NCBI RefSeq assembly: GCF_018476525.1
Contig: NZ_JAHCST010000003.1
Location: 186,001-250,000, forward strand
Direction of reading: 5' to 3'
Source: Acrocarpospora catenulata
Lineage (GTDB): Bacteria > Actinomycetota > Actinomycetes > Streptosporangiales > Streptosporangiaceae
Length of the DNA: 64,000 nt
Below, one piece after another: positions 1 to 64,000 of this stretch (positions are counted from its first letter, which is position 1; every line of letters begins with the position of its first letter). Under the pieces are notes generated by a model, which made no database searches, was not told where the DNA came from, and was given only the letters and a program-made list of their open reading frames with translations. A program made the translations under genes and the position numbers.

Positions 1-32
1 TGCCGGATCTCTGGGGAAAGGGCCTGACACAG

Positions 33-38
33 TAGGCT
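33..38 (+). promoter_or_regulatory. -10 box of the histidine phosphatase gene
   Basis: TAGGCT stands 9 nt before the ATG at 48. No Shine-Dalgarno sequence is visible, so the transcript is probably leaderless or nearly so. The same hexamer appears in front of menG at 25930. No good -35 box can be judged because the window starts here. Confidence 0.45.
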
Positions 39-47
39 GGCTTGACC

Positions 48-680
48 ATGACTGATACCACCGTTGTTCATCTGCTGCGCCACGGTGAGGTGTACAACCC
101 CACTGGGGTGCTGTACGGAAGGTTGCCGGGCTACCACCTGTCGGACACCGGGCGGGCCATGGCGGACATGGTGGCCAAGTCCATCGCCGGGCGGGACATC
201 GTCGCCGTCTGGAGCTCCCCGATGGAACGGGCGCAGGAGACGGCGGCCCCGACCGCCGAGGCGCTCGATCTGCAGGTCGTGCTCGACGATCGCCTGATCG
301 AGGCGACCAACGTCTTCGAGGGCAAGCGATTCTCGGGGGGCGTGTTCCGCGACCCCCGCAACTACTGGCACTTCCGGGATCCGAGCCGGCCGTCGTGGGG
401 TGAGGCGTACCGGGATGTGGTCGCCCGGATGAAGTCGGTGATCGACGACGTGCGGGAGGCCGCGCGGGGCCACGAGGCGGTGCTGGTCAGCCACCAGCTG
501 CCGATCTGGATCATCCGGCTGGCCGCGGAGAGCCGCCGCCTGATGCACGATCCCCGGCGGCGGCAGTGCGCACTGGCCAGCCTGACCAGTTTCACCTTCG
601 AAAGGGACCGGCTGGTGAGCATCGGCTACACCGAGCCCGCCGCCACCCTGCTCAGAGGGGACCCGCTGCCGGGCGCGTAG
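48..680 (+). CDS. Histidine phosphatase family protein (phosphoglycerate mutase-like)
   Basis: This 210-residue protein has the histidine phosphatase signature LLRHGE at residues 9-14, where His12 would be the phospho-accepting residue, and a second conserved histidine in LVSHQLP near residue 150. Length fits the single-domain cobC/gpm branch; the substrate cannot be told. A TTG at 42 is in frame, but ATG at 48 fits the leaderless promoter at 33-38 better. In mycobacteria the homologous gene (Rv0525) sits directly before the cytochrome c biogenesis genes. Here those genes begin only at 18268, after a catabolic island. The next gene is convergent with 17 bp between stops. Confidence 0.85.
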   Translation: MTDTTVVHLLRHGEVYNPTGVLYGRLPGYHLSDTGRAMADMVAKSIAGRDIVAVWSSPMERAQETAAPTAEALDLQVVLDDRLIEATNVFEGKRFSGGVFRDPRNYWHFRDPSRPSWGEAYRDVVARMKSVIDDVREAARGHEAVLVSHQLPIWIIRLAAESRRLMHDPRRRQCALASLTSFTFERDRLVSIGYTEPAATLLRGDPLPGA

Positions 681-697
681 CCACCGGTGTGACCAGG

Positions 698-1819
698 TCA
701 GGCGCCGAGGAGGCAGACGACGCAGGCGTTGCCGTCCACGCCGCCGGCGCCGCCGCCCATGGTCTCCACCAGCCCGATACGGGCGCCCGCCACCTGGCGC
801 GGGCCCGCCTGGCCGCGGAGCTGCCGGACGATCTCGAAGATCTGGGCGACCCCGGTCGCGCCCAGCGGGTGCCCACGGGAGAGCAGGCCACCGGAGGGGT
901 TCACCGGCTGGGGCCCGCCGAGGACGGTGTGGCCGTCCAGAGCGAGCCGGCCGCCGGCCCCCTCGGGTGCCATGCCGAGCGCCTCCAGAGTGACGATCTC
1001 GCCGATGGTGAAGGCGTCGTGCACCTCCAGCACGTCCACGTCGCCGATGCCGACACCCGCGGCCTGGTAGGCCCGCGCGGCGGTCTGCGCGACGAGGTCG
1101 AAGCCCCACACGCGCGGGCTGTCGTGCCCCCAGGCGGCGCCGGTGCCGAACGCGGTGGCGAGCACCGGCACGTCCCGCGCGCCGCGCCGCCGGTCGCCCA
1201 CCACCACCGCGGCCGCGCCGTCGGAGATCGCGCAGCACTGGAGCAGGGTGAGCGGGTCGGCGATCATCCGGGAGGCGAGGACCTCTTCGGCGGTGACCGC
1301 CCGGCGGTGCTGGGCGCGGTCGTTGTGCACCCCGTGCGCGTGGTTCTTCACCGACACGGCGGCCAGTTCGGCGTCGGTGAGCCCGAACAGGTCCTGGTAG
1401 TGCGCGGCGGACATGGCGTAGAGGGCGGGCAGGCCGAGGCCCGCCCGGCCCTCGTGGTCGCGCCGCTCCACGGGCAGCGCCCCGGTGAACCGGGACGTCA
1501 GGTGCTCGACGCCGACCACGAGCACCTGCCGGTGCCGGCCTGCCTCCAGCGCCGCGCACGCCTCGTGGAAGGCGTGGGTGGAGCTGGCGCAGGCGTTTTC
1601 CAGCACGGTGATCGGGAGGCCGGCGATGCCCAGCCGGTGCAGCGTGCGCTGCGCGACGCCCGGCTCGCCGAAGCAGGTGCCGACGTAGACGGCGTCGACC
1701 TGGTCCACCTCCGCGTCGCGCAGCGCCTCCAGCACGGCCAGGCGCACCAGCGACGCCGTACTCTCCGCGGGCTGCTTGCCGAACGCGGAGCTGCCCGCAC
1801 CCCAGACCCAGACGTTCAC
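698..1819 (-). CDS. Thiolase family protein (acetyl-CoA acetyltransferase / SCP-x-like)
   Basis: A thiolase of 373 residues with a canonical active site: the nucleophile region ENACASSTHAF (Cys near residue 91), the EVHDAFT motif and the C-terminal GHPLGATG motif. It would carry out the thiolytic or Claisen step on an acyl-CoA. It is the last gene of the leftward operon and overlaps the DUF35 gene upstream by 4 bp. Such thiolase-DUF35 pairs are known to form complexes, for instance in steroid side-chain degradation and in archaeal acetoacetyl-CoA synthesis. Unlike the two thiolase-fold proteins at 5135-7410, this one keeps the cysteine and both histidines, so it is the likely true thiolase of the pathway. 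Confidence 0.88.
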   Translation of the reverse strand: MNVWVWGAGSSAFGKQPAESTASLVRLAVLEALRDAEVDQVDAVYVGTCFGEPGVAQRTLHRLGIAGLPITVLENACASSTHAFHEACAALEAGRHRQVLVVGVEHLTSRFTGALPVERRDHEGRAGLGLPALYAMSAAHYQDLFGLTDAELAAVSVKNHAHGVHNDRAQHRRAVTAEEVLASRMIADPLTLLQCCAISDGAAAVVVGDRRRGARDVPVLATAFGTGAAWGHDSPRVWGFDLVAQTAARAYQAAGVGIGDVDVLEVHDAFTIGEIVTLEALGMAPEGAGGRLALDGHTVLGGPQPVNPSGGLLSRGHPLGATGVAQIFEIVRQLRGQAGPRQVAGARIGLVETMGGGAGGVDGNACVVCLLGA

Positions 1820-2214
1820 CGCGCCTCCTCAGGAATGGCTTCGAAGAGCGGGTCGCCGTGCTCGGAGAGCCCGGCGCCGCGCACCCGCGTCCCGGCGCGC
1901 AGCCGTTCGGCGGGCGGGCCCGCGAGGTGGCCCAGCAGCCGGGGGCCGCCGTCGAGGTCGACGTAGGCCAGCGCGGTGGGCGCGGGCCTGCCCGGCAGCG
2001 GGACCCGCAGGATCGTGGACGCCCACACGGTGCCGCGCAGCGGGAAGCGCTCCGTGTCGAGCGGGCCGCGGCAGCGTGGGCACCAGGGGCCGTCGAGGGC
2101 CAGCGGCGCGGCGCAGTCCCGGCACCGCCACCCCGCGAGCGCCAGACCGGCGGAGTCTGGGACGATCAGCGGCCGCGAGTCGGGCAGCGGGGGAAGGCCC
2201 CGGTCCCCGCTCAT
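1816..2214 (-). CDS. DUF35 Zn-ribbon/OB-fold acyl-CoA-associated protein
   Basis: A 132-residue DUF35 protein. The rubredoxin-like zinc knuckle is read as CRDC followed by CPRC about 11 residues later, and an OB-fold region follows (TVWASTILRVPLPG, then TALAYVDLDGG). Proteins of this family have no known catalytic residues and bind to thiolase-fold partners, probably handling the CoA substrate. The gene overlaps the thiolase at 698-1819 by 4 bp and the CoA ligase upstream by 4 bp, so all three are translationally coupled. It is the first of two DUF35 genes in this operon; the other is at 4630-5109. Confidence 0.85.
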   Translation of the reverse strand: MSGDRGLPPLPDSRPLIVPDSAGLALAGWRCRDCAAPLALDGPWCPRCRGPLDTERFPLRGTVWASTILRVPLPGRPAPTALAYVDLDGGPRLLGHLAGPPAERLRAGTRVRGAGLSEHGDPLFEAIPEEAR

Positions 2215-3767
2215 CCGATGTTCCGCTGACGGCCCGCCCAGTACGGCCGGCGCAACGCCACCTTGTCGATCTTGCCGAAGGGCGTCTCCGGCAACACCTC
2301 ACGCACCTCGATCGACTTCGGGCGCGCGTACCCGGCCAGCTGTCCCCGCACCCAGGCCAGTACCTCCTCCACGGCGAACTCCCCTGAGACGGGGACCACC
2401 ACGGCGTGCACCGCCTCGCCCCAGTCGTGGTGCGGGATGCCGATCACCGCGACCCGGCTGATCGCGGGGTGCTGGACCAGCACGTCCTCCACCTCCCGGC
2501 AGTAGACGTTCATGCCGCCGGAGATGACCATGTCGTTCTTCCGGTCCTGCAGGTAGAGGTAACCGGCGTCGTCGAGATAGCCGATGTCTCCGGTACGGAC
2601 CCAGGGACCGAGGAACTTGGCGCGGGTCGCCTCCGGATCGCCGAGGTAGCAGTCGAGAGCGTACGGCGAGCGCAGGCAGATCTCGCCGGTCTGCCCCGGC
2701 GGGACCGGTGTGCCCTCGTCGTCCACCACCTGGACGTCGGTCATGATCGACGCCTGCCCGCAGGAGCCCAGCAACTGCGGCCGGGCCGGGTCGTGGTCGC
2801 TCTTGGGCAGGCGGGTGCCCCAGTTGGGCACCTCGGTCTGGCCGTAGAGCTGGATGAACACCGGGCCGAGGACGCGCAGCGCCTCCGCGAGCCGGGTCGG
2901 TGAGATCGGCGCGGCGCCGTACACGACGGTGCGCAGGCGCAGCGCCACCTCCGGGCGGCGGGCGAGCACGTCGAGCAGCCGGTAGATCATCGTCGGGACC
3001 AGGAAGGTCCAGGTGATCCGGTCGCGGTGGAGCAGTTCGACCGTCTGCTCGGCGTCGAAGCCGTCCCGGATGACGATGGTCGCCCCGCGCAGCAACGCGG
3101 ACTGGGCGAACAGCCCGGCGGCGTGGGCCAGCGGCGTCATCAGCAGCAGCCGCTCGTCGTGCAGGATCTCGGCCTCAAGCAGCTGCGCGTAGTGCAGCGC
3201 GACGGCCGAGGACTGGGTGTGCACGACCCCCTTGGGCAGGCCGGTCGTCCCCCCGGTGAAGTAGATCGCCGCCCGGTCCGCAGGCGCGGGGAGGCTGAGC
3301 CTCGGCAGGTCCGGGACGTCGTCCGGGAGGTCGGCCAGGTGTGCCACCTCGGGGACGGCGGGCCCCGGGCCGTCGGCCACCTGTACCGGTGCCGGATCCA
3401 CTCCCGACTCGGCTGCGGCCCCGAGCGCGATCTCGGCGAGGCCGACGCCGAAGACCAGCACCTTGGCCTGGGTCCTGGCCAGGATGTGGGCGACGGTGGC
3501 CTGCGGCAGCATGTGGTTCACCGGCAGCTTGACCGCGCCCAGCCGGGCGATCGCGACGTCGACCACCACGAACTGGGGGCAGTTGCGGGTGTGGACGGCC
3601 ACCACGTCGCCCGTACCGACGCCCAGTTCGCGCAGTTGCCCGGCCACCGCGAGCGACCAGCGGTCGAGCTCGGCGAAGCTCAGCCGGCGCTCGCCGTACT
3701 CGATGGCGGTCCGGTCCGCGTGGCGGCGCAGGGCATGGTCGAACTCCTCACCCAAGGTGGTACGCAC
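2211..3767 (-). CDS. AMP-forming acyl-CoA synthetase (FadD/MenE superfamily), copy 1
   Basis: A 518-residue ANL-superfamily ligase that activates a carboxylic acid to its CoA thioester through an acyl-adenylate. Visible motifs are the P-loop FTGGTTGLPKGV, the adenine-binding YGQTE region, the RTGDIGYLDDAGY stretch, RKNDMVISGGMN at the hinge, and the C-terminal catalytic lysine in ETPFGKIDK. Start is the GTG at 3767, preceded by GAGGAG. It lies 6 bp downstream of the MaoC gene and overlaps the DUF35 gene by 4 bp. It is one of three such ligases in the island; the acid it takes cannot be inferred from sequence by eye. Confidence 0.9.
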   Translation of the reverse strand: MRTTLGEEFDHALRRHADRTAIEYGERRLSFAELDRWSLAVAGQLRELGVGTGDVVAVHTRNCPQFVVVDVAIARLGAVKLPVNHMLPQATVAHILARTQAKVLVFGVGLAEIALGAAAESGVDPAPVQVADGPGPAVPEVAHLADLPDDVPDLPRLSLPAPADRAAIYFTGGTTGLPKGVVHTQSSAVALHYAQLLEAEILHDERLLLMTPLAHAAGLFAQSALLRGATIVIRDGFDAEQTVELLHRDRITWTFLVPTMIYRLLDVLARRPEVALRLRTVVYGAAPISPTRLAEALRVLGPVFIQLYGQTEVPNWGTRLPKSDHDPARPQLLGSCGQASIMTDVQVVDDEGTPVPPGQTGEICLRSPYALDCYLGDPEATRAKFLGPWVRTGDIGYLDDAGYLYLQDRKNDMVISGGMNVYCREVEDVLVQHPAISRVAVIGIPHHDWGEAVHAVVVPVSGEFAVEEVLAWVRGQLAGYARPKSIEVREVLPETPFGKIDKVALRRPYWAGRQRNIG

Positions 3768-3773
3768 GGCTCC

Positions 3774-4190
3774 TCAACCTTTCCTTGCCTGACAAACGGG
3801 CAGGTCCACGGTGGCGGTACCGGTCAGCACCTCGGTGCCGCCGGGACCGCGCAGCCACACCCGTAACCGCACCCGCGACCCCTCCCCGTCAGCCACCTCG
3901 CCCCCGGCGGTCACCTCGTCACCGTCGAACACGTTGCCGAGAAACCGGACCCGCACCTCGCGCAGCGCCGCCGACGAGCCCGCCCACCGGGTGATCGCGC
4001 GCACCACGTACGCGACGTTCAGCCCGCCCTGGTTGACCAGCCGGTCGCCCAGACCGGCCGCGCGGACCGCCGCCACGTCGAAGTGGATCGGGTTCGGGTC
4101 GGCGGTGAGCAGGGTGAACACCCGCATCGGGCCCGCCTCGACGGTGGTGCGCACCTCGGGCAGCACGCCGTCCCACGGCTCGGCCGTCAT
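3774..4190 (-). CDS. MaoC-like (R)-enoyl-CoA hydratase, catalytic subunit
   Basis: A 138-residue single hot-dog protein. It carries the hydratase-2 motif as LLTADPNPIHFD (residues about 28-39), with the catalytic aspartate and histidine both present, followed by NQGGLNVAYV. It probably hydrates an enoyl-CoA. The 148-residue hot-dog gene just upstream (4187-4633) overlaps it by 4 bp and lacks the motif. Such pairs form heterodimeric hydratases, as in steroid-degrading ChsH1-ChsH2. I infer that this gene supplies the active site and its neighbour the substrate-binding fold. Confidence 0.83.
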   Translation of the reverse strand: MTAEPWDGVLPEVRTTVEAGPMRVFTLLTADPNPIHFDVAAVRAAGLGDRLVNQGGLNVAYVVRAITRWAGSSAALREVRVRFLGNVFDGDEVTAGGEVADGEGSRVRLRVWLRGPGGTEVLTGTATVDLPVCQARKG

Positions 4191-4633
4191 GGCGCCCTCC
4201 GGACCAGGACGAAGCTGCTGGTGGCCGAGGCGGCCACCGTGCCCGCCGGCTCGTGCAGGTCGAGCCGGAAGGTGAGCACGTCGAAGACCCCGGACCGGCG
4301 GCCCGTCCTGCGGTCAAGACCGGTGACCTCACCCGCCACCGTGTACTCGGTCGCCGGGCGGAGCGGGACGATCTGGGACAGGGCCACCTCCCCGAAGAGC
4401 ACGCCGTCCTCGACCCGCGCGTCGGCGAGTCCGATCAGCTCCGCGATGGTGGTGCCCATGCCGCGCAACCCGGCGACGAGAATCCAGGTGGGGTCGAGGA
4501 CCCCGTCGTCCGGGTCGGCGCGCATCGCCTCGTGGCCCAGCCATGCCTCGTGCGGCTCGATCCGGACCCGCCCGCCGGGGAGCCGGTACCCGACCAGCCG
4601 GTCGGACAGTTCGGCCGCGCTCGCCGGGTTCAC
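4187..4633 (-). CDS. MaoC dehydratase N-terminal-type (FAS1_DH) hot-dog protein, non-catalytic subunit
   Basis: A 148-residue hot-dog protein of the MaoC_dehydrat_N kind: it has the conserved opening SDRLVGYRLPGGRVRIEPHE and a core around VLFGEVALSQIVPLRPATEY, but no D-x-N-P-x-H hydratase motif. Together with the catalytic MaoC at 3774-4190 it likely forms a heterodimeric enoyl-CoA hydratase. Start is GTG at 4633, overlapping the stop of the DUF35 gene (GTGA). In steroid-degrading ChsH2 a MaoC domain is fused to a DUF35 domain; here the two are separate adjacent genes. Confidence 0.78.
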   Translation of the reverse strand: MNPASAAELSDRLVGYRLPGGRVRIEPHEAWLGHEAMRADPDDGVLDPTWILVAGLRGMGTTIAELIGLADARVEDGVLFGEVALSQIVPLRPATEYTVAGEVTGLDRRTGRRSGVFDVLTFRLDLHEPAGTVAASATSSFVLVRRAP

Positions 4634-5109
4634 GGCTGTGCGGGCGCCACGGCGAAGTGGGCGATGTCGGTGATGGCGGCGGTGCGCTCGTCCGCCCAGA
4701 CCGCCCGCACCCGGACCCCGCCGCGCAGCGCCTTGCGCGCGGCGTCCACGTCGCTCAGGTCCACTCCGCCGACGAAGTGCATGAGCAGCGAGTGGGTGCC
4801 GTCGATCTCGATCGCGCCGACCGCGTACGGCGCCTGCGGGCCGCCGTCGAACCCCTGGTAGACGATGGTCGCCGTGCGCAGGGTGCCCACCGGCTCACAC
4901 TCCTGCCACCTGGTGATCGGTTCGTAGCAGGCCTCGCAGTAGCTCTGCGGGGGCAGATAGGTGCGGTCGCAGTGGTCGCAGGTGCTGGCGAGCAGCTTCC
5001 GGTCGCGCAGGCCGCGCATGAACCGGCTCCAGGCCCGGCCGAGCCGCACCCGGTAGTCGATCTCCCAGCGGACGTCGTGGATCAGGGCCGCTGTGCTGGT
5101 CTCGCTCAT
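4630..5109 (-). CDS. DUF35 Zn-ribbon/OB-fold protein, partner of the thiolase-like proteins
   Basis: A 159-residue DUF35 protein with four zinc cysteines (CDHC, then CEAC about 12 residues on) after an N-terminal helix (VRLGRAWSRFMRGLRDRKLL), then an OB fold. It sits between the MaoC pair and two thiolase-fold genes, the order expected if it bridges hydration and carbon-carbon cleavage as the DUF35 part of ChsH2 does with Ltp2. It is longer than the DUF35 copy at 1816-2214 because of the N-terminal helix, a region used in known complexes to contact the thiolase partner. The gap to the thiolase upstream is 25 bp, with a purine-rich GAGAGGAAAAATC before the ATG. Confidence 0.85.
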   Translation of the reverse strand: MSETSTAALIHDVRWEIDYRVRLGRAWSRFMRGLRDRKLLASTCDHCDRTYLPPQSYCEACYEPITRWQECEPVGTLRTATIVYQGFDGGPQAPYAVGAIEIDGTHSLLMHFVGGVDLSDVDAARKALRGGVRVRAVWADERTAAITDIAHFAVAPAQP

Positions 5110-5134
5110 GATTTTTCCTCTCGGTGGCTCTGCG

Positions 5135-6304
5135 TCACAGGTCGACCCGTTCCAGCACGGTCGCCGTGTGGAACTGGAAGAACGTGCCGCCCGTGCTGTG
5201 CGCGAGGCCGCGGCGCGCGCCCTCGACCTGACGGGCGGTGGCCTGGCCCATCAGCTGCGTCGCGATGTGCGCGACCGGCGAGATCTGGCCGGCCACCCCG
5301 GGGTTGGTGCACTGGATGCCGCCGGAGAGGTTCACCGGGAGGTCGCCGCCGTACCGGGTGACGCCCTTGCGGAGCAGCTCCGGCGCGCCCCCGTACGGGC
5401 AGAGCCCGAACGCCTCCATCAACATGAACTCCATCGGCGCGTACGGGTTGAACAGCTCGACGACGTCGAATTCGCTACGCGGGTCGACGACCTGGGCCTC
5501 CCGGTAGGCACGGCGGGCCATCACCTCGACCACCTCGAAGGTCGAGAAGTCCCGCCGCTTGCCGCCGAGGTAGCCGTCGCTGATGGACTGCGCGGCGGTG
5601 ATCCGCGCCACCGGATGCCCGGCCTGCCCGCCTACCACGCTCTCGGCGCCGACCACCAGGGCGATCGCCCCGGACGAGACCGGGCAGACCATGCCCAGCC
5701 GCAGCGGGGTGGAGACCATGCGGGCCGCGTGCTCGGCCGAGAGCGCGCTGGTGACGTGGGCGAAGGGGTTGTGGTCGGCGTTCTCCCTGTTCTTGGTGGC
5801 CAGCAGCTCGAAGTCGGCGTCGGTGACGCCGTACCGCTCCTGGTAGGCGGCGGGGAAGAAGGCGCCCATGTGCACCGCGCCCATGCCCAGCGGCTGCTCC
5901 ATCACCATCGGCGAGTTGGTGTTGATCACGGCCTGCAGGTCGACCGGCCCGTCGAAGGTGTTGGGCGCGACGCACAGCACGCGCTGGGCGAACCCGGCGC
6001 GGATCAGCGCGGCCGCCTGGTTGGGCAGGTGCCCGCCGGTGGTGCCGCCGGTGCAGATCGGCAGCACGGTGGTGTACGGCGGCAGGCCCAGCGCGGGGGC
6101 GATCGTGCGCGCCGCCACGCTGGACGCCTCGAAGCCCGCGATGTCGCCGATGATCACCACATCGATGTCCCGCCGGTCGCAGCCGGCGTGTTCGAGGGCC
6201 CGGTCCACCGCGAGCCGGCAGAGCTCGTTCTTGGACAGTTCCTGCCGCCGGGGGGAGGTGGCCTCGGTGAAGCCGACCCCGGCGATGACCGCGTGGTCTC
6301 TCAT
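5135..6304 (-). CDS. Thiolase-fold protein with altered active site (possible Ltp2-like retro-aldolase)
   Basis: A 389-residue thiolase-fold protein starting MRDHAVIAGVGFTEATS. The ATG at 6304 is chosen because it overlaps the stop of the upstream gene (ATGA); an earlier in-frame start would run far into that gene. A cysteine stands at the nucleophile position (LPICTGGTTGG). The usual HDAF motif, however, reads FNPYAP and the usual GHPxGATG motif reads CTNPGVAG, so both catalytic histidines are missing. Proteins with such changes include the Ltp2 aldolases of steroid side-chain degradation, which work with a DUF35 partner. A DUF35 gene follows directly. A retro-aldol role is inference; a non-enzymatic scaffold role is the alternative. 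Confidence 0.8.
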   Translation of the reverse strand: MRDHAVIAGVGFTEATSPRRQELSKNELCRLAVDRALEHAGCDRRDIDVVIIGDIAGFEASSVAARTIAPALGLPPYTTVLPICTGGTTGGHLPNQAAALIRAGFAQRVLCVAPNTFDGPVDLQAVINTNSPMVMEQPLGMGAVHMGAFFPAAYQERYGVTDADFELLATKNRENADHNPFAHVTSALSAEHAARMVSTPLRLGMVCPVSSGAIALVVGAESVVGGQAGHPVARITAAQSISDGYLGGKRRDFSTFEVVEVMARRAYREAQVVDPRSEFDVVELFNPYAPMEFMLMEAFGLCPYGGAPELLRKGVTRYGGDLPVNLSGGIQCTNPGVAGQISPVAHIATQLMGQATARQVEGARRGLAHSTGGTFFQFHTATVLERVDL

Positions 6305-7410
6305 ACTCCCTCCAGCACCAGGACGTTGACGGTCGAGGAGACCAGCCCGCACAGGTCGTCGGCCGCGTGCACGACCGCGACGCCGCCGTGGTCGTCGGCC
6401 AGGTTGTCGAGCGTCTCCACCACCCGCAGCAGGCCGTTGGCGATGCCGGGGTAGTTGGCGCGCACCCCGCCCGAGCGGTTGATCCTAGGCGCGTCCAGGC
6501 CGTCCAGGTCGAGCGCGGACCGGATCTCCGCGCTGAGCGCGGGGCTCAGGTCGGTGAGCTCGACCGAGCCGACCTGCTCGGCCGGATGGTCGAGGCCGGC
6601 CATCGCGTAGGCGCGCGTGCGGGCCACCGCGGTGGCGGCGCCGGGGTCGGCGAGCCAGCCGGGGTTGGCGGTGGCGGGCGCGGTCGCCGAGCCCCAGCCC
6701 GCGATCCTGGCCCGGGGGCGGGGGCAGCGGCGCGCGGACACGCCCGCGGCGAGCACCACCGCCCCCACCCCGGCGGACGCGGCGGGCAGCATGAGCTCGG
6801 TCAGCGGCGCGACCGCCATCGGCGCCGCGGCCACCTCGGCGGCGGTCACGGCGGGGCGGGTGCCGCGCCGGGCCGCGCCCCGGGTGATCTCCGCCGCGGT
6901 CGCCGCCGCCAGCTCCTCGAACCTCGCCTGGCCCGCGTCGATCCGCTCGGCCGCGTGCAGGCCCAGGGTGACCGACGAGGTCATGCCGACGGGGCGGTCG
7001 AGGTGCGCGTCGAAGGTGTAGCTGCTCACGTGCTGGTCGAGCCGGCGGACGGCGCGCTCGGCGAGGCCGCCGATCTCGGGGACGTGGATGCCCGCGACGA
7101 TCGCGAAGTCCACGGCGCCGCCGGCCAGCCCGGCGAGGGCCACCAGCAGGGCGGCGGAGGCGTCGCCCTCGACCCGCAGCTCGTCGTTGAGGTAGCCCGC
7201 CGCCGCCGGGGCGGTGAGCGCGTTGGAGATCGACCTCGCGTCGTACAGGTCGAGCGAGCTGGTGATCGCCAGGCCGATCTGGTGACGGCGCACACCGGCG
7301 TCCCGCAGGGCGGCCGAGCAGCACTCGAAGACCAGCTCGTCGAGTTGAAGGTCGGTGTCGTCGCCGACCGTCCGCCACGCCGATCCCACGACGTACAGAT
7401 CAGGTGTCAA
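6301..7410 (-). CDS. Degenerate thiolase-like protein lacking the nucleophile cysteine
   Basis: A 369-residue protein with thiolase-fold hallmarks: the opening DLYVVGSAWRTVGDD, a core helix region at VEGDASAALLVALAGLAGG where the nucleophile cysteine would be, ELTDLSPALSAEI in place of HDAF, and NRSGGVRANYPGIANG in place of the GHP loop. No cysteine or histidine remains at the catalytic positions. It overlaps the next thiolase-fold gene by 4 bp, suggesting a heteromeric complex in which this is the inactive subunit. Start is TTG at 7410 with GGTGAGG upstream. As first gene of the leftward operon it lies 28 bp from the operator at 7439-7458. Confidence 0.75.
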   Translation of the reverse strand: MTPDLYVVGSAWRTVGDDTDLQLDELVFECCSAALRDAGVRRHQIGLAITSSLDLYDARSISNALTAPAAAGYLNDELRVEGDASAALLVALAGLAGGAVDFAIVAGIHVPEIGGLAERAVRRLDQHVSSYTFDAHLDRPVGMTSSVTLGLHAAERIDAGQARFEELAAATAAEITRGAARRGTRPAVTAAEVAAAPMAVAPLTELMLPAASAGVGAVVLAAGVSARRCPRPRARIAGWGSATAPATANPGWLADPGAATAVARTRAYAMAGLDHPAEQVGSVELTDLSPALSAEIRSALDLDGLDAPRINRSGGVRANYPGIANGLLRVVETLDNLADDHGGVAVVHAADDLCGLVSSTVNVLVLEGV

Positions 7411-7438
7411 TGGAACCTCACCCGGAAGTCTCCCTGCT

Positions 7439-7458
7439 TAGTTATTGGTTAATCACTA
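7439..7458. promoter_or_regulatory. Candidate operator site 1 of the catabolic island
   Basis: TAGTTAT-TGGTTA-ATCACTA, an imperfect inverted repeat with 7-bp arms and a 6-bp spacer. It differs by one base from the perfect copy at 10966-10985. It lies 28 bp upstream of the leftward thiolase operon and about 200 bp upstream of the divergent tetR gene, so one site could serve the operon and possibly autoregulation. Size and symmetry fit TetR-family operators. Confidence 0.7.
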
Positions 7459-7660
7459 GCGTGCAGTCTAGGCATGACGTCGCTCGCGCGTAAAGACAGA
7501 CCCCCCGCTTCGCGGCAATCACGCCCTTTTCGCCTGGGGAGATGTGGCATCATCGTCGAGGGGTGACCCTCCCAGGGGTACGTGGCGGGGTTCGAATCGC
7601 GTAGTGTGGAGCGCAGATTGACTGTTCACAAAGGCCGTTCCCGGGGCGAGGTGGCCTGAG

Positions 7661-8287
7661 ATGACCGACCCACGCGGCCGTGTCCGCGACCCGGCCCGCC
7701 GGGACCGGATTCTCGACGCGGCCACCGAGCTCATCGCCCAGCACGGCTACCTCGGGGTCAACCTGGCCGACATCGGGACCGCGGCGGGCATCGTCGGATC
7801 AGGCATCTACCGGCACTTCGACAGCAAGGCGGCCATCCTCGTCGAGCTGTTCGACCGCGTGGTCGACCGGCTGGTCACCGACGCCGAGGCCACGCTGCGC
7901 ACGGTCAGTGAGCCGCGGCAGACACTGGCCGCGCTGGTCCGCGCGCACGTGGCCTTCACCATGGACGAGCGCGATCTCTGCCAGATCTACCTGCGGGAGT
8001 CGCGCAACCTACCGGACGGGGACCACCGGCGGCTGCGCTGGAAGCAGCGCCACTACCTCGACCTGTGGCACGACGTGCTGTGCGCGGTCCGGCCCGAGCT
8101 GGACCCGGCGCACGCTCAGGTGCGGGTGCACGCCGCGATCTCCTGCATCCACTCGATCCTGCGCTACCGCAGCCCGCTGCCCTACGAGGAACTCGCCGAC
8201 CAGCTCACCGAGGCGGCCTGCCGGGCCCTCGGCATCACCGTCACCGCCGCCGCGGACCAGCCGGACACCGCCACCGCGGCCTCCTGA
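7661..8287 (+). CDS. TetR/AcrR family regulator, likely controller of the island
   Basis: A 208-residue TetR protein. The N-terminal helix-turn-helix is clear at about residues 10-60 (RDRILDAATELIAQHG, then IYRHFDSKAAIL), and the C-terminal half is the usual all-helical ligand and dimer domain, of the type found in regulators of lipid and acyl-CoA catabolism. A GAGGTGG stretch precedes the ATG at 7661. The gene is divergent from the thiolase operon and abuts, tail to tail, the nitronate monooxygenase-like gene. It is the only regulator within the island, so it is the natural candidate for the repeated 20-bp operator. An acyl-CoA or free-acid ligand is inferred. Confidence 0.9.
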   Translation: MTDPRGRVRDPARRDRILDAATELIAQHGYLGVNLADIGTAAGIVGSGIYRHFDSKAAILVELFDRVVDRLVTDAEATLRTVSEPRQTLAALVRAHVAFTMDERDLCQIYLRESRNLPDGDHRRLRWKQRHYLDLWHDVLCAVRPELDPAHAQVRVHAAISCIHSILRYRSPLPYEELADQLTEAACRALGITVTAAADQPDTATAAS

Positions 8288-9334
8288 TCAGGCCGGCGGG
8301 GCAGGACGGGTACGGGCGTTCAGGGCCGCCAGCACGGCGGCGGCGTCGGCGACCATCGCGGGGAGGAACTCGGCGACGTCGACCAGGTCGTCGATCGCGC
8401 CGCTGACCTGCCCGGCGGGCAGGATCCCGCCGTCGACGTCGCCGTCCCGCTGGGCACGGATCAGCCGCTCGTCCTTCCAGGCGGTCAGCGCGGCCAGGTC
8501 AAGACCGCCGCCGGCCACGATCTCGGCGAGCTCGTCGACGCCCCGGCTGGGCAGCGCCCGGGACGGCCCGTAGATGGCAGGGAAGGTGATGTCCTCGCCC
8601 TCGCGGGCGGCGAGCACGCGCCGGGCGTAGGCGGGATGCCAGTCGGTGTTGTCGCGGCTGGCCACGAACCTGGTGCCCAGCGCGACCGCGTCGGCGCCCA
8701 GCGCGAGGGCGGCGGCCATCGTCGCGCCGTCCCGGACGCCGCCGGCCAGCACCACCGGGCAGTCCACGGCGGCCGCCACGCTCGGCCCGAGCACGAACGT
8801 GTGCACGGGCCGCGCGTGGGTGTGGCCACCCGCCTCGTACCCGGAGGCGACGATCACATCGGCTCCTTCGCGACGTGCCCGGATCGCCTGCCTGGTGCCG
8901 CCGACCTTGTGGGCGTGGAGCAGCCCGCTCTCGGCGATCAGCGGGCGCACCACGCCGGGCGGCCCCGCCGAGGTGGTGATCATCCGCAGCCGCCGGGCGA
9001 TCTCCGGGTCGCGGACCGCCTCGACCACCGCCCCCACATAGGCGGCGCTGAACGGGAGCACCTCGCCGTCGGCGGCGGTGCCGACCGGCACGTTGACCGC
9101 GAAGGGCCGGTCGGTCAGCGCACAGGTCTCCTCGATGTAGCCGCGCAGGATCGCGGCGCCCCTGGCCGGCTCCTCGCTCACCCCCGGGATGCTGACCGTC
9201 CCCAGCCCGCCCGCGTTCGACACCGCGGCGGCGAGCCGTACCGTCCGGTACGGCCCGAGCCCCTCCTGCACCACCGGATGGGTGATGCCCAGCAGGTCGG
9301 CGAACCGGCTGGCGATGGTGACCGGCGCGCTCAC
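8288..9334 (-). CDS. Nitronate monooxygenase / 2-nitropropane dioxygenase family flavoprotein
   Basis: A 348-residue FMN-dependent TIM-barrel protein. Visible signatures are the N-terminal LGITHPVVQEGLGP, the ASGYEAGGHTH substrate/FMN loop, and the C-terminal phosphate-binding AGGVRDGATMAAALALGADAV. Family members oxidise nitronates or reduce enoyl groups (FabK-like), so the true reaction here is unclear; an enoyl-CoA or quinone reductase role would suit a pathway that otherwise lacks an acyl-CoA dehydrogenase. Start is GTG at 9334, overlapping the ligase stop (GTGA). It ends exactly next to the tetR stop, with no space for a terminator between the convergent genes. Confidence 0.85.
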   Translation of the reverse strand: MSAPVTIASRFADLLGITHPVVQEGLGPYRTVRLAAAVSNAGGLGTVSIPGVSEEPARGAAILRGYIEETCALTDRPFAVNVPVGTAADGEVLPFSAAYVGAVVEAVRDPEIARRLRMITTSAGPPGVVRPLIAESGLLHAHKVGGTRQAIRARREGADVIVASGYEAGGHTHARPVHTFVLGPSVAAAVDCPVVLAGGVRDGATMAAALALGADAVALGTRFVASRDNTDWHPAYARRVLAAREGEDITFPAIYGPSRALPSRGVDELAEIVAGGGLDLAALTAWKDERLIRAQRDGDVDGGILPAGQVSGAIDDLVDVAEFLPAMVADAAAVLAALNARTRPAPPA

Positions 9335-10941
9335 GCCGCCCCCGTCCGGGCGCGCAGCGACCCGTAGGTGATGACGCCGTCGGCGTCCAGGACCAGGAGC
9401 CCGTCGACCTGGGTGCGCATCGCGCCCTGGTCCTTGCTCCGCTTGGCGGTCCGCGGCACCTCGTCGACCAGCACGTACAGCCGGGGCCGTTTCCACCGCT
9501 CCAGCTCCCGGATGCAGTGCTCGTCCAGCCGGTCCCGCGCCTGCTCCTCGGTGATGCCGTGCCGCATGGCCACGAACGCGGCGGGGACCTCGCCGAACCG
9601 CTCGTGCGCCACGCCGACGCAGGCGGCGTCCTGGACATCGGGGTGGTTGCGGAGCGCCTCGTCCACCTCCAGCAGGGACAGCTTCTCCCCGCCGGCGTTG
9701 ATGATGTCGTCGGTGCGGCCGCGGATGAAGTACCAGCCGTCGGGGTCGCGGTAGGCCCGGTCGCGGGTGTGCAGGTAGCCCTCGTCGTCGAACGCCTCTG
9801 CCGTGCGCTCCGGATCCGCGAGATATCCCGGGGTCACCACGTCGCCACGGATGCACACCTCGCCCTCGACGTCGTCGCCGAGCAGCCTCTCGCCGGTGAA
9901 CGGGTCCTTGAGCGCGACCTCGCAGAAGCTCCGGTTGGGCCGGCCGGAGGAACCCGCCGGTACCTGCGTCTCCTCGCCGTAGTAGAGCGACGGGCCGAGT
10001 ACGCAGACCGGCATCGCCTCGGTGAGTCCGTACATGTTGCCGACCTGCGCGCCTTTGGCCAGCAGCGCGTCGCGTACGTCGGCGGGGACCGGCTCGCCCG
10101 CCACGTAGGTCCGCAGCCCTCGCAGGTCGAGGCCGGGCCAGCGCGGGTGGCGCATGAGGTCCCTGGCCATGGTGGGGATGATCCAGTAGGCGAAGTTCGG
10201 CCGGTGCGTCTCGATGATCCGTACGACCCGCTCGACGTCCCAGCCGCCGCTCCACAGCACGGTGCCGCCCGCCATGGCCAGCCGGACCGTGTCGTGGATG
10301 CCGCCGCTGTGGTACATGCCGACCAGCGAGAGGTTGCGGGTGCGGCTGTCGATGCCGCCCAGGAAGATCGCACCCCAGGCCGAGGCGCTCAGCGTGCCGT
10401 GGGTGAACCGCACGCCCTTGGACGTGCCGGAGGTGCCGGAGGTGAAGTTCACCGCGGCCAGGTCGTCCGCCGAGCGGGGCGCGATGCGCAGTTCCTCGGG
10501 GGCCGCGGCGGCGAGTGCGAGCAGGTCGCGGAAGGGCGTCCCGTCCGGGGCGGTGCCCGCGACCAGGACGTGCTCGACGGTGGGGCAGGTGGCCAGCAGT
10601 CTGCCCAGCTCCAGGTGCTCGGGGGCGACGACGGCCACCTTCGCGCGGCAGCGATCGGTGTCGCCGAGCAGCCGCTCGGGGCGCAGCTTGTGGTTGAGGC
10701 CGCTGAAGGCCGCGCCCACGCCGACGGTGGCCCAGAAGACCGCCATGTGCACGTGGTCGTCGGGCATCGCCGTGACCACCATGTCGTCCTGGCCGACGCC
10801 GAGTTCGGCCAGGACGTTGCCGATGCGGTTGGACAGGGCGCGGAGCTCCCGATACGTCGTCGAGGCGCCGTCCGCGTCCACCACCGCGACGTTGTCGGGC
10901 GTCTCCCAGCAGGTCCGCTCCAGCCACCAACTCAGGTTCAT
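9331..10941 (-). CDS. AMP-forming acyl-CoA synthetase, copy 2
   Basis: A 536-residue ANL-family ligase. Motifs are FTSGTSGTSKGVRFTHG (P-loop), YGLTEAM, and RTDDIINAGGEKLS before the C-terminal domain. The final region reads VPRTAKRSKDQGAMR, a slightly altered form of the usual PRTxxGK catalytic-lysine motif. The open frame runs further upstream, but ATG at 10941 (MNLSWWLERTC) has a GGAG Shine-Dalgarno 7 nt away and matches the family's N-terminus. It is co-transcribed with the nitronate monooxygenase-like gene (4-bp overlap). A perfect operator copy lies 25 bp upstream of the start. Confidence 0.9.
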   Translation of the reverse strand: MNLSWWLERTCWETPDNVAVVDADGASTTYRELRALSNRIGNVLAELGVGQDDMVVTAMPDDHVHMAVFWATVGVGAAFSGLNHKLRPERLLGDTDRCRAKVAVVAPEHLELGRLLATCPTVEHVLVAGTAPDGTPFRDLLALAAAAPEELRIAPRSADDLAAVNFTSGTSGTSKGVRFTHGTLSASAWGAIFLGGIDSRTRNLSLVGMYHSGGIHDTVRLAMAGGTVLWSGGWDVERVVRIIETHRPNFAYWIIPTMARDLMRHPRWPGLDLRGLRTYVAGEPVPADVRDALLAKGAQVGNMYGLTEAMPVCVLGPSLYYGEETQVPAGSSGRPNRSFCEVALKDPFTGERLLGDDVEGEVCIRGDVVTPGYLADPERTAEAFDDEGYLHTRDRAYRDPDGWYFIRGRTDDIINAGGEKLSLLEVDEALRNHPDVQDAACVGVAHERFGEVPAAFVAMRHGITEEQARDRLDEHCIRELERWKRPRLYVLVDEVPRTAKRSKDQGAMRTQVDGLLVLDADGVITYGSLRARTGAA

Positions 10942-10965
10942 CGTTCGACTCCAACCGCGTCGGAT

Positions 10966-10985
10966 TAGTGATAGTCGAATCACTA
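10966..10985. promoter_or_regulatory. Candidate operator site 2 (perfect inverted repeat)
   Basis: TAGTGATAGTCGAATCACTA: perfect 7-bp arms around a 6-bp spacer. It lies 25 bp upstream of the leftward CoA ligase start, where a bound repressor would block the promoter. It is the best copy of the motif and defines the consensus TAGTGAT-N6-ATCACTA. Confidence 0.8.
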
Positions 10986-11162
10986 TGGTGGTGCATGATA
11001 AGTGAGGACTTTCCTCGGGTAAAGCCTCCCTTCGCGGTCGCCTCGGCGGGGCGGTCCGCGGCCCGGCGATGTCCGGTCGCACCACGATGAGCTGAGCTGA
11101 CGTTGTGAATCCGAGTCCAAGTTGGGGCTTTACAGCGCCCCCGCGTGCCGCCTACGGTCCCA

Positions 11163-11182
11163 TAGTGAATGACCAATCTCTA
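11163..11182. promoter_or_regulatory. Candidate operator site 3
   Basis: TAGTGAA-TGACCA-ATCTCTA, one mismatch in each 7-bp arm relative to the perfect copy at 10966-10985, with the same 6-bp spacer. It is 122 bp upstream of the ABC importer operon. Its placement makes the importer part of the same regulon as the two leftward operons. Confidence 0.7.
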
Positions 11183-11304
11183 GTTTCGCCCCCACCGGAG
11201 CGCGCCGTGGGGTGCGTGCCGTTCCGCAGTGCTGCGGACCGCGACGACGGACGCCGAGCACGGCGTGTCCGCGGACCCCGGCCGTCCGACCCGTAAGGAG
11301 CCAC

Positions 11305-12195
11305 ATGGGGGACTACCTGCGCGACGCCATCACATTGGGCGGCGTGTACGTACTGTTCAGCCTGGGCCTCACGCTCTCGTGGGGAGTACTGAACATCCTC
11401 AACCTCGCGCACGGCAACGTACTCGTCGCCGCGGCGTTGAGTGCATACCTGCTCACCACCCAGGTCGCTCTGCCGATGGCGCTGCTGCTGCCCGCGTGCA
11501 TGCTCGTGGGGGCGCTCCTCGGCCTCGGGCTGGAACTGCTGGTCTTCCGGCCGATCCGGGCCCGCGCCGCCGACGAGGAGAGCACCCAGTTGGCTGTGCT
11601 CATCGGCAGCGTCGCGGCGGGGGCGCTGCTGTACGCGATCGCCGAGCGCATCACCGACGGCCGGGTGCGCGCGGTCGATCCCGGCACGTTCACGGTCACC
11701 GACTACCTGGTGGCCGGGGTGCGGGTCAGCAACCTGCAGCTCCTGATCGTCGGGGTCTCCCTCGTGCTGAGCGTGCTGCTCGCGCTGCTGGTCAGCCGTA
11801 CCCGCCACGGTCGCGCCCTGCGCGCCATCGCGGTGGACAGGGTGACCTGCGGGCTGCTCGGCGTGCCCACCGCGCGGCTCGCGGCGGTCACCATGGCCAC
11901 CGCGGGGGCGCTGGCCGGAGCGGGTGGCCTGCTGCTGGCACTCCACCTCGGCTCGGTGGAGGCGAGCATGACCGAATCGCTGCTCCTCAAGGCCTTCGCT
12001 GTGATCATCATCGGCGGGGTGGGCAGCGTCGGGGGCGCGATCCTCGGGGCGTACCTGCTGGCCGGTGCCGAGGTGTTCTCCGTCGCTTACCTGGGCTCCG
12101 GCGTCCGTGACGCCGTGGTGTTCCTGGTGATCCTCGGGTTGCTGTTGCTCCGCCCGCAGGGTTTGTTCGCCCGTACCGCCTGGCAGCGGTCATGA
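11305..12195 (+). CDS. Branched-chain-type (HAAT) ABC transporter permease, LivH-like
   Basis: A 296-residue integral membrane permease beginning MGDYLRDAITLGGVYVLFSLG, the typical LivH N-terminus, with hydrophobic helices throughout and the GGVGSVGGAILGAYLL loop near the C-terminus that contacts the ATPase. ATG 11305 is chosen because of the AAGGAG at 11295-11300; earlier in-frame starts add hydrophilic residues unlike the family. It is the first gene of a rightward operon with livM, livG, livF and a binding lipoprotein. Beside CoA ligases, HAAT importers commonly bring in aromatic or alicyclic acids rather than leucine, and that is the likelier role here. Confidence 0.88.
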   Translation: MGDYLRDAITLGGVYVLFSLGLTLSWGVLNILNLAHGNVLVAAALSAYLLTTQVALPMALLLPACMLVGALLGLGLELLVFRPIRARAADEESTQLAVLIGSVAAGALLYAIAERITDGRVRAVDPGTFTVTDYLVAGVRVSNLQLLIVGVSLVLSVLLALLVSRTRHGRALRAIAVDRVTCGLLGVPTARLAAVTMATAGALAGAGGLLLALHLGSVEASMTESLLLKAFAVIIIGGVGSVGGAILGAYLLAGAEVFSVAYLGSGVRDAVVFLVILGLLLLRPQGLFARTAWQRS

Positions 12196-13100
12196 TGCTC
12201 GCCGCGGCCGACTGGTTCGGCGCGGGCGACAGCACGATCCGCACCGCGTTGGTCTACGTGCTGCTCGCGTACGGCATTCACCTGGCGCTGCGGACCGGGA
12301 CCTTCTCCCTCGCGGCTGTGGCGACCTACGGCACCGGCGCCTACACCGCCGGTGCGCTGGCGCTGGACGGGTGGTCGCCCGTCGCGGCGGTCGCGGCGGC
12401 GGTGGTCCAGGCCGCGGTCGCCGGGCTGGTCCTGGCCCTGGTGCTCGCCCGGCTGCGCAACCTGTACCTGGCGATGGCCACGCTGGCCGCGGTGCTGCTG
12501 GTCCACGTGCTGGCTCTGGAGTGGGAGTCGGTCACCGGGGGCGCGCTCGGGCTGCTGGGCATTCCGCGCGGCGTCACGGTTCCCCAGCTGTTGGTGATCG
12601 TCGCGCTCTGCACGCTCGCGGTGGCGCTCGGGGAACGCGGGCGTACCGGCCGGATGCTTGAGGCGCTGCGGCTGGACGACCAGCTCGCCGCGAGCGTCGG
12701 GATCGACGTGGTGCGGGCGCGGCGGGTGGCCTTCGTGCTGAGCGCCGCGCTCGGCGGGCTCGCCGGGTCGCTCTCGGCACTGCAGTTCAGCGTGCTGACC
12801 CCCGACGAGATCTCGTTCGCGCTGATCGTCGACGTCCTGACGATCGTGGTGATCGGCGGCACCGCCGCCTGGTACGGCCCGCTCATCGGCGCGGTGGCGC
12901 TGGCCTGGCTGCCCGAACTGCTCCGCTGGACCGGCGACCTGCGGCCGATCGTGCAGGCCGCGATCGTGGTCGTCCTGGTGGTCTGCGCCCCTGACGGCGC
13001 GGCCGGCCTGATCCGCGCCGTCGCCGCTCGGCTGCGCCGTCTCCGTCGCCGGGAGAACGGGCTGGACGTCGTACCCGCCGTGGAAGGAGCCGTCCGATGA
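12192..13100 (+). CDS. Branched-chain-type ABC transporter permease, LivM-like
   Basis: A 302-residue second permease with many membrane helices. The LivM-type EAA-like region includes MLEALRLDDQLAASVGIDVVRARRVAFVLSA split over the central cytoplasmic loop, and the end is a short basic tail (RLRRLRRREN). The ATG overlaps the livH stop by 4 bp. It would form the heterodimeric channel with the LivH-like protein. It is shorter than many LivM proteins but has all expected segments. Confidence 0.87.
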   Translation: MMLAAADWFGAGDSTIRTALVYVLLAYGIHLALRTGTFSLAAVATYGTGAYTAGALALDGWSPVAAVAAAVVQAAVAGLVLALVLARLRNLYLAMATLAAVLLVHVLALEWESVTGGALGLLGIPRGVTVPQLLVIVALCTLAVALGERGRTGRMLEALRLDDQLAASVGIDVVRARRVAFVLSAALGGLAGSLSALQFSVLTPDEISFALIVDVLTIVVIGGTAAWYGPLIGAVALAWLPELLRWTGDLRPIVQAAIVVVLVVCAPDGAAGLIRAVAARLRRLRRRENGLDVVPAVEGAVR

Positions 13101-13831
13101 CCGCCCTGATGGAGCTCCACGACGTGGCGGTCCACTTCGGTGGGGTCCGCGCGGTGGACGGCGTGAGCCTCACGATCGGCGAAGGCTCGGTGCACGGGAT
13201 CGTCGGCCCGAACGGCTCGGGCAAGACCACGCTGCTCAACGCGATGTCCGGCCTGCAGCCGCTCACCGCGGGCCGGATCGCCCTGCGCGGACAGGATGTC
13301 ACCGGGCTGGCCGGCCACCAGATGAGCCGGGCCGGAGTGGTGCGGACCTTCCAGTCCATCCGGCTGCTGCCGTCCCTGACCGTGTACGAGAACGTCCTGC
13401 TCGGCGCGGAGCACACCCGGGGCCGCCGTCACACCGCGGAGACCACCGCCGGCGCCCGGGCGGCCCTCGCCCGGCTGGAGATCACCCACCTCGCCCGGCG
13501 ACACCCGGACGAGCTGTCCTACGGGACCCGCCGCCGCGTGGAGATCGCCCGCGCCCTGGCCGGATCTCCGGCGCTGCTCCTGCTGGACGAACCGCTCGCC
13601 GGGATGAACCGGTCGGAGCGCACCGAGCTGATCGACACCCTCCGCCGTCTCGGCGGTGAGGGCGTCACCCAGGTCGTGATCGAGCACGACGTGCCCATGC
13701 TGCTGGACGTCTGCGACCACATGTTCGTCATGAGCTCGGGCCGGCTGCTGGCCGAGGGCCATCCCCCCGACGTGGTCGCCGATCCGCGGGTCCGCGAAGT
13801 CTACTTGGGACGCCACCATGACGCTGCTTGA
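13097..13831 (+). CDS. ABC transporter ATP-binding protein, LivG-like
   Basis: A 244-residue ATPase: Walker A GPNGSGKTT, Q-loop region RTFQSIRLLPSLTV, signature LSYGTRRRVEIARAL (the usual LSGGQ reads LSYGT, normal for LivG) and Walker B LLLLDEPLAGMN followed by the H-loop IEHDVPML. It powers the importer with the LivF-like partner. The start overlaps livM by 4 bp. Confidence 0.9.
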   Translation: MTALMELHDVAVHFGGVRAVDGVSLTIGEGSVHGIVGPNGSGKTTLLNAMSGLQPLTAGRIALRGQDVTGLAGHQMSRAGVVRTFQSIRLLPSLTVYENVLLGAEHTRGRRHTAETTAGARAALARLEITHLARRHPDELSYGTRRRVEIARALAGSPALLLLDEPLAGMNRSERTELIDTLRRLGGEGVTQVVIEHDVPMLLDVCDHMFVMSSGRLLAEGHPPDVVADPRVREVYLGRHHDAA

Positions 13832-14564
13832 GGTCAACGGGCTGGTCGTACGCTACGGCCGGCTCACCGCGGTGCACGGTCTCGACCTGACCGTGGCCGA
13901 GGGCGAGGTCGCGATCCTGCTCGGCGCCAACGGCGCGGGCAAGAGTTCCACACTCGGCGCGATCAGCGGCGTGGTGCCCGTCGCGGCCGGTGAGGTGCTC
14001 TTCGCGGGCAGGCGGCTCTCCGGACGGCCCCCGCACGTGATCGCCCGCAGCGGGCTGGTCCAGGTGGCGGAGGGACGGCGGATCATCGGACCGCTCACCG
14101 TCCGGGAGAACCTCGAACTGGGCGGTTACGCCGTGCGCTCGGCACGCCTGCGGGGCGAGCGCATCCGCATGGTGACCGACCTGTTCCCCGAACTCGGGCC
14201 GCTCGCCGACCGGCCGGGCGGCCTGCTGAGCGGCGGCGAGCAGCAGATGCTCGCGATCGGCCGGGCCCTGATGGCCGATCCGCGGCTGCTCATGCTGGAC
14301 GAGCCGTCGATGGGCCTGGCGCCGGTGGTCACCGACCGCGTGATCGACGCCGTCGCCGACATCGCCGCGCGGGGCACCGCCATCCTCATGGTCGAGCAGA
14401 ACGTCTCGGCCGCCTTCCGCGTCGCCACCACCGCCCACGTCATGGAGCGCGGCGAGATCACCCTGTCCGGTCCCGCCTCCGAGGTCGCCGGCAGTCCGCA
14501 CGTGCTCCGCGCCTTCCTCGGCACCGCCGACACCCCCCAGGTAATAGAGGAGACCACGCCATGA
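13818..14564 (+). CDS. ABC transporter ATP-binding protein, LivF-like
   Basis: A 248-residue ATPase with Walker A GANGAGKSS, signature LSGGEQQMLAIGRAL, Walker B LLMLDEPSMGLAP and the H-loop MVEQNVS, all as in LivF. ATG 13818 overlaps the previous gene by 14 bp, a tight translational coupling. It completes the ATPase pair of the importer. Confidence 0.92.
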   Translation: MTLLEVNGLVVRYGRLTAVHGLDLTVAEGEVAILLGANGAGKSSTLGAISGVVPVAAGEVLFAGRRLSGRPPHVIARSGLVQVAEGRRIIGPLTVRENLELGGYAVRSARLRGERIRMVTDLFPELGPLADRPGGLLSGGEQQMLAIGRALMADPRLLMLDEPSMGLAPVVTDRVIDAVADIAARGTAILMVEQNVSAAFRVATTAHVMERGEITLSGPASEVAGSPHVLRAFLGTADTPQVIEETTP

Positions 14565-15739
14565 CCGTTCGCTTCCGTCGATGGCCGTCGGCCGTCGCCG
14601 CGCTGCTCGCCGCCACCCTGCTCGCCGGATGCGGCGGCGGCGCCGACACCTCCGGTTCGGCCGGTACGGCGAGTCCGGCCCGGCCCGCCGAGTTCAGCAT
14701 CGACTTCGTGCTCGACCAGACCGGTGTCGTCCAGGTGTTCACCGGCGCCGTGAAGGAGGGCTGGGACCTGCGCATCGACCAGGCCAACCAGCAGGGCGAG
14801 CTGCCGGGGACGACCCTGCGCACCCGCATCCACGACACCCAGAGCGACCCCAAGGTCGGCGCCGGCCTGATGTCGGAGGTGGCCGCCTCCGACGCCCCTC
14901 TCGCGGTGTTCGGGACCAGCAGCTCCATCGCTCCCGCGGTAGCGCCGATCGCCCAGTCGGCGGGGCTGCCACTGGTCACCCTCTACTCCGGCGGCCCCGG
15001 CGTGGTCGACGCGGGCGACCACGTCTTCCGGGTGACCGCGCCGCAGTCCTCCTACCACCACCTGCAGAGCGCCTACTTCGCGAGCGAGGGGGTCAAGCGC
15101 GTCGCGATCGTCTACAACAACGACGTCGGCACCCTGAAGAACCTGGCCGAGGAGTTCTACCCGGAGGCGGCCGGAAAGGACGGCTACGAGATCGTGCACA
15201 GCGCCGGGGTGTCGGCGAAGGCGACCGACCTGTCCGCGGAGCTGACCGGGGTGCTCGCCGCCAAGCCGGACGCGGTGCTGATGCTGGTGCTCAGCCAGCA
15301 GAACACCTCCATCGTCACCCAGCTCCGCCGGGCCGCCTTCCCGGGCATCATCGCCGGTCAGCCCGGCATCGGCCGGCAGGCGCTGGAGGCGCTCGGGTCC
15401 GCCGCGGACGGCGTGGTCTATCCGATCGACTTCACCGCCGACATCGCGGCGCCGTCGGGCAAGGCGTTCGCCGAGGCGTACCGGGCCCGCTACAACAAGG
15501 ACCCCGACACCTTCGCGGCCTCCGGTTACGATGGCGCGACCATGGTGATCGAGGCGTTGAAGGTGACCACCGGGTTCGACCGGGAGTCGATGCTCGCGGC
15601 GCTGAACAAGGTGGCCGCCGCCGGTTTCGACGGCGCCGTGGGTCCGCTGCGCTTCGAGAACCGGGACGCCAGGGTGGCCGGGATGATGGTGCGCTGGACG
15701 GAGGGCCGCGAGGTCCCGCTGAACGGCACCGGAGGCTGA
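14561..15739 (+). CDS. ABC transporter substrate-binding lipoprotein (LivK-like, periplasmic-binding-protein type I)
   Basis: A 392-residue secreted lipoprotein. The signal peptide (residues 1-23) ends in the lipobox LLAGC, with Cys24 as the lipidated residue, followed by a Gly/Ser-rich linker. The mature part is a type I periplasmic-binding fold (EFSIDFVLDQTGVVQVF, then VFGTSSSIAPAVAPIAQSA). It captures the imported acid outside the membrane and hands it to the LivHM channel. The ATG overlaps livF by 4 bp. The ligand cannot be read from sequence; the link with three CoA ligases points to a carboxylic acid. Confidence 0.9.
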   Translation: MTVRFRRWPSAVAALLAATLLAGCGGGADTSGSAGTASPARPAEFSIDFVLDQTGVVQVFTGAVKEGWDLRIDQANQQGELPGTTLRTRIHDTQSDPKVGAGLMSEVAASDAPLAVFGTSSSIAPAVAPIAQSAGLPLVTLYSGGPGVVDAGDHVFRVTAPQSSYHHLQSAYFASEGVKRVAIVYNNDVGTLKNLAEEFYPEAAGKDGYEIVHSAGVSAKATDLSAELTGVLAAKPDAVLMLVLSQQNTSIVTQLRRAAFPGIIAGQPGIGRQALEALGSAADGVVYPIDFTADIAAPSGKAFAEAYRARYNKDPDTFAASGYDGATMVIEALKVTTGFDRESMLAALNKVAAAGFDGAVGPLRFENRDARVAGMMVRWTEGREVPLNGTGG

Positions 15740-15745
15740 TCGACC

Positions 15746-17413
15746 ATGGCCATCGATGTGGAGCGCCTGATCGACCGGCGCAACGACGACCGGTGGAACC
15801 GGATGGCCGTCGGGGACATCCTCGAACGCGTCGCCTGGGCCGAGCCGGACAAACCCGCGCTGATCGCCGCCCCCGAGGCGGTGGCCGACCCGCGGTACGC
15901 GCGGGTGGGGTACCGCCAGGGGGACCGCCTGGCCAACCAGGTCGCCAACGCCCTGCTCGCGCTGGGTCTGCGGCGCGGCGACCGGGTGGCGATGTTCTGC
16001 GAGAACTCGGTGGAGGCGTACCTGGTGAAGCTCGGCATCGCGAAGGCCGGCCTGGTCGCGGTGCCGATCAACACGATGATGGCCGGCGATCTGGTGGTGC
16101 ACATGCTCCGCCACGTGGCGGCGGAGGTCGCCGTGGTGGACGCCGACCACTGGGCGGAGCACGGCGCCGCGTACCAGGCCGCCACCGGGATCATGCCGGT
16201 GGCCGGGATCCGCGGCGGCGTCCCGCTGCCCCCGGGGGTGCCGGAGTTCCACGACCTGGTCCGCGACATGCCCGACACCGAGCCGGACGTCCGGATCCAC
16301 GGGGACGACATCTGGGAGATCCTGCCGACCTCGGGCACCACCGCGATGCCCAAGGCCGTGATGGTCTCGCACACCTACTCCTACTCCGCGGCCTTCGCGC
16401 ACGCGCTGTCCTATACCCGGGGACTGGCCGTGGAGTCGCAGGTGCGCATCTGCACCTACCTGCCGATGATCTTCCACATCGGGGACCACGCCTACCTGCT
16501 GGCCGCGTTCCTCTCCGGGGGCACGGCGGTGCTCGGGCGCAGGCCCACCGGCGCGGCGATCGCGGCGACCGTCACCCGGGAGCGGATCACCGCGCTGTGG
16601 GGCGGTTCGCCGCAGTTCCTCGCCGAGCTCGCCCGCGCGGTCCGGGACGAGCCCGGCCGTTTCGACCTGTCCAGCATTGAGGTGATCATCTACGGCTGGT
16701 CGGCGATGCCGCCTGAACTGACCGACGAGCTCACCGAGATGTGCGGCGGCCGGGTGCAGTTCGTCGGCATCTTCGGCCAGACCGAGGCCATCGCCTGCCA
16801 CCGGTTCTGGCCCAACTCCCGGCCGGAGCTGCACCGGCGGACCGCGCCGCAGACCAACTACGTGGGCGTCCCCGCGCCGCTGCTCGGGTCCACGGTGGTG
16901 GACGCCGACGGCCGGTCGCTGGCGGACTCGCCAGGGGTGCCGGGCGAGGCGGTGTACCGCTCCCCGGCGATGTTCTCCGGTTACTACCGGGACGAGGCCG
17001 CCACCCGGAACGCCTTCCGGCACGGCTGGTTCCACAGCGGTGACATGTGCAGTTACGGTGAGGACGGGCTGCGGATCATGGTCGACCGCTACAAGGACGT
17101 GGTGAAGTCCGGCGGAGAGAACGTCTCCAGCATCCGGGTGGAGTCGGTGCTCGGGCAGCATCCCGCGGTGTCCAGGGCCGCGGTGGTCGGCGTGCCGCAC
17201 GAACGGTGGGGCGAGGAGGTCGTCGGGGTGGTGGTGGCGGAGCCGGGCGCCTCGCTCGACGAGCCCGACGTGATCGCCTTCTGCCGCGCCAGGCTGGCCG
17301 GCTACGAGACGCCGAAACGCCTGGTGGTGCTGGACGACCTGCCGAGCACGGTGGGCGGAAAGGTGCTCAAGTACCGGCTACGCGAGATGCTGCGCGACAG
17401 GCCCCCGACATGA
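15746..17413 (+). CDS. AMP-forming acyl-CoA synthetase, copy 3
   Basis: A 555-residue ANL ligase: P-loop TSGTTAMPKAVMVSHTYS, YGWSAMPPELTDE, GIFGQTEAIAC, hinge KDVVKSGGENVSSIRVE and a C-terminal PSTVGGKVLKYRLRE with the catalytic lysine. A GGAGG precedes the ATG at 15746. It follows the importer's binding protein directly, so it probably traps the freshly imported acid as a CoA ester (vectorial uptake, an inference). It overlaps the enoyl-CoA hydratase by 4 bp. Confidence 0.9.
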   Translation: MAIDVERLIDRRNDDRWNRMAVGDILERVAWAEPDKPALIAAPEAVADPRYARVGYRQGDRLANQVANALLALGLRRGDRVAMFCENSVEAYLVKLGIAKAGLVAVPINTMMAGDLVVHMLRHVAAEVAVVDADHWAEHGAAYQAATGIMPVAGIRGGVPLPPGVPEFHDLVRDMPDTEPDVRIHGDDIWEILPTSGTTAMPKAVMVSHTYSYSAAFAHALSYTRGLAVESQVRICTYLPMIFHIGDHAYLLAAFLSGGTAVLGRRPTGAAIAATVTRERITALWGGSPQFLAELARAVRDEPGRFDLSSIEVIIYGWSAMPPELTDELTEMCGGRVQFVGIFGQTEAIACHRFWPNSRPELHRRTAPQTNYVGVPAPLLGSTVVDADGRSLADSPGVPGEAVYRSPAMFSGYYRDEAATRNAFRHGWFHSGDMCSYGEDGLRIMVDRYKDVVKSGGENVSSIRVESVLGQHPAVSRAAVVGVPHERWGEEVVGVVVAEPGASLDEPDVIAFCRARLAGYETPKRLVVLDDLPSTVGGKVLKYRLREMLRDRPPT

Positions 17414-18222
17414 CCGGACCGGACGTCGGCTACGCGGTGTCCGACGGCGTCGCGGCCGTGACGATCAACCGCCCCGAGGTGCACAACGCCTTCCGCGAGC
17501 AGACGATCCGGGAGCTGATCGACGCCTTCGACCAGGCCGACGCCGACCCGGAGGCCGGCGTGGTGGTGCTCACCGGCGCCGGCGCGGAGGCGTTCTCCAC
17601 CGGCGGCGACGTCAGGATGGAGGACGCCTTCGACCCCGCCGAGGGGCGCAGGATGGCCCGGCTGCTGATCAGGCTCGCCGAGGCGATCAGGGGCACCGGC
17701 AAGCCGGTGATCGCGAAGATCCGCGGCTGGTGCGTGGGCGGCGGCAACGAGCTCATCCTGCTCTGCGACTTCGCGATCGCCGCCGAGTCGGCCGTCTTCG
17801 CCCACACCGACTCGCGGCTGGGCAACTCCCCGATCTGGTACGGCACGCAACTGCTTCCCCGGCTGGTCGGCGACCGCCGGGCCAAGGAGATCCTCATGCT
17901 CGGCCGCCACTACCCGGCCGCCCGGGCCGCGGAGATGGGCTGGATCAACGAGGCGGTGCCGGACGACGAGCTCGACGCGGCGGTGGACCGGTGGTGCCGG
18001 ACGCTGCTCGACGCCAGCCCCCAGGCGCTACGGCTGACCAAACTTTCCGTGGACACCACCGCGGACCTGTCGCTCCCGTCGGTACGGCACGGCTTCGAGA
18101 CACTCAGCCACATCTACGGCAGCGCCGAGTTCCACGAGGGCACCACCGCCTTCCTGGAACGGCGTCCGCCACGCTTCCGCCGCTCAAACCCCAGAACCGG
18201 GGGCACCGAGATGGGACGGTAG
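17410..18222 (+). CDS. Enoyl-CoA hydratase/isomerase (crotonase) family protein
   Basis: A 270-residue crotonase: TINRPEVHNAF at the N-terminus, the oxyanion-hole region GAEAFSTGGDVRMED, and the second oxyanion motif KIRGWCVGGGNELILLCDFAIA. The catalytic glutamate positions of true hydratases are not obvious (HTDSRLGNSPIWYGT at the site), so it may be a specialised crotonase such as a ring hydrolase or MenB-like enzyme. ATG 17410 overlaps the ligase stop (ATGA). It is the last gene of the importer operon and of the island. Confidence 0.88.
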   Translation: MTGPDVGYAVSDGVAAVTINRPEVHNAFREQTIRELIDAFDQADADPEAGVVVLTGAGAEAFSTGGDVRMEDAFDPAEGRRMARLLIRLAEAIRGTGKPVIAKIRGWCVGGGNELILLCDFAIAAESAVFAHTDSRLGNSPIWYGTQLLPRLVGDRRAKEILMLGRHYPAARAAEMGWINEAVPDDELDAAVDRWCRTLLDASPQALRLTKLSVDTTADLSLPSVRHGFETLSHIYGSAEFHEGTTAFLERRPPRFRRSNPRTGGTEMGR

Positions 18223-18267
18223 AGTGTCGTTGCTCTACTGGCTGTAGAACAAGAGGATCTTTCCGCC

Positions 18268-18837
18268 GTGCCCATGAAACCGCTCGTGATACTGCTCGCC
18301 GTCCTGGCGCTGGCCGGGTGTGCGGGTGGTCAGACGTCGGGGCAGCCGGCGGCCGGGGACACCAGGTTCGTGGCCGGGGACGGGAAGATCCAGATCTTTG
18401 AGCCGGGGGAGCGGAAGCCGGCTCCCGCCGTACAGGGGCAGGCGCTTGACGGGTCCGCCGTCGGGATCACCAAGGACAAGGTGGTCGTGCTCAACTTCTG
18501 GGCGTCCTGGTGTGCGCCCTGCCGCGCCGAAGGTCCCATCCTGAAGGACGTCGCGGCCCGGACCAAGGCGAACGGGGTCGAGTTCCTCGGGGTGAACTTC
18601 AAGGACCAGAAGACCGCCGCGCTGGCCTACGATCGCACGCTGGAGCCGGGGTATCCGAGCATCCACGACCAGCAGGGGCAGGTGCTGCTGGGATTCCAGG
18701 GCACCGTGCCGCCCGCGGCCATCCCGTCGACGCTGATCATCGACAGGGACGGCAGGATCGCCGCCCGCGCGCTCGGCGCGGTCAAGTACCAGGCCCTGCT
18801 CGACGCCGTCACCAAGGTCAGCAGTGAATCTCTTTGA
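18268..18837 (+). CDS. resA: TlpA/ResA-type thiol-disulfide reductase lipoprotein (cytochrome c maturation)
   Basis: A 189-residue membrane-anchored thioredoxin-fold protein. The lipobox LALAGC puts lipid on Cys18, and the redox site is FWASWCAPCR with Cys82 and Cys85. It reduces apocytochrome c haem-binding cysteines outside the membrane, taking electrons from CcdA, the next gene. GTG 18268 and ATG 18274 are both possible starts; AGAGGA lies 11 nt before the GTG. It opens the conserved tlpA-ccdA-resB-ccsB operon and overlaps ccdA by 14 bp. Confidence 0.9.
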   Translation: MPMKPLVILLAVLALAGCAGGQTSGQPAAGDTRFVAGDGKIQIFEPGERKPAPAVQGQALDGSAVGITKDKVVVLNFWASWCAPCRAEGPILKDVAARTKANGVEFLGVNFKDQKTAALAYDRTLEPGYPSIHDQQGQVLLGFQGTVPPAAIPSTLIIDRDGRIAARALGAVKYQALLDAVTKVSSESL

Positions 18838-19567
18838 CGTGAATCTCGCTGACACCGTCGCCTCCGGTTCGCTGCTGATCGCGCTGCCGATCGCGCTGCT
18901 GGCCGGTCTCGTGTCGTTCCTGTCGCCGTGCGTGCTTCCGCTGGTTCCCGGCTACCTGTCGTACGTGACCGGGATGACCGACGACCCCCGCAGGGGGCGG
19001 CTGGTGCTGGGCAGCGGGCTTTTCGTGCTCGGGTTCGCGGCGGTCTTCGTGGTCGGCGGCGCGCTCTTCGGCGGGCTCGGGGCGGCCCTGCTCGGCAACG
19101 CCGCGACCATCACCCGGGTGCTCGGGGCCCTCACCATCGTGCTCGGCCTGGCCTTCCTCGGCCTCATCCCGGGCCTGCAACGCGACTTCCGGGTGCACCG
19201 GCTGCCGGCGGCCGGGCTGGCCGGAGCCCCGCTGCTCGGCGTCGTCTTCGGCCTGGGCTGGACGCCGTGCATCGGCCCCACTCTGGCCGTCGTGCTCACC
19301 CTCTCCGTGGACCAGGGCAGCGCCGCCAGGGGCGCGCTGCTGGCGTTCGGGTACGCGCTGGGCCTGGGCCTGCCGTTCGTGCTGGCCGGGCTGGCCTACC
19401 GGCGCGCGCTGCACACCTTCCGTGCGGTCCGCCGCCACTCCCAGCTGATCACCCGGATCGGCGGGGGCATGCTGGTCGCGGTCGGGCTGCTGCTGGTCAC
19501 CGGCCTGTGGGGTGAGCTGATCGCGGGCCTGCAGGTCTGGGTCGGCGGATTCGAGCCGGTGATCTGA
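18824..19567 (+). CDS. ccdA: Cytochrome c biogenesis protein CcdA (thiol electron carrier)
   Basis: A 247-residue protein with about six membrane helices. The two redox cysteines are in FLSPCVLPLVPGYLSYV and GLGWTPCIGPTLA, the paired motifs of CcdA/DsbD. It carries reducing power from cytoplasmic thioredoxin across the membrane to the ResA-like protein encoded just upstream. Start GTG 18824; the stop overlaps the resB start by 1-4 bp. Confidence 0.93.
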   Translation: MNLFDVNLADTVASGSLLIALPIALLAGLVSFLSPCVLPLVPGYLSYVTGMTDDPRRGRLVLGSGLFVLGFAAVFVVGGALFGGLGAALLGNAATITRVLGALTIVLGLAFLGLIPGLQRDFRVHRLPAAGLAGAPLLGVVFGLGWTPCIGPTLAVVLTLSVDQGSAARGALLAFGYALGLGLPFVLAGLAYRRALHTFRAVRRHSQLITRIGGGMLVAVGLLLVTGLWGELIAGLQVWVGGFEPVI

Positions 19568-21120
19568 TGACCGTCGTCGACGAGGAGCAACGGCAGAGCG
19601 CCCCCCGCCCGGTCGGGCTCGGGGTGGTCGGGTGGCTGCGCTGGGGCTGGCGCCTGCTCACCTCGATGCGTACCGCGCTGATCCTGCTCTTCCTGTTCGC
19701 GCTGGCCTCGGTGCCCGGCTCGGTCTTCCCGCAGCGCGGGGTGGACCCCGGTCAGGTGGCCCGGTACTTCCGCGACGATCCTGGCAAGGCCGAGTGGCTG
19801 GACCGGCTCTGGCTCTTCGACGTGTTCCGCTCGCCCTGGTTCGCCGCGATCTATCTGCTGCTGTTCCTGTCGCTGATCGGGTGTGTGCTGCCGCGCACGC
19901 TGACCCATCTGAAGGAGATCCGGCGGCGTCCTCCGGCCGCGCCGCGCAACCTTGGGCGATTGCCGTACAGCGCGGAGTTCGAGGGTGAGCTGACCGTCGA
20001 GGAAGCCGCGGCGCGGCTGCGGAAGCGGCGGTTCCGGGTGGACACCGGGCCGGACTGGGTGGCCGCCGAGAAGGGCCACCTCCGCGAGACGGGGAACCTG
20101 GTCTTCCACGTCGCGCTGCTGGTGCTGCTGCTCGCGGTCGGCGCCGGCGCCCTGTACGGCTACCGCGGCAACGTCCTGGTGGTCGAGGGCGACGGCTTCG
20201 CCAACACGGTGGCCGCCTACGACCGGTACGTGCCCGGCAGCGCCGTCACGGCCGAGTCGCTGGAGCCCTTCTCCTTCACCCTCGACGACTTCCAGGCCAG
20301 CTACATCGCGCCCGGCCACGAGAAGCAGGGCCAGCCGCTGGACTACTCGGCCCGGCTGAGCGTCCTGGACACCCCCGGCGCTCCCGCGCGCACCTTCGAC
20401 CTGCGGGTCAACGTGCCCCTGGACGTGAACGGCACGCTGACCTACCTGATCGGTCACGGTTACGCGCCCACCTTCCGGATCACCGACGGGGACGGGCAGG
20501 TGGCCTTCGAGGGCGCGGTGCCGTGCCTGGTCTCCAACACCGGCACCTACGAGTCCGAGTGCGTCATCAAGGTGCCGGACGCCAAGCCGCAGCAGTTGGC
20601 CTTCCTCGGGCGGTTCCTGCCGTCCACGCTGCCCGCCGGGGAGGCGTGGATCTCCGTCTTCCCCGGGGCCGCCAACCCGACCGTGCAGATCTGGCCGTTC
20701 GCGGGCGACCTGGGGCTGGACTCGGGGGAGCCGCAGTCCGTGTACGACCTCGGCGCGCACAAGAACATCAAGCCGCTCGGCACCATGACCGTACAGCCAC
20801 GCCCGCTGGCCGTCGGGGAGTCCATGGACCTGCCCGGCAACGCCGGGAAGATCGAGTTCACCGGCGTCAAGGAGTGGATCACCCTCCAGACGACCTACGA
20901 CCCGGGCCGGCTGCCCGCGCTGCTGGCCTCCATCGCCGCCGTGCTGGGCCTGGTGTTCTCGCTGACCGTGCGGCGCCGCCGGGTCTGGGTGCGGATGAAG
21001 GACGGAAGGGTCACGGTGGGAGGATTGACGCGCACTGAGGGCGCGAACTTCGCCGACGAGTTCGCCGAGATCACCGACTCCCTCCGGGGTCCCACTTCAG
21101 GAGAACGGGATGTCCGCTGA
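19567..21120 (+). CDS. resB: Cytochrome c biogenesis protein ResB
   Basis: A 517-residue System II protein: two or three N-terminal membrane helices (LLTSMRTALILLFLFALASVPGS with the conserved FPQRG, then a YLLLFLSLIGCVLPR helix), a further helix after residue 175, a large outside domain, and a last helix near residue 450 before a basic cytoplasmic tail. With CcsB it forms the cytochrome c synthase that delivers haem and attaches it. It overlaps ccsB by 11 bp. Confidence 0.92.
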   Translation: MTVVDEEQRQSAPRPVGLGVVGWLRWGWRLLTSMRTALILLFLFALASVPGSVFPQRGVDPGQVARYFRDDPGKAEWLDRLWLFDVFRSPWFAAIYLLLFLSLIGCVLPRTLTHLKEIRRRPPAAPRNLGRLPYSAEFEGELTVEEAAARLRKRRFRVDTGPDWVAAEKGHLRETGNLVFHVALLVLLLAVGAGALYGYRGNVLVVEGDGFANTVAAYDRYVPGSAVTAESLEPFSFTLDDFQASYIAPGHEKQGQPLDYSARLSVLDTPGAPARTFDLRVNVPLDVNGTLTYLIGHGYAPTFRITDGDGQVAFEGAVPCLVSNTGTYESECVIKVPDAKPQQLAFLGRFLPSTLPAGEAWISVFPGAANPTVQIWPFAGDLGLDSGEPQSVYDLGAHKNIKPLGTMTVQPRPLAVGESMDLPGNAGKIEFTGVKEWITLQTTYDPGRLPALLASIAAVLGLVFSLTVRRRRVWVRMKDGRVTVGGLTRTEGANFADEFAEITDSLRGPTSGERDVR

Positions 21121-22009
21121 AAACCTGGCCACGCTGAGCGATCAGCTGATCCTGGCCGCGATCCTGCTCTACCTGGGTGCCATGATCGGGTACGCGCTGG
21201 AGCTCGCCTTCGCCCCCAAGCCCGCTCCCGTGCTGGTGGCCGCGAACGGGGACACCATCGAGCGGCCCGAGCCGCCGGTCGCCTGGCCGCTCCGGGCCGG
21301 GGCCATCGGGACCTTGCTGGCCTGGGTGGGCTTGGCGGCCAACGTGGGCGGCACGCTCACCCGGGGGCTCGCGGTCGGGCGGTGGCCGTGGGGCAACATG
21401 TACGAGTTCGTGGTGGCCATGGTGCTGGCCGCCGTGACCGTGTTCCTGGTCATGCAGGTGCGGTATCCCGTACGGTTCCTGGGCGCGTTCGTCTGCGTGG
21501 TGGGCGCGGTGGGGCTGGGGTTCGCGGCCCGCGTGCTCTACACCCAGGCGGGGCCCGTGGTGCCGGCGCTGGACTCGTACTGGGTGGCCATCCACGTGTC
21601 GGCGGCGGTGGCGGCCAGCGGGCTGTTCATCGTCGGCGGGGTGGCGGCGGTGCTCTACCTGGTGCGCGGCGACGGGCTGTCCCGGCTGCCCGGCAAGGCG
21701 GAGCTGGAGCAGGTGGCGCACCGGGTGATCGTGATCGCCTTCCCGATCTGGACGTTCGCCGTGATCTCCGGGGCGCTCTGGGCGGACAAGGCGTGGGGGC
21801 GGTACTGGGGCTGGGACCCCAAGGAGGTCTGGGCCTTCATCACCTGGGTCGCCTACGCCGCGTACCTGCACGCGCGGGCCACCGCCGGGTGGAAGGGCAA
21901 GGCGGCGCTGATCGTGTCGCTGGTGGCCTTCGGGTGCCTGATGTTCAACCTGGTGGGCGTGAACATCTTCTTCGGCGGGCTGCACTCGTACGCGGACGTG
22001 GCCAAGTAG
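21110..22009 (+). CDS. ccsB: Cytochrome c biogenesis protein CcsB/CcsA (haem handling)
   Basis: A 299-residue multi-pass protein with the tryptophan-rich haem-binding WWD signature WGRYWGWDPKEVWAFITW near residues 225-245, and conserved histidines in adjacent outer loops (VAIHVSAAVAASG; GGLHSY). Partner of ResB in the System II cytochrome c synthase. It is the last gene of the operon and converges, with 6 bp between, on the PLDc_N gene. Confidence 0.93.
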   Translation: MSAENLATLSDQLILAAILLYLGAMIGYALELAFAPKPAPVLVAANGDTIERPEPPVAWPLRAGAIGTLLAWVGLAANVGGTLTRGLAVGRWPWGNMYEFVVAMVLAAVTVFLVMQVRYPVRFLGAFVCVVGAVGLGFAARVLYTQAGPVVPALDSYWVAIHVSAAVAASGLFIVGGVAAVLYLVRGDGLSRLPGKAELEQVAHRVIVIAFPIWTFAVISGALWADKAWGRYWGWDPKEVWAFITWVAYAAYLHARATAGWKGKAALIVSLVAFGCLMFNLVGVNIFFGGLHSYADVAK

Positions 22010-22015
22010 GTGCGA

Positions 22016-22303
22016 TCAGTCCTCGTCGCGTAGGCGGCGCTCCAGGTTCCGGAGGAACTCGGGGTCGTCGTCCGGGCCGCGCGGGGGTGTCTGAGGTGGT
22101 TGCGGCGGGGCGGGCGGGGCGGGCGTCGCCGACGGTCTTCCCGCCAGGAGCCAGAGCAGTCCGCCGAGGGCCGGGATCACCGTGATGAGCACCCACATGC
22201 CCTTGGGCAGGCCGCGGACCTGCTCGGCAGGGGTCGTGATCACGTCGAAGAGGCAGTAGAGCCAGAAGGCCAGCAACGCCAAACCGACCACCACGTTAGC
22301 CAT
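22016..22303 (-). CDS. PLDc_N (phospholipase D nuclease N-terminal-like) small membrane protein
   Basis: A 95-residue protein with two membrane helices (VVVGLALLAFWLYCLFDVIT and GMWVLITVIPALGGLLWLLAG) around the short loop TPAEQVRGLPK, the usual PLDc_N pattern. The C-terminal third is proline-rich and then charged (DDDPEFLRNLERRLRDED). No PLD catalytic domain is attached, which is normal for actinobacterial members. ATG 22303 or the in-frame GTG 9 nt earlier may be the start; no clear ribosome site is visible. Function is unknown. Confidence 0.75.
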   Translation of the reverse strand: MANVVVGLALLAFWLYCLFDVITTPAEQVRGLPKGMWVLITVIPALGGLLWLLAGRPSATPAPPAPPQPPQTPPRGPDDDPEFLRNLERRLRDED

Positions 22304-22439
22304 GTCCAACACGTTAGGCCATGGTCTGGTGTGATCGGTGTGCCATCGCGATAGCCGTACATCATTAGGGATGACTCTGGCAGAACCACATCGTACGGTG
22401 GATCGGTACAAGCACCTTCCCGACACAGAGAGAGGTGCG

Positions 22440-23339
22440 ATGGCGCAGCAGGGCGATGGAGGCCGCCACCGGCGAGGGAAACGGTGGTGGCAGCGGGGCC
22501 AGGTGGGGGCCACCTATGTGTCGCCTTTCCGTGGGGTGGAGACCGCTGACCAGCGGTCGGACAAACATCAGGAACGGCATCCTGAACGACATCCGGACAG
22601 ACGTCCGGAAACGCACATCGAGCGCGGGTACGCGGTCACCGCCCCGGTGGTGGACCGGCCGCAGTACACCTGGCGCGACTTCGAACTCGACGACCAGCCG
22701 GCCAGGGCGGCACCGCACCGCCCCGACCGGCCCGACATCCGGGACGGCAGGCGGCACTGCGGGGCGCTGGAGCGGGTGCTGTACCGCCAGTGGGACGCCG
22801 CCGACGGGCCGCCCTCGGCGGACGCGGTGCGGGCGGTGGACAGCCTGGCGCGGCTGCCGGACCGGCTCAAGGAGATCCTGGCCACAGGGTTGGACGGGAT
22901 CTACGTCGGCCGGGGTGGGGTGCCCGATCTCGACGACATGGGGTACCTGCGTGGGGCTCCGTTACCGTCCGGGCGGGCGACCTGGGATATCTGTGCCGGT
23001 GCGTACGGCGATCGCAAGATCGTTGTGGGGGATCGGCCGAGTCCGACACCCGATGTCATGATGCATGAAGTCGGGCATGCGCTGGACGATGTGGACGCCC
23101 GTCCGGGAGAGTGGGTTTCGGACTCACCCGAGTTCGCCGCCCTCTACGAGGAATGCCGTCCGTTACTCGCGTCGGCCTTCCACAAGCAGCCGGGCAACCT
23201 CGGCCGCAAGGAGTTCTTCGCGGACGCCTTCGCGGCCATCGCGTCGCGGCAGCGTCCAGCTCTGGTGGACATGCTCGGCGGGAACACCCGGACGGCTCTC
23301 AACGTGATGCTCTTCTTCAACCGGCGCTACGGAATCTAG
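22440..23339 (+). CDS. Anthrax lethal factor-like (ATLF) zinc metallopeptidase, predicted cytoplasmic
   Basis: A 299-residue protein. The first ~100 residues are charged and low in complexity (HPERHPDRRPETH). The C-terminal ~190 residues resemble the ATLF peptidase domain: LPDRLKEILATGLDGIYVG, then GRATWDICAGAYGDRKIVVG, then the zinc site MMHEVGHALDD (HExxH), and a downstream glutamate in KEFFADAFAAI as third ligand. No signal peptide or membrane segment is seen. ATG 22440 has GAGAGG about 7 nt upstream. The 78-residue acidic gene follows after 11 bp, so they form a likely operon. The family assignment is by pattern only; the substrate is unknown. Confidence 0.7.
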   Translation: MAQQGDGGRHRRGKRWWQRGQVGATYVSPFRGVETADQRSDKHQERHPERHPDRRPETHIERGYAVTAPVVDRPQYTWRDFELDDQPARAAPHRPDRPDIRDGRRHCGALERVLYRQWDAADGPPSADAVRAVDSLARLPDRLKEILATGLDGIYVGRGGVPDLDDMGYLRGAPLPSGRATWDICAGAYGDRKIVVGDRPSPTPDVMMHEVGHALDDVDARPGEWVSDSPEFAALYEECRPLLASAFHKQPGNLGRKEFFADAFAAIASRQRPALVDMLGGNTRTALNVMLFFNRRYGI

Positions 23340-23350
23340 GTGGTCCAGCA

Positions 23351-23587
23351 ATGTTCGTGATCCGGCTCGCTGACGGGACACTGCGCGTGCCGCAGTCGTT
23401 GACGAGCGATGACGGGCGCCTGATCGGCAACGCATATGTCGAGATCGCCCCAGGCGAGCCGGACTACGACCATTACCTCACCGAATCCATAACCGAAGAG
23501 GAAGAAGCCACCCGCCGCCGCCGCTGGCAGGACGAAAACGACGCTTTGGAACAGGAGTTCCTGGCTTTCAAAGCCGAACAAGATTGA
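23351..23587 (+). CDS. Small acidic protein coupled to the ATLF-like peptidase; function unknown
   Basis: A 78-residue protein: a beta-rich first half (MFVIRLADGTLRVPQSL, with GNAYVEIAPGEPDYDHYL) and a charged helical second half containing EEEEATRRRRWQDENDALEQ. It starts 11 bp after the peptidase stop with GGTGG as a weak ribosome site, so it is likely co-translated. Acidic partners of peptidases and toxins are often inhibitors or immunity proteins; that is a guess here. I do not recognise a family. Confidence 0.65.
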   Translation: MFVIRLADGTLRVPQSLTSDDGRLIGNAYVEIAPGEPDYDHYLTESITEEEEATRRRRWQDENDALEQEFLAFKAEQD

Positions 23588-23635
23588 CTACTCCCCGTAC
23601 GGCAGCGGGTAGATCCACGGTAGCCGAGGGTGGGT

Positions 23636-23676
23636 GGAGAGAGGGAAGCGACCGGCTGAGAGCGGTCGGGTCGCCG
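23636..23676 (+). repeat. Dispersed intergenic repeat, copy A
   Basis: The stretch starts GGAGAGAGGGAAG, then ACCGGCTG, GCGG and CGGG. The same order of words, with a few changes and one indel, is found at 26841-26882. It contains the dyad CGACCG-N8-CGGTCG, so it can form a hairpin and may act as a terminator after the small acidic gene. Confidence 0.5.
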
Positions 23677-23690
23677 CGGCGGAGGCGCGG

Positions 23691-23710
23691 CCTGTGTCAC
23701 GTGACACAGG
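23691..23710. promoter_or_regulatory. Perfect 20-bp palindrome between two convergent genes
   Basis: CCTGTGTCACGTGACACAGG is fully self-complementary with no loop. It lies about 100 bp after the acidic gene and 140 bp after the end of bldC on the other strand. With no loop it is a better protein-binding site than a hairpin, but its place between convergent genes is odd for an operator. Confidence 0.6.
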
Positions 23711-23847
23711 TGACCCTGCGGCGTGTGGGGGGGCTCGCAGGATCACCTCGCGCTGGTCAGGTTCAGCCTGGTAAGGCTTAGTGCAGGTGCTACCAGTGGT
23801 GCTGGTGTGTGAAGCTCGGGTTTGGTGCCAGGTAAAACTGTGGTGCG

Positions 23848-24087
23848 TCAGACTCGCGGGGAGTCGCCGTTCGGCCGATCGGCCGTCAGGACGTCCTCTC
23901 CGCGAAGGAGGGCGTGTACTTCCGACTCGCGGAATCGCCGATGCCCTCCGGGGGTACGGATGCTGCTGATTCGCCCCGCCGCGGCCCAGCGTGTCACGGT
24001 CTTCGGGTCGACCCGGAAGAGGGCAGCAACCTCTCCAGGGGTCAGCAGTCGCTCGCTGCTACTCTCCACAATCTCTCCCCCTCGCAT
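23848..24087 (-). CDS. bldC: BldC-family MerR-like DNA-binding developmental regulator
   Basis: A 79-residue protein made of one winged helix-turn-helix of the MerR/excisionase type: LLTPGEVAALFRVDPKTVTR, then WAAAGRISSIRTPGGHRRFRE, then EVHALLRGED. This matches Streptomyces BldC very closely, including the RTxGGHRR wing. BldC binds head to tail on direct repeats and holds back entry into sporulation. The ATG at 24087 has AGGA about 8 nt upstream. It stands alone, divergent from the DUF4229 gene across 240 bp. Confidence 0.92.
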   Translation of the reverse strand: MRGGEIVESSSERLLTPGEVAALFRVDPKTVTRWAAAGRISSIRTPGGHRRFRESEVHALLRGEDVLTADRPNGDSPRV

Positions 24088-24314
24088 CCCGCGTCCTGCA
24101 GCGGGCGGACAGGTAACCAGTGTGCCGAGCGAAGCCTGATTTATCCGTGGTTTTCAGAGAAGATCACGGGTTGTTACCGGCTCAGTGCCCGATTGTTATA
24201 TGATAGAGCCTCTTTGGGGCGCTCATGGGTGTTTCTTTACGAAAGCGCCACGATGGGAACCCTAGCAGTGCTCGCGTGGGATGCGAAGAGCGTCCACGAT
24301 ACGGGAGAGTGACG

Positions 24315-24320
24315 TAACCT
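24315..24320 (+). promoter_or_regulatory. -10 box of a leaderless transcript (DUF4229 gene)
   Basis: TAACCT ends 7 nt before the GTG at 24328, with no Shine-Dalgarno sequence between, as expected for a leaderless actinobacterial mRNA. Confidence 0.5.
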
Positions 24321-24327
24321 CGACGCT

Positions 24328-24537
24328 GTGCGCGCGGTTATCGTTTACACCCTCTCCCGCCTGGGCCTGTTCGCCATCGCTCTGGGCGTGCTCTATCTCC
24401 TCGGTCTGCAGACCTACGCACTGCTGATCGCGGCTGTTCTGGTCAGTGGACTGGCCAGTTACGTACTGTTGTCAAAGCAACGGGACGCGGTCAGCACGCG
24501 GATCAGTGAGAGGCACCACCGGCCGGAGGGCAAGTGA
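24328..24537 (+). CDS. DUF4229 small membrane protein
   Basis: A 69-residue protein: two adjacent membrane helices (VIVYTLSRLGLFAIALGVLY and YALLIAAVLVSGLASYVLL) then a basic tail with SKQRDAVSTRISER. This is the DUF4229 pattern, common in actinobacteria near menaquinone or respiratory genes; the function is unknown. GTG start at 24328 fits the leaderless promoter at 24315-24320. It converges with the beta-propeller gene, 4 bp apart. Confidence 0.8.
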   Translation: MRAVIVYTLSRLGLFAIALGVLYLLGLQTYALLIAAVLVSGLASYVLLSKQRDAVSTRISERHHRPEGK

Positions 24538-24541
24538 GGAG

Positions 24542-25768
24542 CTAGCGCATCGGGAACATTCCGACTCGGGCATGGTACTCACGTCCGAGCCGTGTGGTGT
24601 CGCTTCCCACCAAAAGCCCGTTCTTTACCGCGAGAAACGCTTTCACCCCGATTCCACGCTCCCGAGTGGGATTCCAGGCAAGGGCCTTACCTGTCACCGG
24701 ATGGATAGCCCCGATACCCGGCCGGGACACCGCGCCCTTACCTGCGGTGTCAGCCCCGAGGGGGTTGTCCAGCCAGCGCTGATGCCCGCCGACGTACACC
24801 GCCGCGCCGGTCGCGGCCACCGCGTAGAGCGAGTCGCCGCCGGTGTGGTTCACCCAGGTCGGGCGGATGTTCGTGCCCCGCGCGTACGTCTCGAAGCGGG
24901 CCGCGGTGTCACAGAGCTTGCCGGTGCCCGGCGCCGGGCCTCCGGTGGTGACGACCACGAAGTACCGCCCGTCCGGGGACAGGTCCAGCCCTCGTACGTA
25001 CGACGGGAAGGCCTTGCGGCACTCGGGGGCGTACGCGGCGGTGTGCCAGTCGGCGACCCGGCCGGTGGTGAGATCGATCACTCCGAGCTGGGGGCGGGCC
25101 AGCCCGTCCAGCGTGGTGAAGGACCCGTCCAGCACCAGCCGGTTCGCGGTGGCCGCCATCGCGGTGACCGTGGTCTCGCCGCCCCGGCCGTCACCGGGAG
25201 TGACGTGGAAGCCGGGGTCCACGGCGCCGGTGACCGCGTCGAGCCGGGCCAGCGCGATCCTGGTGGTGCCGCCGATCCGGTTGAAGTCCCCGCCGACGAA
25301 GAGGTGCGGCCCGTGCCGTACCAGACTGGTGACCTGGCCGCCGTAGGTGGCGGCGGTGAAGGCCCGGTCGGGCGACCCGTCGGCGAGCGAGAGTCTGACC
25401 AGCCCGCGACTGAACGAGCCACCCGCGAAGACCGTGTTGCCCGGCCCGGGGGCGAGCGAGAGCACCGGTCCGTCCATCTGCGGCCGGAAGCCGGGGTCGA
25501 TCCGCCCGGTACGCAGATCGAAGGCGAACAGGTTGTGGCGCGCCAGCTTGGCGCGACCGCCGGCGTTCTGGACCGTGCTGAACTTGCCGCCGACGACGAC
25601 CGTCCGCCCGACCACGGCCAGCGCGTTGACGATGCCGTCGAGCACGTGCGGCGTGTGGTCGACAGGGTTGGCCGAGACCACCTTCGACTGTTCAACACCC
25701 GCCCAGGCCGCGCCACCGGGAAGCAACAGCGCCACCGCGACTACGGTAAGCAATCTTCTGCCATGCAT
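24542..25768 (-). CDS. Secreted beta-propeller protein (delta-60 repeat-like)
   Basis: A 408-residue exported protein. The signal peptide is MHGRRLLTVVAVALLLPGGAAWA. The rest is built of repeated units of about 50-60 residues with hallmarks such as VVVGGKFSTV, TVFAGGSF, LFVGGDFNRIGGT and VYVGGHQRW, each followed by D(L/A)xTGxxDPGF-like turns, the pattern of delta-60 or kelch-like propellers. The gene stands alone on the minus strand. Its role is unknown; surface propellers often bind ligands or wall material. No catalytic motif was seen. Confidence 0.85.
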   Translation of the reverse strand: MHGRRLLTVVAVALLLPGGAAWAGVEQSKVVSANPVDHTPHVLDGIVNALAVVGRTVVVGGKFSTVQNAGGRAKLARHNLFAFDLRTGRIDPGFRPQMDGPVLSLAPGPGNTVFAGGSFSRGLVRLSLADGSPDRAFTAATYGGQVTSLVRHGPHLFVGGDFNRIGGTTRIALARLDAVTGAVDPGFHVTPGDGRGGETTVTAMAATANRLVLDGSFTTLDGLARPQLGVIDLTTGRVADWHTAAYAPECRKAFPSYVRGLDLSPDGRYFVVVTTGGPAPGTGKLCDTAARFETYARGTNIRPTWVNHTGGDSLYAVAATGAAVYVGGHQRWLDNPLGADTAGKGAVSRPGIGAIHPVTGKALAWNPTRERGIGVKAFLAVKNGLLVGSDTTRLGREYHARVGMFPMR

Positions 25769-25892
25769 TCCCTCAGTCCTAGCACACTTAAAGTAGTCGC
25801 ATAGTCACGTTAAGCAATTGGCGTGACCACTTGGGCTTGGCCGCGCCCAGAGCGGAGGAGGGAGGACACAGGCTCCCCGGCGGCCAAGCCCC

Positions 25893-25911
25893 GCCGATCC
25901 GGAGGATCGGC
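25893..25911. terminator. GC-rich hairpin upstream of menG
   Basis: GCCGATCC-GGA-GGATCGGC, a perfect 8-bp stem with a 3-nt loop and no T tract. It lies upstream of the menG promoter and behind the divergent beta-propeller gene, so it may stop read-through from elsewhere rather than end either gene. Confidence 0.4.
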
Positions 25912-25929
25912 CGATGTCACAGCCCCCTC

Positions 25930-25935
25930 TAGGCT
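25930..25935 (+). promoter_or_regulatory. -10 box of menG (leaderless)
   Basis: TAGGCT ends 6 nt before the menG ATG at 25942, and no ribosome-binding site is present in between, so menG is most likely leaderless. Confidence 0.5.
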
Positions 25936-25941
25936 TGGGTC

Positions 25942-26670
25942 ATGACTCGCGCTTTCCTCGACAAGCAGCCGCATGAAGTTGCCGCGATGTTCGATCGCAC
26001 GGCCGAGCGGTACGACCTGGTCAACGATGTTCTCTCGCTGGGCCAGGACCGGTTGTGGCGGAAGGCCACCGCGCGGGCCGTGGACGCGGGTCCCGGGGAG
26101 CTGGTGCTGGATCTGGCCGCAGGCACCGGCACGTCCACCGATGCGTTCACCAGACTCGGCGCGCGGGCCATCGCGTGTGACTTCTCACTCGGCATGCTGC
26201 GCACGGGGGTGGCGCAGCGGGGGAGTTCCGGGCTTTCCGGAGGCGTCAACGGCGTGAGCTTCGTGGCGGGGGACGGGCTGCGGTTGCCGTTCGCGGACGG
26301 GGTCTTCGACGCGGTGTCGATCTCGTTCGGGCTCCGGAACATGGCCGACACCGGCCTGGCCCTGACCGAACTGCTGCGCGTCACCCGTCCCGGCGGCCGA
26401 CTGGTGATCTGCGAGTTCTCCCGGCCGACGCTGCGCTCCTTCGACGTGGTCTACCGGCAGTACCTGATGCGCCTGATTCCCCCGGTGGCCCGCGCGGTCA
26501 GCTCCAACCCCGACTCCTACGTCTACCTGGCCGAATCCATCCGCGACTGGCACGACCAGGCCGAGCTGTCGAAGATCATTCAGACGGCAGGCTGGAGCCG
26601 GGTCGCCTGGCGCAACCTGAGCATGGGCATCGTCGCCCTGCACCGCGCGACCAAGCCCGAGTCCGCCTGA
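25942..26670 (+). CDS. menG: Demethylmenaquinone methyltransferase MenG/UbiE
   Basis: A 242-residue SAM-dependent methyltransferase. It opens with [28 protein letters not shown] and has motif [15 protein letters not shown], motif II-like [14 protein letters not shown] and [19 protein letters not shown], all typical of UbiE/MenG. It methylates demethylmenaquinone, the last ring step of menaquinone synthesis. Geranylgeranyl reductase and polyprenyl synthase genes lie further on, around the nuo operon. A leaderless promoter is at 25930-25935. Confidence 0.93.
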
Positions 26671-26840
26671 TTGTCACCCGATCGCGACTTTTTCGGACGT
26701 CTCGCGAATTAACAGCCACCCTTTCGTTTCCAGTCCCAGGGGATGCCCGGCGCAATTCCCTCCGGCAATCGGCTTTCCAGGCCGAATATGTTTGCCCGGC
26801 CGCGCCGGTGTCTGGACTGAACGGAGGGAGCGCAGCGACC

Positions 26841-26882
26841 GGAGAGAGGGAAGACACCGGCTGCGAAGCGGCCGGGCCGGCG
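26841..26882 (+). repeat. Dispersed intergenic repeat, copy C
   Basis: GGAGAGAGGGAAG, ACCGGCTG, GCGG and CGGG follow in the same order as at 23636-23676, with a few substitutions and one indel. It contains the near-perfect stem CCGGCTGC-GAA-GCGGCCGG. Confidence 0.5.
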
Positions 26883-26897
26883 AGCCGAAGGCTCGCC
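26879..26897 (+). terminator. Hairpin terminator downstream of menG
   Basis: GGCGAGCC-GAA-GGCTCGCC: perfect 8-bp GC-rich stem, 3-nt loop, no long T tract, the usual actinobacterial shape. It lies 209 bp after the menG stop, just before the promoter of the XRE regulator. Confidence 0.5.
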
Positions 26898-26977
26898 AAT
26901 AAACACAGACTGGAAAGCCACGTTATCCTGGGCTATTCACACGTATTATGGGCTGGTTTGCTGGAGGGAGACTGCCG

Positions 26978-27841
26978 GTGGCGCCGGAACTCAGCCCGAC
27001 CGTCTGTCGGCGTCGTCTCGCGGTAGAACTGCGCCGGTTACGTGAAGCCGTCGGCCTCAGTGGCGTTCAGGTCGCCGACCAGCTCAAATGGTCCACCTCG
27101 AAGATCTCCCGCCTGGAGAACGGCCAGATCCTGCCGCGCGAGCGCGATGTGCGCACCCTGCTCACGCACTACCGTATCGGCTCCACCACCAGCGAGTTCC
27201 TGCTCGAACTCGCCTCCAGGGCGGAGAGCAAGGGCTGGTGGGACGCCTACGCCGACACGCTGCCGGAGTCGTACGTGACCTACGTCGGCCTGGAGTCGGC
27301 GGCCGAGGAGATGCTCACCTGGCAGTCCCGCGGCATCCCCGGCCTGCTCCAGACCGTCGCGTACGCGCGGGCCCTGAACAGCACCGAGACCTTCACCCGC
27401 CTGTCCCCCGGCGAGGTGGAGCGCCGCACCCAGGTCCGGGTACGGCGCCAGGGCCTGGTCATGGACGGCACCCTGAAGGTGAGCGCCGTGGTGGACGAGT
27501 CGGCGCTGCTGCGCAGGTTCGGCACCGAGGAGGTCATGCGGGACCAGCTCCGCCACCTGCACGAGCTGGCCGGGCTGCCCAACGTCTCGGTCCGGGTGCT
27601 GGCCCTGGACGGCCCCCACCCCATCGACTCCGACAGCTTCGTAATCCTGAAATTTCCCGAAATCAACGGTTTTGGACCGCTGTATGGGGACGTGGTGTAC
27701 CTGGAGAGCGTGGCGGGCGGCACGTTCCAGGAGGACGAGGCCACCACCTACCGGTTCCGGCTGCTCCTGGACCACCTGCGGGACGCCGCGTTGACCGAGG
27801 CCGAGTCCATGGAGCTGATCGCGGCCCGAGTCGGCCTCTGA
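26978..27841 (+). CDS. XRE-type helix-turn-helix regulator with DUF5753 domain
   Basis: A 287-residue regulator: N-terminal helix-turn-helix (RRLREAVGLSGVQVADQLKW, STSKISRLENGQ) at about residues 10-65, then a DUF5753 domain beginning near WWDAYADTLPESYVTYVGLE and including the GIPGLLQTVAYARAL signature. GTG 26978 is preferred because GGAGGGAG stands 7 nt before it. Two DUF397 genes follow. This trio copies the abaA/whiJ-like loci of Streptomyces, where the XRE protein is a repressor relieved by the DUF397 partner in development and antibiotic control. Confidence 0.9.
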   Translation: MAPELSPTVCRRRLAVELRRLREAVGLSGVQVADQLKWSTSKISRLENGQILPRERDVRTLLTHYRIGSTTSEFLLELASRAESKGWWDAYADTLPESYVTYVGLESAAEEMLTWQSRGIPGLLQTVAYARALNSTETFTRLSPGEVERRTQVRVRRQGLVMDGTLKVSAVVDESALLRRFGTEEVMRDQLRHLHELAGLPNVSVRVLALDGPHPIDSDSFVILKFPEINGFGPLYGDVVYLESVAGGTFQEDEATTYRFRLLLDHLRDAALTEAESMELIAARVGL

Positions 27842-28004
27842 ACGGCCGCAGCGGCAGTCAAGTCGGGGCACCAGTCAAGTTGCCCGGCCTTAGCCTGGAA
27901 CGACCTGTAGTGTTGTTGTAAAGGTGCTTTGTAAACCCCTGCCGGATTTCTCAGCGGGAGATCGCGGGTATACCCACCCCGGTTTCCGGGAAGAGGATGC
28001 GGCG

Positions 28005-28244
28005 ATGGCGGCAGCCAGTGGCAAGCGGATCGATTGGCGTAGGAGCACACTGAGCGGCGTGAACGGGGAATGCGTGGAGGTGGCGTTGGTCGGCAACGCC
28101 GTCGCGGTCCGCGATTCCAAGCACCCGAGCCGTTCTCCCCTGCTCTTCACGCCGGGGGAGTGGACGGCATTCCTGGCGGGGGTGCGCGCCGGTGAATTTG
28201 ACCTGTCAAATTGGGAACCCGCCGAGCCAGATTACCGGGAGTGA
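28005..28244 (+). CDS. DUF397 protein 1 (partner of the XRE regulator)
   Basis: A 79-residue DUF397 protein: WRRSTLSGVNGECVEVAL, then VAVRDSKHPSRSPLLFTPGEW, then FLAGVRAGEFDL. The ATG at 28005 has AAGAGG 8 nt upstream; a longer in-frame start gives a non-family N-terminus. It lies 163 bp after the XRE gene and is probably its cognate small regulator. Confidence 0.88.
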   Translation: MAAASGKRIDWRRSTLSGVNGECVEVALVGNAVAVRDSKHPSRSPLLFTPGEWTAFLAGVRAGEFDLSNWEPAEPDYRE

Positions 28245-28342
28245 CTGACAGGACTGGTGGATTTGGGGGATCATGGCATCCCGTCGTACCCACCCCCGCC
28301 CTGTCCCTGGGACACGGGCGTCTTCATAATTGGAGAACGTTC

Positions 28343-28519
28343 ATGCAGTCGCCGCACGACTGGTTCAAGAGCAGCTTCAGCAGTGTCAGCGGTGAGTGTG
28401 TGGAGGTGCGCTTAGGCGACCGGGTGGGGATGCGCGATTCCAAGAACCCCCAGGGCGCCGTCCTGGACTTCCCCCGCGACGTGTGGGCCGACTTCATCGC
28501 CTCACTCAAGGCTGAGTAA
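28343..28519 (+). CDS. DUF397 protein 2
   Basis: A 58-residue DUF397 protein: DWFKSSFSSVSGECVEVRLG, then VGMRDSKNPQGAVLDFPRDVW, then FIASLKAE. The ATG is preceded by TTGGAGAAC. It is 98 bp after DUF397 protein 1. It lacks the longer C-terminus of the first copy, so the two may differ in partner choice. Confidence 0.87.
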   Translation: MQSPHDWFKSSFSSVSGECVEVRLGDRVGMRDSKNPQGAVLDFPRDVWADFIASLKAE

Positions 28520-28702
28520 AACCTGCGTAGATCCGCGGGCAAGCCCCCCGCGCCGGAGGCGCTGCCCTGGACGCAGCGGCCAGGGCCGCCACGCCCGGAG
28601 GTGCGGGCGATGACACTCCCCGAGCTAGAGTGGTTACCGGCTGGTATCCAGCTACCCCCTAACCAATCGGTTGCAGGTAGGACTAGACTGCGGCGCGACA
28701 AG

Positions 28703-28722
28703 TTTGTGAAGAGGTTCACAAA
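28703..28722. promoter_or_regulatory. Rex-type redox operator upstream of the menaquinone/nuo operon
   Basis: TTTGTGAAGAGGTTCACAAA, a perfect inverted repeat that contains the Rex operator consensus TTGTGAA-N4-TTCACAA exactly. Rex senses the NADH/NAD+ ratio in Gram-positive bacteria and in Streptomyces acts on respiratory genes, with nuo among predicted targets. The site is 51 bp upstream of the geranylgeranyl reductase start. It also matches TGTGA-N6-TCACA of Crp-type regulators, so a Crp-like protein cannot be excluded. Confidence 0.75.
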
Positions 28723-28725
28723 GGC

Positions 28726-28753
28726 ACGAAAGCCTTGACCCCCTGGCTTTCGT
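28726..28753 (+). promoter_or_regulatory. Hairpin in the leader of the geranylgeranyl reductase gene
   Basis: ACGAAAGCC and GGCTTTCGT pair perfectly over 9 bp around the 10-nt loop TTGACCCCCT. It lies between the Rex site and the GTG start at 28774, so it would be in the mRNA leader if transcription begins near the Rex site. It could be an attenuator, a stabilising stem, or simply a second protein site. Confidence 0.4.
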
Positions 28754-28773
28754 CCTAGGACAGGACAGGTCCC

Positions 28774-30039
28774 GTGAGCGAGTCAGGACCCGCTGCGAAG
28801 CGGAGCGCGGTGGACGCCGACGTGATCGTCGTTGGCGCCGGCCCCGCCGGGTCGACTACTGCCTATCACCTGGCCCGCTCAGGGCTCACCGTGCTGCTGC
28901 TGGAGAAGACCAGATTCCCGCGCGAGAAGGTGTGCGGCGACGGTCTCACCCCCCGCGCGGTCAAGGAACTGCTCGCGATGGGCGTCGACGTCGACGCCCC
29001 CGGGTGGACCAGGAACAAGGGCCTGCGCGTGGTCGGCGGCGGCCGCTCCTTCGAGCTCTCCTGGCCGGAACTCCAGACCTACCCCGACTTCGGCCTGGTC
29101 CGCACCCGCCAGGACTTCGACCAGATCCTCGCCGAGAACGCCGAGCGCGCCGGCGCGATCCTCCGCCAGGGGGCCAACGTGTCCGGCCCGCTGCTCGACG
29201 AGCGGAGCGGCCACGTGATCGGCGTGCGGACCCAGTCCGGCGAGGAGTACCGCTCCCGCCTGGTGGTCGCCGCCGACGGCAACTCCACCCGGCTCTCCCT
29301 GGCCATGGGCCTGCACAAGCGCGCCGACCGCCCGATGGGCGTGGCGGTCCGCACGTACTACACCAGCCCCCGGCACGACGACGACTACCTGGAGATCTGG
29401 CTGGAGCTCTGGGACGGGGACCGTCTGCTCCCCGGGTACGGTTGGATATTCGGAGTGGGCGACGGGACCTCCAACGTGGGGCTCGGCCTGCTCAACACAA
29501 GTGAATCTTTCAAGAACATCGACTACCGCGACCTGGTCCGGCGATGGGTCCGGCACATGCCCGCCGACTGGGGTTTCACCGACGAGAACATGACCGGCCC
29601 GATCCGGGGCGCGGCGTTGCCGATGGCCTTCAACCGGCAGCCGCACTACACCCGTGGCCTGGTCTTGGTCGGCGACTCGGGCGGCATGATCAACCCGTTC
29701 AACGGCGAGGGCATCGCGTACGCGATGGAGAGCGGCAGGATCGCCGCCGACACCATCGTCACGGCGCTGGCCAAGCGCACGCCGGCCGAGCGGGAGCGCA
29801 CTCTGCGCGCGTATCCGGGGATACTCAAGGACGCGTACGGCGGATACTTCACGCTCGGGCGGCTGTTCGTGGAAGCGATCGGCAAACCGGGGGTGATGAG
29901 CTTCCTCACCCGGCACACGCTGCCGCATCCGGGACTGATGAGGTTCGCCATGAAGCTGCTCGCGAACCTCACCGACCGGCGCGGCGACGCGTCCGACCGG
30001 ATCATCAACGCCCTGTCCAAGGTCACACCGCCGGCATGA
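28774..30039 (+). CDS. Geranylgeranyl reductase family flavoprotein (menaquinone side-chain reductase MenJ-like)
   Basis: A 421-residue FAD protein: dinucleotide fold VVGAGPAGSTTAYHLA, FAD/substrate motif RFPREKVCGDGLTPRA, and the second FAD motif VLVGDSGGMINPFNGEGI. In mycobacteria MenJ of this family saturates one isoprene unit of menaquinone; the place next to nuo and the polyprenyl synthase points the same way. GTG 28774 follows AGGACAGG. It is the first gene after the Rex site and precedes nuoA by 53 bp, probably in one transcript. A role in archaeal-type lipid reduction is unlikely in this organism. Confidence 0.88.
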   Translation: MSESGPAAKRSAVDADVIVVGAGPAGSTTAYHLARSGLTVLLLEKTRFPREKVCGDGLTPRAVKELLAMGVDVDAPGWTRNKGLRVVGGGRSFELSWPELQTYPDFGLVRTRQDFDQILAENAERAGAILRQGANVSGPLLDERSGHVIGVRTQSGEEYRSRLVVAADGNSTRLSLAMGLHKRADRPMGVAVRTYYTSPRHDDDYLEIWLELWDGDRLLPGYGWIFGVGDGTSNVGLGLLNTSESFKNIDYRDLVRRWVRHMPADWGFTDENMTGPIRGAALPMAFNRQPHYTRGLVLVGDSGGMINPFNGEGIAYAMESGRIAADTIVTALAKRTPAERERTLRAYPGILKDAYGGYFTLGRLFVEAIGKPGVMSFLTRHTLPHPGLMRFAMKLLANLTDRRGDASDRIINALSKVTPPA

Positions 30040-30092
30040 CTATCGTGAATCGAACCATCATGATCTCTATCACCGAGAGGACGCCTTAAGCG

Positions 30093-30452
30093 ATGGAGCT
30101 CTACGCGCCCATCCTGGTGCTCGCGGTCCTCGCGGCGGGATTCGCCGTCTTCTCCGTGAGCATCGCCCCCTTCACCGGGCCAAAGCGCTGGAACCGCGCC
30201 AAGCTGGACGCCTACGAGTGCGGCATCGAGCCCACTCCGCAGCCGGTCGGCGGCGGCCGCTTCCCGCTGAAGTACATGATCACCGCGATGCTTTTCATCG
30301 TCTTCGACATTGAGATCATCTTCCTCTATCCGTGGGCGGTGGCCTTCGACAAGCTCGGCGTGTTCGGGCTTGTCGAGATGGTGCTGTTCATCGTCACCGT
30401 GCTCGTGGCGTACGCCTACGTGTGGCGCCGCCGCGGCCTGGACTGGGACTAG
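30093..30452 (+). CDS. nuoA: NADH-quinone oxidoreductase subunit A
   Basis: A 119-residue protein with three membrane helices and the NuoA loop [15 protein letters not shown], followed by [25 protein letters not shown]. It is a small membrane-arm subunit at the junction with the peripheral arm. GAGAGGA lies upstream of ATG 30093. First gene of the complete nuoA-N order. Confidence 0.96.
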
Positions 30453-30454
30453 TC

Positions 30455-31006
30455 ATGGGTCTTGAAGAGAAACTCCCCAGCGGGTTCGCCCTCACCACCG
30501 TGGAGAAGGTGGCCGGGTGGGCCAGGAAGCGCTCCGTCTGGCCGGCCACCTTCGGCCTGGCCTGCTGCGCCATCGAGCTGATGTCCACCGGCGGCCCCAC
30601 CCACGACCTGGCCCGGTTCGGCATGGAGCGGGCCTCGGCCTCGCCCAGGCAGGCCGACCTGATGATCGTGGCCGGCCGGCTCTCCCAGAAGATGGCGCCG
30701 GTGCTCCGCCAGATCTACGACCAGATGGCCGAGCCCAAATGGGTCATCGCGATGGGCGTCTGCGCCTCCAGCGGCGGCATGTTCAACAACTACGCGGTCG
30801 TGCAGGGCGTGGACCACGTGGTGCCCGTGGACATCTACCTGCCGGGCTGCCCGCCCCGGCCGGAGATGCTCATCGACGCGATCGTGAAGCTGCACGACAA
30901 GATCCAGAACACCAAGCTCGGCGCGCAGCGCGAGAAGCAGGTCCAGGAGCTCGAACTCCAGGCGCTGCGCACGCTGCCGCTGATCGACCAGGGGGCGGCC
31001 CAGTGA
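30455..31006 (+). CDS. nuoB: NADH-quinone oxidoreductase subunit B
   Basis: A 183-residue subunit carrying cluster N2: the tandem cysteines in GLACCAIE, then the later cysteines in [13 protein letters not shown] and LPGCPPRPE. It hands electrons to quinone together with NuoD. The ATG at 30455 is 2 bp after the nuoA stop, and the stop overlaps nuoC by 4 bp. Confidence 0.97.
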
Positions 31007-31668
31007 CCGACAACCTGCCGCAGCACACCCCGGCCCCGCAGGACGAGCCAATCGCCAGGACCGGCATGTTCGGCGTCACGGGCACCGGCGACACCTCCGG
31101 CTACGGCCGTCTGGTGGTGCGCCGCGCGCCCCAGCTGGACACCCCCCGTCCGTACGGGGGCTACTTCGACGAGCTGGTGGACGGCCTCGGCGAGGACCTG
31201 GTGACCCGGGTGGTGGTGGACCGGGGCGAGCTGACCCTGCACGTGGCCAGGGAGCGCCTGGTGGAGGCGATGCGGAAGCTCCGCGACGACCCGGCGCTCC
31301 GGTTCGAGCTCTCGCTCGGCGTCTCCGGCGTGCACTACCCGGAGGAGACCGGCGAGGAGCTGCGCGCGGTCTACCACCTCTGCTCGATCACCCACAACCG
31401 CCGGGTGCGGGTCGAGGTGGCCGCGCCGGACAGCGACCGGCACATCCCGTCGACGGTCTCGGTGTACCCGACCCACGACTGGCACGAGCGCGAGACCTAC
31501 GACTTCTTCGGCATCATCTTCGACGGGCACCCGGCGCTGACCCGCATCGAGATGCCCGACGACTGGGACGGACACCCCCAGCGCAAGGACTACCCGCTGG
31601 GCGGCATCCCCGTCGAGTACCGCGGCGCGGAGATCCCGGCGCCCGACCAGAGGAGGTCGTACGCATGA
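31003..31668 (+). CDS. nuoC: NADH-quinone oxidoreductase subunit C
   Basis: A 221-residue peripheral-arm subunit (30-kDa family). The end carries [20 protein letters not shown] and [11 protein letters not shown]. The N-terminal ~40 residues are an actinobacterial extension with low conservation. GTG 31003 overlaps the nuoB stop; nuoC and nuoD are separate genes here, not fused as in E. coli. Confidence 0.95.
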
Positions 31669-33017
31669 CATCCCAGACCGAGGAGACACAGGCTCAGGCT
31701 CAGGCGAGCGACGCCACCGAAGGCCGGGTCTACGACGTCGCGGGCCAGGACTGGGACGCCATGGTCAGCACCGTGCTGGACGCGGACGAGGAGCGGCTGG
31801 TCATCAACATGGGCCCGCAGCACCCGTCCACGCACGGCGTGCTCCGGCTGGTCCTCACCCTGGACGGCGAGACGGTCACCGAGGCCCGCACGGTCATCGG
31901 CTACCTGCACACCGGCATCGAGAAGAACATGGAGTTCCGGACGTGGACCCAGGGGGTCACGTTCGTCACTCGCATGGACTACCTGTCGCCGATCTTCAAC
32001 GAGACGGCGTACTGCCTGGCCGTGGAGAAGCTGCTCGGGATCACCGACCGCATCCCCGCCAGGGCCGAGGCGATCCGCGTCATGATGATGGAGCTCACCC
32101 GGATCTCCTCGCACCTGATGGCGATCGGCACCTACGGCATGGAGCTCGGCGCCACCACCCCGTTCCTGTTCGGCCTGCGCGAGCGCGAGATGGTGCTCGA
32201 CGTGATGGAGTACATCACCGGCCTGCGGATGAACATGGCCTATATCCGGCCGGGCGGGGTCAGCGTGGACCTGCCCGCCGGAGCGATGGACAAGGTCGCC
32301 GAACTGCTCAAGGAGATGCCCAAGCGCATCAAGGACATGCGCAAGATCCTGGACGCCAACCCGGTCTACACCCGGCGGACCAAGGACATCGCCTACCTCG
32401 ACCTGACCGGCTGCATGGCGCTCGGCATCACCGGGCCGATGCTGCGGGCCGCCGGGCTCCCCTGGGACCTGCGCAAGTCGCAGCCCTACTGCGGGTACGA
32501 GACCTACGACTTCGAGGTGCCCACCGAGGAGTCCTGCGACGTGTACGGGCGGTACCTGGTCCGGGTGGCCGAGATGGAGGAGTCGCTCAAGATCATTGAG
32601 CAGGCTCTGGAACGGCTGGCCGGGCCACTCAAGGCCGGCCCGGTGATGATCGAGGACAAGAAGATCGGCTGGCCCGCCCAGCTGGCCCTGGGTCCCGACG
32701 GCCTGGGCAACTCGCCCAACCACATCGCGCACATCATGGGCTCCTCGATGGAGGCGCTCATCCACCACTTCAAGCTGGTGACCGAGGGCTTCCGGGTGCC
32801 GGCCGGCCAGGTCTACGCCTCGGTGGAGTCGCCCCGCGGCGAGCTGGGCGCGCACGTGGTCAGCGACGGCGGCACCCGGCCGTACCGGGTGCATTTCCGC
32901 GATCCGTCCTTCACCAACCTGCAGGCCGTCCCGGCCACCTGTGAGGGCGGAATGATCGCCGACGTCATCTCGGCGGTCGCCTCGATCGACCCGGTCATGG
33001 GAGGTGTGGACCGGTGA
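31665..33017 (+). CDS. nuoD: NADH-quinone oxidoreductase subunit D
   Basis: A 450-residue 49-kDa-type subunit: [36 protein letters not shown] and the C-terminal [14 protein letters not shown]. It forms the quinone pocket with NuoB. The N-terminal 45 residues are an acidic, low-complexity extension ([13 protein letters not shown]). It overlaps nuoC and nuoE by 4 bp each. Confidence 0.97.
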
Positions 33018-33667
33018 GCTACGCACCCGAGGTCCGCGAGCGTCTGGAGAGCGACGCCAAGGAGATCATCGCCCGCTACCCGCGCCCGCGGTCGGCCCTG
33101 CTGCCGCTGCTGCACCTGGTGCAGTCGGAGGACGGCTACGTCTCCGACGACGGCCAGGAGTTCTGCGCGGAGCTGCTCGGCCTGACCAAGGCCGAGGTGG
33201 TCGGCGTCTCGACGTTCTACACCATGTACAAGCGCAGGCCCGCCGGTGAGTACCACGTCGGCGTCTGCATCAACACGCTCTGCGCGGTGATGGGCGGCGA
33301 CCAGATCTGGTCGGAGCTGACCGAGCACCTGGGCGTCGGCCACGAGGAGGCCACCGCCGACGGCAAGGTCTCGCTGGAGCGGCTGGAGTGCAACGCCGCC
33401 TGCGACTTCGCCCCCGTGATGATGGTCAACTGGGAGTTCTTCGACAACCAGACCCCCGCCTCCGCCAAGCAGCTGGTGGACGACCTGCGGGACGGCAAGG
33501 ACATCACGCCGACCCGGGGCCCCAAGCGGCTCTGCACCTTCAAGGAAGCCTCGCGGGTCCTGTCCGGTCACCCCGACGACCTGGCCGGCGAGGGCCCCTC
33601 GGCCGCCGGCCCGTCCCTGGAGGGCCTGCGCATCGCCAAGGCCAACGGCTGGGAGGCCCCCAAGTGA
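33014..33667 (+). CDS. nuoE: NADH-quinone oxidoreductase subunit E
   Basis: A 217-residue thioredoxin-like [2Fe-2S] subunit with the cluster cysteines in VGVCINTLC and LECNAACDF. The final ~45 residues (after [12 protein letters not shown]) extend beyond the E. coli protein and are usual in actinobacteria. GTG start overlaps nuoD; stop overlaps nuoF. Confidence 0.96.
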
Positions 33668-34950
33668 CCACGTTGACCCCGGTCCTGACCAAGAACTGGG
33701 ACCAGCCCAACTCCTTCACCTTGGAGGGTTACGGCGACTACGCCGCCGCCCGCAAGGCGCTGGGCATGGACCCGGACGCCGTCATCCAGGCGGTCAAGGA
33801 CTCCGGCCTGCGCGGGCGCGGCGGCGCCGGCTTCCCCACCGGCATGAAGTGGGGCTTCATCCCGCAGAACGACGGCAAGCCGCACTACCTGGTGGTCAAC
33901 GCCGACGAGTCCGAGCCGGGCACCTGCAAGGACATCCCGCTCATGATGGCCAACCCGCACGCGCTGATCGAGGGCATCATCATCACCTCGTACGCGATCC
34001 GGGCCAACCACGCCTTCATCTACGTGCGCGGCGAGGTCCTGCACGTGATCCGGCGGCTGCACGCGGCGGTCCGGGAGGCGTACGAGAAGGGCTATCTGGG
34101 CACCGGCGTGCTCGGTTCCGGCTTCGACCTGGAGCTGGTGGTGCACAGCGGCGCCGGGGCCTACATCTGCGGCGAGGAGACCGCGCTGCTGGACTCGCTG
34201 GAGGGCTTCCGCGGTCAGCCCCGGCTGAAGCCGCCGTTCCCGGCGGTGGCCGGCCTGTACGCGGCCCCCACGGTGATCAACAACGTGGAGTCCGTCGCCT
34301 CGGTGCCCTCCATCGTGGCCAACGGCGCCGACTGGTTCGCCGGCATGGGCACCGAGAAGTCCAAGGGCTTCGGCATCTTCTCGCTGAGCGGCCACGTCAC
34401 CCGCCCCGGCCAGTACGAGGCCCCGCTCGGCATCACCCTGCGTGAACTGCTCGACATGGCAGGCGGCATCCGGGAGGGCCACCAGATCAAGTTCTGGACC
34501 CCCGGCGGCTCCTCCACGCCGATCTTCACCGACGAGCACCTGGACGTGCCGCTGGACTTCGAGTCGGTGGGCGCCAAGGGCTCCATGCTCGGCACCCGGG
34601 CCCTGCAGATCTTCGACGAGACCACCTGCGTGGTCCGCGCCGTGCTCCGCTGGACCGAGTTCTACGCGCACGAGTCGTGCGGCAAGTGCACCCCCTGCCG
34701 GGAGGGCACCTACTGGCTCAAGCAGGTGCTGAAGCGGCTGGAGGCGGGCCAGGGCTCCGAGGAGGACCTGACCACCATCACCGACATCGCGGACAACATC
34801 CTCGGGCGCTCGTTCTGCGCCCTCGGGGACGGCGCCACCAGCCCGATCCACAGCTCGGTGAAGCTCTTCCGCGACGAGTACCTGAAGCACTTCGAGATCG
34901 GCGGCTGTCCGTTCGATCCCGCACTGTCGACTGTGTGGGGGCCCAAGTGA
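33664..34950 (+). CDS. nuoF: NADH-quinone oxidoreductase subunit F
   Basis: A 428-residue NADH- and FMN-binding subunit: [29 protein letters not shown] and the [4Fe-4S] cluster N3 ligands in [13 protein letters not shown] plus a later cysteine in [10 protein letters not shown]. It takes electrons from NADH. GTG 33664 overlaps the nuoE stop. Confidence 0.97.
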
Positions 34951-37340
34951 CCATCCAAGCAACACAGCCCGGCGAGCTGGCGGCCGTGGAGATGGTGACC
35001 CTCACCATCGACGGCTTCCAGGTCAGCGTGCCCAAGGGCACGATGATCATCCGGGCGGCCGAGCTGCTGGGGATCCAGATCCCCCGGTTCTGCGACCATC
35101 CGCTGCTGGACCCGGCGGCCAACTGCCGCCAGTGCCTGGTGGACATCCCCGACGCCGGGAACGGCCGCGGCTTCCCCAAGCCGCAGCCCTCCTGCGCCAT
35201 CGAGGTGGCCGAGGGCATGGTGGTCAAGAGCCAGCTCACCTCCCCGGTGGCCGAGAAGGCCCAGCGCGGTGTGATGGAGATGCTGCTGCTCAACCACCCG
35301 CTGGACTGCCCGGTCTGCGACAAGGGCGGCGAGTGCCCGCTGCAGAACCAGGCCATGTCCAACGGCCAGGGCGAGTCCAGGTTCGAGGAGCACAAGCGCA
35401 CCTTCGAGAAGCCCGTCCCGCTCTCCACCGAGGTGCTGCTGGACCGCGAGCGGTGCGTGCAGTGCGCCCGCTGCCTGCGCTTCTCCGACCAGATCGCCGG
35501 CGACCCGTTCATCGAGTTCTTCGAGCGGGGGGCCAAGGAGCAGGTCGCGGTGGCCGACGGCGAGCCGTTCCAGTCCTACTTCTCCGGCAACACCATTCAG
35601 ATCTGCCCGGTGGGCGCGCTCACCGGCGCCGCCTACCGGTTCCAGTCCCGGCCGTTCGACCTGGTCTCCACGCCCAGCGCGTGCGAGCACTGCGCCTCCG
35701 GCTGCGCGCAGCGCACCGACCACCGGCGCGGCCGGGTCACCCGCCGCCTGGCCGGGGACGACCCGCAGGTCAACGAGGAGTGGAACTGCGACAAGGGCCG
35801 GTGGGCGTTCAGCTACGCCACCCAGCCCGACCGGCTGCGCGGCCCGCTGGTCCGTAACGAGGACGGCGTGCTGGTGCCCGCCTCCTGGCCGGAGGCGCTC
35901 TCCGTGGCCGCCGCCGGCCTGGCCGGGCGCCGCGCGGGCGTGCTGGTCGGGGGCCGGGTCACGGTCGAGGACGCCTACGCCTACAGCAAGTTCGCCCGCC
36001 TCGCCCTCGGCACCAACGACATCGACTTCCGGGCCAGGGCGCACTCCGCCGAGGAGGCCCAGTTCCTGGCGCACGCGGTGGCCGGGAAGGGCATCGAGAT
36101 CTCCTACGCCGACCTGGAGAGCGCGCCCGCCGTGCTGCTCGCCGGGTTCGAGCCCGAGGAGGAGTCGCCCATCGTCTTCCTGCGGCTGCGGAAGGCGCAC
36201 CTGAAGAAGGGGCTGCGCGTGTACGCGCTGGCCCCCTTCGCCACGCCCGGCCTGACCAAGATGGGCGGCACGCTCATCCAGACCGCGCCCGGCGCCGAGG
36301 CCGAGGCGATCGGCGAGCTGACCAACAGCGGCGAGGGCCTCCCGGAGGGCACGATCATCCTGGCCGGCGAGCGGCTGGCCGGGACCAAGGGCGCGCTCTC
36401 GGCGCTGCTCCGGCTGGCCCGCGCCACCGGCTCCCGGGTCGCCTGGGTGCCCCGGCGGGCCGGCGAGCGCGGCGCCCTGGAGGCGGGCGCGCTGCCCAAC
36501 CTGCTGCCCATCGGCCGCCCGGTGGCCGACGCCGCCGCCCGCGCCGAGGTGGCCAGGATCTGGAACGTCACCGCGCTGCCGGAGACCTCCGGCCGGGACA
36601 CCGCCGGGATCCTCCAGGCCGCGCTGGAGGAGCAGCTGGACGCGCTGGTCGTGGCCGGGGTGGACCCCTACGACCTGCCCGACCCCGAGCTGGCGCTGCG
36701 GGCGCTGGAGAACACCCCGTTCATCGTGAGCCTGGAGATCCGGGCCAGCGCGGTCACCGACCGCGCCGACGTGGTGCTCCCGGTCGCGGCGGTGGTCGAG
36801 AAGGCGGGCACCTTCGTCGACTGGGAGGGGCGGGGACGCTCCTTCGAGGCGGCCCTGCCGGTGCCGGGCGTGATGAGCGACCTGCGGGTGATCAGCGCGC
36901 TGGCCGACCACATGGACGTGCACCTGGCCCTGCCCGAGGTCGGCGCGGTCCGCCGCGAGCTGGGCGCGCTGGGCTCCTGGAAGGGCTCGCGGGCCCTGGC
37001 TCCCAACGTCACCGGCGGCTCGGGCAAGGACCCGCAGGCCGGTCAGGCCGTCCTGGCCAGCTGGCACCTGCTGCTGGACGACGGGCGGCTGCAGGACGGC
37101 GAGCCGTACCTGGCGGGCACCGCGCGGGAGGCGGTGGCGCTGCTCTCGGCGGCCACCGCGGCCGAGATCGGCGCGACGGAGAAGGTCACCGTGAACGGCG
37201 TGACCCTGCCGCTGCGCCTCGCGGACCTGCCGGACCGGGTGGTCTGGGTGCCGGCCAACTCCGGCGGAGTTTCGATCACCAGGGACCTGCGGGCCGCCGC
37301 CGGTGACCTGGTCAGCGTTGCCAACGAGGAGCGGTCATGA
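34947..37340 (+). CDS. nuoG: NADH-quinone oxidoreductase subunit G
   Basis: A 797-residue multi-cluster subunit. Residues 1-100 hold the [2Fe-2S] domain (FCDHPLL, CRQCLVD), then a His/Cys-ligated N5 site region ([13 protein letters not shown]), the [4Fe-4S] pair in [10 protein letters not shown], and [10 protein letters not shown] as the start of the molybdopterin-like domain that fills the rest. The last third is Ala/Leu-rich and less conserved. GTG 34947 overlaps nuoF by 4 bp; stop overlaps nuoH. Confidence 0.96.
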
Positions 37341-38656
37341 GCCCCGGACCCACGCTGGCGGATTTCGGCCACGATCCGCTCTGGATCAGCATCATCAAGG
37401 CCGTGTTCATCTTCGTCTTCCTGATGCTCGGTGTGCTGATGGGGGTGTGGACGGAGCGCAAGCTCATCTCCCGCATGCAGCACCGGTACGGGCCCAACCA
37501 GGCCGGCAAGTTCGGTCTGCTGCAGACCGTCGCCGACGGTCTGAAGATGGGCCTGAAGGAAGACCTGATGCCGCGCACGGTGGACAAGGTCATCTACTTC
37601 CTGGCCCCGGTGATCATCGCGGTGCCGGCCTTCCTGGCCTTCTCCGTCATCCCGTTCGGCCCGGTGGTCTCCATGTTCGGGGTGAAGACCCCGCTCCAGC
37701 TGACCGACCTGCCGGTGGCGGTGCTGCTCATCCTGGCCATGGCCTCGATCGGCGTGTACGGCATCGTGCTGGCGGGCTGGGCCTCCCGCTCGCCGTACGC
37801 GATCCTGGGCGGGCTGCGCTCCAGCGCCCAGGTGGTCAGCTACGAGATCGCGATGGGCCTGTCCTTCGTGGCGGTCTTCCTGTACGCGGGCACCCTGTCC
37901 ACCTCCGAGATCGTCGCCAAACAGGCCGACGGCGGCACCTTCGACATCGGCGGGGTGACCATCCCGCTGCCGTCCTGGTACGCGGTGCTGCTCATCCCGT
38001 CGTTCCTGATCTACGTGCTGACCATGCTCGGCGAGACCAACCGGGTCCCCTTCGACCTGCCCGAGGGCGAGGGCGAACTGGTCGGCGGCTTCCACACCGA
38101 GTACTCCTCGTCGCTGAAGTTCGCCATGTTCATGCTCGCCGAGTACGTCAACGTGTTCGTCGTCTCCGGGGTGGCCACCACGCTGTTCCTGGGCGGCTGG
38201 CGGGCGCCGTGGCCGATCTCGCTCTGGGACGGCGCCAACGTCGGCTGGTGGCCGATGCTCTGGTTCTTCATCAAGCTGGTGCTGCTGTTCTGCTTCTTCA
38301 TCTGGGTCCGCGCCTCGCTGCCCCGGATCAGGTACGACCAGCTGATGCACTTCGGCTGGAAGGTCCTGATCCCGCTGAACCTGGCCTGGATCCTGATGGT
38401 GGCCAGCTTCCGCGCCTGGCGGGTGAACCCGAGCGGGCCGGTGATCGTCCTGATGGCGGTCATCGTGATCGGCGCGCTGGCCGTGTACTTCCGCTTCGAC
38501 ACGGTGCTGCAGCGCCGCCGCGAGGCCCGCGCCGCGGAGGTCGAGGCCGAGTTCGAGCAGCTCCGCGACGAGCCTGAAGCCGGTGGGTTCCCGGTGCCGC
38601 CACTGGACCTGCCGCACTACCACGGGGCTAATCGCAAGGAGGTCCCCAGTGTCTAA
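37337..38656 (+). CDS. nuoH: NADH-quinone oxidoreductase subunit H
   Basis: A 439-residue membrane subunit with eight or so helices: [30 protein letters not shown] and the key loop [20 protein letters not shown]. It couples the peripheral arm to the proton-pumping arm. The last ~50 residues form a charged cytoplasmic tail ([18 protein letters not shown]) typical of actinobacteria. Confidence 0.97.
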
Positions 38657-39167
38657 ATACACCGACTGGCTGAACCCCGTTAAGGGGTTCGGCGTCACCT
38701 TCCACCACATCTTCAAGAAGCCGATCACGGTCAACTACCCGCAGGAGAAGCGCCCCACGGCGCCCCGCTTCCACGGGCGGCACCAGCTCAACCGCTGGCC
38801 GGACGGTCTGGAGAAGTGCGTCGGCTGCGAGCTGTGCGCGTGGGCCTGTCCGGCGGACGCCATCTTCGTGGAGGGCGCCGACAACACCGAGACCGAGCGG
38901 TACTCGCCCGGTGAGCGGTACGGCCGCACGTACCAGATCAACTATCTGCGGTGCATCCTCTGCGGGCTGTGCATCGAGGCCTGCCCGACCCGGGCGCTCA
39001 CCATGACCAACGAGTACGAGCTGGCCGACAGCAGCCGCGAGTCGCTGATCTACACCAAGGAGATGCTGCTCGCCCCGCTCACCGCGGGCATGGAGCAGCC
39101 GCCGCACCCGATGCGCCTCGGGGAGACCGAGGAGGACTACTACCGGTTGGGACGCGACAATGGGTGA
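38649..39167 (+). CDS. nuoI: NADH-quinone oxidoreductase subunit I
   Basis: A 172-residue ferredoxin-like subunit with two [4Fe-4S] motifs, [12 protein letters not shown] and [15 protein letters not shown] 38649 is the start, since AAGGAGG stands 6-12 nt before it and the residue pattern ([17 protein letters not shown]) fits the family. It overlaps the nuoH stop by 8 bp. Confidence 0.97.
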
Positions 39168-39930
39168 GACAGTCACGTTCTGGGTGCTCGCCGTGGTGTC
39201 CGTGACCGCCGCGCTCGGGCTGGTGTTCAGCCGCCGCGCGGTCTACTCGGCGCTCATGCTCGGCGTGGTCATGCTCTCGCTGGCGGTGCTGTACGCGGTG
39301 CAGGACGCGCCCTTCCTGGCCGCGGTGCAGATCATCGTCTACACCGGCGCGGTCATGATGCTCTTCCTGTTCGTGCTCATGCTGGTCGGCGTGGACTCCT
39401 CGGACTCGCTGGTGGAGACCATCCGCGGCCAGCGCTTCTGGGCGATCGTGGCCGGTCTCGGCTTCGCCTCGCTGCTCGCCCTCGGGGTGGGCAACGCGGT
39501 CTTCACCGCGCCCAAGGGCCTGGCGGCCGTGAACCAGGTGGGCAACGTGCCGTCGCTGGCCGAGTCCATCTTCACCCGGTACGTCTTCGCCTTCGAGGTC
39601 ACCTCGGCGCTGCTGATCACCGCGGCGCTGGGCGCCATGGTGCTGGCGCACCGGGAGCGGGCCGAGGCCAAGGCGACGCAGAAGGACCTGTCCCGGGCCC
39701 GCTTCGCCGCCTTCGGGGAGACCGGCACCAACCCGGCCCCGCTGCCCGGCCCCGGCACCTACGCCCGGCACAACGCGATCGACATGCCCGCGCTGCTCCC
39801 GGACGGGAAGATCTCGGCGCTCTCCGTCAACCGGCACATCGCCCGGCACGAGGCCGACGCCGGGACCATCGACCCCAAGGTCGCGGAGGTCTTGGAAGCG
39901 CAGATCCTGGAAGGGGACGACTCCAAGTGA
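39160..39930 (+). CDS. nuoJ: NADH-quinone oxidoreductase subunit J
   Basis: A 256-residue membrane subunit with five helices ([40 protein letters not shown]) and a long C-terminal cytoplasmic tail of about 90 residues, longer than in E. coli but normal in actinobacteria. It overlaps nuoI by 8 bp and nuoK by 4 bp. Confidence 0.95.
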
Positions 39931-40223
39931 CCACCCACTACCTGGTGCTCAGCGCGCTGCTGTTCGCCATCGGCGGCATCGGCGTCCTGGTCCGGCGCAA
40001 CGCCATCGTGGTCTTCATGTGCGTGGAGCTCATGCTCAACGCGTGCAACCTGGCGTTCGTCACCTTCGCGCGGCAGCACGGCAACATCGAGGGCCAGGTC
40101 ATCGCCTTCTTCGTGATGATCGTGGCCGCCGCCGAGGTCGTCGTGGGCCTGGCCATCATCGTGACGATCTTCCGAACCCGCAGATCCGCGTCCGTCGACG
40201 ACGCGAGCCTGCTGAAGTACTAA
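39927..40223 (+). CDS. nuoK: NADH-quinone oxidoreductase subunit K
   Basis: A 98-residue three-helix subunit ([37 protein letters not shown]) with membrane glutamates in the second and third helices (VELM, AAEVVVG) needed for proton transfer. GTG start overlapping nuoJ. Confidence 0.96.
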
Positions 40224-40233
40224 GAGGTGTCCG

Positions 40234-42135
40234 TTGGAACCCGCTGAGATCATCTCGCACACCGGGGGCGTGATCGGAGCCGGCTGGCTCCTGATCGCGC
40301 TGCCCCTGCTCGGCGCGGCGGTCCTGCTGCTGGGCGGCCGCCGTACCGACAAATGGGGCCATTTCCTAGGCGTGGCGCTAGCGGTCGCCTCGTTCGTGGT
40401 GGCTGTGCTGGCGTTCGTCCAGTTGCTCGGGTTCGCGCCCGGTGAGCGGCGGCGGGGCGTGGCGCTCTACGAGTTCATCCCCGGCGTCGCCAACATGGGG
40501 CTGCTGATCGACCCGCTGTCGATCTCCTTCGCCCTGCTGATCACCGGGGTCGGCTCGCTGATCCACATTTACTCGATCGGCTACATGTCGCACGACACCG
40601 ACCGGCGCAGGTTCTTCGGATACCTGAACCTGTTCGTGGCGGCCATGCTGCTGCTGGTGCTGGCCGACAACTACGTCGCCCTGTTCATCGGCTGGGAGGG
40701 CGTCGGCCTCGCCTCGTACCTGCTGATCGGGTTCTGGCAGTACAAGCCGAGCGCCGCGACGGCGGCCAAGAAGGCGTTCGTGGTCAACCGGGTCGGCGAC
40801 TTCGGCCTGCTGATCGCGATCTTCATCATGTTCTCCACCTTCGGCTCGGTCGCGTTCGCCGACGTATTTCCGAAGGCGGGCGGGGCTTCCGCCGGGACGC
40901 TGACCGCGATCGGCCTGCTGCTCCTGCTCGGCGCCTGCGGCAAGTCGGCCCAGCTGCCGCTGCAGTCCTGGTTGCTGGACGCGATGGAGGGCCCGACCCC
41001 GGTCTCCGCCCTGATCCACGCGGCCACCATGGTCACCGCCGGGGTCTACCTGGTGGTCAGGTCCGGCGCGGCGTTCTTCCCCGCCGACAGCACCGCCTCG
41101 CTGGTGGTCACCATCGTCGGTGTGGCCACGCTGCTGGCCGGTGCCATCATCGGTACCGCCAAGGACGACATCAAGAAGGCGCTGGCCGGGTCGACCATGT
41201 CGCAGATCGGCTACATGATGCTGGCGGCCGGCCTCGGCGTCGCCGGGTACGCCTTCGCCATCGCGCACCTGATCACCCACGGCTTCTTCAAGGCCAACCT
41301 GTTCCTCGGCGCCGGTTCCGTCATGCACGGCATGAACGACGAAGTGGACATGCGCAAGTACGGCGGCCTCCGGTCGCTGATGCCGATCACCTTCGTCACC
41401 TTCCTGATCGGCTACCTGGCGATCATCGGGTTCCCGCTGCTGTCCGGCTACTTCACCAAGGACGGCATCATCGAGACCGCGATGGAGCACAGCGCGATCC
41501 TCGGCTGGCTGGCCGTGATCGGCGCGGGCATCACCGGCTTCTACATGTCGCGGCTGGTCTTCATGACCTTCTTCGGCGAGCGCCGCTGGGCCGCCGACGC
41601 GCACCCGCACGAGTCGCCGAGCGTGATGACCTGGCCGTTGATCGTGCTCTCCATCGGCTCGATCGGGCTCGGCGGTTATCTGATCCTGAGCAACCGCCTG
41701 ATGGTCTTCCTCGGCCCGGCCGTCGGCCAGCCCGAGGAACTCCCGGCCTTCCACTTCTTCAGCCCGGTCGGCCTGGCCACCCTGGCCCTGGTCGCCCTCG
41801 GCGCCGCCTACGCCTGGCTCAAGTACGGCCGGGCCGAGGTGCCCGCGGTCGCCCCGCGCGGCTCCTTCCTCACCACCTTCGCCCGGCGCGACCTGTACGG
41901 CGACGCCCTGAACGAGGCGCTGTTCATGCGTCCCGGGCAGTGGCTCACCCGGCTGGCCGTGTTCTTCGACAACCGCGGCATCGACGGCGTGGTGAACGGC
42001 CTGGCGGCGGGGATCGGCGGCACCTCCGGGCGGTTGCGGCGCATCCAGACCGGTTACGTCCGGTCCTACGCGCTGTCCATTTTCATCGGCGCCGCCGTAC
42101 TGGCCGGTGCCTGGTTCGTCGTTGGGACACTGTGA
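40234..42135 (+). CDS. nuoL: NADH-quinone oxidoreductase subunit L
   Basis: A 633-residue antiporter-like proton-pumping subunit: [18 protein letters not shown], the lysine helix at [43 protein letters not shown] split over helices 7-8, and a C-terminal long horizontal helix region. TTG 40234 is the start, with AGAGGTG upstream. Follows nuoK by 10 bp. Confidence 0.96.
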
Positions 42136-43634
42136 TGCCCTGGCTCTCGATACTGATGGGCGTGTCCGTGCTGGGCGCGCTCGGCGTGGCGTTCATCAAG
42201 GACGACCGGCTCGCCAAGCAGGCCACCCTGGTGGTCTCGCTGGTCGTGCTGGCGCTGACCGTGGCCATGGCGGTGCAGTTCAGCCCGAACGGCGACCGGT
42301 TCCAGTTCGCCGAGACCTACGACTGGATCCCGGCCTTCGGGGTGCACTACGCGGTCGCGGTGGACGGCGTGGCGCTGGTGCTGATCCTGCTGTCGGCGGT
42401 GCTGGTGCCGATCGTGGTGCTGGCCTCCTGGCACGAGGCCGAGGCGGGCAAGCGCTCGGTGCGCACGTACTTCGCGCTGCTGCTGGTGCTGGAAGCGATG
42501 ATGATCGGCGTCTTCGCGGCGACCGACGTCTTCCTCTTCTATGTGTTCTTCGAGGCCATGCTGATCCCGATGTACTTCATGATCGGGTCGTACGGCGGGG
42601 CGCAGCGCTCCTACGCGGCGGTCAAGTTCCTGCTCTACTCGCTCTTCGGCGGCCTGCTCATGCTGGTCGCGGTGATCGCGCTCTACACGGTGGCCGGCAA
42701 GAACAGCTTCCTGTTCACCGACCTGCTCGGCGCGATCAAGGACCCGACCACGCAGAAGTGGCTGTTCCTCGGCTTCTTCATCGCCTTCGCGATCAAGGCC
42801 CCGCTCTGGCCGTTCCACACCTGGCTCCCGGACGCCGCCGCCCAGGCCCCCGCCGGGGCCGCGGTGCTGCTGGTCGGCGTGCTGGACAAGGTCGGCACGT
42901 ACGGCATGCTCCGGTTCTGCCTGGAGCTGTTCCCCGAGGCGTCCAAGTGGGCCACCCCGGTGGTGATCGCGCTGGCGGTGATCGGCATCGTGTACGGGGC
43001 CATCGTGGCCATCGGGCAGACCGACATCAAGCGCCTCATCGCCTACACCTCCATCTCGCACTTCGGCTTCATCGCCATGGGGGTCTTCGCGATGACCACC
43101 AACGCGGCGTCCGGGGCCACGCTGTACATGGTCAACCACGGGTTCTCCACCGGCGCGCTGTTCCTGATCGCCGGGTTCCTGATCTACCGGCGCGGCTCGC
43201 AGTTCATCGACGACTACGGCGGCGTGCAGAAGGTGGCGCCCATCCTGGCCGGGACCTTCCTGGTGGCGGGGCTCTCCAGCCTCTCGCTGCCCGGTCTGTC
43301 GCCGTTCGTCAGCGAGTTCCTGGTGCTGACCGGGACCTTCCAGCGGTACGCCGTACCGGCCGTCATCGCCGCCACCGGCGTGATCCTGGCCGCCGTCTAC
43401 ATCCTGTGGATGTACCAGCGGACCATGAACGGGCCGACGGCGGAGGCCGTGCAGGGCATGAAGGACCTCAACCACCGGGAGCGGTGGGTCCTGATCCCGC
43501 TGATCGCCCTCATCATCGGGCTCGGCTTCTTCCCGAAGCCGATGCTCGACGTCATCAACCCCGCGGTCAAGGAGACGCTCACCAACGTCTCGGTGACCGA
43601 CCCGGCTCCGGCCATCGCTAAGGAGGGCCAGTGA
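42135..43634 (+). CDS. nuoM: NADH-quinone oxidoreductase subunit M
   Basis: A 499-residue antiporter-like subunit with FFEAMLIPMYFMIGSYGG, KAPLWPFHTWLPDAAAQAP and DIKRLIAYTSISHFGFI. ATG 42135 shares its A with the nuoL stop; a GTG one codon earlier is also in frame. It overlaps nuoN by 4 bp. Confidence 0.96.
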   Translation: MPWLSILMGVSVLGALGVAFIKDDRLAKQATLVVSLVVLALTVAMAVQFSPNGDRFQFAETYDWIPAFGVHYAVAVDGVALVLILLSAVLVPIVVLASWHEAEAGKRSVRTYFALLLVLEAMMIGVFAATDVFLFYVFFEAMLIPMYFMIGSYGGAQRSYAAVKFLLYSLFGGLLMLVAVIALYTVAGKNSFLFTDLLGAIKDPTTQKWLFLGFFIAFAIKAPLWPFHTWLPDAAAQAPAGAAVLLVGVLDKVGTYGMLRFCLELFPEASKWATPVVIALAVIGIVYGAIVAIGQTDIKRLIAYTSISHFGFIAMGVFAMTTNAASGATLYMVNHGFSTGALFLIAGFLIYRRGSQFIDDYGGVQKVAPILAGTFLVAGLSSLSLPGLSPFVSEFLVLTGTFQRYAVPAVIAATGVILAAVYILWMYQRTMNGPTAEAVQGMKDLNHRERWVLIPLIALIIGLGFFPKPMLDVINPAVKETLTNVSVTDPAPAIAKEGQ

Positions 43635-45172
43635 TCACGGCTCCCAAAATCGAGTACCTCCAGCTCGCGCCGCTGCTGCTCGTCTTCGGCGCGGCCGTGC
43701 TCGGGGTGCTGGTCGAGGCGTTCACGCCGCGCTACCTGCGACGGGCCATCCAGATCCCGGTGACCCTGCTCTCCCTGGCGGGCGCCTTCGCGCTCACCAT
43801 CGTGCAGACGCTCAAGGGCGTGCCCACCGAGCCGTCGGCGATGGGCGCGGTCGCGGTGGACGGGCCCACCCTGTTCATCTGGGGCACCATCCTGGTGCTG
43901 GCCTTCGTCTGCGTGCTGCTGGTCAACGACGAGGAACACTTCGTCGCCGCCGCCTCGGCGGTGCCCGGATCGGCGGAGGAGGAGCGGGCCTTCATCGAGG
44001 GCAACGTGCACACCGAGGTCTACCCGCTGGCCCTGTTCGCCATCGGCGGCATGCTGCTCTTCCCGGCGTCCAACGACCTGCTGATCATGTTCGTCGCCCT
44101 CGAGGTCATGTCGCTCCCGCTCTACCTGCTCTGCGGCCTGGCCCGGCGCCGCCGCCTCCTGTCCCAGGAGGCCGCGGTCAAGTACTTCCTGCTCGGCGCC
44201 TTCTCCTCGGCCTTCTTCCTGTACGGCACCGCCCTGCTCTACGGCTTCGCCGGCTCGGTGGACCTGGCCAAGATCGCCGCGGCGCTGGGTTCGGTGGCCG
44301 GGCAGAACGGCCTGCTCTACCTCGGCGCGGCGCTGGTGGGCGTGGGCCTGCTCTTCAAGATCGGTGCGGCCCCCTTCCAGGCCTGGAAGCCCGACGTCTA
44401 CCAGGGCGCGCCCACCCCGGTCACCGCCCTGATGGCGGCCGGCACCCTGGTCGCCGCGTTCGGCGCGGTGCTGCGGGTGTTCTGGGTGGCGCTGGGCAAC
44501 CTGATCTGGAGCTGGGAACCGGTCATGTGGGCGGTGGCCATCCTCACCATGGTGGTCGGCGCCATCCTGGCCATCACCCAGACCGACATCAAGCGCATGC
44601 TCGCCTACTCCTCGGTCGCGCACGCCGGCTTCCTGCTGGTCGGCGTGATCGCCATCGGCGACGCCAAGCAGAACTCGCTCGCGCTCGGCGCGATTCTGTT
44701 CTACCTGGCCGTCTACGGGGTGACCACGATCGGCGCGTTCGCGGTGGTGACCATGGTCCGCGACCCCGGCGGCGAGGCGTGGCACCTGTCCCGCTGGGCG
44801 GGCCTGGGCAAACGCTCGCCCAAGCTGGCCGGCCTGTTCGCCTTCTTCCTGCTCGCCTTCGCCGGGATCCCGCTCACCAGCGGCTTCTTCGGCAAGTACG
44901 CGGTGTTCCAGGCGGCGGTGGCCGACCACGCGACGCCGCTGGTGGTGGTAGGTGTGATCTCCTCGGCGATCGCGGCGTTCTTCTACGTCCGGGTCATCGT
45001 GCTGATGTTCTTCAGCGACCCGGCCGCCGACGGTCCCACCGTGGTGGTGCCGTCCTGGGGCACCGCGGCGGTCGTCGGGTTCTCCGCGTTGGCTACCGTA
45101 GTCCTGGGGGTTTTCCCGCAGCCTGTCCTGGATCTAGCGAAGTCGGCCGCGGGTTCGTTGTTCGTCGGATAG
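43631..45172 (+). CDS. nuoN: NADH-quinone oxidoreductase subunit N
   Basis: A 513-residue antiporter-like subunit: FVALEVMSLPLYLLCGLARR, QEAAVKYFLLGAFSSAFFLY, KIGAAPFQAWKPDVYQGAPT and DIKRMLAYSSVAHAGFLLVG. It ends the unbroken nuoA-N run. Only 10 bp separate it from the polyprenyl synthase ATG, so the synthase is probably in the same transcript. Confidence 0.96.
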   Translation: MITAPKIEYLQLAPLLLVFGAAVLGVLVEAFTPRYLRRAIQIPVTLLSLAGAFALTIVQTLKGVPTEPSAMGAVAVDGPTLFIWGTILVLAFVCVLLVNDEEHFVAAASAVPGSAEEERAFIEGNVHTEVYPLALFAIGGMLLFPASNDLLIMFVALEVMSLPLYLLCGLARRRRLLSQEAAVKYFLLGAFSSAFFLYGTALLYGFAGSVDLAKIAAALGSVAGQNGLLYLGAALVGVGLLFKIGAAPFQAWKPDVYQGAPTPVTALMAAGTLVAAFGAVLRVFWVALGNLIWSWEPVMWAVAILTMVVGAILAITQTDIKRMLAYSSVAHAGFLLVGVIAIGDAKQNSLALGAILFYLAVYGVTTIGAFAVVTMVRDPGGEAWHLSRWAGLGKRSPKLAGLFAFFLLAFAGIPLTSGFFGKYAVFQAAVADHATPLVVVGVISSAIAAFFYVRVIVLMFFSDPAADGPTVVVPSWGTAAVVGFSALATVVLGVFPQPVLDLAKSAAGSLFVG

Positions 45173-45182
45173 GAGCATTTTG

Positions 45183-46178
45183 ATGGCCGCGCCGCCCGTT
45201 GTGGATCTACCTGTTGCCGACGAGCGGCTGGCCGAAGAGGTCGCCACGGGGCTCGCCGCGGTGGAACAGCAGCTCCGGGCCTGTGTCGAAAGCGAGGACG
45301 CCTTCCTCACGGAGGCGTCCAAGCACCTCATCGAAGCCGGGGGCAAGCGGTTCCGGGCCATGCTGGTCCTGCTGGCCGCGCAGTTCGGCACCCCGTCGGC
45401 GGCGGGGGTGGTGCCCGGGGCCGTGGTGATGGAACTCACCCACCTGGCCACCCTCTACCACGACGACGTGATGGACGAGGCGCCCGTCCGGCGTGGCTCG
45501 CCCTCGGCCAACGTCCGCTGGAACAACACGGTGGCCATCCTCACGGGGGACTACCTGTTCGCCCAGGCGGCCGACATGTTGGCGGATCTGGGGCCGGAGG
45601 CCGTACGGATCCAGGCCAGGACCTTCTCCCGGCTGATCCGGGGCCAGATCAGGGAGACCGTCGGCGCGGCACCGGACGCCGATCCCATCGAGCACTACCT
45701 GGGCGTGCTGGCCGACAAGACCGGCTCGCTGATCGCCACCTCCGGCCAGTTCGGCGCGCTGCTCTCCGGCGCCCCCGCCGAGATCGTCACCAGGGTCACC
45801 ATCGCCTGCGAGGCCATCGGCGTGGCCTGGCAGCTCGGCGACGACATCATCGACGTGGCCTCCGACGCGGCCGGCTCCGGCAAAACCCCCGGAACCGACC
45901 TGCGCGAAGGCATCCGCACCCTGCCCGTGCTGTACGCGCTGGCGGCTACCGAGCCTTCCGAAGCCCGCCTCCGCGCCCTGATCGCCGGGCCGGTGGCCGA
46001 GGAGGATGTGCCCGAGGCCTTAGGGCTGCTTCGGAAGAGTGAGGCCCTTTCGCAGGCGCGTGCGGAACTGGCTCGCTGGGTGACTCGGGGGAAGAGCGAA
46101 CTCGCCGGGCTGCCCGATATCCCGGCGCGCGCGGCGTTGCTGTCGCTCTGCGACTACGTGGTCGAACGTTCTGGCTGA
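45183..46178 (+). CDS. Long-chain polyprenyl diphosphate synthase (menaquinone side chain)
   Basis: A 331-residue trans-prenyltransferase with both aspartate-rich motifs: first DDVMD (in TLYHDDVMDEAPVRRG) and second GDDIIDV. The residue five before the first motif is alanine, a small residue that in this family permits long products, so it likely makes the C35-C45 tail of menaquinone rather than GGPP. AGGAG at 45171-45175 favours ATG 45183 over the TTG one codon before. Its last 233 bp are overlapped on the other strand by the RarD-like frame. Confidence 0.9.
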   Translation: MAAPPVVDLPVADERLAEEVATGLAAVEQQLRACVESEDAFLTEASKHLIEAGGKRFRAMLVLLAAQFGTPSAAGVVPGAVVMELTHLATLYHDDVMDEAPVRRGSPSANVRWNNTVAILTGDYLFAQAADMLADLGPEAVRIQARTFSRLIRGQIRETVGAAPDADPIEHYLGVLADKTGSLIATSGQFGALLSGAPAEIVTRVTIACEAIGVAWQLGDDIIDVASDAAGSGKTPGTDLREGIRTLPVLYALAATEPSEARLRALIAGPVAEEDVPEALGLLRKSEALSQARAELARWVTRGKSELAGLPDIPARAALLSLCDYVVERSG

Positions 46179-47022
46179 GCATGTCCCAGGTGAAGACCGA
46201 CAGCGCCAGCCAGACCACGACGAAGCCCGCCCATCTGCCGGCGGGCATCGCCTCCTTGGCGATCAGTACGCCGACCAGGAACTGAATCACCGGGGCGATG
46301 TACTGGAGCAGGCCGATGGTGCTCATCGGGACGCGGATGGCGGCCGCCCCGAACGCCAGCAGCGGCACCGCGGTGACCACGCCGCTCCCCACCAGCAGCA
46401 GGGCGTGCGCCGCGCCCTCGCTGCCGAAGGTGTTCTCCGGGCCCAGCGTGGCCAGGTAGACCAGGGCCGGGATCAGCAGCACGCCCGTCTCGACCGTCAG
46501 GCTCTCCGTGGCGCCGACGTTGGCCGTCTTCTTGAGCAGGCCGTACACGCCGAAGCTGAGGGCCAGGGTGAGGGCGATCCACGGGAGGCGGCCGTAGTCC
46601 ACGGTCAGGATCACGACGGCGACGGTGCCGAGGGCCACCGCCGCCCACTGGCGGGGGCGCAGGCGCTCGCGGAACACCACGACGCCGAACAGGATGGCCA
46701 CCAGCGGGCTGATGAAGTAGCCGAGGGCGCTCTCCACGACGTGGCCCGTGTTCACGGCGAAAATGTAGGTCACCCAGTTGGCGGAGATCAGGACTGCGGC
46801 GGCGGTGAGGAGGACGAGCTGGCGGCGGGTCAGCTCCTTCAACCACGCCCAGTGCCGGCGGACGGCCAGCATCGCGAGCACCGCGACCAGCGACCAGACC
46901 ATCCGGTGGGCGAGGATCTCCATCGCGGTGGATGGCTTGAGGAGTGGCCAGTACAGGGGGAACAGTCCCCACATTGCATACGCGGCCGCCCCGTACCAGA
47001 CACCGCGCCGAGATTCAGGCAT
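45946..47022 (-). CDS. RarD/EamA-family permease with an unusual basic C-terminal tail
   Basis: A 358-residue frame. Residues 1-280 are a full ten-helix RarD/EamA transporter (MWGLFPLYWPLLKPSTAMEI, ANWVTYIFAVNTGHVVESAL, GYFISPLVAILFGVVVF, TIGLLQYIAPVIQFLVGVLI). After WDMLSQNV, about 77 residues of Arg/Pro/Ser-rich sequence follow, lying wholly antisense to the polyprenyl synthase gene. RarD proteins normally end near 295-300 residues, so the tail is probably a lost stop rather than a true domain. RarD substrates are poorly known (chloramphenicol sensitivity in E. coli relatives). Confidence 0.83.
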   Translation of the reverse strand: MPESRRGVWYGAAAYAMWGLFPLYWPLLKPSTAMEILAHRMVWSLVAVLAMLAVRRHWAWLKELTRRQLVLLTAAAVLISANWVTYIFAVNTGHVVESALGYFISPLVAILFGVVVFRERLRPRQWAAVALGTVAVVILTVDYGRLPWIALTLALSFGVYGLLKKTANVGATESLTVETGVLLIPALVYLATLGPENTFGSEGAAHALLLVGSGVVTAVPLLAFGAAAIRVPMSTIGLLQYIAPVIQFLVGVLIAKEAMPAGRWAGFVVVWLALSVFTWDMLSQNVRPRSRRATATPRAPGYRAARRVRSSPESPSEPVPHAPAKGPHSSEAALRPRAHPPRPPARRSGRGGGLRKAR

Positions 47023-47200
47023 GTCGCCCAGTTTGACTGCTTACCCGGCTTTATCACAAATAAGTAGAGCTCCCACCACTCTTAAGCACTGCTTACCGAT
47101 GGGCTTGCCGATGGCTTACCGGTGGGCTTGCGGGCGGAACAAACCCTCGTCCCGTTCGGTTGCATCCGGCGACGGAAGTTGGAGCCCAGGAGGTTAAGCA

Positions 47201-47863
<663 letters not shown>

Positions 47864-47876
47864 CGCGGTCCAGGCT

Positions 47877-47969
47877 CGCCGGACTCAGGGTGATCTTTGA
47901 CGCGGACACCTAGACTCATCCTGTGAGCGCGCAGCGTGAAGAGCTTCATCATCTGGTCGACGAACTGCC
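47877..47969. repeat. 93-bp duplicated segment, copy 1 (intact TA promoter and antitoxin start)
   Basis: This stretch matches 50674-50766 with 5 mismatches and no gap. It includes the end of the msrA downstream region, the -10 box TAGACT and the first 15-16 codons of the antitoxin gene. The two copies are direct repeats, about 2.8 kb apart. Confidence 0.85.
47911..47916 (+). promoter_or_regulatory. -10 box of the PIN toxin-antitoxin operon (leaderless)
   Basis: TAGACT ends 6 nt before the GTG at 47923, with no ribosome site, consistent with a leaderless transcript. The copy at 50708 reads TAGGCT. Confidence 0.5.
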
Positions 47970-48135
47970 GGAGGAGCAGGTCGGACGAGTCCTTGCTCTG
48001 GTTCGGGGGAGTGTCCCCGGTCATGCGTCCAGGAAGGCCGTCCTCGACACTCTGGCTGCGGTACAGGAACGTATGACTGGCGTAACCGGTGTGGACGAGG
48101 AGCTTCAGCGTCTACGAGATGAGTCGCGTGACTGA
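47923..48135 (+). CDS. Putative antitoxin of a PIN-domain toxin-antitoxin pair
   Basis: A 70-residue helical, charged protein (SAQREELHHLVDELPEEQVG, then RVLALVRG). Short actinobacterial proteins with this opening commonly precede PIN toxins; the DNA-binding class is not clear from sequence. GTG 47923 fits the leaderless promoter. Its stop overlaps the toxin start by 17 bp, the usual coupling. The first part of this gene is duplicated and truncated at 50720. Confidence 0.72.
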   Translation: MSAQREELHHLVDELPEEQVGRVLALVRGSVPGHASRKAVLDTLAAVQERMTGVTGVDEELQRLRDESRD

Positions 48136-48580
48136 CGGGTACGTTGTCGACACTGGGGTGTTCCTCCGGTGGTTTGTGGACCAGGATGGTTACGAGCATG
48201 CCCGCGAGATTCAGCGGGCCTACCTGGCAGGTGGGTTGCGGTTGGAGACCGTCGACTTCGCCCGGGTAGAGGTGGCCGAAGTACTTCGTAAGAAGGGGCT
48301 GCGCGGGGGGCGACTGGACAGGGCGATGTTCCTGGCCGCGACCCGCGTCATTGATGATCTTGGTGTTGTCGTCCATGCCTGTGACGTCGACCGCATCCAG
48401 AGAGCCGCCAGCCTTGCAGCCGACTACTCTCTGCGCATGTTCGACGCCTTGTTCGTGCAAGCCGCGTTGGAGCGACAACTGCCGTTGCTGACGACTGACG
48501 TGAAGCTCACTCGTGCGGTCAACGCCCTCGTTCCAGTCGAAGTTCTTAGAGGAATATCGGTAGACCCTTCACGCCTGTGA
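48119..48580 (+). CDS. PIN-domain ribonuclease toxin (VapC-like)
   Basis: A 153-residue PIN protein with the four acidic metal ligands visible: DTGVF (N-terminal Asp), RVEVAEVL (Glu), RMFDALFVQAA (Asp) and TTDVKL (Asp). Such toxins cut tRNA or rRNA when free of antitoxin. ATG 48119 is used; GTG 48128 is possible. It overlaps the antitoxin by 17 bp. Confidence 0.87.
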   Translation: MSRVTDGYVVDTGVFLRWFVDQDGYEHAREIQRAYLAGGLRLETVDFARVEVAEVLRKKGLRGGRLDRAMFLAATRVIDDLGVVVHACDVDRIQRAASLAADYSLRMFDALFVQAALERQLPLLTTDVKLTRAVNALVPVEVLRGISVDPSRL

Positions 48581-48661
48581 GTGGTGTGAGCCGAAGGCGA
48601 CTGAGTTGAGGCCGTTTTCGAGGAGCCCGCTTCCCGCCGGGTAGCACGCCTCGGGTACGGG

Positions 48662-49624
48662 TCAGCCCGGTAGGCCGAGGGTGCGGCGGCGGGTGTCGAT
48701 GCCGTCGAGCATGCGCTGCAATCCGTACTCGAAGACGGTGTCCAGGTCGAAGTCGAACTGCTCTCGTACGACGTAGCCGAGTCCGGGATGAGTGGGGGAC
48801 GACGCCCACCGCTGCAGGCTGCCGTCCTGGAGGCGCATCCAGTCGTCCGCGGACATTCCGGTGTCCTCCTCTGCCTGTGTCTCCACGAGACGGACCAGCG
48901 CCATGCTGCGCACGTGCCCGAACAGGTTGATGTGCGCGCACAGAATCTCGTGTGCGTCGAACCCCATCGCGCGCAGCGTGCTGAGCGACCACTCGGCGAT
49001 CGGCAGCACGTTGGGCATGAGCTGCGGGCGGCTCAGCGAGAACACCTCGGCGGCCCACGGGTGGCGGCCGAGTACCGTCCAGAACAGGTGCGCGACCGCC
49101 TCGAGGCGTCGCCGCCAGGCCGTCGTCGGGATCTCGGGCATCCGGGCTCCGGCGAACACGTGGTCCGCCATCCGCACCGTCAGGTCACTCCTGTTCGGGA
49201 CGTGACGGTAGAGCGCCATCGTGGACACGCCCAGGGACACGGCCACCCGCCGCATCGTGACGAGCGGCAGCCCTTCGGCGTCGGCGATCCGTACGGCGGC
49301 CTCGACGATCTCGCGCCGGGTCAGCCCGGCACGCCGGGATCGTTCACCGGCAACTCGCGGAGCCGTCCCGGCCGGCTGGCCGCCCTGCCGCTCGTCCTGC
49401 TGCCTGTCCTGCCGCCGCACGATGGTCCCGCTGCCGGGGATCGTCTCGACCAGGCCCTCCGCGCGCAGGGCGCTGATCACCTTGGTCGCGGTGGCCATAG
49501 CGACACCCCAGTCCCGGACGATCCGCCTGGTAGACGGCACCGGCCGGCCTTCCGTCAGCCGCCCACTCCGGATGTCGTCGGCGATCTCGTCGGCGATGCG
49601 CAGGTAGAGCGCTCGGTCGGTCAT
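48662..49624 (-). CDS. GntR-TetR fusion transcriptional regulator
   Basis: A 320-residue protein with two DNA-binding domains. Residues about 3-70 are a GntR winged helix (YLRIADEIADDIRSGRL, PSTRRIVRDWGVAMATATKV). After a Gln/Gly-rich linker (about 71-98) comes a TetR helix-turn-helix (LTRREIVEAAVRIADAEG, STMALYRHVPNRSDL) and a TetR_C-type ligand domain. It is divergent from an alpha/beta hydrolase gene across 180 bp that contains two kinds of dyad. The architecture is known in actinobacteria but uncommon; it probably represses itself and the hydrolase. Confidence 0.88.
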   Translation of the reverse strand: MTDRALYLRIADEIADDIRSGRLTEGRPVPSTRRIVRDWGVAMATATKVISALRAEGLVETIPGSGTIVRRQDRQQDERQGGQPAGTAPRVAGERSRRAGLTRREIVEAAVRIADAEGLPLVTMRRVAVSLGVSTMALYRHVPNRSDLTVRMADHVFAGARMPEIPTTAWRRRLEAVAHLFWTVLGRHPWAAEVFSLSRPQLMPNVLPIAEWSLSTLRAMGFDAHEILCAHINLFGHVRSMALVRLVETQAEEDTGMSADDWMRLQDGSLQRWASSPTHPGLGYVVREQFDFDLDTVFEYGLQRMLDGIDTRRRTLGLPG

Positions 49625-49636
49625 GACCCTCCAGGT

Positions 49637-49646
49637 GCACTAGTGC
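49637..49646. promoter_or_regulatory. Palindrome GCACTAGTGC next to the GntR-TetR gene start
   Basis: A perfect 10-bp palindrome 12 bp upstream of the regulator's start. A related word, AGTGCACTA, recurs at 49701-49709. Both carry the half-site AGTGCAC/GTGCACT and may bind the GntR half of the regulator. Confidence 0.45.
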
Positions 49647-49743
49647 GGTCGGCTGATCGGCAGGTGACCGTACTACTCCATGTGCTGCCAGGATAGTTGA
49701 AGTGCACTACCTCGCGCGCTAATTCGTAGCCGGGTCCGGCGCC

Positions 49744-49764
49744 TCTGCGTACATTGTAAACGCA
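49744..49764. promoter_or_regulatory. TetR-type operator candidate upstream of the alpha/beta hydrolase gene
   Basis: CTGCGT-ACATTGTAA-ACGCAG: perfect 6-bp outer arms around a core TACATTGTA. This resembles common TetR operators of the kind TTTACA-N-TGTAAA. It is 40 bp upstream of the hydrolase ATG. Confidence 0.5.
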
Positions 49765-49804
49765 GCTCCGGGCGGGTCCGGGCAACGGGACAAACGAGAG
49801 CATC

Positions 49805-50659
49805 ATGTCTGATCTGACCACCCAGATGGCGACATCGGCGGATGGCACGCCCGTCGAGTACCTCAGCACGGGGCACGGGCCTCACGTCATCGTGGTCCCC
49901 GGAGCGCTTGCCGTGGCGTCCGACCTCACCGCCTTCGCCGGGCTCTTGGCGACCCAGCACGCCGTGCACATCGTGCAGCGGCGCGGCCGTGGCGGCAGCG
50001 GCCCGCAGGGCGACCGGTACGGCATCGCACGGGAGCGCGAGGACATCGAGGCGGTGCGCGCGCGAACCGGTGCACGGCTGATCTTCGGGCACAGCTTCGG
50101 CGGCCTGGTGGCCCTGCGAGCCGCGTGCGGCAACCCGGCGTTCGACGCGGTCGCCGTCTACGAGCCCGGTGTGTCGGTCGGCGGGTCGATCCCGGTCGAC
50201 TGGATCGATCGAGCGCGCCGCGAGGTCGCCGAGGGCGCAGACTTCGAGTCGTTTATCACCTTCGTCCGCGGCGTCAACCCAGACCAGTCGGGACGTGTTC
50301 CGCGCTGGCTCCTCCGGATCATCCTGCGCCATGCGATCCCCCCTGCCGAGATGCGGCAGAAGCGCGAGCTCATGCCCCAGGCCATCAGCGAGCACGCCGA
50401 GGTGGGGCGGTTCGACCACCGACTGGCCGACTACCGCGAGATCACCGCAGCCACCCTGATCATGCGCGGCAGAGGGCGTGAAACCGCCCGCCAGGCCGTC
50501 GCCCTCACCCAGCTGACCGAAACGATCCCCCGCTCCGAGACCGCGACCTTCCGCACACTCGACCACTTCGCCCCAGAGAAAAAGCCCAGCGAGATCGCGA
50601 ACGCCGTCCTGCGGTTCTTCGCAGCGCACGCCCGGACGGGCATGCAGACCGGGGGATGA
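49805..50659 (+). CDS. Alpha/beta hydrolase
   Basis: A 284-residue alpha/beta hydrolase fold: the nucleophile elbow GHSFGG puts Ser97 at the active site; the oxyanion part is VVPGALAV and the catalytic histidine is probably in FRTLDHFAPEKKP near the end. No signal peptide. The substrate is unknown. It is divergent from the GntR-TetR regulator and probably its target, as hydrolases, monooxygenases and exporters next to such regulators usually are. Confidence 0.85.
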   Translation: MSDLTTQMATSADGTPVEYLSTGHGPHVIVVPGALAVASDLTAFAGLLATQHAVHIVQRRGRGGSGPQGDRYGIAREREDIEAVRARTGARLIFGHSFGGLVALRAACGNPAFDAVAVYEPGVSVGGSIPVDWIDRARREVAEGADFESFITFVRGVNPDQSGRVPRWLLRIILRHAIPPAEMRQKRELMPQAISEHAEVGRFDHRLADYREITAATLIMRGRGRETARQAVALTQLTETIPRSETATFRTLDHFAPEKKPSEIANAVLRFFAAHARTGMQTGG

Positions 50660-50673
50660 CCCGGGCTCGTGGA

Positions 50674-50766
50674 CGCCGGACTCAGGGTGATCTTTCACGC
50701 GGACACTTAGGCTCGTCCTGTGAGCGCGCAGCGTGAAGAGCTTCATCGTCTGGTCGACGAACTGCC
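50674..50766. repeat. 93-bp duplicated segment, copy 2
   Basis: Matches 47877-47969 at 88 of 93 positions. It carries the same promoter and the first codons of the antitoxin gene, but the reading frame then stops. It lies just after the hydrolase gene. Confidence 0.85.
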
Positions 50767-50779
50767 AGACGTCCGGTGA
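50720..50779 (+). pseudogene. Truncated antitoxin gene (19 codons)
   Basis: GTG at 50720 starts SAQREELHRLVDELPD, the same N-terminus as the antitoxin at 47923, then VR and a TGA at 50777-50779. Homology stops at 50766, so the duplication ended inside the gene. The promoter copy may still be active. Confidence 0.75.
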
Positions 50780-50782
50780 GGC

Positions 50783-51166
50783 GTGAGCCGGTACTCGTAC
50801 CGGGGACTGCGGGTTCTGTAATGGCGTGTTGTCTACCGCATCACCGAGGACAAGTCGGTGGAGATCTGTGAGGTGCGGGCCGTCGGTGAGCGGGCCGATG
50901 CGGAAGTGTACGCCGAGGCGACAACGAGGATTCGCGAGGCGGGCGCCGTCCGTCCGGAGATTGTCCGTCTCGGCCAAGTCATCGAGCGTCTCGGCACGAT
51001 GGCCGATCGGATTCGGGTTGAGGAAGCGTCCCCCAGAGAACCGGTTCCAGACTGGCTCGCGGACCGGTTGATCTACACGGTCGGGATGGCTCGCGAGGAC
51101 GTTGCCGCTCTTGGTCTCCAAGAGGCGGTCGACTTGTGGGCTGAGCACCGGTCGAAGCCCCATTAG
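50783..51166 (+). pseudogene. Remnant of a RelE/ParE-like toxin with an in-frame stop
   Basis: The frame reads YSYRGLRVL, a TAA at 50819-50821, then WRVVYRITEDKSVEICEVRA and VGERADAEVYAEA. This is the usual end of a RelE/ParE toxin (GLRxLRxGxWRVxYxI...xVGxR), broken by the stop and lacking its first half. The frame then runs on to 51166 with about 70 extra residues of no recognised family. A separate small gene starting at GTG 50858 is possible but has no ribosome site. Confidence 0.5.
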
Positions 51167-51204
51167 ATCGCACATCTATTGCCGCATCGCGTCAGGATGG
51201 GCGG

Positions 51205-51702
51205 ATGGTGGAGAGGGAAGCGGACCTGATGATGTTGCTGCGCCGGCTTGACGACCCTGAGAGGCTGGAGTGGCCACGGGGCTATAACCGTCGCGAAGCT
51301 GCGGTGCTTCTCCAACGTCTGGTGGCGAGGCTGGAGGACGGCTTCGCGACCCTTTGCCCGACCGAGCAGGACACCCAAGACTCCAGTGAGTACGGTCGCG
51401 TCGTAATTCCTGCGGAGGCGACAGTGTGCGGGACGCGGATCGTCGTCTCCCTGAGCAAGTTCGGGTCTCTGGCTTTGGTGTCCGCCGACAACCCCGGAGC
51501 CTTCCTGGGCGTGGAGGAGGCGCAGGCGGAGGGCGAGTTGGATGCCGGAGATCTCGCAAAGGCGGTACAAGCACTCACCGAACTGGGATACGTGGTGGTC
51601 CCGGAAGAACTCCTCACGAGCCGGTACGACGGGCCGAGCCCGCTGAGATGGGACGGCCAGTGGCAACCCAGCTGGTGGGATCGCTTCTTCGGTACCTTTT
51701 GA
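51205..51702 (+). CDS. Hypothetical protein, cytoplasmic, unknown function
   Basis: A 165-residue protein without signal or membrane segments. It starts with a charged helical part (MMLLRRLDDPERLEWPRGYN, AAVLLQRLVARLEDG), then a beta-rich region (GRVVIPAEATVCGTRIVVSL, SKFGSLALVSADNP) and ends in an aromatic stretch (WDGQWQPSWWDRFF). The composition resembles SMI1/immunity-type or phage-defence accessory proteins, but I do not recognise a family. It lies in a zone of TA remnants. No promoter could be singled out. Confidence 0.6.
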   Translation: MVEREADLMMLLRRLDDPERLEWPRGYNRREAAVLLQRLVARLEDGFATLCPTEQDTQDSSEYGRVVIPAEATVCGTRIVVSLSKFGSLALVSADNPGAFLGVEEAQAEGELDAGDLAKAVQALTELGYVVVPEELLTSRYDGPSPLRWDGQWQPSWWDRFFGTF

Positions 51703-51882
51703 GCTGCCGCCATGACCTTGGGCGGTCCGGGTCTGGGCTTGATCCAGTTTGACCGACACATCATCGGTGTTCGTCAAAGCGGAGCAAGCTCAGACAACAT
51801 CTGTAATGCCTGGTACGGCCCAAGATTGCCACCAGGTGATCTCGGGCCGTCGGTGGCTTCTACGGATCTTGAAGGCCGGGTC

Positions 51883-52108
51883 TCAGTCCACGACCGGCCG
51901 GTAGTAGAGCAGTACGTTGCCCGATTTGAAGGTCCTGGTACGGGTCAGTTCGAGGGGGATTCTGTGCTCTGCGGTCTGACGACCCGGCCATCGCCGACAG
52001 GATGAACGCCTTGAACTCCTGGTCGACGTTGGGCCAGTCGAACTCCCCGTCGGGCCCCTCGTAGTATCCGTCGGCGGTCACCACGAAGAACGCGAAGATC
52101 TTTCTCAT
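51883..52108 (-). pseudogene. Dihydrofolate reductase-family gene with an internal deletion
   Basis: From ATG 52108, with a good AGGAG site, the frame reads MRKIFAFFVVTADGYYEGPD and on to DQEFKAFILSAMAG, the N-terminus of RibD/DHFR-family proteins. In another frame near the end it reads IPLELTRTRTFKSGNVLLYY then RPVVD and a stop at 51883-51885, the normal C-terminus of the family. The middle ~100 residues are missing and the two parts are out of frame by one base. Confidence 0.75.
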
Positions 52109-52248
52109 CGCCACTCCTGCGATCGTTGTACGGGCCTCCGCGGAGGCCGCTCGTACGTAGGAAGTCGGAGCTGGCGGCACCGTCTCGACATGGCCGGTGC
52201 AGAAGTTCCAGCCGTACCGTTCCGTGGCGACGGCGGCGGCCTGTTTTG

Positions 52249-52261
52249 CTACTTGAAGTAG
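52249..52261. promoter_or_regulatory. Palindrome in the vapBC promoter
   Basis: CTACTTGAAGTAG is a 13-bp palindrome (6-bp arms, 1-bp centre) just before a TAAAGT -10-like hexamer (52262-52267) and 12 bp before the antitoxin ATG at 52274. It is well placed for autorepression by the antitoxin. Confidence 0.5.
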
Positions 52262-52273
52262 TAAAGTGGCCTC

Positions 52274-52585
52274 ATGGGTTCGCCTGAACAAGCCTTCCCG
52301 CCGGGGGAGGGGCCTGCGGCCAAGGTCAGCGTCTCGCTGCGGGCCGGAAACATCCGCGCCATCAAGGAACGCGTGGGCGCACGCGGCTTCTCCGCCTACG
52401 TCGATGCCGCTGTGGAACGCCAGATCGAGCGGGACCTGCTGGAGGAGGCCCTCCAAGCCAACGAGCGCGAGAGCGGGCCCATCCCGCAGTCGCTCCGGGA
52501 CGAGGCGGGGGAACTGTTCCGGAGCGTCAAGTCCGCCCCGGAGTTGCAAGGGGATGGTGCATGGCACGCGCACGAAGCAAGCTGA
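52274..52585 (+). CDS. VapB-type antitoxin (ribbon-helix-helix-like N-terminus)
   Basis: A 103-residue protein with a possible ribbon-helix-helix region (KVSVSLRAGNIRAIKERVG, then FSAYVDAAVERQIERD) followed by an acidic helical tail (LLEEALQANERESG) that would wrap the toxin. It overlaps the PIN toxin start by 25 bp. The start has no ribosome site, fitting a leaderless message from TAAAGT. Confidence 0.78.
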   Translation: MGSPEQAFPPGEGPAAKVSVSLRAGNIRAIKERVGARGFSAYVDAAVERQIERDLLEEALQANERESGPIPQSLRDEAGELFRSVKSAPELQGDGAWHAHEAS

Positions 52586-52977
52586 GCGCCGGCACGGTCA
52601 TCCTGGACTCCGAAGGACTCTCCAAATGGTGTGCGGCCGATCAGCGGGTGACGGCGATCGTGAGAGAGGCGCAGAGCAACGACTTCCGTGTCGTCGTCAG
52701 CGCCCTGACGCCGATCGAGGCCTTCGACAGCCGGGTGACGAACGACCGTCTGCGCTGGTATCTGTCCCGTTTGCGAGTCGAGCCGGTGACGGAGGAGGTC
52801 TCCGTCCACGCCCTTGAACTGCTCCGCCAGAACGGACTCCACGGCCACAAGTATGCGATCGACGCCGTCGTGGTCGCCACTGCGCTCCGCTCCACCGGGC
52901 CGGTCATCATCCTCACCTCGGACGAGGATGATATGAGGAAGCTGTGCGGCAAGGCGGTCCGTCTGGTAACCGTGTAG
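52561..52977 (+). CDS. VapC-type PIN-domain toxin
   Basis: A 138-residue PIN ribonuclease: acidic residues in VILDSEGLSKW, ALTPIEAFD, KYAIDAVVVATAL and ILTSDEDDM match the four ligand positions. The ATG lies inside the antitoxin gene after a GGGATGG stretch. Unrelated in sequence to the PIN toxin at 48119 beyond the fold, so the window holds two separate PIN systems. Confidence 0.87.
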   Translation: MARARSKLSAGTVILDSEGLSKWCAADQRVTAIVREAQSNDFRVVVSALTPIEAFDSRVTNDRLRWYLSRLRVEPVTEEVSVHALELLRQNGLHGHKYAIDAVVVATALRSTGPVIILTSDEDDMRKLCGKAVRLVTV

Positions 52978-53268
52978 CCGGTCGCTGCCCAGGAATATGG
53001 ATCTTGCGTAAACTGCAAGCTACGTTTCATTTTATGAAACAGCCGCCTTCGGGCCTGTCCGGGGTGGAGGAGGCGTACACCCCGGACCTCCTTGTCTGGC
53101 GTCACGCTAGTTGATAGCGGCTACCCTCGCTGACCTGCGCACTATCAAATAGTCGGATATCGAAGCAGCGCGGAGCAATCGTCAAGTGCTGTTGATCGAA
53201 TCAGTGGTCCCGCCGTGCTCGCACGCTTGGACGAGCTCGCCGTCCACCCCGCCTAGGCGTCCGGCGGA
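52978..53268. other. Gene-free stretch with three inverted repeats
   Basis: No supported gene in 291 bp. It holds CTTGC-N7-GCAAG (53003-53019), GTTTCAT-TTT-ATGAAAC (53024-53040), and TTGATAG/CTATCAA arms about 24 bp apart near 53112-53149. Local AT content is higher than around it. The dyads look like operators or recombination sites whose gene has been lost. Confidence 0.45.
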
Positions 53269-53835
53269 TCAGTACGGGTGGTGGTTCGGCTTGTTTGCCC
53301 AGGCGGCGTACGCCTGGGCGCCGAGTTCGGGATAGATCTGCTCGATCGGGATCTTGCGCTGGTCGAGGGGGCGCTGGAAGTCCTTGTACTGGAAGGCGTC
53401 GTCGAAACCGATCTTTCTCGTCGCCTCGAGGTCGGAGCTGAAGTGGACCGAGTCGATCCGCGACCAGTAGATGGCGCTCATGCACATCGGGCACGGAGCC
53501 CCGCTCGAGTAGAGGGAGTAGCCCATGAGCATCCGGGCCCGCTCGGGCAGGAGGTCGGGCGATCCTTCCGGGCGCGGCACGAGTTCGAGCGTCGAGGTGT
53601 TCAGGCGGTCCTCCGCAAGGGTGGGTGCCTCCGGGTTCAGGATCTGGATGGCCTTGCGGATGGCCTCGATCTCGCCGTGTGCGGTCGGGTCGCCGGTGAG
53701 CAGGACGCGGTTCTGCCCGCGGGCGAGAATCTCCCCGTCCTTGGTGATGACCGCGCCGAACGGGCCGCCCCAGCCGTTCACAACGGACTCCGTGGCGAGT
53801 CGCACGGCTTCGGCCATGAATTCCTTGGGTCCCAT
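53269..53835 (-). CDS. Nucleoside/guanine deaminase (CDA-fold zinc enzyme)
   Basis: A 188-residue cytidine-deaminase-fold enzyme with the zinc site TAHGEIEAIRKA (His and catalytic Glu) and SGAPCPMCMSAIYW (two Cys). The layout fits the guanine deaminase/nucleoside deaminase group more than tRNA adenosine deaminases, because of the ENGGPFG-like WGGPFGAVITKDGEILA and the C-terminal PELGAQAYAAW segment. The ATG has a strong GGAGGTGAGGAG. It is divergent from the ABM-domain gene. Confidence 0.87.
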   Translation of the reverse strand: MGPKEFMAEAVRLATESVVNGWGGPFGAVITKDGEILARGQNRVLLTGDPTAHGEIEAIRKAIQILNPEAPTLAEDRLNTSTLELVPRPEGSPDLLPERARMLMGYSLYSSGAPCPMCMSAIYWSRIDSVHFSSDLEATRKIGFDDAFQYKDFQRPLDQRKIPIEQIYPELGAQAYAAWANKPNHHPY

Positions 53836-53933
53836 CTCCTCACCTCCGGCAGGTAAATTACGGCTGAAATTTCGTCATGATTGACTGCCGCGTCCGAGCA
53901 ATTCCCGCCATGCTTCTCCCGGCGGCCGTGGAC

Positions 53934-53939
53934 TATACT
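53934..53939 (+). promoter_or_regulatory. -10 box of the ABM-domain membrane protein gene (leaderless)
   Basis: TATACT, close to the ideal -10, ends 7 nt before the GTG at 53947; no ribosome site is present. Confidence 0.6.
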
Positions 53940-53946
53940 TGCCCAG

Positions 53947-54918
53947 GTGAAGCCTGGTTCGAACCGCGGGCCTTCGGATCGCGGCGTGACCGTGGTCATT
54001 TCGTCAAAGGTTCGCGAAGGCCGCGATGATGATTATCGCCGCTGGCAGCAGAAAACAAATGAGAGCATGCGCTCATTTGCTGGTTTCGAGGGGGCGGAGA
54101 CTTATCCGCCGATTCCCGGTGAGCAACCCTCCTGGGTGTCTGTTTTTCGTTTCTCGGGCATCGCCCAGCTGACCGGGTGGCTGAATTCGGAGTCGCGTAG
54201 GGCGCTGCTCGACGAGGTCCGGCCGCTGCTGGAGGAGCCGCCGGCGCTGGAGGTCCTCGCGGGAAGGACGCCCGATATCGAAGCGGTCACGGCGGTGATC
54301 TCCCACAACGTGCGGCCAGGCCGCGAGGGCGACTACACGCGCTGGCAGGACAGGCTCCACAAGGCAGAGGAGAGGTTTCCCGGCTTCCTTGGATTCGAGA
54401 CGTTCGCGCCAGTGCCGGGCGTACAGCCGCACTGGGTGGTCATGACCCGGTTCGACACCCGCGAACACCTTGAGAACTGGCTCGCGTCCGACACCCGGAG
54501 AAAGCTCCTGGACGAAGGTCGTGACTGCGTCGTCGACTTCGACGTGCGCACCGTCAAGTCGGCGTTCGGCGGCTGGTTCCGGTTCGGCGGCGGAGTTGCC
54601 GGGCAGGGCGCTCCGCCCAACTGGAAGCAGGCCATGTGCGTGCTGCTGGCCCTCTATCCGACCGTGATGGCGCTGAACCTGACGGTGAGCCGGGTGCTGA
54701 CCGGCGCGCGCCTGCCCCTCTACCTCGTCCTGTTCATCGGCAACGTGCTGAGCGTCGCCATCCTCACCTGGGTCCTGATGCCGCTCGTCAACAGGGCCTT
54801 CGCGGCATGGCTGCGCCCCGATGTGTCCCGCTCGTTCCTCGCCGGCGCCGCCGGAGCGCTCGTGATCGTGCTGTGCTACGCGCTGTCCGTCGCCGCCTTC
54901 GCCGTGATCACCCGTTAG
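53947..54918 (+). CDS. Tandem ABM-domain protein with C-terminal membrane anchor
   Basis: A 323-residue protein with two antibiotic-biosynthesis-monooxygenase-like domains of about 95 residues each: VTVVISSKVREGRDDDYRRW and VTAVISHNVRPGREGDYTRW begin them, each followed by FxGFxGxETxxPxPGxQPxWV and a LxxWLxSxxRRxLLDE helix. After the second domain come three membrane helices (about residues 230-320). GTG 53947 fits the TATACT promoter. The family often binds haem or acts as a cofactorless oxygenase; here the catalytic role is unproven. Stands alone. Confidence 0.8.
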   Translation: MKPGSNRGPSDRGVTVVISSKVREGRDDDYRRWQQKTNESMRSFAGFEGAETYPPIPGEQPSWVSVFRFSGIAQLTGWLNSESRRALLDEVRPLLEEPPALEVLAGRTPDIEAVTAVISHNVRPGREGDYTRWQDRLHKAEERFPGFLGFETFAPVPGVQPHWVVMTRFDTREHLENWLASDTRRKLLDEGRDCVVDFDVRTVKSAFGGWFRFGGGVAGQGAPPNWKQAMCVLLALYPTVMALNLTVSRVLTGARLPLYLVLFIGNVLSVAILTWVLMPLVNRAFAAWLRPDVSRSFLAGAAGALVIVLCYALSVAAFAVITR

Positions 54919-55156
54919 CGGCCGTGGCACGGAGGATGTCCGACATGGGGCTGGGCCGAGACCACGGATGCATGCTGATCGACCTCTCCCGGCTCGACGC
55001 GTGCGCCGTCGACACCGCCTCGGCCACGGCGAGCGCGCAGACCCCGAGGGCGTCTTCCAGCCCTACCTGCAACCATGAACTCCTGCGGTCTTGCCAGAAA
55101 GATCCAATTACGTCGCGGCTGTCCACATGGCGATCGGGAAAGCCTACTGTCCTGAT

Positions 55157-56698
55157 ATGAGTGATACCCGATACGCGGTTAATGGCATGGTTTGCACGAT
55201 TGATCATCTGGCGTCGGCGGCGGCTGTTGCCGTGCTGGACAGAGGGGGCAGTGCTGCTGACGCGGCGGTCGCGGCCAATGCGGTGTTGGCGGTTACGGCG
55301 CCGCACATGTGTGGGCTGGGTGGGGATCTGTTCGCGCTGGTGCATGACGGGGCCGGGGTGAGTGCGTTGAATGCCTCGGGGCGGGCCGGGAGTGGTGCGG
55401 ATCCGGAGCGGTTGCGTGCGGAGGGGCACGGAAGGATGCCTCACCTGTACGACGTCAGGTCGGTGCCGGTGCCAGGGTGTGTGGATGGCTGGCTCGCGCT
55501 GCATGGGCGGTTCGGGCGGCTTCCGCTTGAGGTGGTGCTGGCTGCTGCGATTCGTCTGGCGGTTGAGGGGTTTCCGGCCTCTCCGCTGCTCGCGCCGGGG
55601 GGACCGTTCATCGGGGCGCTGCCGGGGGCCGGGGACTTCGCCGACGTGCGGGCGGTCGGTGATCTCGTGCGGCGGCCCGGCGTGGGGCGGGCGCTGGAGG
55701 CGATTGCGGCGGGTGGGCGCGCGGGCTTCTATGAAGGGGAGTTCGGCCGTGGGCTGCTCGCCTTGGGCGCGGGTGAGTACACCGATGCCGACCTGGCCAG
55801 GGTCAACGCCGACTGGGTGACGCCGTTGCACGTGACCGCGTTCGGGCATGGTGTGTGGACGATTCCGCCGAACTCGCAGGGGTACCTGCTGCTGCTCGCG
55901 CTCGGCGTCCTGGAGGGGTTCGAGTTGCCCGGCGATCCGGACGACCCGCGCTGGGCGCACCTGCTCGTCGAGGCCGCCCGCGCCGCCGGGCACGACAGGC
56001 TCGACGTGTTGCACGAGGGCGGGCAGGCCCCGCTCGGCACGGCCGTCGAGCGCCGCGCGCTGGTCGACCCCGACCGTCGTACGGCCGGGCTGGGCGGTGC
56101 GGCGGCTCGTGGCGACACCACCTACCTGTGCGTGGTGGACGGCGACGGAATGGGCGTGTCGCTGATCCAGTCGAACGCCGCCGGGTTCGGCAGTTTGCTG
56201 TTCGAGCCGACCACGGGGATCAACCTGCACAACCGGGGCATCGGCTTCTCACTCATCCCTGGCCACCCCGCCGAGTACGGCCCCGGCCGCCGCCCGCCGC
56301 ACACCCTCTCACCCGCACTGATCACCCGTCCGGACGGAACCCTGCGTACGGTGCTCGGGACGATGGGCGGTGACGCGCAGCCGCAGATCCTGCTTCAGCT
56401 CGTCACCCGCCTGCTGGCGTACGGCCAGAGCCCTGGCGAGGTGATCACCGCCCCGCGCTGGGCGCTCGGTGTCGACGCCAGCACAGGCTTCGACACCTGG
56501 CATGGCGGTGAGGTGGTCGTCGAGGTTGAGAAAGGCGCGACGTGGGCGCCAGGACTTGTCGAGCGCGGGCACACGGTCCGCCATGAACCCTATGGCGACA
56601 ACTTCGGGCACGCTCATCTCATCGACGTCCTGCCCTCCGGAATGCTCGCCGGAGCCGCCGACCCTCGGGCCCGCATCGGCGCCGCCCTCGGCCGCTGA
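55157..56698 (+). CDS. Gamma-glutamyltransferase family protein (Ntn-hydrolase)
   Basis: A 513-residue Ntn-hydrolase precursor. The large-subunit part has GGSAADAAVAANAVLAVTAP and HMCGLGGDLFALVHD; the small subunit would begin at Thr321 in the GDTTYLCVVDGDG motif, where self-cleavage is expected. The substrate loop RPPHTLSPALI and GTMGGDAQPQ follow. No signal peptide, so it is either cytoplasmic or exported by another route. Substrates could be glutathione-like or an acyl-amide; mycothiol organisms lack glutathione, so a different gamma-glutamyl compound is likely. ATG 55157 is chosen because longer starts add non-family residues. Confidence 0.88.
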   Translation: MSDTRYAVNGMVCTIDHLASAAAVAVLDRGGSAADAAVAANAVLAVTAPHMCGLGGDLFALVHDGAGVSALNASGRAGSGADPERLRAEGHGRMPHLYDVRSVPVPGCVDGWLALHGRFGRLPLEVVLAAAIRLAVEGFPASPLLAPGGPFIGALPGAGDFADVRAVGDLVRRPGVGRALEAIAAGGRAGFYEGEFGRGLLALGAGEYTDADLARVNADWVTPLHVTAFGHGVWTIPPNSQGYLLLLALGVLEGFELPGDPDDPRWAHLLVEAARAAGHDRLDVLHEGGQAPLGTAVERRALVDPDRRTAGLGGAAARGDTTYLCVVDGDGMGVSLIQSNAAGFGSLLFEPTTGINLHNRGIGFSLIPGHPAEYGPGRRPPHTLSPALITRPDGTLRTVLGTMGGDAQPQILLQLVTRLLAYGQSPGEVITAPRWALGVDASTGFDTWHGGEVVVEVEKGATWAPGLVERGHTVRHEPYGDNFGHAHLIDVLPSGMLAGAADPRARIGAALGR

Positions 56699-56762
56699 CC
56701 ACATTGTCCGTCGCCGGCGGCACGAACTCGAAGTGTCAGAGGGCGCTGAGAGTATCGCTTCC

Positions 56763-57180
56763 ATGGCCGACCTTGTCTCCGCGATCAGCGACTACTGGAA
56801 CGCCGCCGCACCGACCTTCGATGACGAGCCTGATCACGGCTTGCGCGCCGAGCGCACGCGGGCCGCGTGGGGGTGCCTGATACGTCGATGGGCGCCGTCC
56901 GCTCCGGCCGATGTCCTGGACGTCGGTTGCGGCACCGGCTCGCTTTCGCTGCTACGAGCCGCAGCCGTACGTGGCGGGAGCCGAATCGCTGCCCTGGGGA
57001 AGCGGCATCACCGCCGATGTCCTGGCTTCTGTGGTGCGCCCCCTGGTCAGAGAGGTGCATATCGAGTCGCTGAGCGGCGACGCCGACCTGTGGGGCCGCC
57101 CGGTGAGTGACGAACGCTATGCGATCATCGCCCACACCTGGACCAAGGGCACGCTCATTCAGTGGACACGGTGGCGATGA
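56763..57180 (+). pseudogene. SAM-dependent methyltransferase gene with an internal deletion and frameshift
   Basis: The first part (MADLVSAISDYWNAAAPTFD to the SAM motif VLDVGCGTGSLSLL) is in one frame; the last part, YEPQPYVAGAESLPWGSG to DADLWGRPVSDERYAIIAHT, is in another frame and matches the C-terminus of actinobacterial class I methyltransferases. About 100 residues of the core fold are missing. The total length is one base over a multiple of three. The stop lies within the truncated GntR gene on the other strand. Confidence 0.75.
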
Positions 57181-57460
57181 CCGTTCGTACGGCCGCGACC
57201 GCCTGTTCTGCCGTGCCGTCGAGGCGGGCGACCTCGGCAAGGTAGGCGCGGGCGTGTTGTTCGATCAGTTCCGCTTGGGTGGTCTGAGGTTCGGGTTGCG
57301 GGAGAACGCGGGTGCCGCCGCCGCGCTTGCCGGTGACGTATCCGGCTCGTTCCAGTTCCTTGTACGCCCGCGCCACCGTCCCCGCCGCCAGGCCCACCCC
57401 TACCCGGAAGAGCAGTTCGGCCAGGTACCAGACCGCCGAGCAATAGTGGCTTCGAACGGG
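57155..57460 (-). pseudogene. N-terminally truncated GntR (YtrA-type) regulator
   Basis: The frame keeps LAELLFRVGVGLAAGTVARA then YKELERAGYVTGKRGGGTRV, the recognition helix and wing of a YtrA-type GntR regulator, plus the short helical C-terminus ending TVIATVSTE. The first ~40 residues of the winged helix and any start codon are gone, replaced by unrelated sequence before 57440. The 26-bp overlap with the decayed methyltransferase suggests one deletion event hit both. Confidence 0.65.
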
Positions 57461-57492
57461 CACTTGTGGCAAGAGGTTGATACAAAGCTGGT

Positions 57493-58134
57493 TCAGAGGC
57501 GGTTGAGGTACAGGAGGACGGCCAGGACGCGGCGGTGGTCCTCCTCCGAGTTGGCCAGGCCGAGCTTGGCGAGGATCGAGCTGACGTGGGTTTCCACCGT
57601 TCGGTCGGTCAGCCAGAGGCGCCGGGCGATGCCGACGTTGGTGCGGCCCTCCGCCATGAGCGCCAGCACCTCCCGCTCTCGCGCGCTCAGCGAGGCCAGC
57701 GGATCGGCGGCCCGGCGTGCGCCGATGAGGCGCGAGACCACCTCGGGGTCGAGGGCGGAGCCGCCGGCCGCCACTCGCTGCAGCGAGTCGAAGAAGTCCT
57801 CGACGTCGAGGACCCGGTCCTTGAGCATGTAGCCGAACCTGCCGCGGGACACCAGGTCGACGGAGTGCCGGGTCTCGACGTGCTGGGAGAGCAGGACGAT
57901 GCCGAGTTCCGGGTGCGTGTCGCGGATCCGCCGGGCCGCCCTGGCGCCGTCGTCGGTGAGGTCGGGCGGCATCCGGATATCGATGATCACCAGCTCGGGC
58001 TTCGCGGCGGCGACGGCTTCGATCAGCTCCGGGGCGTCCTGGGCCTTGGCCACGACCTCGTGCCCGGCGTCGGTGAGCAGGCGGGCCAGGCCCTCCCGGA
58101 ACAGGGCGGAGTCTTCGCCGATCACGACGCGCAC
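57493..58134 (-). CDS. NarL/LuxR-type response regulator
   Basis: A 213-residue response regulator: receiver domain with the acidic pocket (IGEDSALFREGL), phospho-acceptor Asp in LVIIDIRMPP, and Lys in YMLKDRV; then a LuxR-type helix-turn-helix (LSAREREVLALMAEGRTNVG, TVETHVSSILAKL). The receiver helix-4 region has a longer insert (DLTDDGARAAR). GTG 58134 overlaps the histidine kinase gene by 13 bp. It is the output partner of the upstream kinase. Confidence 0.92.
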   Translation of the reverse strand: MRVVIGEDSALFREGLARLLTDAGHEVVAKAQDAPELIEAVAAAKPELVIIDIRMPPDLTDDGARAARRIRDTHPELGIVLLSQHVETRHSVDLVSRGRFGYMLKDRVLDVEDFFDSLQRVAAGGSALDPEVVSRLIGARRAADPLASLSAREREVLALMAEGRTNVGIARRLWLTDRTVETHVSSILAKLGLANSEEDHRRVLAVLLYLNRL

Positions 58135-60104
58135 GGCAGCACCGCCTCGACCAGCGTGCCGCCGCCCGCCGGGCTGGACAGCCGCAACGCGCCACCGGCC
58201 GCCTGCACCCGGTCGGCCAGGCCCGCCAGACCGGTCCCCGGACGTATCTCGGCACCTCCGGGCCCGTCGTCGCTGACCCGTACGGTGACCCGATCGCCGG
58301 CCCGGCTGACGCGAACGCCGATCGTGGCGGGTTCGGCGTGCTTGACCGCGTTGGTCATCGCCTCGCTCGCGACGTAGTAGGCGGTCATCGCCACGTCCTC
58401 GGGCAGGTCGTCGGCGGCCACGTCCAGCGCCACGGGGACCGGCACCTTGCCGGCCAGCATGACCAGCGCGTTGCCGAGCCCGTCGTCGAGGCTGCTCGGG
58501 CGCAGGCCGTGCGCGATCTGCCGCAGTTCGGCGACCGCGACGGCCAGCTCCGCCACCCACTCGTCCAGCAGGGCGTCGACCTCGACCGTGCTGTCGTCGA
58601 GGTGGCGCTGCGCCAGCCGGATCGCCATGCCGAGGGAGACCAGGCGCTGCTGCGCCCCGTCGTGCAGGTCGCGTTCGAGCCGCCGCCGCTCCTGGTATCC
58701 GGCGTGCAGCAGCCGAGCACGGCTGGCCTCGGCCTCGTCGAGCGCCCTGCTCACCTCGATGCGCAGCCGGACCACCTCGATGAGCAGCGCGCTGGCGGCG
58801 GCCACCTCGCGCAGCAGCTCCCGGGTGCCGGTCCCGCCGCGCACGATGGCGCCGATGTCATGGCCGCCGAGCCGGACTTGCGCGACGGGAGCGTCGCCGG
58901 GGTCGACCGGAGCGCCGGTCGCGTCCACCAGCCCGGAGGTGCCCGGCAGCCGGTAGCCGACGCGCAACTCCGGGTCGCGCAGCGCGGCGCGCAGGGTCGC
59001 CTCCAGCTCCTCAGGCTGCGCCTGACCCGCGTGCGTACGGCCGCGCAGTTCCTCGACAGCGGTCAGTACGGCCTGCCGCGCCGGGTAGAACCGGCGGTCG
59101 ACCCAGCGCTGCAGGCGGCTGCGCAGCGGGGACAGCGCGGCGGCGCAGATGGCCGTGCCGGCGGCCGCGGCGATGGGTGAGCTCCGACCGGCGCTGAGGC
59201 CCACCAGGAACGAGGCGGCCGTGTAGAAGCCGAGCAGCATCGCGGTCACCAGGCCGTAGGTGACGGCGGCGCTGATCGCGCGGTCGATGTCGTAGAGGTC
59301 GTGGCGCAACACGGCGATCGTGGTGGCCACCGGAATCGCCAGGGCGGTCGCCGCCAGACCGGCGAGCCCCAGCTCAGGCCCGCCGAGGAACAGGTAGCTC
59401 GCCCAGCAGAGCAGCAGCGCCAGCGGCAGGCAGGCCGCGCCGAGCGCGAACCACTTGAGCTGGGCCCGCTTCACCTCCTCGGTCGCCCTGCGATAGCGGA
59501 GCACCACCGCCGTTGTGGACGCGATCAACAACCCGAGGAAGACCGGCAACAGCAGCAGGCCCGCCACCTCCACCGCCGGCAGGTAGGACGCGGGGACCGG
59601 GAAGAAGTGCGGCGTGGTTTCGAACGGCGGCCGGTAGGGACGGGGATCGAACGCCGCGATCAGCAGGAAGAGCACGGGAACGACCACCAACCCGATGGCC
59701 GTCCAACGCCACCGCCGGCCCGGCGGGCGTCCGTCCGGGAACACCAGCATGAGCAGGGCCGCCGGGACGTACAGGAACATCCAGTCGCCCTGGGACAGGG
59801 CCACGTACAGCTCGGAGAACGGCAGGTCCGGCCGCCGGCTGATGGCCGAGGCGTACAGGTCGCCGACGGTGACCCAGAGCGCCGTCCCGCCGACCAGCAT
59901 GAGCAGCGGGCCGACCACGCTGTCCGTACGCCGGACGGCGACCACCAGCCCGAGCACCACGGACGGCAACGCCAACGTCGCGCCTATCGCGAACTCCGCC
60001 GTGGCGCCGCCGTCGCCGCCGATCACCGCGAGCACCACACCGGCACCCGCCAGCACGCTCAGCACCGCAGCCAGGGCGTACGCGAACAGACGGGGGGCTA
60101 TCAC
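58122..60104 (-). CDS. Membrane sensor histidine kinase (HisKA_3 / NarL-type)
   Basis: A 660-residue kinase. The N-terminal ~330 residues hold eight or more membrane helices (LFAYALAAVLSVLAGAGVVL at the start) without a large outer loop, so sensing is likely within the membrane. The HisKA_3 phospho-site is ERRRLERDLHDGAQQRLVSL, and the ATPase has the N box SEAMTNAVKH and G box SDDGPGG / GTGLAGLADR. GTG 60104 lies 6 nt after a TACCGT box (complement of 60111-60116), fitting a leaderless message. Two small membrane-protein genes are divergent and may be targets. Confidence 0.9.
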   Translation of the reverse strand: MIAPRLFAYALAAVLSVLAGAGVVLAVIGGDGGATAEFAIGATLALPSVVLGLVVAVRRTDSVVGPLLMLVGGTALWVTVGDLYASAISRRPDLPFSELYVALSQGDWMFLYVPAALLMLVFPDGRPPGRRWRWTAIGLVVVPVLFLLIAAFDPRPYRPPFETTPHFFPVPASYLPAVEVAGLLLLPVFLGLLIASTTAVVLRYRRATEEVKRAQLKWFALGAACLPLALLLCWASYLFLGGPELGLAGLAATALAIPVATTIAVLRHDLYDIDRAISAAVTYGLVTAMLLGFYTAASFLVGLSAGRSSPIAAAAGTAICAAALSPLRSRLQRWVDRRFYPARQAVLTAVEELRGRTHAGQAQPEELEATLRAALRDPELRVGYRLPGTSGLVDATGAPVDPGDAPVAQVRLGGHDIGAIVRGGTGTRELLREVAAASALLIEVVRLRIEVSRALDEAEASRARLLHAGYQERRRLERDLHDGAQQRLVSLGMAIRLAQRHLDDSTVEVDALLDEWVAELAVAVAELRQIAHGLRPSSLDDGLGNALVMLAGKVPVPVALDVAADDLPEDVAMTAYYVASEAMTNAVKHAEPATIGVRVSRAGDRVTVRVSDDGPGGAEIRPGTGLAGLADRVQAAGGALRLSSPAGGGTLVEAVLPCAS

Positions 60105-60110
60105 GCCTCC

Positions 60111-60116
60111 ACGGTA
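60111..60116 (-). promoter_or_regulatory. -10 box of the histidine kinase operon (leaderless)
   Basis: On the minus strand TACCGT ends 6 nt before the GTG start. A GGAGG also lies between but is too close to the start to act as a ribosome site. Confidence 0.45.
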
Positions 60117-60251
60117 GGGGGCCGGGGATCGCCCGGTGAATACGTGCCAGTACGGAGATCGGTCCCGTGCCGGCCCGGATCCGCGGACCGTGCCCGCGCG
60201 CCGAGACTGCGGGAGCGGGACATCCCCCCGCCCCACTCACAGGAGAACCAC

Positions 60252-60602
60252 ATGCAACGCTCCCGTCTCGTCGTCGCCGGGCTGATCCTGGGCGGCCTGC
60301 TCGGCCTTATCGATGTGGTCACGCTGCCGCTCGGCGACGGCGAGCATCCCCCGTTCGCGGTGGCCGCCGCAGGGGCCGTACTCGGGCTGATCACCTTGGT
60401 CGGCTGCGTGCTGGGCTGGCGCGGTAGCCGGGCCGGGGCGATCGCCGTGATCGTCACCAGGCTGCTGTCGGGGCTGACCGCCGTGCCCGCGTTCTTCGCC
60501 GACGGGGTCCCCGCCGAGGCGATGACCGCGGCCGCGGTCGGCATCGTGCTCACCCTCGGCTGCATCGCCCTGGTCGCGCCGGGGCTGCGGTCCCGCAGCT
60601 GA
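60252..60602 (+). CDS. Small four-helix membrane protein, unknown function
   Basis: A 116-residue protein of four membrane helices (LVVAGLILGGLLGLIDVVTL; AVAAAGAVLGLITLVGCVLG; IAVIVTRLLSGLTAVPAFF; AAAVGIVLTLGCIALVAPGL). AGGAG 5 nt before ATG 60252. It is divergent from the sensor kinase and followed after 20 bp by another membrane-protein gene. Such small proteins next to NarL-type systems are common in actinobacteria and are often controlled by them; no function is known. Confidence 0.8.
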   Translation: MQRSRLVVAGLILGGLLGLIDVVTLPLGDGEHPPFAVAAAGAVLGLITLVGCVLGWRGSRAGAIAVIVTRLLSGLTAVPAFFADGVPAEAMTAAAVGIVLTLGCIALVAPGLRSRS

Positions 60603-60622
60603 TCCCATCTGAAGGAGAACCC

Positions 60623-61306
60623 ATGGAAACGTCCGTTCCGCCGTCCGTCGTGTCCGCGCCGGCCGGTCCGCCGCACACCCGCAGCATCCCGCTCGCCCTG
60701 GCGCTGTTCACCGCGCCATGGGGATTCGCCGTCGCCAACAGCGCCTACGCGTGGGCCACCCGCGCCGGAGGAAGTGACAGCACAGGCGCGGAGACCCTCG
60801 CCCTGGCGGCGGCCCACCCCGGCCTCTATCGCCTCGCCACCGTCGCCGCGATGCTGGGGAGCCTGCTCATGGTTCCGGCGGTCCTCGGCGTCAAGCGACT
60901 CGTCGCGGACCGCAGCCGCAAGCTCGGGTCCTTCGGCGCGGTACTGACGGCCAGTGGGTACATCGGCTACTTCGCGATCGTCTTCACCGGCTTCATCAGC
61001 CTCGCCATGGCCGAGCGCGGCGGCCCCGTCGCGGACTACGCGGCCGTGCTCGACAGCGGCCAGAGTGACCTGGCGGCCGTGTGGGTGTTCCTGCTCTTCG
61101 TGGCGGGCAACCTGGTCGGGACGCTGCTGCTCGGCTCGGCCCTCCTCCGTAGCCGCGCGATCCCGCTCTGGGCAGCCGCCGCGGTCCTGGCCTGGCCCCC
61201 GCTGCATGTGATCGGGCTCGTGGCCGGCACCGAGTGGTTCGAGGTCGCCGGCGCCGTCGCACAGGCGATCGGCTTGGCCGTCGCCGGTCGGCGCCTCCTA
61301 CGCTAA
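60623..61306 (+). CDS. DUF4386-like multi-pass membrane protein
   Basis: A 227-residue membrane protein with about six helices (SIPLALALFTAPWGFAVANS, YRLATVAAMLGSLLMVPAVL, GSFGAVLTASGYIGYFAIVF, AVWVFLLFVAGNLVGTLLLG). AAGGAG precedes ATG 60623. Likely co-transcribed with the small membrane gene upstream. The family name is tentative; no catalytic residues are apparent. Confidence 0.72.
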   Translation: METSVPPSVVSAPAGPPHTRSIPLALALFTAPWGFAVANSAYAWATRAGGSDSTGAETLALAAAHPGLYRLATVAAMLGSLLMVPAVLGVKRLVADRSRKLGSFGAVLTASGYIGYFAIVFTGFISLAMAERGGPVADYAAVLDSGQSDLAAVWVFLLFVAGNLVGTLLLGSALLRSRAIPLWAAAAVLAWPPLHVIGLVAGTEWFEVAGAVAQAIGLAVAGRRLLR

Positions 61307-61309
61307 GTT
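61304..61309 (+). promoter_or_regulatory. -10 box of the DUF1152 gene (leaderless)
   Basis: TAAGTT spans the stop codon of the previous gene and ends 6 nt before the GTG at 61316, with no ribosome site. Confidence 0.45.
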
Positions 61310-61315
61310 CCCTGA

Positions 61316-62272
61316 GTGTTCTCGTTGCACGAACCTCCGCTGTTCACCCGGCTCAAGCAGGCTGACCGGATTCTGGTGGCCGGAGCCGGGGGAGGTTTCG
61401 ATGTGTTCGCCGGGCTTCCGCTCGCCGTGGCGCTGTGGGAGACGGGCAAGCAGGTCCACCTGGCCAATCTGTCGTTCAGCCGGCTGCACGGGCTGGATCT
61501 TGAGGCCTGGGTGGCGGAGGACGTGGCCGAGATCGGGCCGCACACGGCCACCCGGGACTGGTACTTCCCCGAGCTTTCACTGGCTCGCTGGCTCGACGCC
61601 CACGACCTGCCCTCCACCGTGTACGCGTTCCCCAAGGTCGGAGTGGATCCGCTGCGCGCCGCCTACCAGGTGCTGGTGGACCGGCTGGACCTCGACGCCG
61701 TGGTCCTGGTCGACGGGGGAACCGACATCCTGCTGCGCGGCGACGAGGCGGGGCTGGGCACCCCGGAGGAGGACATGGCCAGCCTCGCCGCCGTACACGG
61801 CCTCGGGGTACACGAGAAGATCGTCGCCTGCCTGGGTTTCGGCGTGGACGCCTACCACGGCGTCAATCATGTCCAGGTCCTGGAGAATCTGGCCGCCCTG
61901 GACCGCGACGGGGCGTACCTGGGCGCCTTCTCCATCCCCCGCGCCAGCCGGGCGTCCCAGCTCTACCTGGACGCCGTCGCCCACGCCCAGGCCGACGCAC
62001 CCGCCCGTCCGAGCATCGTCAACGGCTCGATCGCGGCCGCCCTGCACGGCGAGGTCGGCGACGTCCAGTTCACGACGCGCACCAGCGGCAGCGAACTGTT
62101 CATCAACCCCCTCATGACCATCTATTTCGCCGTGGACGCCGACGGCCTGGCGCGCCGCTCGCTCTACCTGAACCGCCTCGAAGGCACCACCCTGATGCGC
62201 CAGATTAGCTCGATCATCGAGCACTTCCGCATGGAGATCACCCCACGCGCACCCAGGGCATTTCCGCACTGA
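61316..62272 (+). CDS. DUF1152 family protein
   Basis: A 318-residue cytoplasmic protein. It opens with a nucleotide-binding-like ILVAGAGGGFDVFAGLPLAV, then HLANLSFSRL, a central VLVDGGTDILLRGDEAGLGT with GTPEEDMASLAAV, and a C-terminal TIYFAVDADGLARRSLYL. This is the DUF1152 pattern. The GGGTD-type acidic loop suggests sugar or nucleotide handling, but the function is unknown. GTG 61316 fits the leaderless promoter. Confidence 0.82.
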   Translation: MFSLHEPPLFTRLKQADRILVAGAGGGFDVFAGLPLAVALWETGKQVHLANLSFSRLHGLDLEAWVAEDVAEIGPHTATRDWYFPELSLARWLDAHDLPSTVYAFPKVGVDPLRAAYQVLVDRLDLDAVVLVDGGTDILLRGDEAGLGTPEEDMASLAAVHGLGVHEKIVACLGFGVDAYHGVNHVQVLENLAALDRDGAYLGAFSIPRASRASQLYLDAVAHAQADAPARPSIVNGSIAAALHGEVGDVQFTTRTSGSELFINPLMTIYFAVDADGLARRSLYLNRLEGTTLMRQISSIIEHFRMEITPRAPRAFPH

Positions 62273-62358
62273 GGGGATTTGGTGGGGGCAGTCGGGATGA
62301 TCCTCCGCGGCGGAGATGTTGGGCGAGGCAGAGTTCAAGCGGCTGCATGGAGGACAGG

Positions 62359-63153
62359 ATGGCCGAGCCGGCGGATCAGACGATCAAGGCGTTGCGGGCG
62401 GAGTTCGAGGAGCTTGCCGCGTTGGTGCGGGGGTTCGGGGAGGATGAGCTCGCTCGGCGGTCGGGGGCCGTGGAGTGGGACGTTTCGCAGGTGTTGAGTC
62501 ATCTGGGGAGTGGGGCGGAGATCGGGCTCGCGGCGCTCAACGGGGCGGTGGACGGGAGCGGTGCTCCGGAGCGGGAGTTCATCCAGGGGGTGTGGGCGCG
62601 CTGGGACGCGATGTCGCGGGCGCAGCGCGCCGAGGAGTTCCTCAGCGCGAACGACGCGCAGCTTCGCCGGTTCGAGGATCTGGACGCGCAGGCGAGGGAG
62701 GAGCTTCGCATCCCGGTCTGGTGGCCGGGTGATCCGGCGGATGTGGCCACCTTCGGGGGGATGCGGCTCAACGAGCTCGCTCTGCACGCCTGGGACGTCA
62801 AGGTCGCCTTCGACGGTGCGGCCACGCTGACGCCGGAGGTCGCCGAGCTGCTGCTCCCGCGTGCCGAGGCCGCCATCGCCTGGGTCGGCAAGGCCGCGGG
62901 GCTCGGCGGTCGCCAGGCGAGCGTGGCCGTGCACCTGACCGCCCCGGAACAGTCTTTCGGGGTGGAGATTCGTGACGCGGTGAGCATCACGGAGGTTCCG
63001 TCCACGCCGGACGGGGTTCTCACGGCTCCGGCGGAGTGGTGGGTACGGCTGGCCTCCGGGCGTCACTCCCCGGAGCACACCCCGGCCGGGGTGGAATTCA
63101 CCGGGGAGACGCTCACTCTCGACGACCTGCGCCGTGTCTTCCCGGGGTACTGA
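62359..63153 (+). CDS. Maleylpyruvate isomerase-like mycothiol-dependent enzyme (DinB fold)
   Basis: A 264-residue protein of the mycothiol-dependent DinB/MDMPI superfamily: helical N-terminal domain (LRAEFEELAALVRGFGEDEL, WDVSQVLSHLGSGAEIGL) with metal-binding histidines (SHLGS, ELALHAWDVK) and a C-terminal MDMPI_C domain. It probably transfers mycothiol to an electrophile or isomerises one. ATG 62359 is preferred to 62347 because GGAGGACAGG lies just before it. Confidence 0.85.
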   Translation: MAEPADQTIKALRAEFEELAALVRGFGEDELARRSGAVEWDVSQVLSHLGSGAEIGLAALNGAVDGSGAPEREFIQGVWARWDAMSRAQRAEEFLSANDAQLRRFEDLDAQAREELRIPVWWPGDPADVATFGGMRLNELALHAWDVKVAFDGAATLTPEVAELLLPRAEAAIAWVGKAAGLGGRQASVAVHLTAPEQSFGVEIRDAVSITEVPSTPDGVLTAPAEWWVRLASGRHSPEHTPAGVEFTGETLTLDDLRRVFPGY

Positions 63154-63159
63154 GCGAGT

Positions 63160-64000
63160 TCAGACGGTGATGACGACCTTGCCGGGCGCGTGTCCCGCTT
63201 CCAGGTAGCGGATCGCGGCGGGGATCTCCTCGAAGGAATAGCGGCGGTCGATTACCGGGACGACCTGTTTGCCGTCGATGAAGGTGGTCAGGGTGCGCAG
63301 GTTCTGTTTGGGGCTGGGGCACTTGAGCGCGTCGGCCAGGGCCATTCGCTGGGAGACGAAGGGGGACACGCCGAGGGTGGAGAACACGTGGCCCATCGGT
63401 TGCAGCCAACGCCCCGGCTGGCCGCCGACCACCACGTAGGCGCCCTTGGGGACCAGGGTGCGGCGGGAGGCGAGTACCGAGCGGCTTCCCGCGATGTCCA
63501 CGAACAGGTCGTAGCGGCGGGCGTCGCGGGTGAAGTCCTCGGCGGTGTAGTCGATGACCTTGCTCGCGCCGAGGGAGCGCACCAGGTCCAGGTTGCGGGT
63601 GCTGCACACGCCGGTGACCTCGGCGTCGAAGGCGCGGGCGAGCTGCACGGCGAAGGTGCCCACCCCTCCGGAGGCGCCGTTGACGAGAACCCGGTGACCC
63701 GGCTTGATGCCGCCGTCGTCGCGGAGGGCGATCAGCGCGGTGTTGGCGGCCATGGGCACCGCGGCGGCCTCCTCGTGGGACAGGTGCTGCGGCTTGGGGG
63801 CGAGATCGGTTTCGCGGACGCAGACGTACTCGGCGAAGCCGCCGCCGGTGATGACGGCGAACACCTCGTCGCCGGGACGGAACTCGGTGACGTTTCTGCC
63901 GACGGCTTCGACCTGGCCGGAGATGTCGGCGCCGAGAATGGGGATCTTCGGGGCGCGGAGGCCGAGGCTACCGGGCATCACCCGGGCCAGGTACGGCTCG
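63160..64000 (-). CDS. NAD(P)-dependent MDR-family alcohol dehydrogenase/quinone reductase (N-terminus outside the window)
   Basis: At least 280 residues, cut at the window end. Visible are the N-terminal GroES-like part (PYLARVMPGSLGLRAPKIPI, LGADISGQVEAVG, EFRPGDEVFAVI), the Rossmann motif NGASGGVGTFAVQLA and the end FEEIPAAIRYLEAGHAPGK. Catalytic-zinc cysteines are absent, so it belongs to the zinc-free quinone reductase side of MDR. About 50 residues are expected upstream. Convergent with the mycothiol enzyme, 6 bp apart. Confidence 0.88.
   Translation of the reverse strand, partial: EPYLARVMPGSLGLRAPKIPILGADISGQVEAVGRNVTEFRPGDEVFAVITGGGFAEYVCVRETDLAPKPQHLSHEEAAAVPMAANTALIALRDDGGIKPGHRVLVNGASGGVGTFAVQLARAFDAEVTGVCSTRNLDLVRSLGASKVIDYTAEDFTRDARRYDLFVDIAGSRSVLASRRTLVPKGAYVVVGGQPGRWLQPMGHVFSTLGVSPFVSQRMALADALKCPSPKQNLRTLTTFIDGKQVVPVIDRRYSFEEIPAAIRYLEAGHAPGKVVITV

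Follow-up and report, generated by a model that had tools for sequence, protein, structure and literature searches.

Organization of the locus

The window (the whole 64,000-nt stretch of Acrocarpospora catenulata DNA that was analysed) harbors between 2.2 and 18.2 kb three operons, called here A, B and C, together with a gene for a TetR-family regulator (Table 1). The gene content of the three operons, each with a copy of the same inverted repeat just upstream, is as the first-pass annotation had described it. No carboxylase or acyl-CoA dehydrogenase was found among the scanned proteins of this 2.2–18.2 kb cluster, and AtuA is absent from it, the sole AtuA match of the genome being located on contig C153. 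Judged from sequence, operon A may specify either a thiolase or a retro-aldolase activity.

Table 1. Genes, putative operators and putative promoters of the cluster (positions in the window)
Feature	Position	Strand	Remarks
Operon A, acyl-CoA ligase	2211..3767	-	
Operon A, MaoC-like hydratase	3774..4190	-	
Operon A, hypothetical protein	4187..4633	-	kept in Rhodococcus cluster
Operon A, zinc-ribbon OB-fold (ChsH2/DUF35-type) protein	4630..5109	-	
Operon A, thiolase (Thiolase_C_1)	5135..6352	-	true start probably nearer 6304
Operon A, thiolase-like/lipid-transfer-like protein, 369 aa	6301..7410	-	no Pfam family over cut-off
Operator A (putative, from sequence)	7439..7458	-	TAGTGATTAACCAATAACTA read toward operon A; core with 1 mismatch
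Operon A promoter (putative)	7465..7494	-	TTTACG-18-TAGACT; operator begins 6 nt beyond
TetR-family regulator, 208 aa	7661..8287	+	TetR_N + TetR_C_24; recognition helix VGSGIY
Operon B, nitronate monooxygenase (NMO)/FabK-like flavoprotein	8288..9331	-	
Operon B, acyl-CoA ligase	9331..10941	-	69–71% to Rhodococcus plasmid orthologues
Operator B (putative)	10966..10985	-	before ligase/NMO operon; core TAGTGA-N8-TCACTA with 0 mismatches
Operon B promoter (putative)	10995..11023	-	TTTACC-17-TATCAT; operator begins 9 nt beyond
Operon C promoter (putative)	11129..11158	+	TTTACA-18-TACGGT; operator begins 4 nt beyond
Operator C (putative)	11163..11182	+	TAGTGAATGACCAATCTCTA; before importer/ligase/hydratase operon; core with 1 mismatch
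Operon C, branched-chain-type ABC permease (LivH-like)	11305..12195	+	
Operon C, ABC permease (LivM-like)	12192..13100	+	
Operon C, ABC ATPase (LivG-like)	13097..13831	+	
Operon C, ABC ATPase (LivF-like)	13818..14564	+	
Operon C, periplasmic binding protein (LivK-like)	14561..15739	+	
Operon C, acyl-CoA ligase	15746..17413	+	53–58% to ligases located within or next to AtuA-type terpene clusters
Operon C, enoyl-CoA hydratase/isomerase	17410..18222	+	start taken from translation

The regulator belongs to the TetR family by its scores of 53.7 bits against PF00440 (cut-off 24) and 39.6 bits against TetR_C_24 (cut-off 26.4), and its best curated model is NF050111 (SACE_7040 family), where its 157.2 bits stay below the cut-off of 250. 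A tree was built from 96 distinct TetR sequences, which were obtained from 104 stretches (the rest being identical or unmatched) and also served for the helix and operator counts given below; in this tree the nearest relatives of the window protein are those of Rhodococcus plasmids, with a clade support of 99 (SH-aLRT). Among more distant TetR proteins (42–53% identity), 48 of 80 loci are located in AtuA (acyclic-terpene) clusters.

Palindromes and putative promoters

All three palindromes were re-found with the coordinates and arms reported in the first-pass annotation. Written as TAGTGAT-N6-ATCACTA and with up to three mismatches, the motif has three matches in the window, compared with a mean of 0.28 in 100 shuffles, none of which reached three. 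TAGTGA-N8-TCACTA is the better form of the core: with at most one mismatch it occurs only at sites A, B and C in the whole 10.3-Mb assembly, as does TAGTGATT-N4-AATCACTA with up to three mismatches, and the genome-wide scan that had been proposed thus returns close matches at the three cluster places only. A further 21 places, all on other contigs, have two mismatches and are regarded as background, since a first-order Markov model with the window composition expects 44 places per genome at this level (1.5 and 0.02 at ≤1 and 0 mismatches, respectively) and since a reversed-pattern control outnumbers the core (69 places versus 24 genome-wide at ≤2 mismatches). The notable feature is the presence of three close core matches inside 3.7 kb, and this observation is confirmed as real and not a product of chance.

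The distance to the start of the leading gene is 29 nt for site A (thiolase-like gene, TTG at 7410), 25 nt for site B (ligase, ATG at 10941) and 123 nt for site C (livH, 11305). Sites B and C are about 180 bp apart in a single intergenic region between the divergent operons B and C. In the window all three operators begin 4–9 nt past a TTTACn-N17/18-TAnnnT sequence and cover the expected start point (3/3), and an operator is found 2–9 nt downstream of promoter boxes in 8 of the 11 sites tested, these three included. Such a position over the expected start point fits repression. A promoter scan independently recovered the putative promoter at site B and did not recover those of A and C, and the three Rhodococcus operon B sites described below have perfect operators and no recognisable promoter boxes. 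Regarding tetR itself, autoregulation is not evident because site A, the nearest site in the window, is 203 nt away from the tetR start. The divergent spacing between tetR and operon A is 250 nt; in a Streptomyces survey, no regulation of the divergent gene was seen for three of four TetR-family regulators separated from it by more than 200 nt, and AtuR is named there among the exceptions (PMC3511530).

Conservation of the motif

Three Rhodococcus megaplasmids (NZ_CP083975, NZ_CP082159 and NZ_CP110470) encode a TetR protein 54–58% identical to that of the window. Its gene is oriented divergently to the same six-gene operon A, and a perfect core lies between the two in 3/3; the orthologous ligase/NMO operon B, located 24–39 kb away, is likewise preceded by a perfect core in 3/3. 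The expectation that the motif would be kept upstream of orthologous operons therefore holds for A and B, and operon C has no full orthologue. Sites with at most one mismatch number 3, 6 and 7 on these plasmids (16 in total), all of them in a single stretch of 25–51 kb per plasmid (549–574, 81–124 and 347–397 kb) that includes the A and B sites. At ≤2 mismatches the reversed control exceeds the core (19 on each plasmid versus 10, 14 and 18), so these totals are uninformative and location alone counts. No core at ≤2 mismatches and no relative of the window TetR at 1e-8 was found at three other Rhodococcus plasmid loci, of which L178 and L179 carry more distant thiolase homologues and L181 has a ligase homologous to that of operon C.

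In wider relatives, the core (≤2 mismatches, 350 nt upstream) is present at 20 of 80 homologous tetR genes, some near-duplicates among them, compared with 1.0% of 1600 random stretches, and this enrichment ties the motif to the TetR protein. In 24 genomes with a related TetR, 16 of the 26 sites with at most one mismatch are located within 15 kb of tetR, 11 of the genomes having none; only location is meaningful here, because the reversed control gives 46 matches against these 26. Regarding the structural genes, the core (≤2 mismatches, within 300 nt upstream) precedes orthologues of the operon C ligase at 11 of the 21 loci in which the start was readable, as well as other genes that often lead operons (carboxylase beta 10/29, acyl-CoA dehydrogenase 10/34), so that about half or more of these operon-leading relatives lack a site at this level. 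By the same criterion it was not found before mid-operon genes (AccA 0/31, AtuA of at least 55% 0/23, hydratase 0/40), and at ≤3 mismatches 12 of the 40 hydratase genes have a site upstream. Matches that fell below the identity limits, began beyond query residue 25 or had less than 200 nt upstream were excluded from these counts; two omitted AtuA homologues of 43% (L075, L083) have a perfect core just upstream. Additionally, an AtuA cluster with a TetR of 46% (L180) shows two 2-mismatch sites near tetR; its gene homologous to the operon C ligase has no such site upstream.

Predicted mode of regulation

The proposal of the first-pass annotation that a single TetR regulon spans the three operons finds support in the conservation at A and B and in the enrichment near tetR genes. 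We consider it very probable that a TetR protein represses the three operons through palindromes at their start points and that this repression is lifted by a CoA ester of the pathway. This reading builds on the computed sites, the lack of other close matches in the genome, the promoter positions and the conservation together with TetR and operons A and B. As predicted from sequence, the local repressor, probably a dimer, would bind TAGTGA-N8-TCACTA at three transcription starts and block RNA polymerase at the operons of 2.2–7.4, 8.3–10.9 and 11.3–18.2 kb. The inducer would be a pathway intermediate, most likely a branched or alicyclic acid of the terpenoid type that one of the three ligases converts to its CoA ester; binding of this ester to the C-terminal domain of TetR would release the repressor, and the importer, activation and cleavage genes would be switched on together. 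The switch probably controls a degradation cluster for a terpenoid or branched acid. For an uncharacterised actinobacterial cluster of CoA-ester catabolism, it supplies a predicted operator, a regulator and a delimited set of genes, and it connects this cluster to terpene-degradation clusters and plasmid-borne catabolic islands.

Of the three copies, site C deviates most in its arms, and LivK has no match at 1e-40 on any plasmid in the collection, including those that carry A and B, which would agree with a TetR protein governing only A and B while a weak or decayed site C leaves operon C controlled otherwise or via site B. We judge this unlikely, since site C deviates from the core at one position only and shares the promoter geometry of the other sites, and since two sites, with one and two mismatches, precede the likely ATG of the binding-protein gene in a LIV-type operon of Nocardioides zeae. 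It is very unlikely that the neighbouring TetR is incidental and that the sites serve another regulator, such as the BkaR-type paralogue encoded on contig C154 (37% identical to the window TetR). The gene of this paralogue is accompanied by two GTTA-N8-TAAC sites, and site A, through its GTTA half-site, differs from the BkaR-type operator at a single position; however, site A is one of 9 such places genome-wide while the reversed control gives 10 (i.e., no excess), B and C are outside these 9, half-sites and recognition helices correlate as described below, and the Rhodococcus plasmids retain TetR beside perfect GTGA sites. Some TetR-family members are activators, as the Streptomyces survey reports for AtrA at its divergent gene (PMC3511530), but an activating role at these promoters is extremely improbable given that the operator is located past the -10 box in most of the sites tested, where a bound dimer would block the polymerase. 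Finally, imperfect short palindromes (one or two mismatches) do arise randomly, and at ≤1 mismatch about 1.5 matches to the core are expected per genome, but chance or terminator hairpins can practically be dismissed, as no shuffle of the window reached three copies, no terminator-like site was found in 7300–11400 and the motif is conserved in the promoters of orthologous operons.

Relation to known TetR systems

The best PDB sequence match to the window TetR is Mce3R (PDB 9b7y, 3e-36), which is described as a tandem double TetR with a non-palindromic operator (PMC11667970); Mce3R has about 400 aa, whereas the window protein has 208 aa, one TetR_N domain and palindromic sites. The system also resembles AtuR/RdmA of Pseudomonas, a TetR repressor of the acyclic terpene utilisation cluster, in that TetR proteins related to that of the window are encoded in actinobacterial AtuA-type clusters. 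Nevertheless, the AtuR operator consists of two 13-bp repeats (AGCAAGCGCTTGG/CCAAGCGCTTGCT) unlike the window motif in sequence (PMC9973270), and AtuR clusters carry AtuA, whereas the window cluster has neither AtuA nor a carboxylase.

The earlier statement that the motif matches no operator that could be named needs amending. No name for TAGTGA-N8-TCACTA was found in the parts of the literature on TetR operators that were covered, where BkaR was the nearest relevant case, although one of the 11 novel motifs reported for TetR regulators of mycobacteria (PMC4482099) could be related to it. BkaR (Rv2506/MSMEG_4718) is reported as a TetR repressor of acyl-CoA/ligase genes with the operator GTTA-N-T-N4-A-N-TAAC (PMC3920632). 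Both operators have equal length and geometry (GTxA-N8-TxAC) and differ by one base in each half-site, GTGA/TCAC in the window motif versus GTTA/TAAC in BkaR, and the recognition helix is VGSGI in the window TetR versus [TS]GPAL in the BkaR type. The window departs from the BkaR/SACE_7040 group in its neighbouring genes as well, with neither carboxylase nor acyl-CoA dehydrogenase, and in having no BkaR-type operator at the regulator's own gene, site A being a hybrid (GTTA/TCAC) and B and C having GTGA. The C154 paralogue, with 246.4 bits, is also just short of the NF050111 cut-off. A search for the GTGA core at six distant homologues (37–41%, L048–L053) gave none at ≤2 mismatches, and four of the six have a BkaR-type operator.

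Regulators of the [TS]GP[AG]L type have GTTA/TAAC in 16/16 cases and GTGA/TCAC in 0/16, while those of the VGSG type have an exact GTGA-N8-TCAC within 400 nt in 21/31, the window TetR, with its hybrid site only, being among the other 10. It is possible that a natural code exists in which [TS]GP[AG]L would specify GTTA, VGSG[IV] would specify GTGA and the intermediate VGPAI would accompany a hybrid (GTTA/TCAC or GTGA/TAAC); a phylogenetically independent test yielded only 3 and 1 contrasts on supported branches, too few to make it more than a correlation. A broader reading, in which such a code holds and the hybrid site A lets BkaR-type and terpenoid-type repressors share one promoter, linking two catabolic regulons, is doubtful, the more so as BkaR-type places with one mismatch are no commoner than expected by chance. 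On the side of the BkaR-type repressor, such double control would concern branched-chain acyl-CoA. Because the same genome encodes both regulators and their operators differ by one base in each half-site, it becomes directly testable how the operator specificity of TetR proteins evolved.

A putative operator core restricted to three operons

The palindromes that the first-pass annotation had placed at 7439, 10966 and 11163 were recovered at these positions. They share the core TAGTGA-N8-TCACTA, which is perfect at site B and carries one mismatch each at sites A and C. Throughout the 10.29-Mb assembly, the core is found at up to one mismatch at these three sites only, and the longer TAGTGATT-N4-AATCACTA at up to three mismatches again returns only sites A, B and C. 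A Markov model of the window's composition predicts 0.02, 1.5 and 44 core places per genome at up to 0, 1 and 2 mismatches respectively; at up to two mismatches 24 places were observed, compared to 69 for a control pattern written backwards, so the additional two-mismatch places are background. Searches of an open-access library found no description of this operator.

Operons and regulator gene of the cluster, with the predicted operator of each operon (positions within the window)
Feature	Position	Strand	Content	Operator
Operon A	7410 to 2211	minus	six genes: thiolase-like protein (369 aa, without Pfam family), thiolase, zinc-ribbon OB protein, hypothetical, MaoC, acyl-CoA ligase	A, 7439-7458
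TetR gene	7661-8287	plus	208-aa regulator	
Operon B	10941 to 8288		ligase, nitronate-monooxygenase (NMO)/FabK-like flavoprotein	B, 10966-10985
Operon C	11305 to 18222		five LIV-type ABC genes, then ligase and enoyl-CoA hydratase	C, 11163-11182

Judging by gene spacing, each of the three operons is probably a single transcript. Read in operon direction, each site is preceded by the boxes TTTACn and TAnnnT, 17 or 18 nt apart, and the operator starts 6, 9 and 4 nt downstream of the -10 box at A, B and C respectively. A promoter scan of 7300-11400 reported the promoter at site B as its sole match, and not those at sites A and C. The box-then-operator arrangement is present at 8 of the 11 sites tested; the three Rhodococcus operon B sites among these eleven show no recognisable boxes. 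A dimer predicted to cover the start point would repress.

In operon A (5138-7410) the thiolase is paired with the second, thiolase-like protein, in which the usual active-site cysteine seems by eye, and with some doubt, to be missing. A retro-aldol role, as in steroid side-chain enzymes, is a candidate for the thiolase/OB pair.

Conservation on Rhodococcus plasmids

A tblastn search of 72,556 plasmid records with the 369-aa protein gave seven matches, every one in Rhodococcus. Three of these plasmids carry this protein (62–65%) and the TetR (54–58%) in a divergent arrangement like that of the window, with the same six operon A genes; the other four match at 39–40%. On the first three, the operon B ligase (69–71%) and NMO (68–70%) have orthologues 24–39 kb away from the TetR gene. 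The operons had been assigned to one TetR regulon, and the motif proved to be conserved upstream of the orthologues of operons A and B: a perfect core is located in the tetR/operon A intergenic region (3/3) and about 70 nt upstream of the operon B orthologues (3/3). Whole-plasmid searches at up to one mismatch found 3, 6 and 7 sites, and all 16 fall, per plasmid, within one 25–51 kb stretch that includes the operon A and B sites; totals at up to two mismatches (10, 14 and 18) are not above the reversed-pattern control (19 each). In a quick tree of 96 TetRs, made without bootstrap, the TetR of the window groups with those of the three plasmids in a single clade (SH-aLRT 99).

The R. opacus plasmid NZ_CP082159 (stretch L174) has more sites at 16509, 28678 and 29033, near a hydantoinase/caprolactamase-like operon and a PtlE-related monooxygenase/MBL hydrolase/SDR group; with such neighbours, its regulon may be larger than that of the window.

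Two of the four distant plasmids, examined as stretches L178 and L179, and L181, which holds an operon C ligase homologue, contain no relative of this TetR (1e-8) and no core at up to two mismatches. Two sites, each with two mismatches, occur in stretch L180, where a 46% TetR lies in an AtuA (acyclic terpene utilisation) cluster. In L178, a gene of the limonene-1,2-epoxide hydrolase family (15202-15549) lies near an operon A-like thiolase/OB operon, with neither a close relative of this TetR nor the motif.

The wider TetR family

A species-genome collection scanned with an alignment of 11 TetRs yielded 372 confirmed relatives. Among the best 80, which contain some near-duplicates, the core occurs in the 350 nt upstream of tetR in 20 loci at up to two mismatches, compared to 1.0% of 1600 random stretches from the same loci, and in 34 at up to three (3.9% of 1600). 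An AtuA homologue (at least 38%) is found in 48 of these best 80 loci, the operon C ligase (at least 50%) in 22 and both in 18; a Pfam check of an Amycolatopsis locus returned AtuA, acyl-CoA dehydrogenase and carboxylase alpha and beta. At up to two mismatches and within 300 nt, the core precedes orthologues of the operon C ligase (at least 50%) in 11/21 loci whose gene start could be read, carboxylase beta in 10/29 and acyl-CoA dehydrogenase in 10/34; it was found ahead of AccA in 0/31, AtuA (at least 55%) in 0/23 and hydratase in 0/40. The AtuA count excludes two distant genes (43%; L075, L083) with a perfect core immediately upstream. Of the 80 genomes, 24 were searched for the pattern, and 13 of these have the core at up to one mismatch. 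Of its 26 sites, 16 are no more than 15 kb from tetR and the other 10 lie in other places, compared to 46 reversed-pattern matches in the same genomes.

The operon C binding protein has no plasmid match at 1e-40, and in 100 family genomes (1e-50) it retrieved its own genome and just two 35% matches. In Nocardioides zeae, a LIV-type operon (33–51%) carries two cores, one with a single mismatch and one with two, upstream of the probable ATG of the gene for its binding protein. Three consecutive sites are visible there (L156, 14374-14524), one of them, read by eye, a GTGA/TAAC hybrid.

Probable function and possible origin

The TetR is most likely a cluster-local repressor that a branched or alicyclic acyl-CoA would release. 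The AtuA context of its relatives, and the one-mismatch sites of the R. opacus plasmid near a flavin monooxygenase, an MBL hydrolase and a short-chain dehydrogenase, hint at terpenoid substrates; this monooxygenase is a relative of PtlE, a Baeyer-Villiger enzyme, with a score far under the cut-off of the PtlE model. Of 200 family genomes, 41 have the TetR at E ≤1e-30, a count that includes the genome of the window (best other match 52%); it is in 0 of the 4 same-genus genomes listed, a distribution that makes acquisition by transfer plausible.

Comparison with BkaR-type operators

Operator type appears to follow the recognition helix; as the clades are few, the counts are a correlation and not an independent test. 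Among relatives (36–40%) with the helix [TS]GP[AG]L, 16/16 have GTTA-N8-TAAC no more than 400 nt from the gene, as does 1/11 with other helices. GTGA-N8-TCAC accompanies VGSG[IV] in 21/31 (hybrids in 7/31), [TS]GSG[IV] in 1/29 (hybrids in 7/29) and VGPAI in 3/9 (hybrids in 8/9); the background per 820-nt stretch is 3.9% for GTGA/TCAC, 0.3% for GTTA/TAAC and 1.8% for hybrids. The hybrid GTTA/GTGA operators of VGPAI regulators occur, for example, at L082, L090, L105, L107 and other mycobacterial loci, several of them also with AtuA genes.

The window's genome has a paralogue on another contig (C154; L053 10418-11026). Genes for acyl-CoA carboxylase and dehydrogenase are its neighbours, and of its two GTTANT-N4-ANTAAC operators one is perfect and the other has one mismatch; it is called BkaR-type from its operators and neighbour genes. 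Site A differs from the BkaR operator by a single mismatch and is one of 9 such places in this genome, no excess over the reversed-pattern control (10). Compared with GTTA-N-T-N4-A-N-TAAC, the operator bound by the TetR repressor BkaR (PMC3920632), the window-type core has identical geometry and one base changed per half-site.
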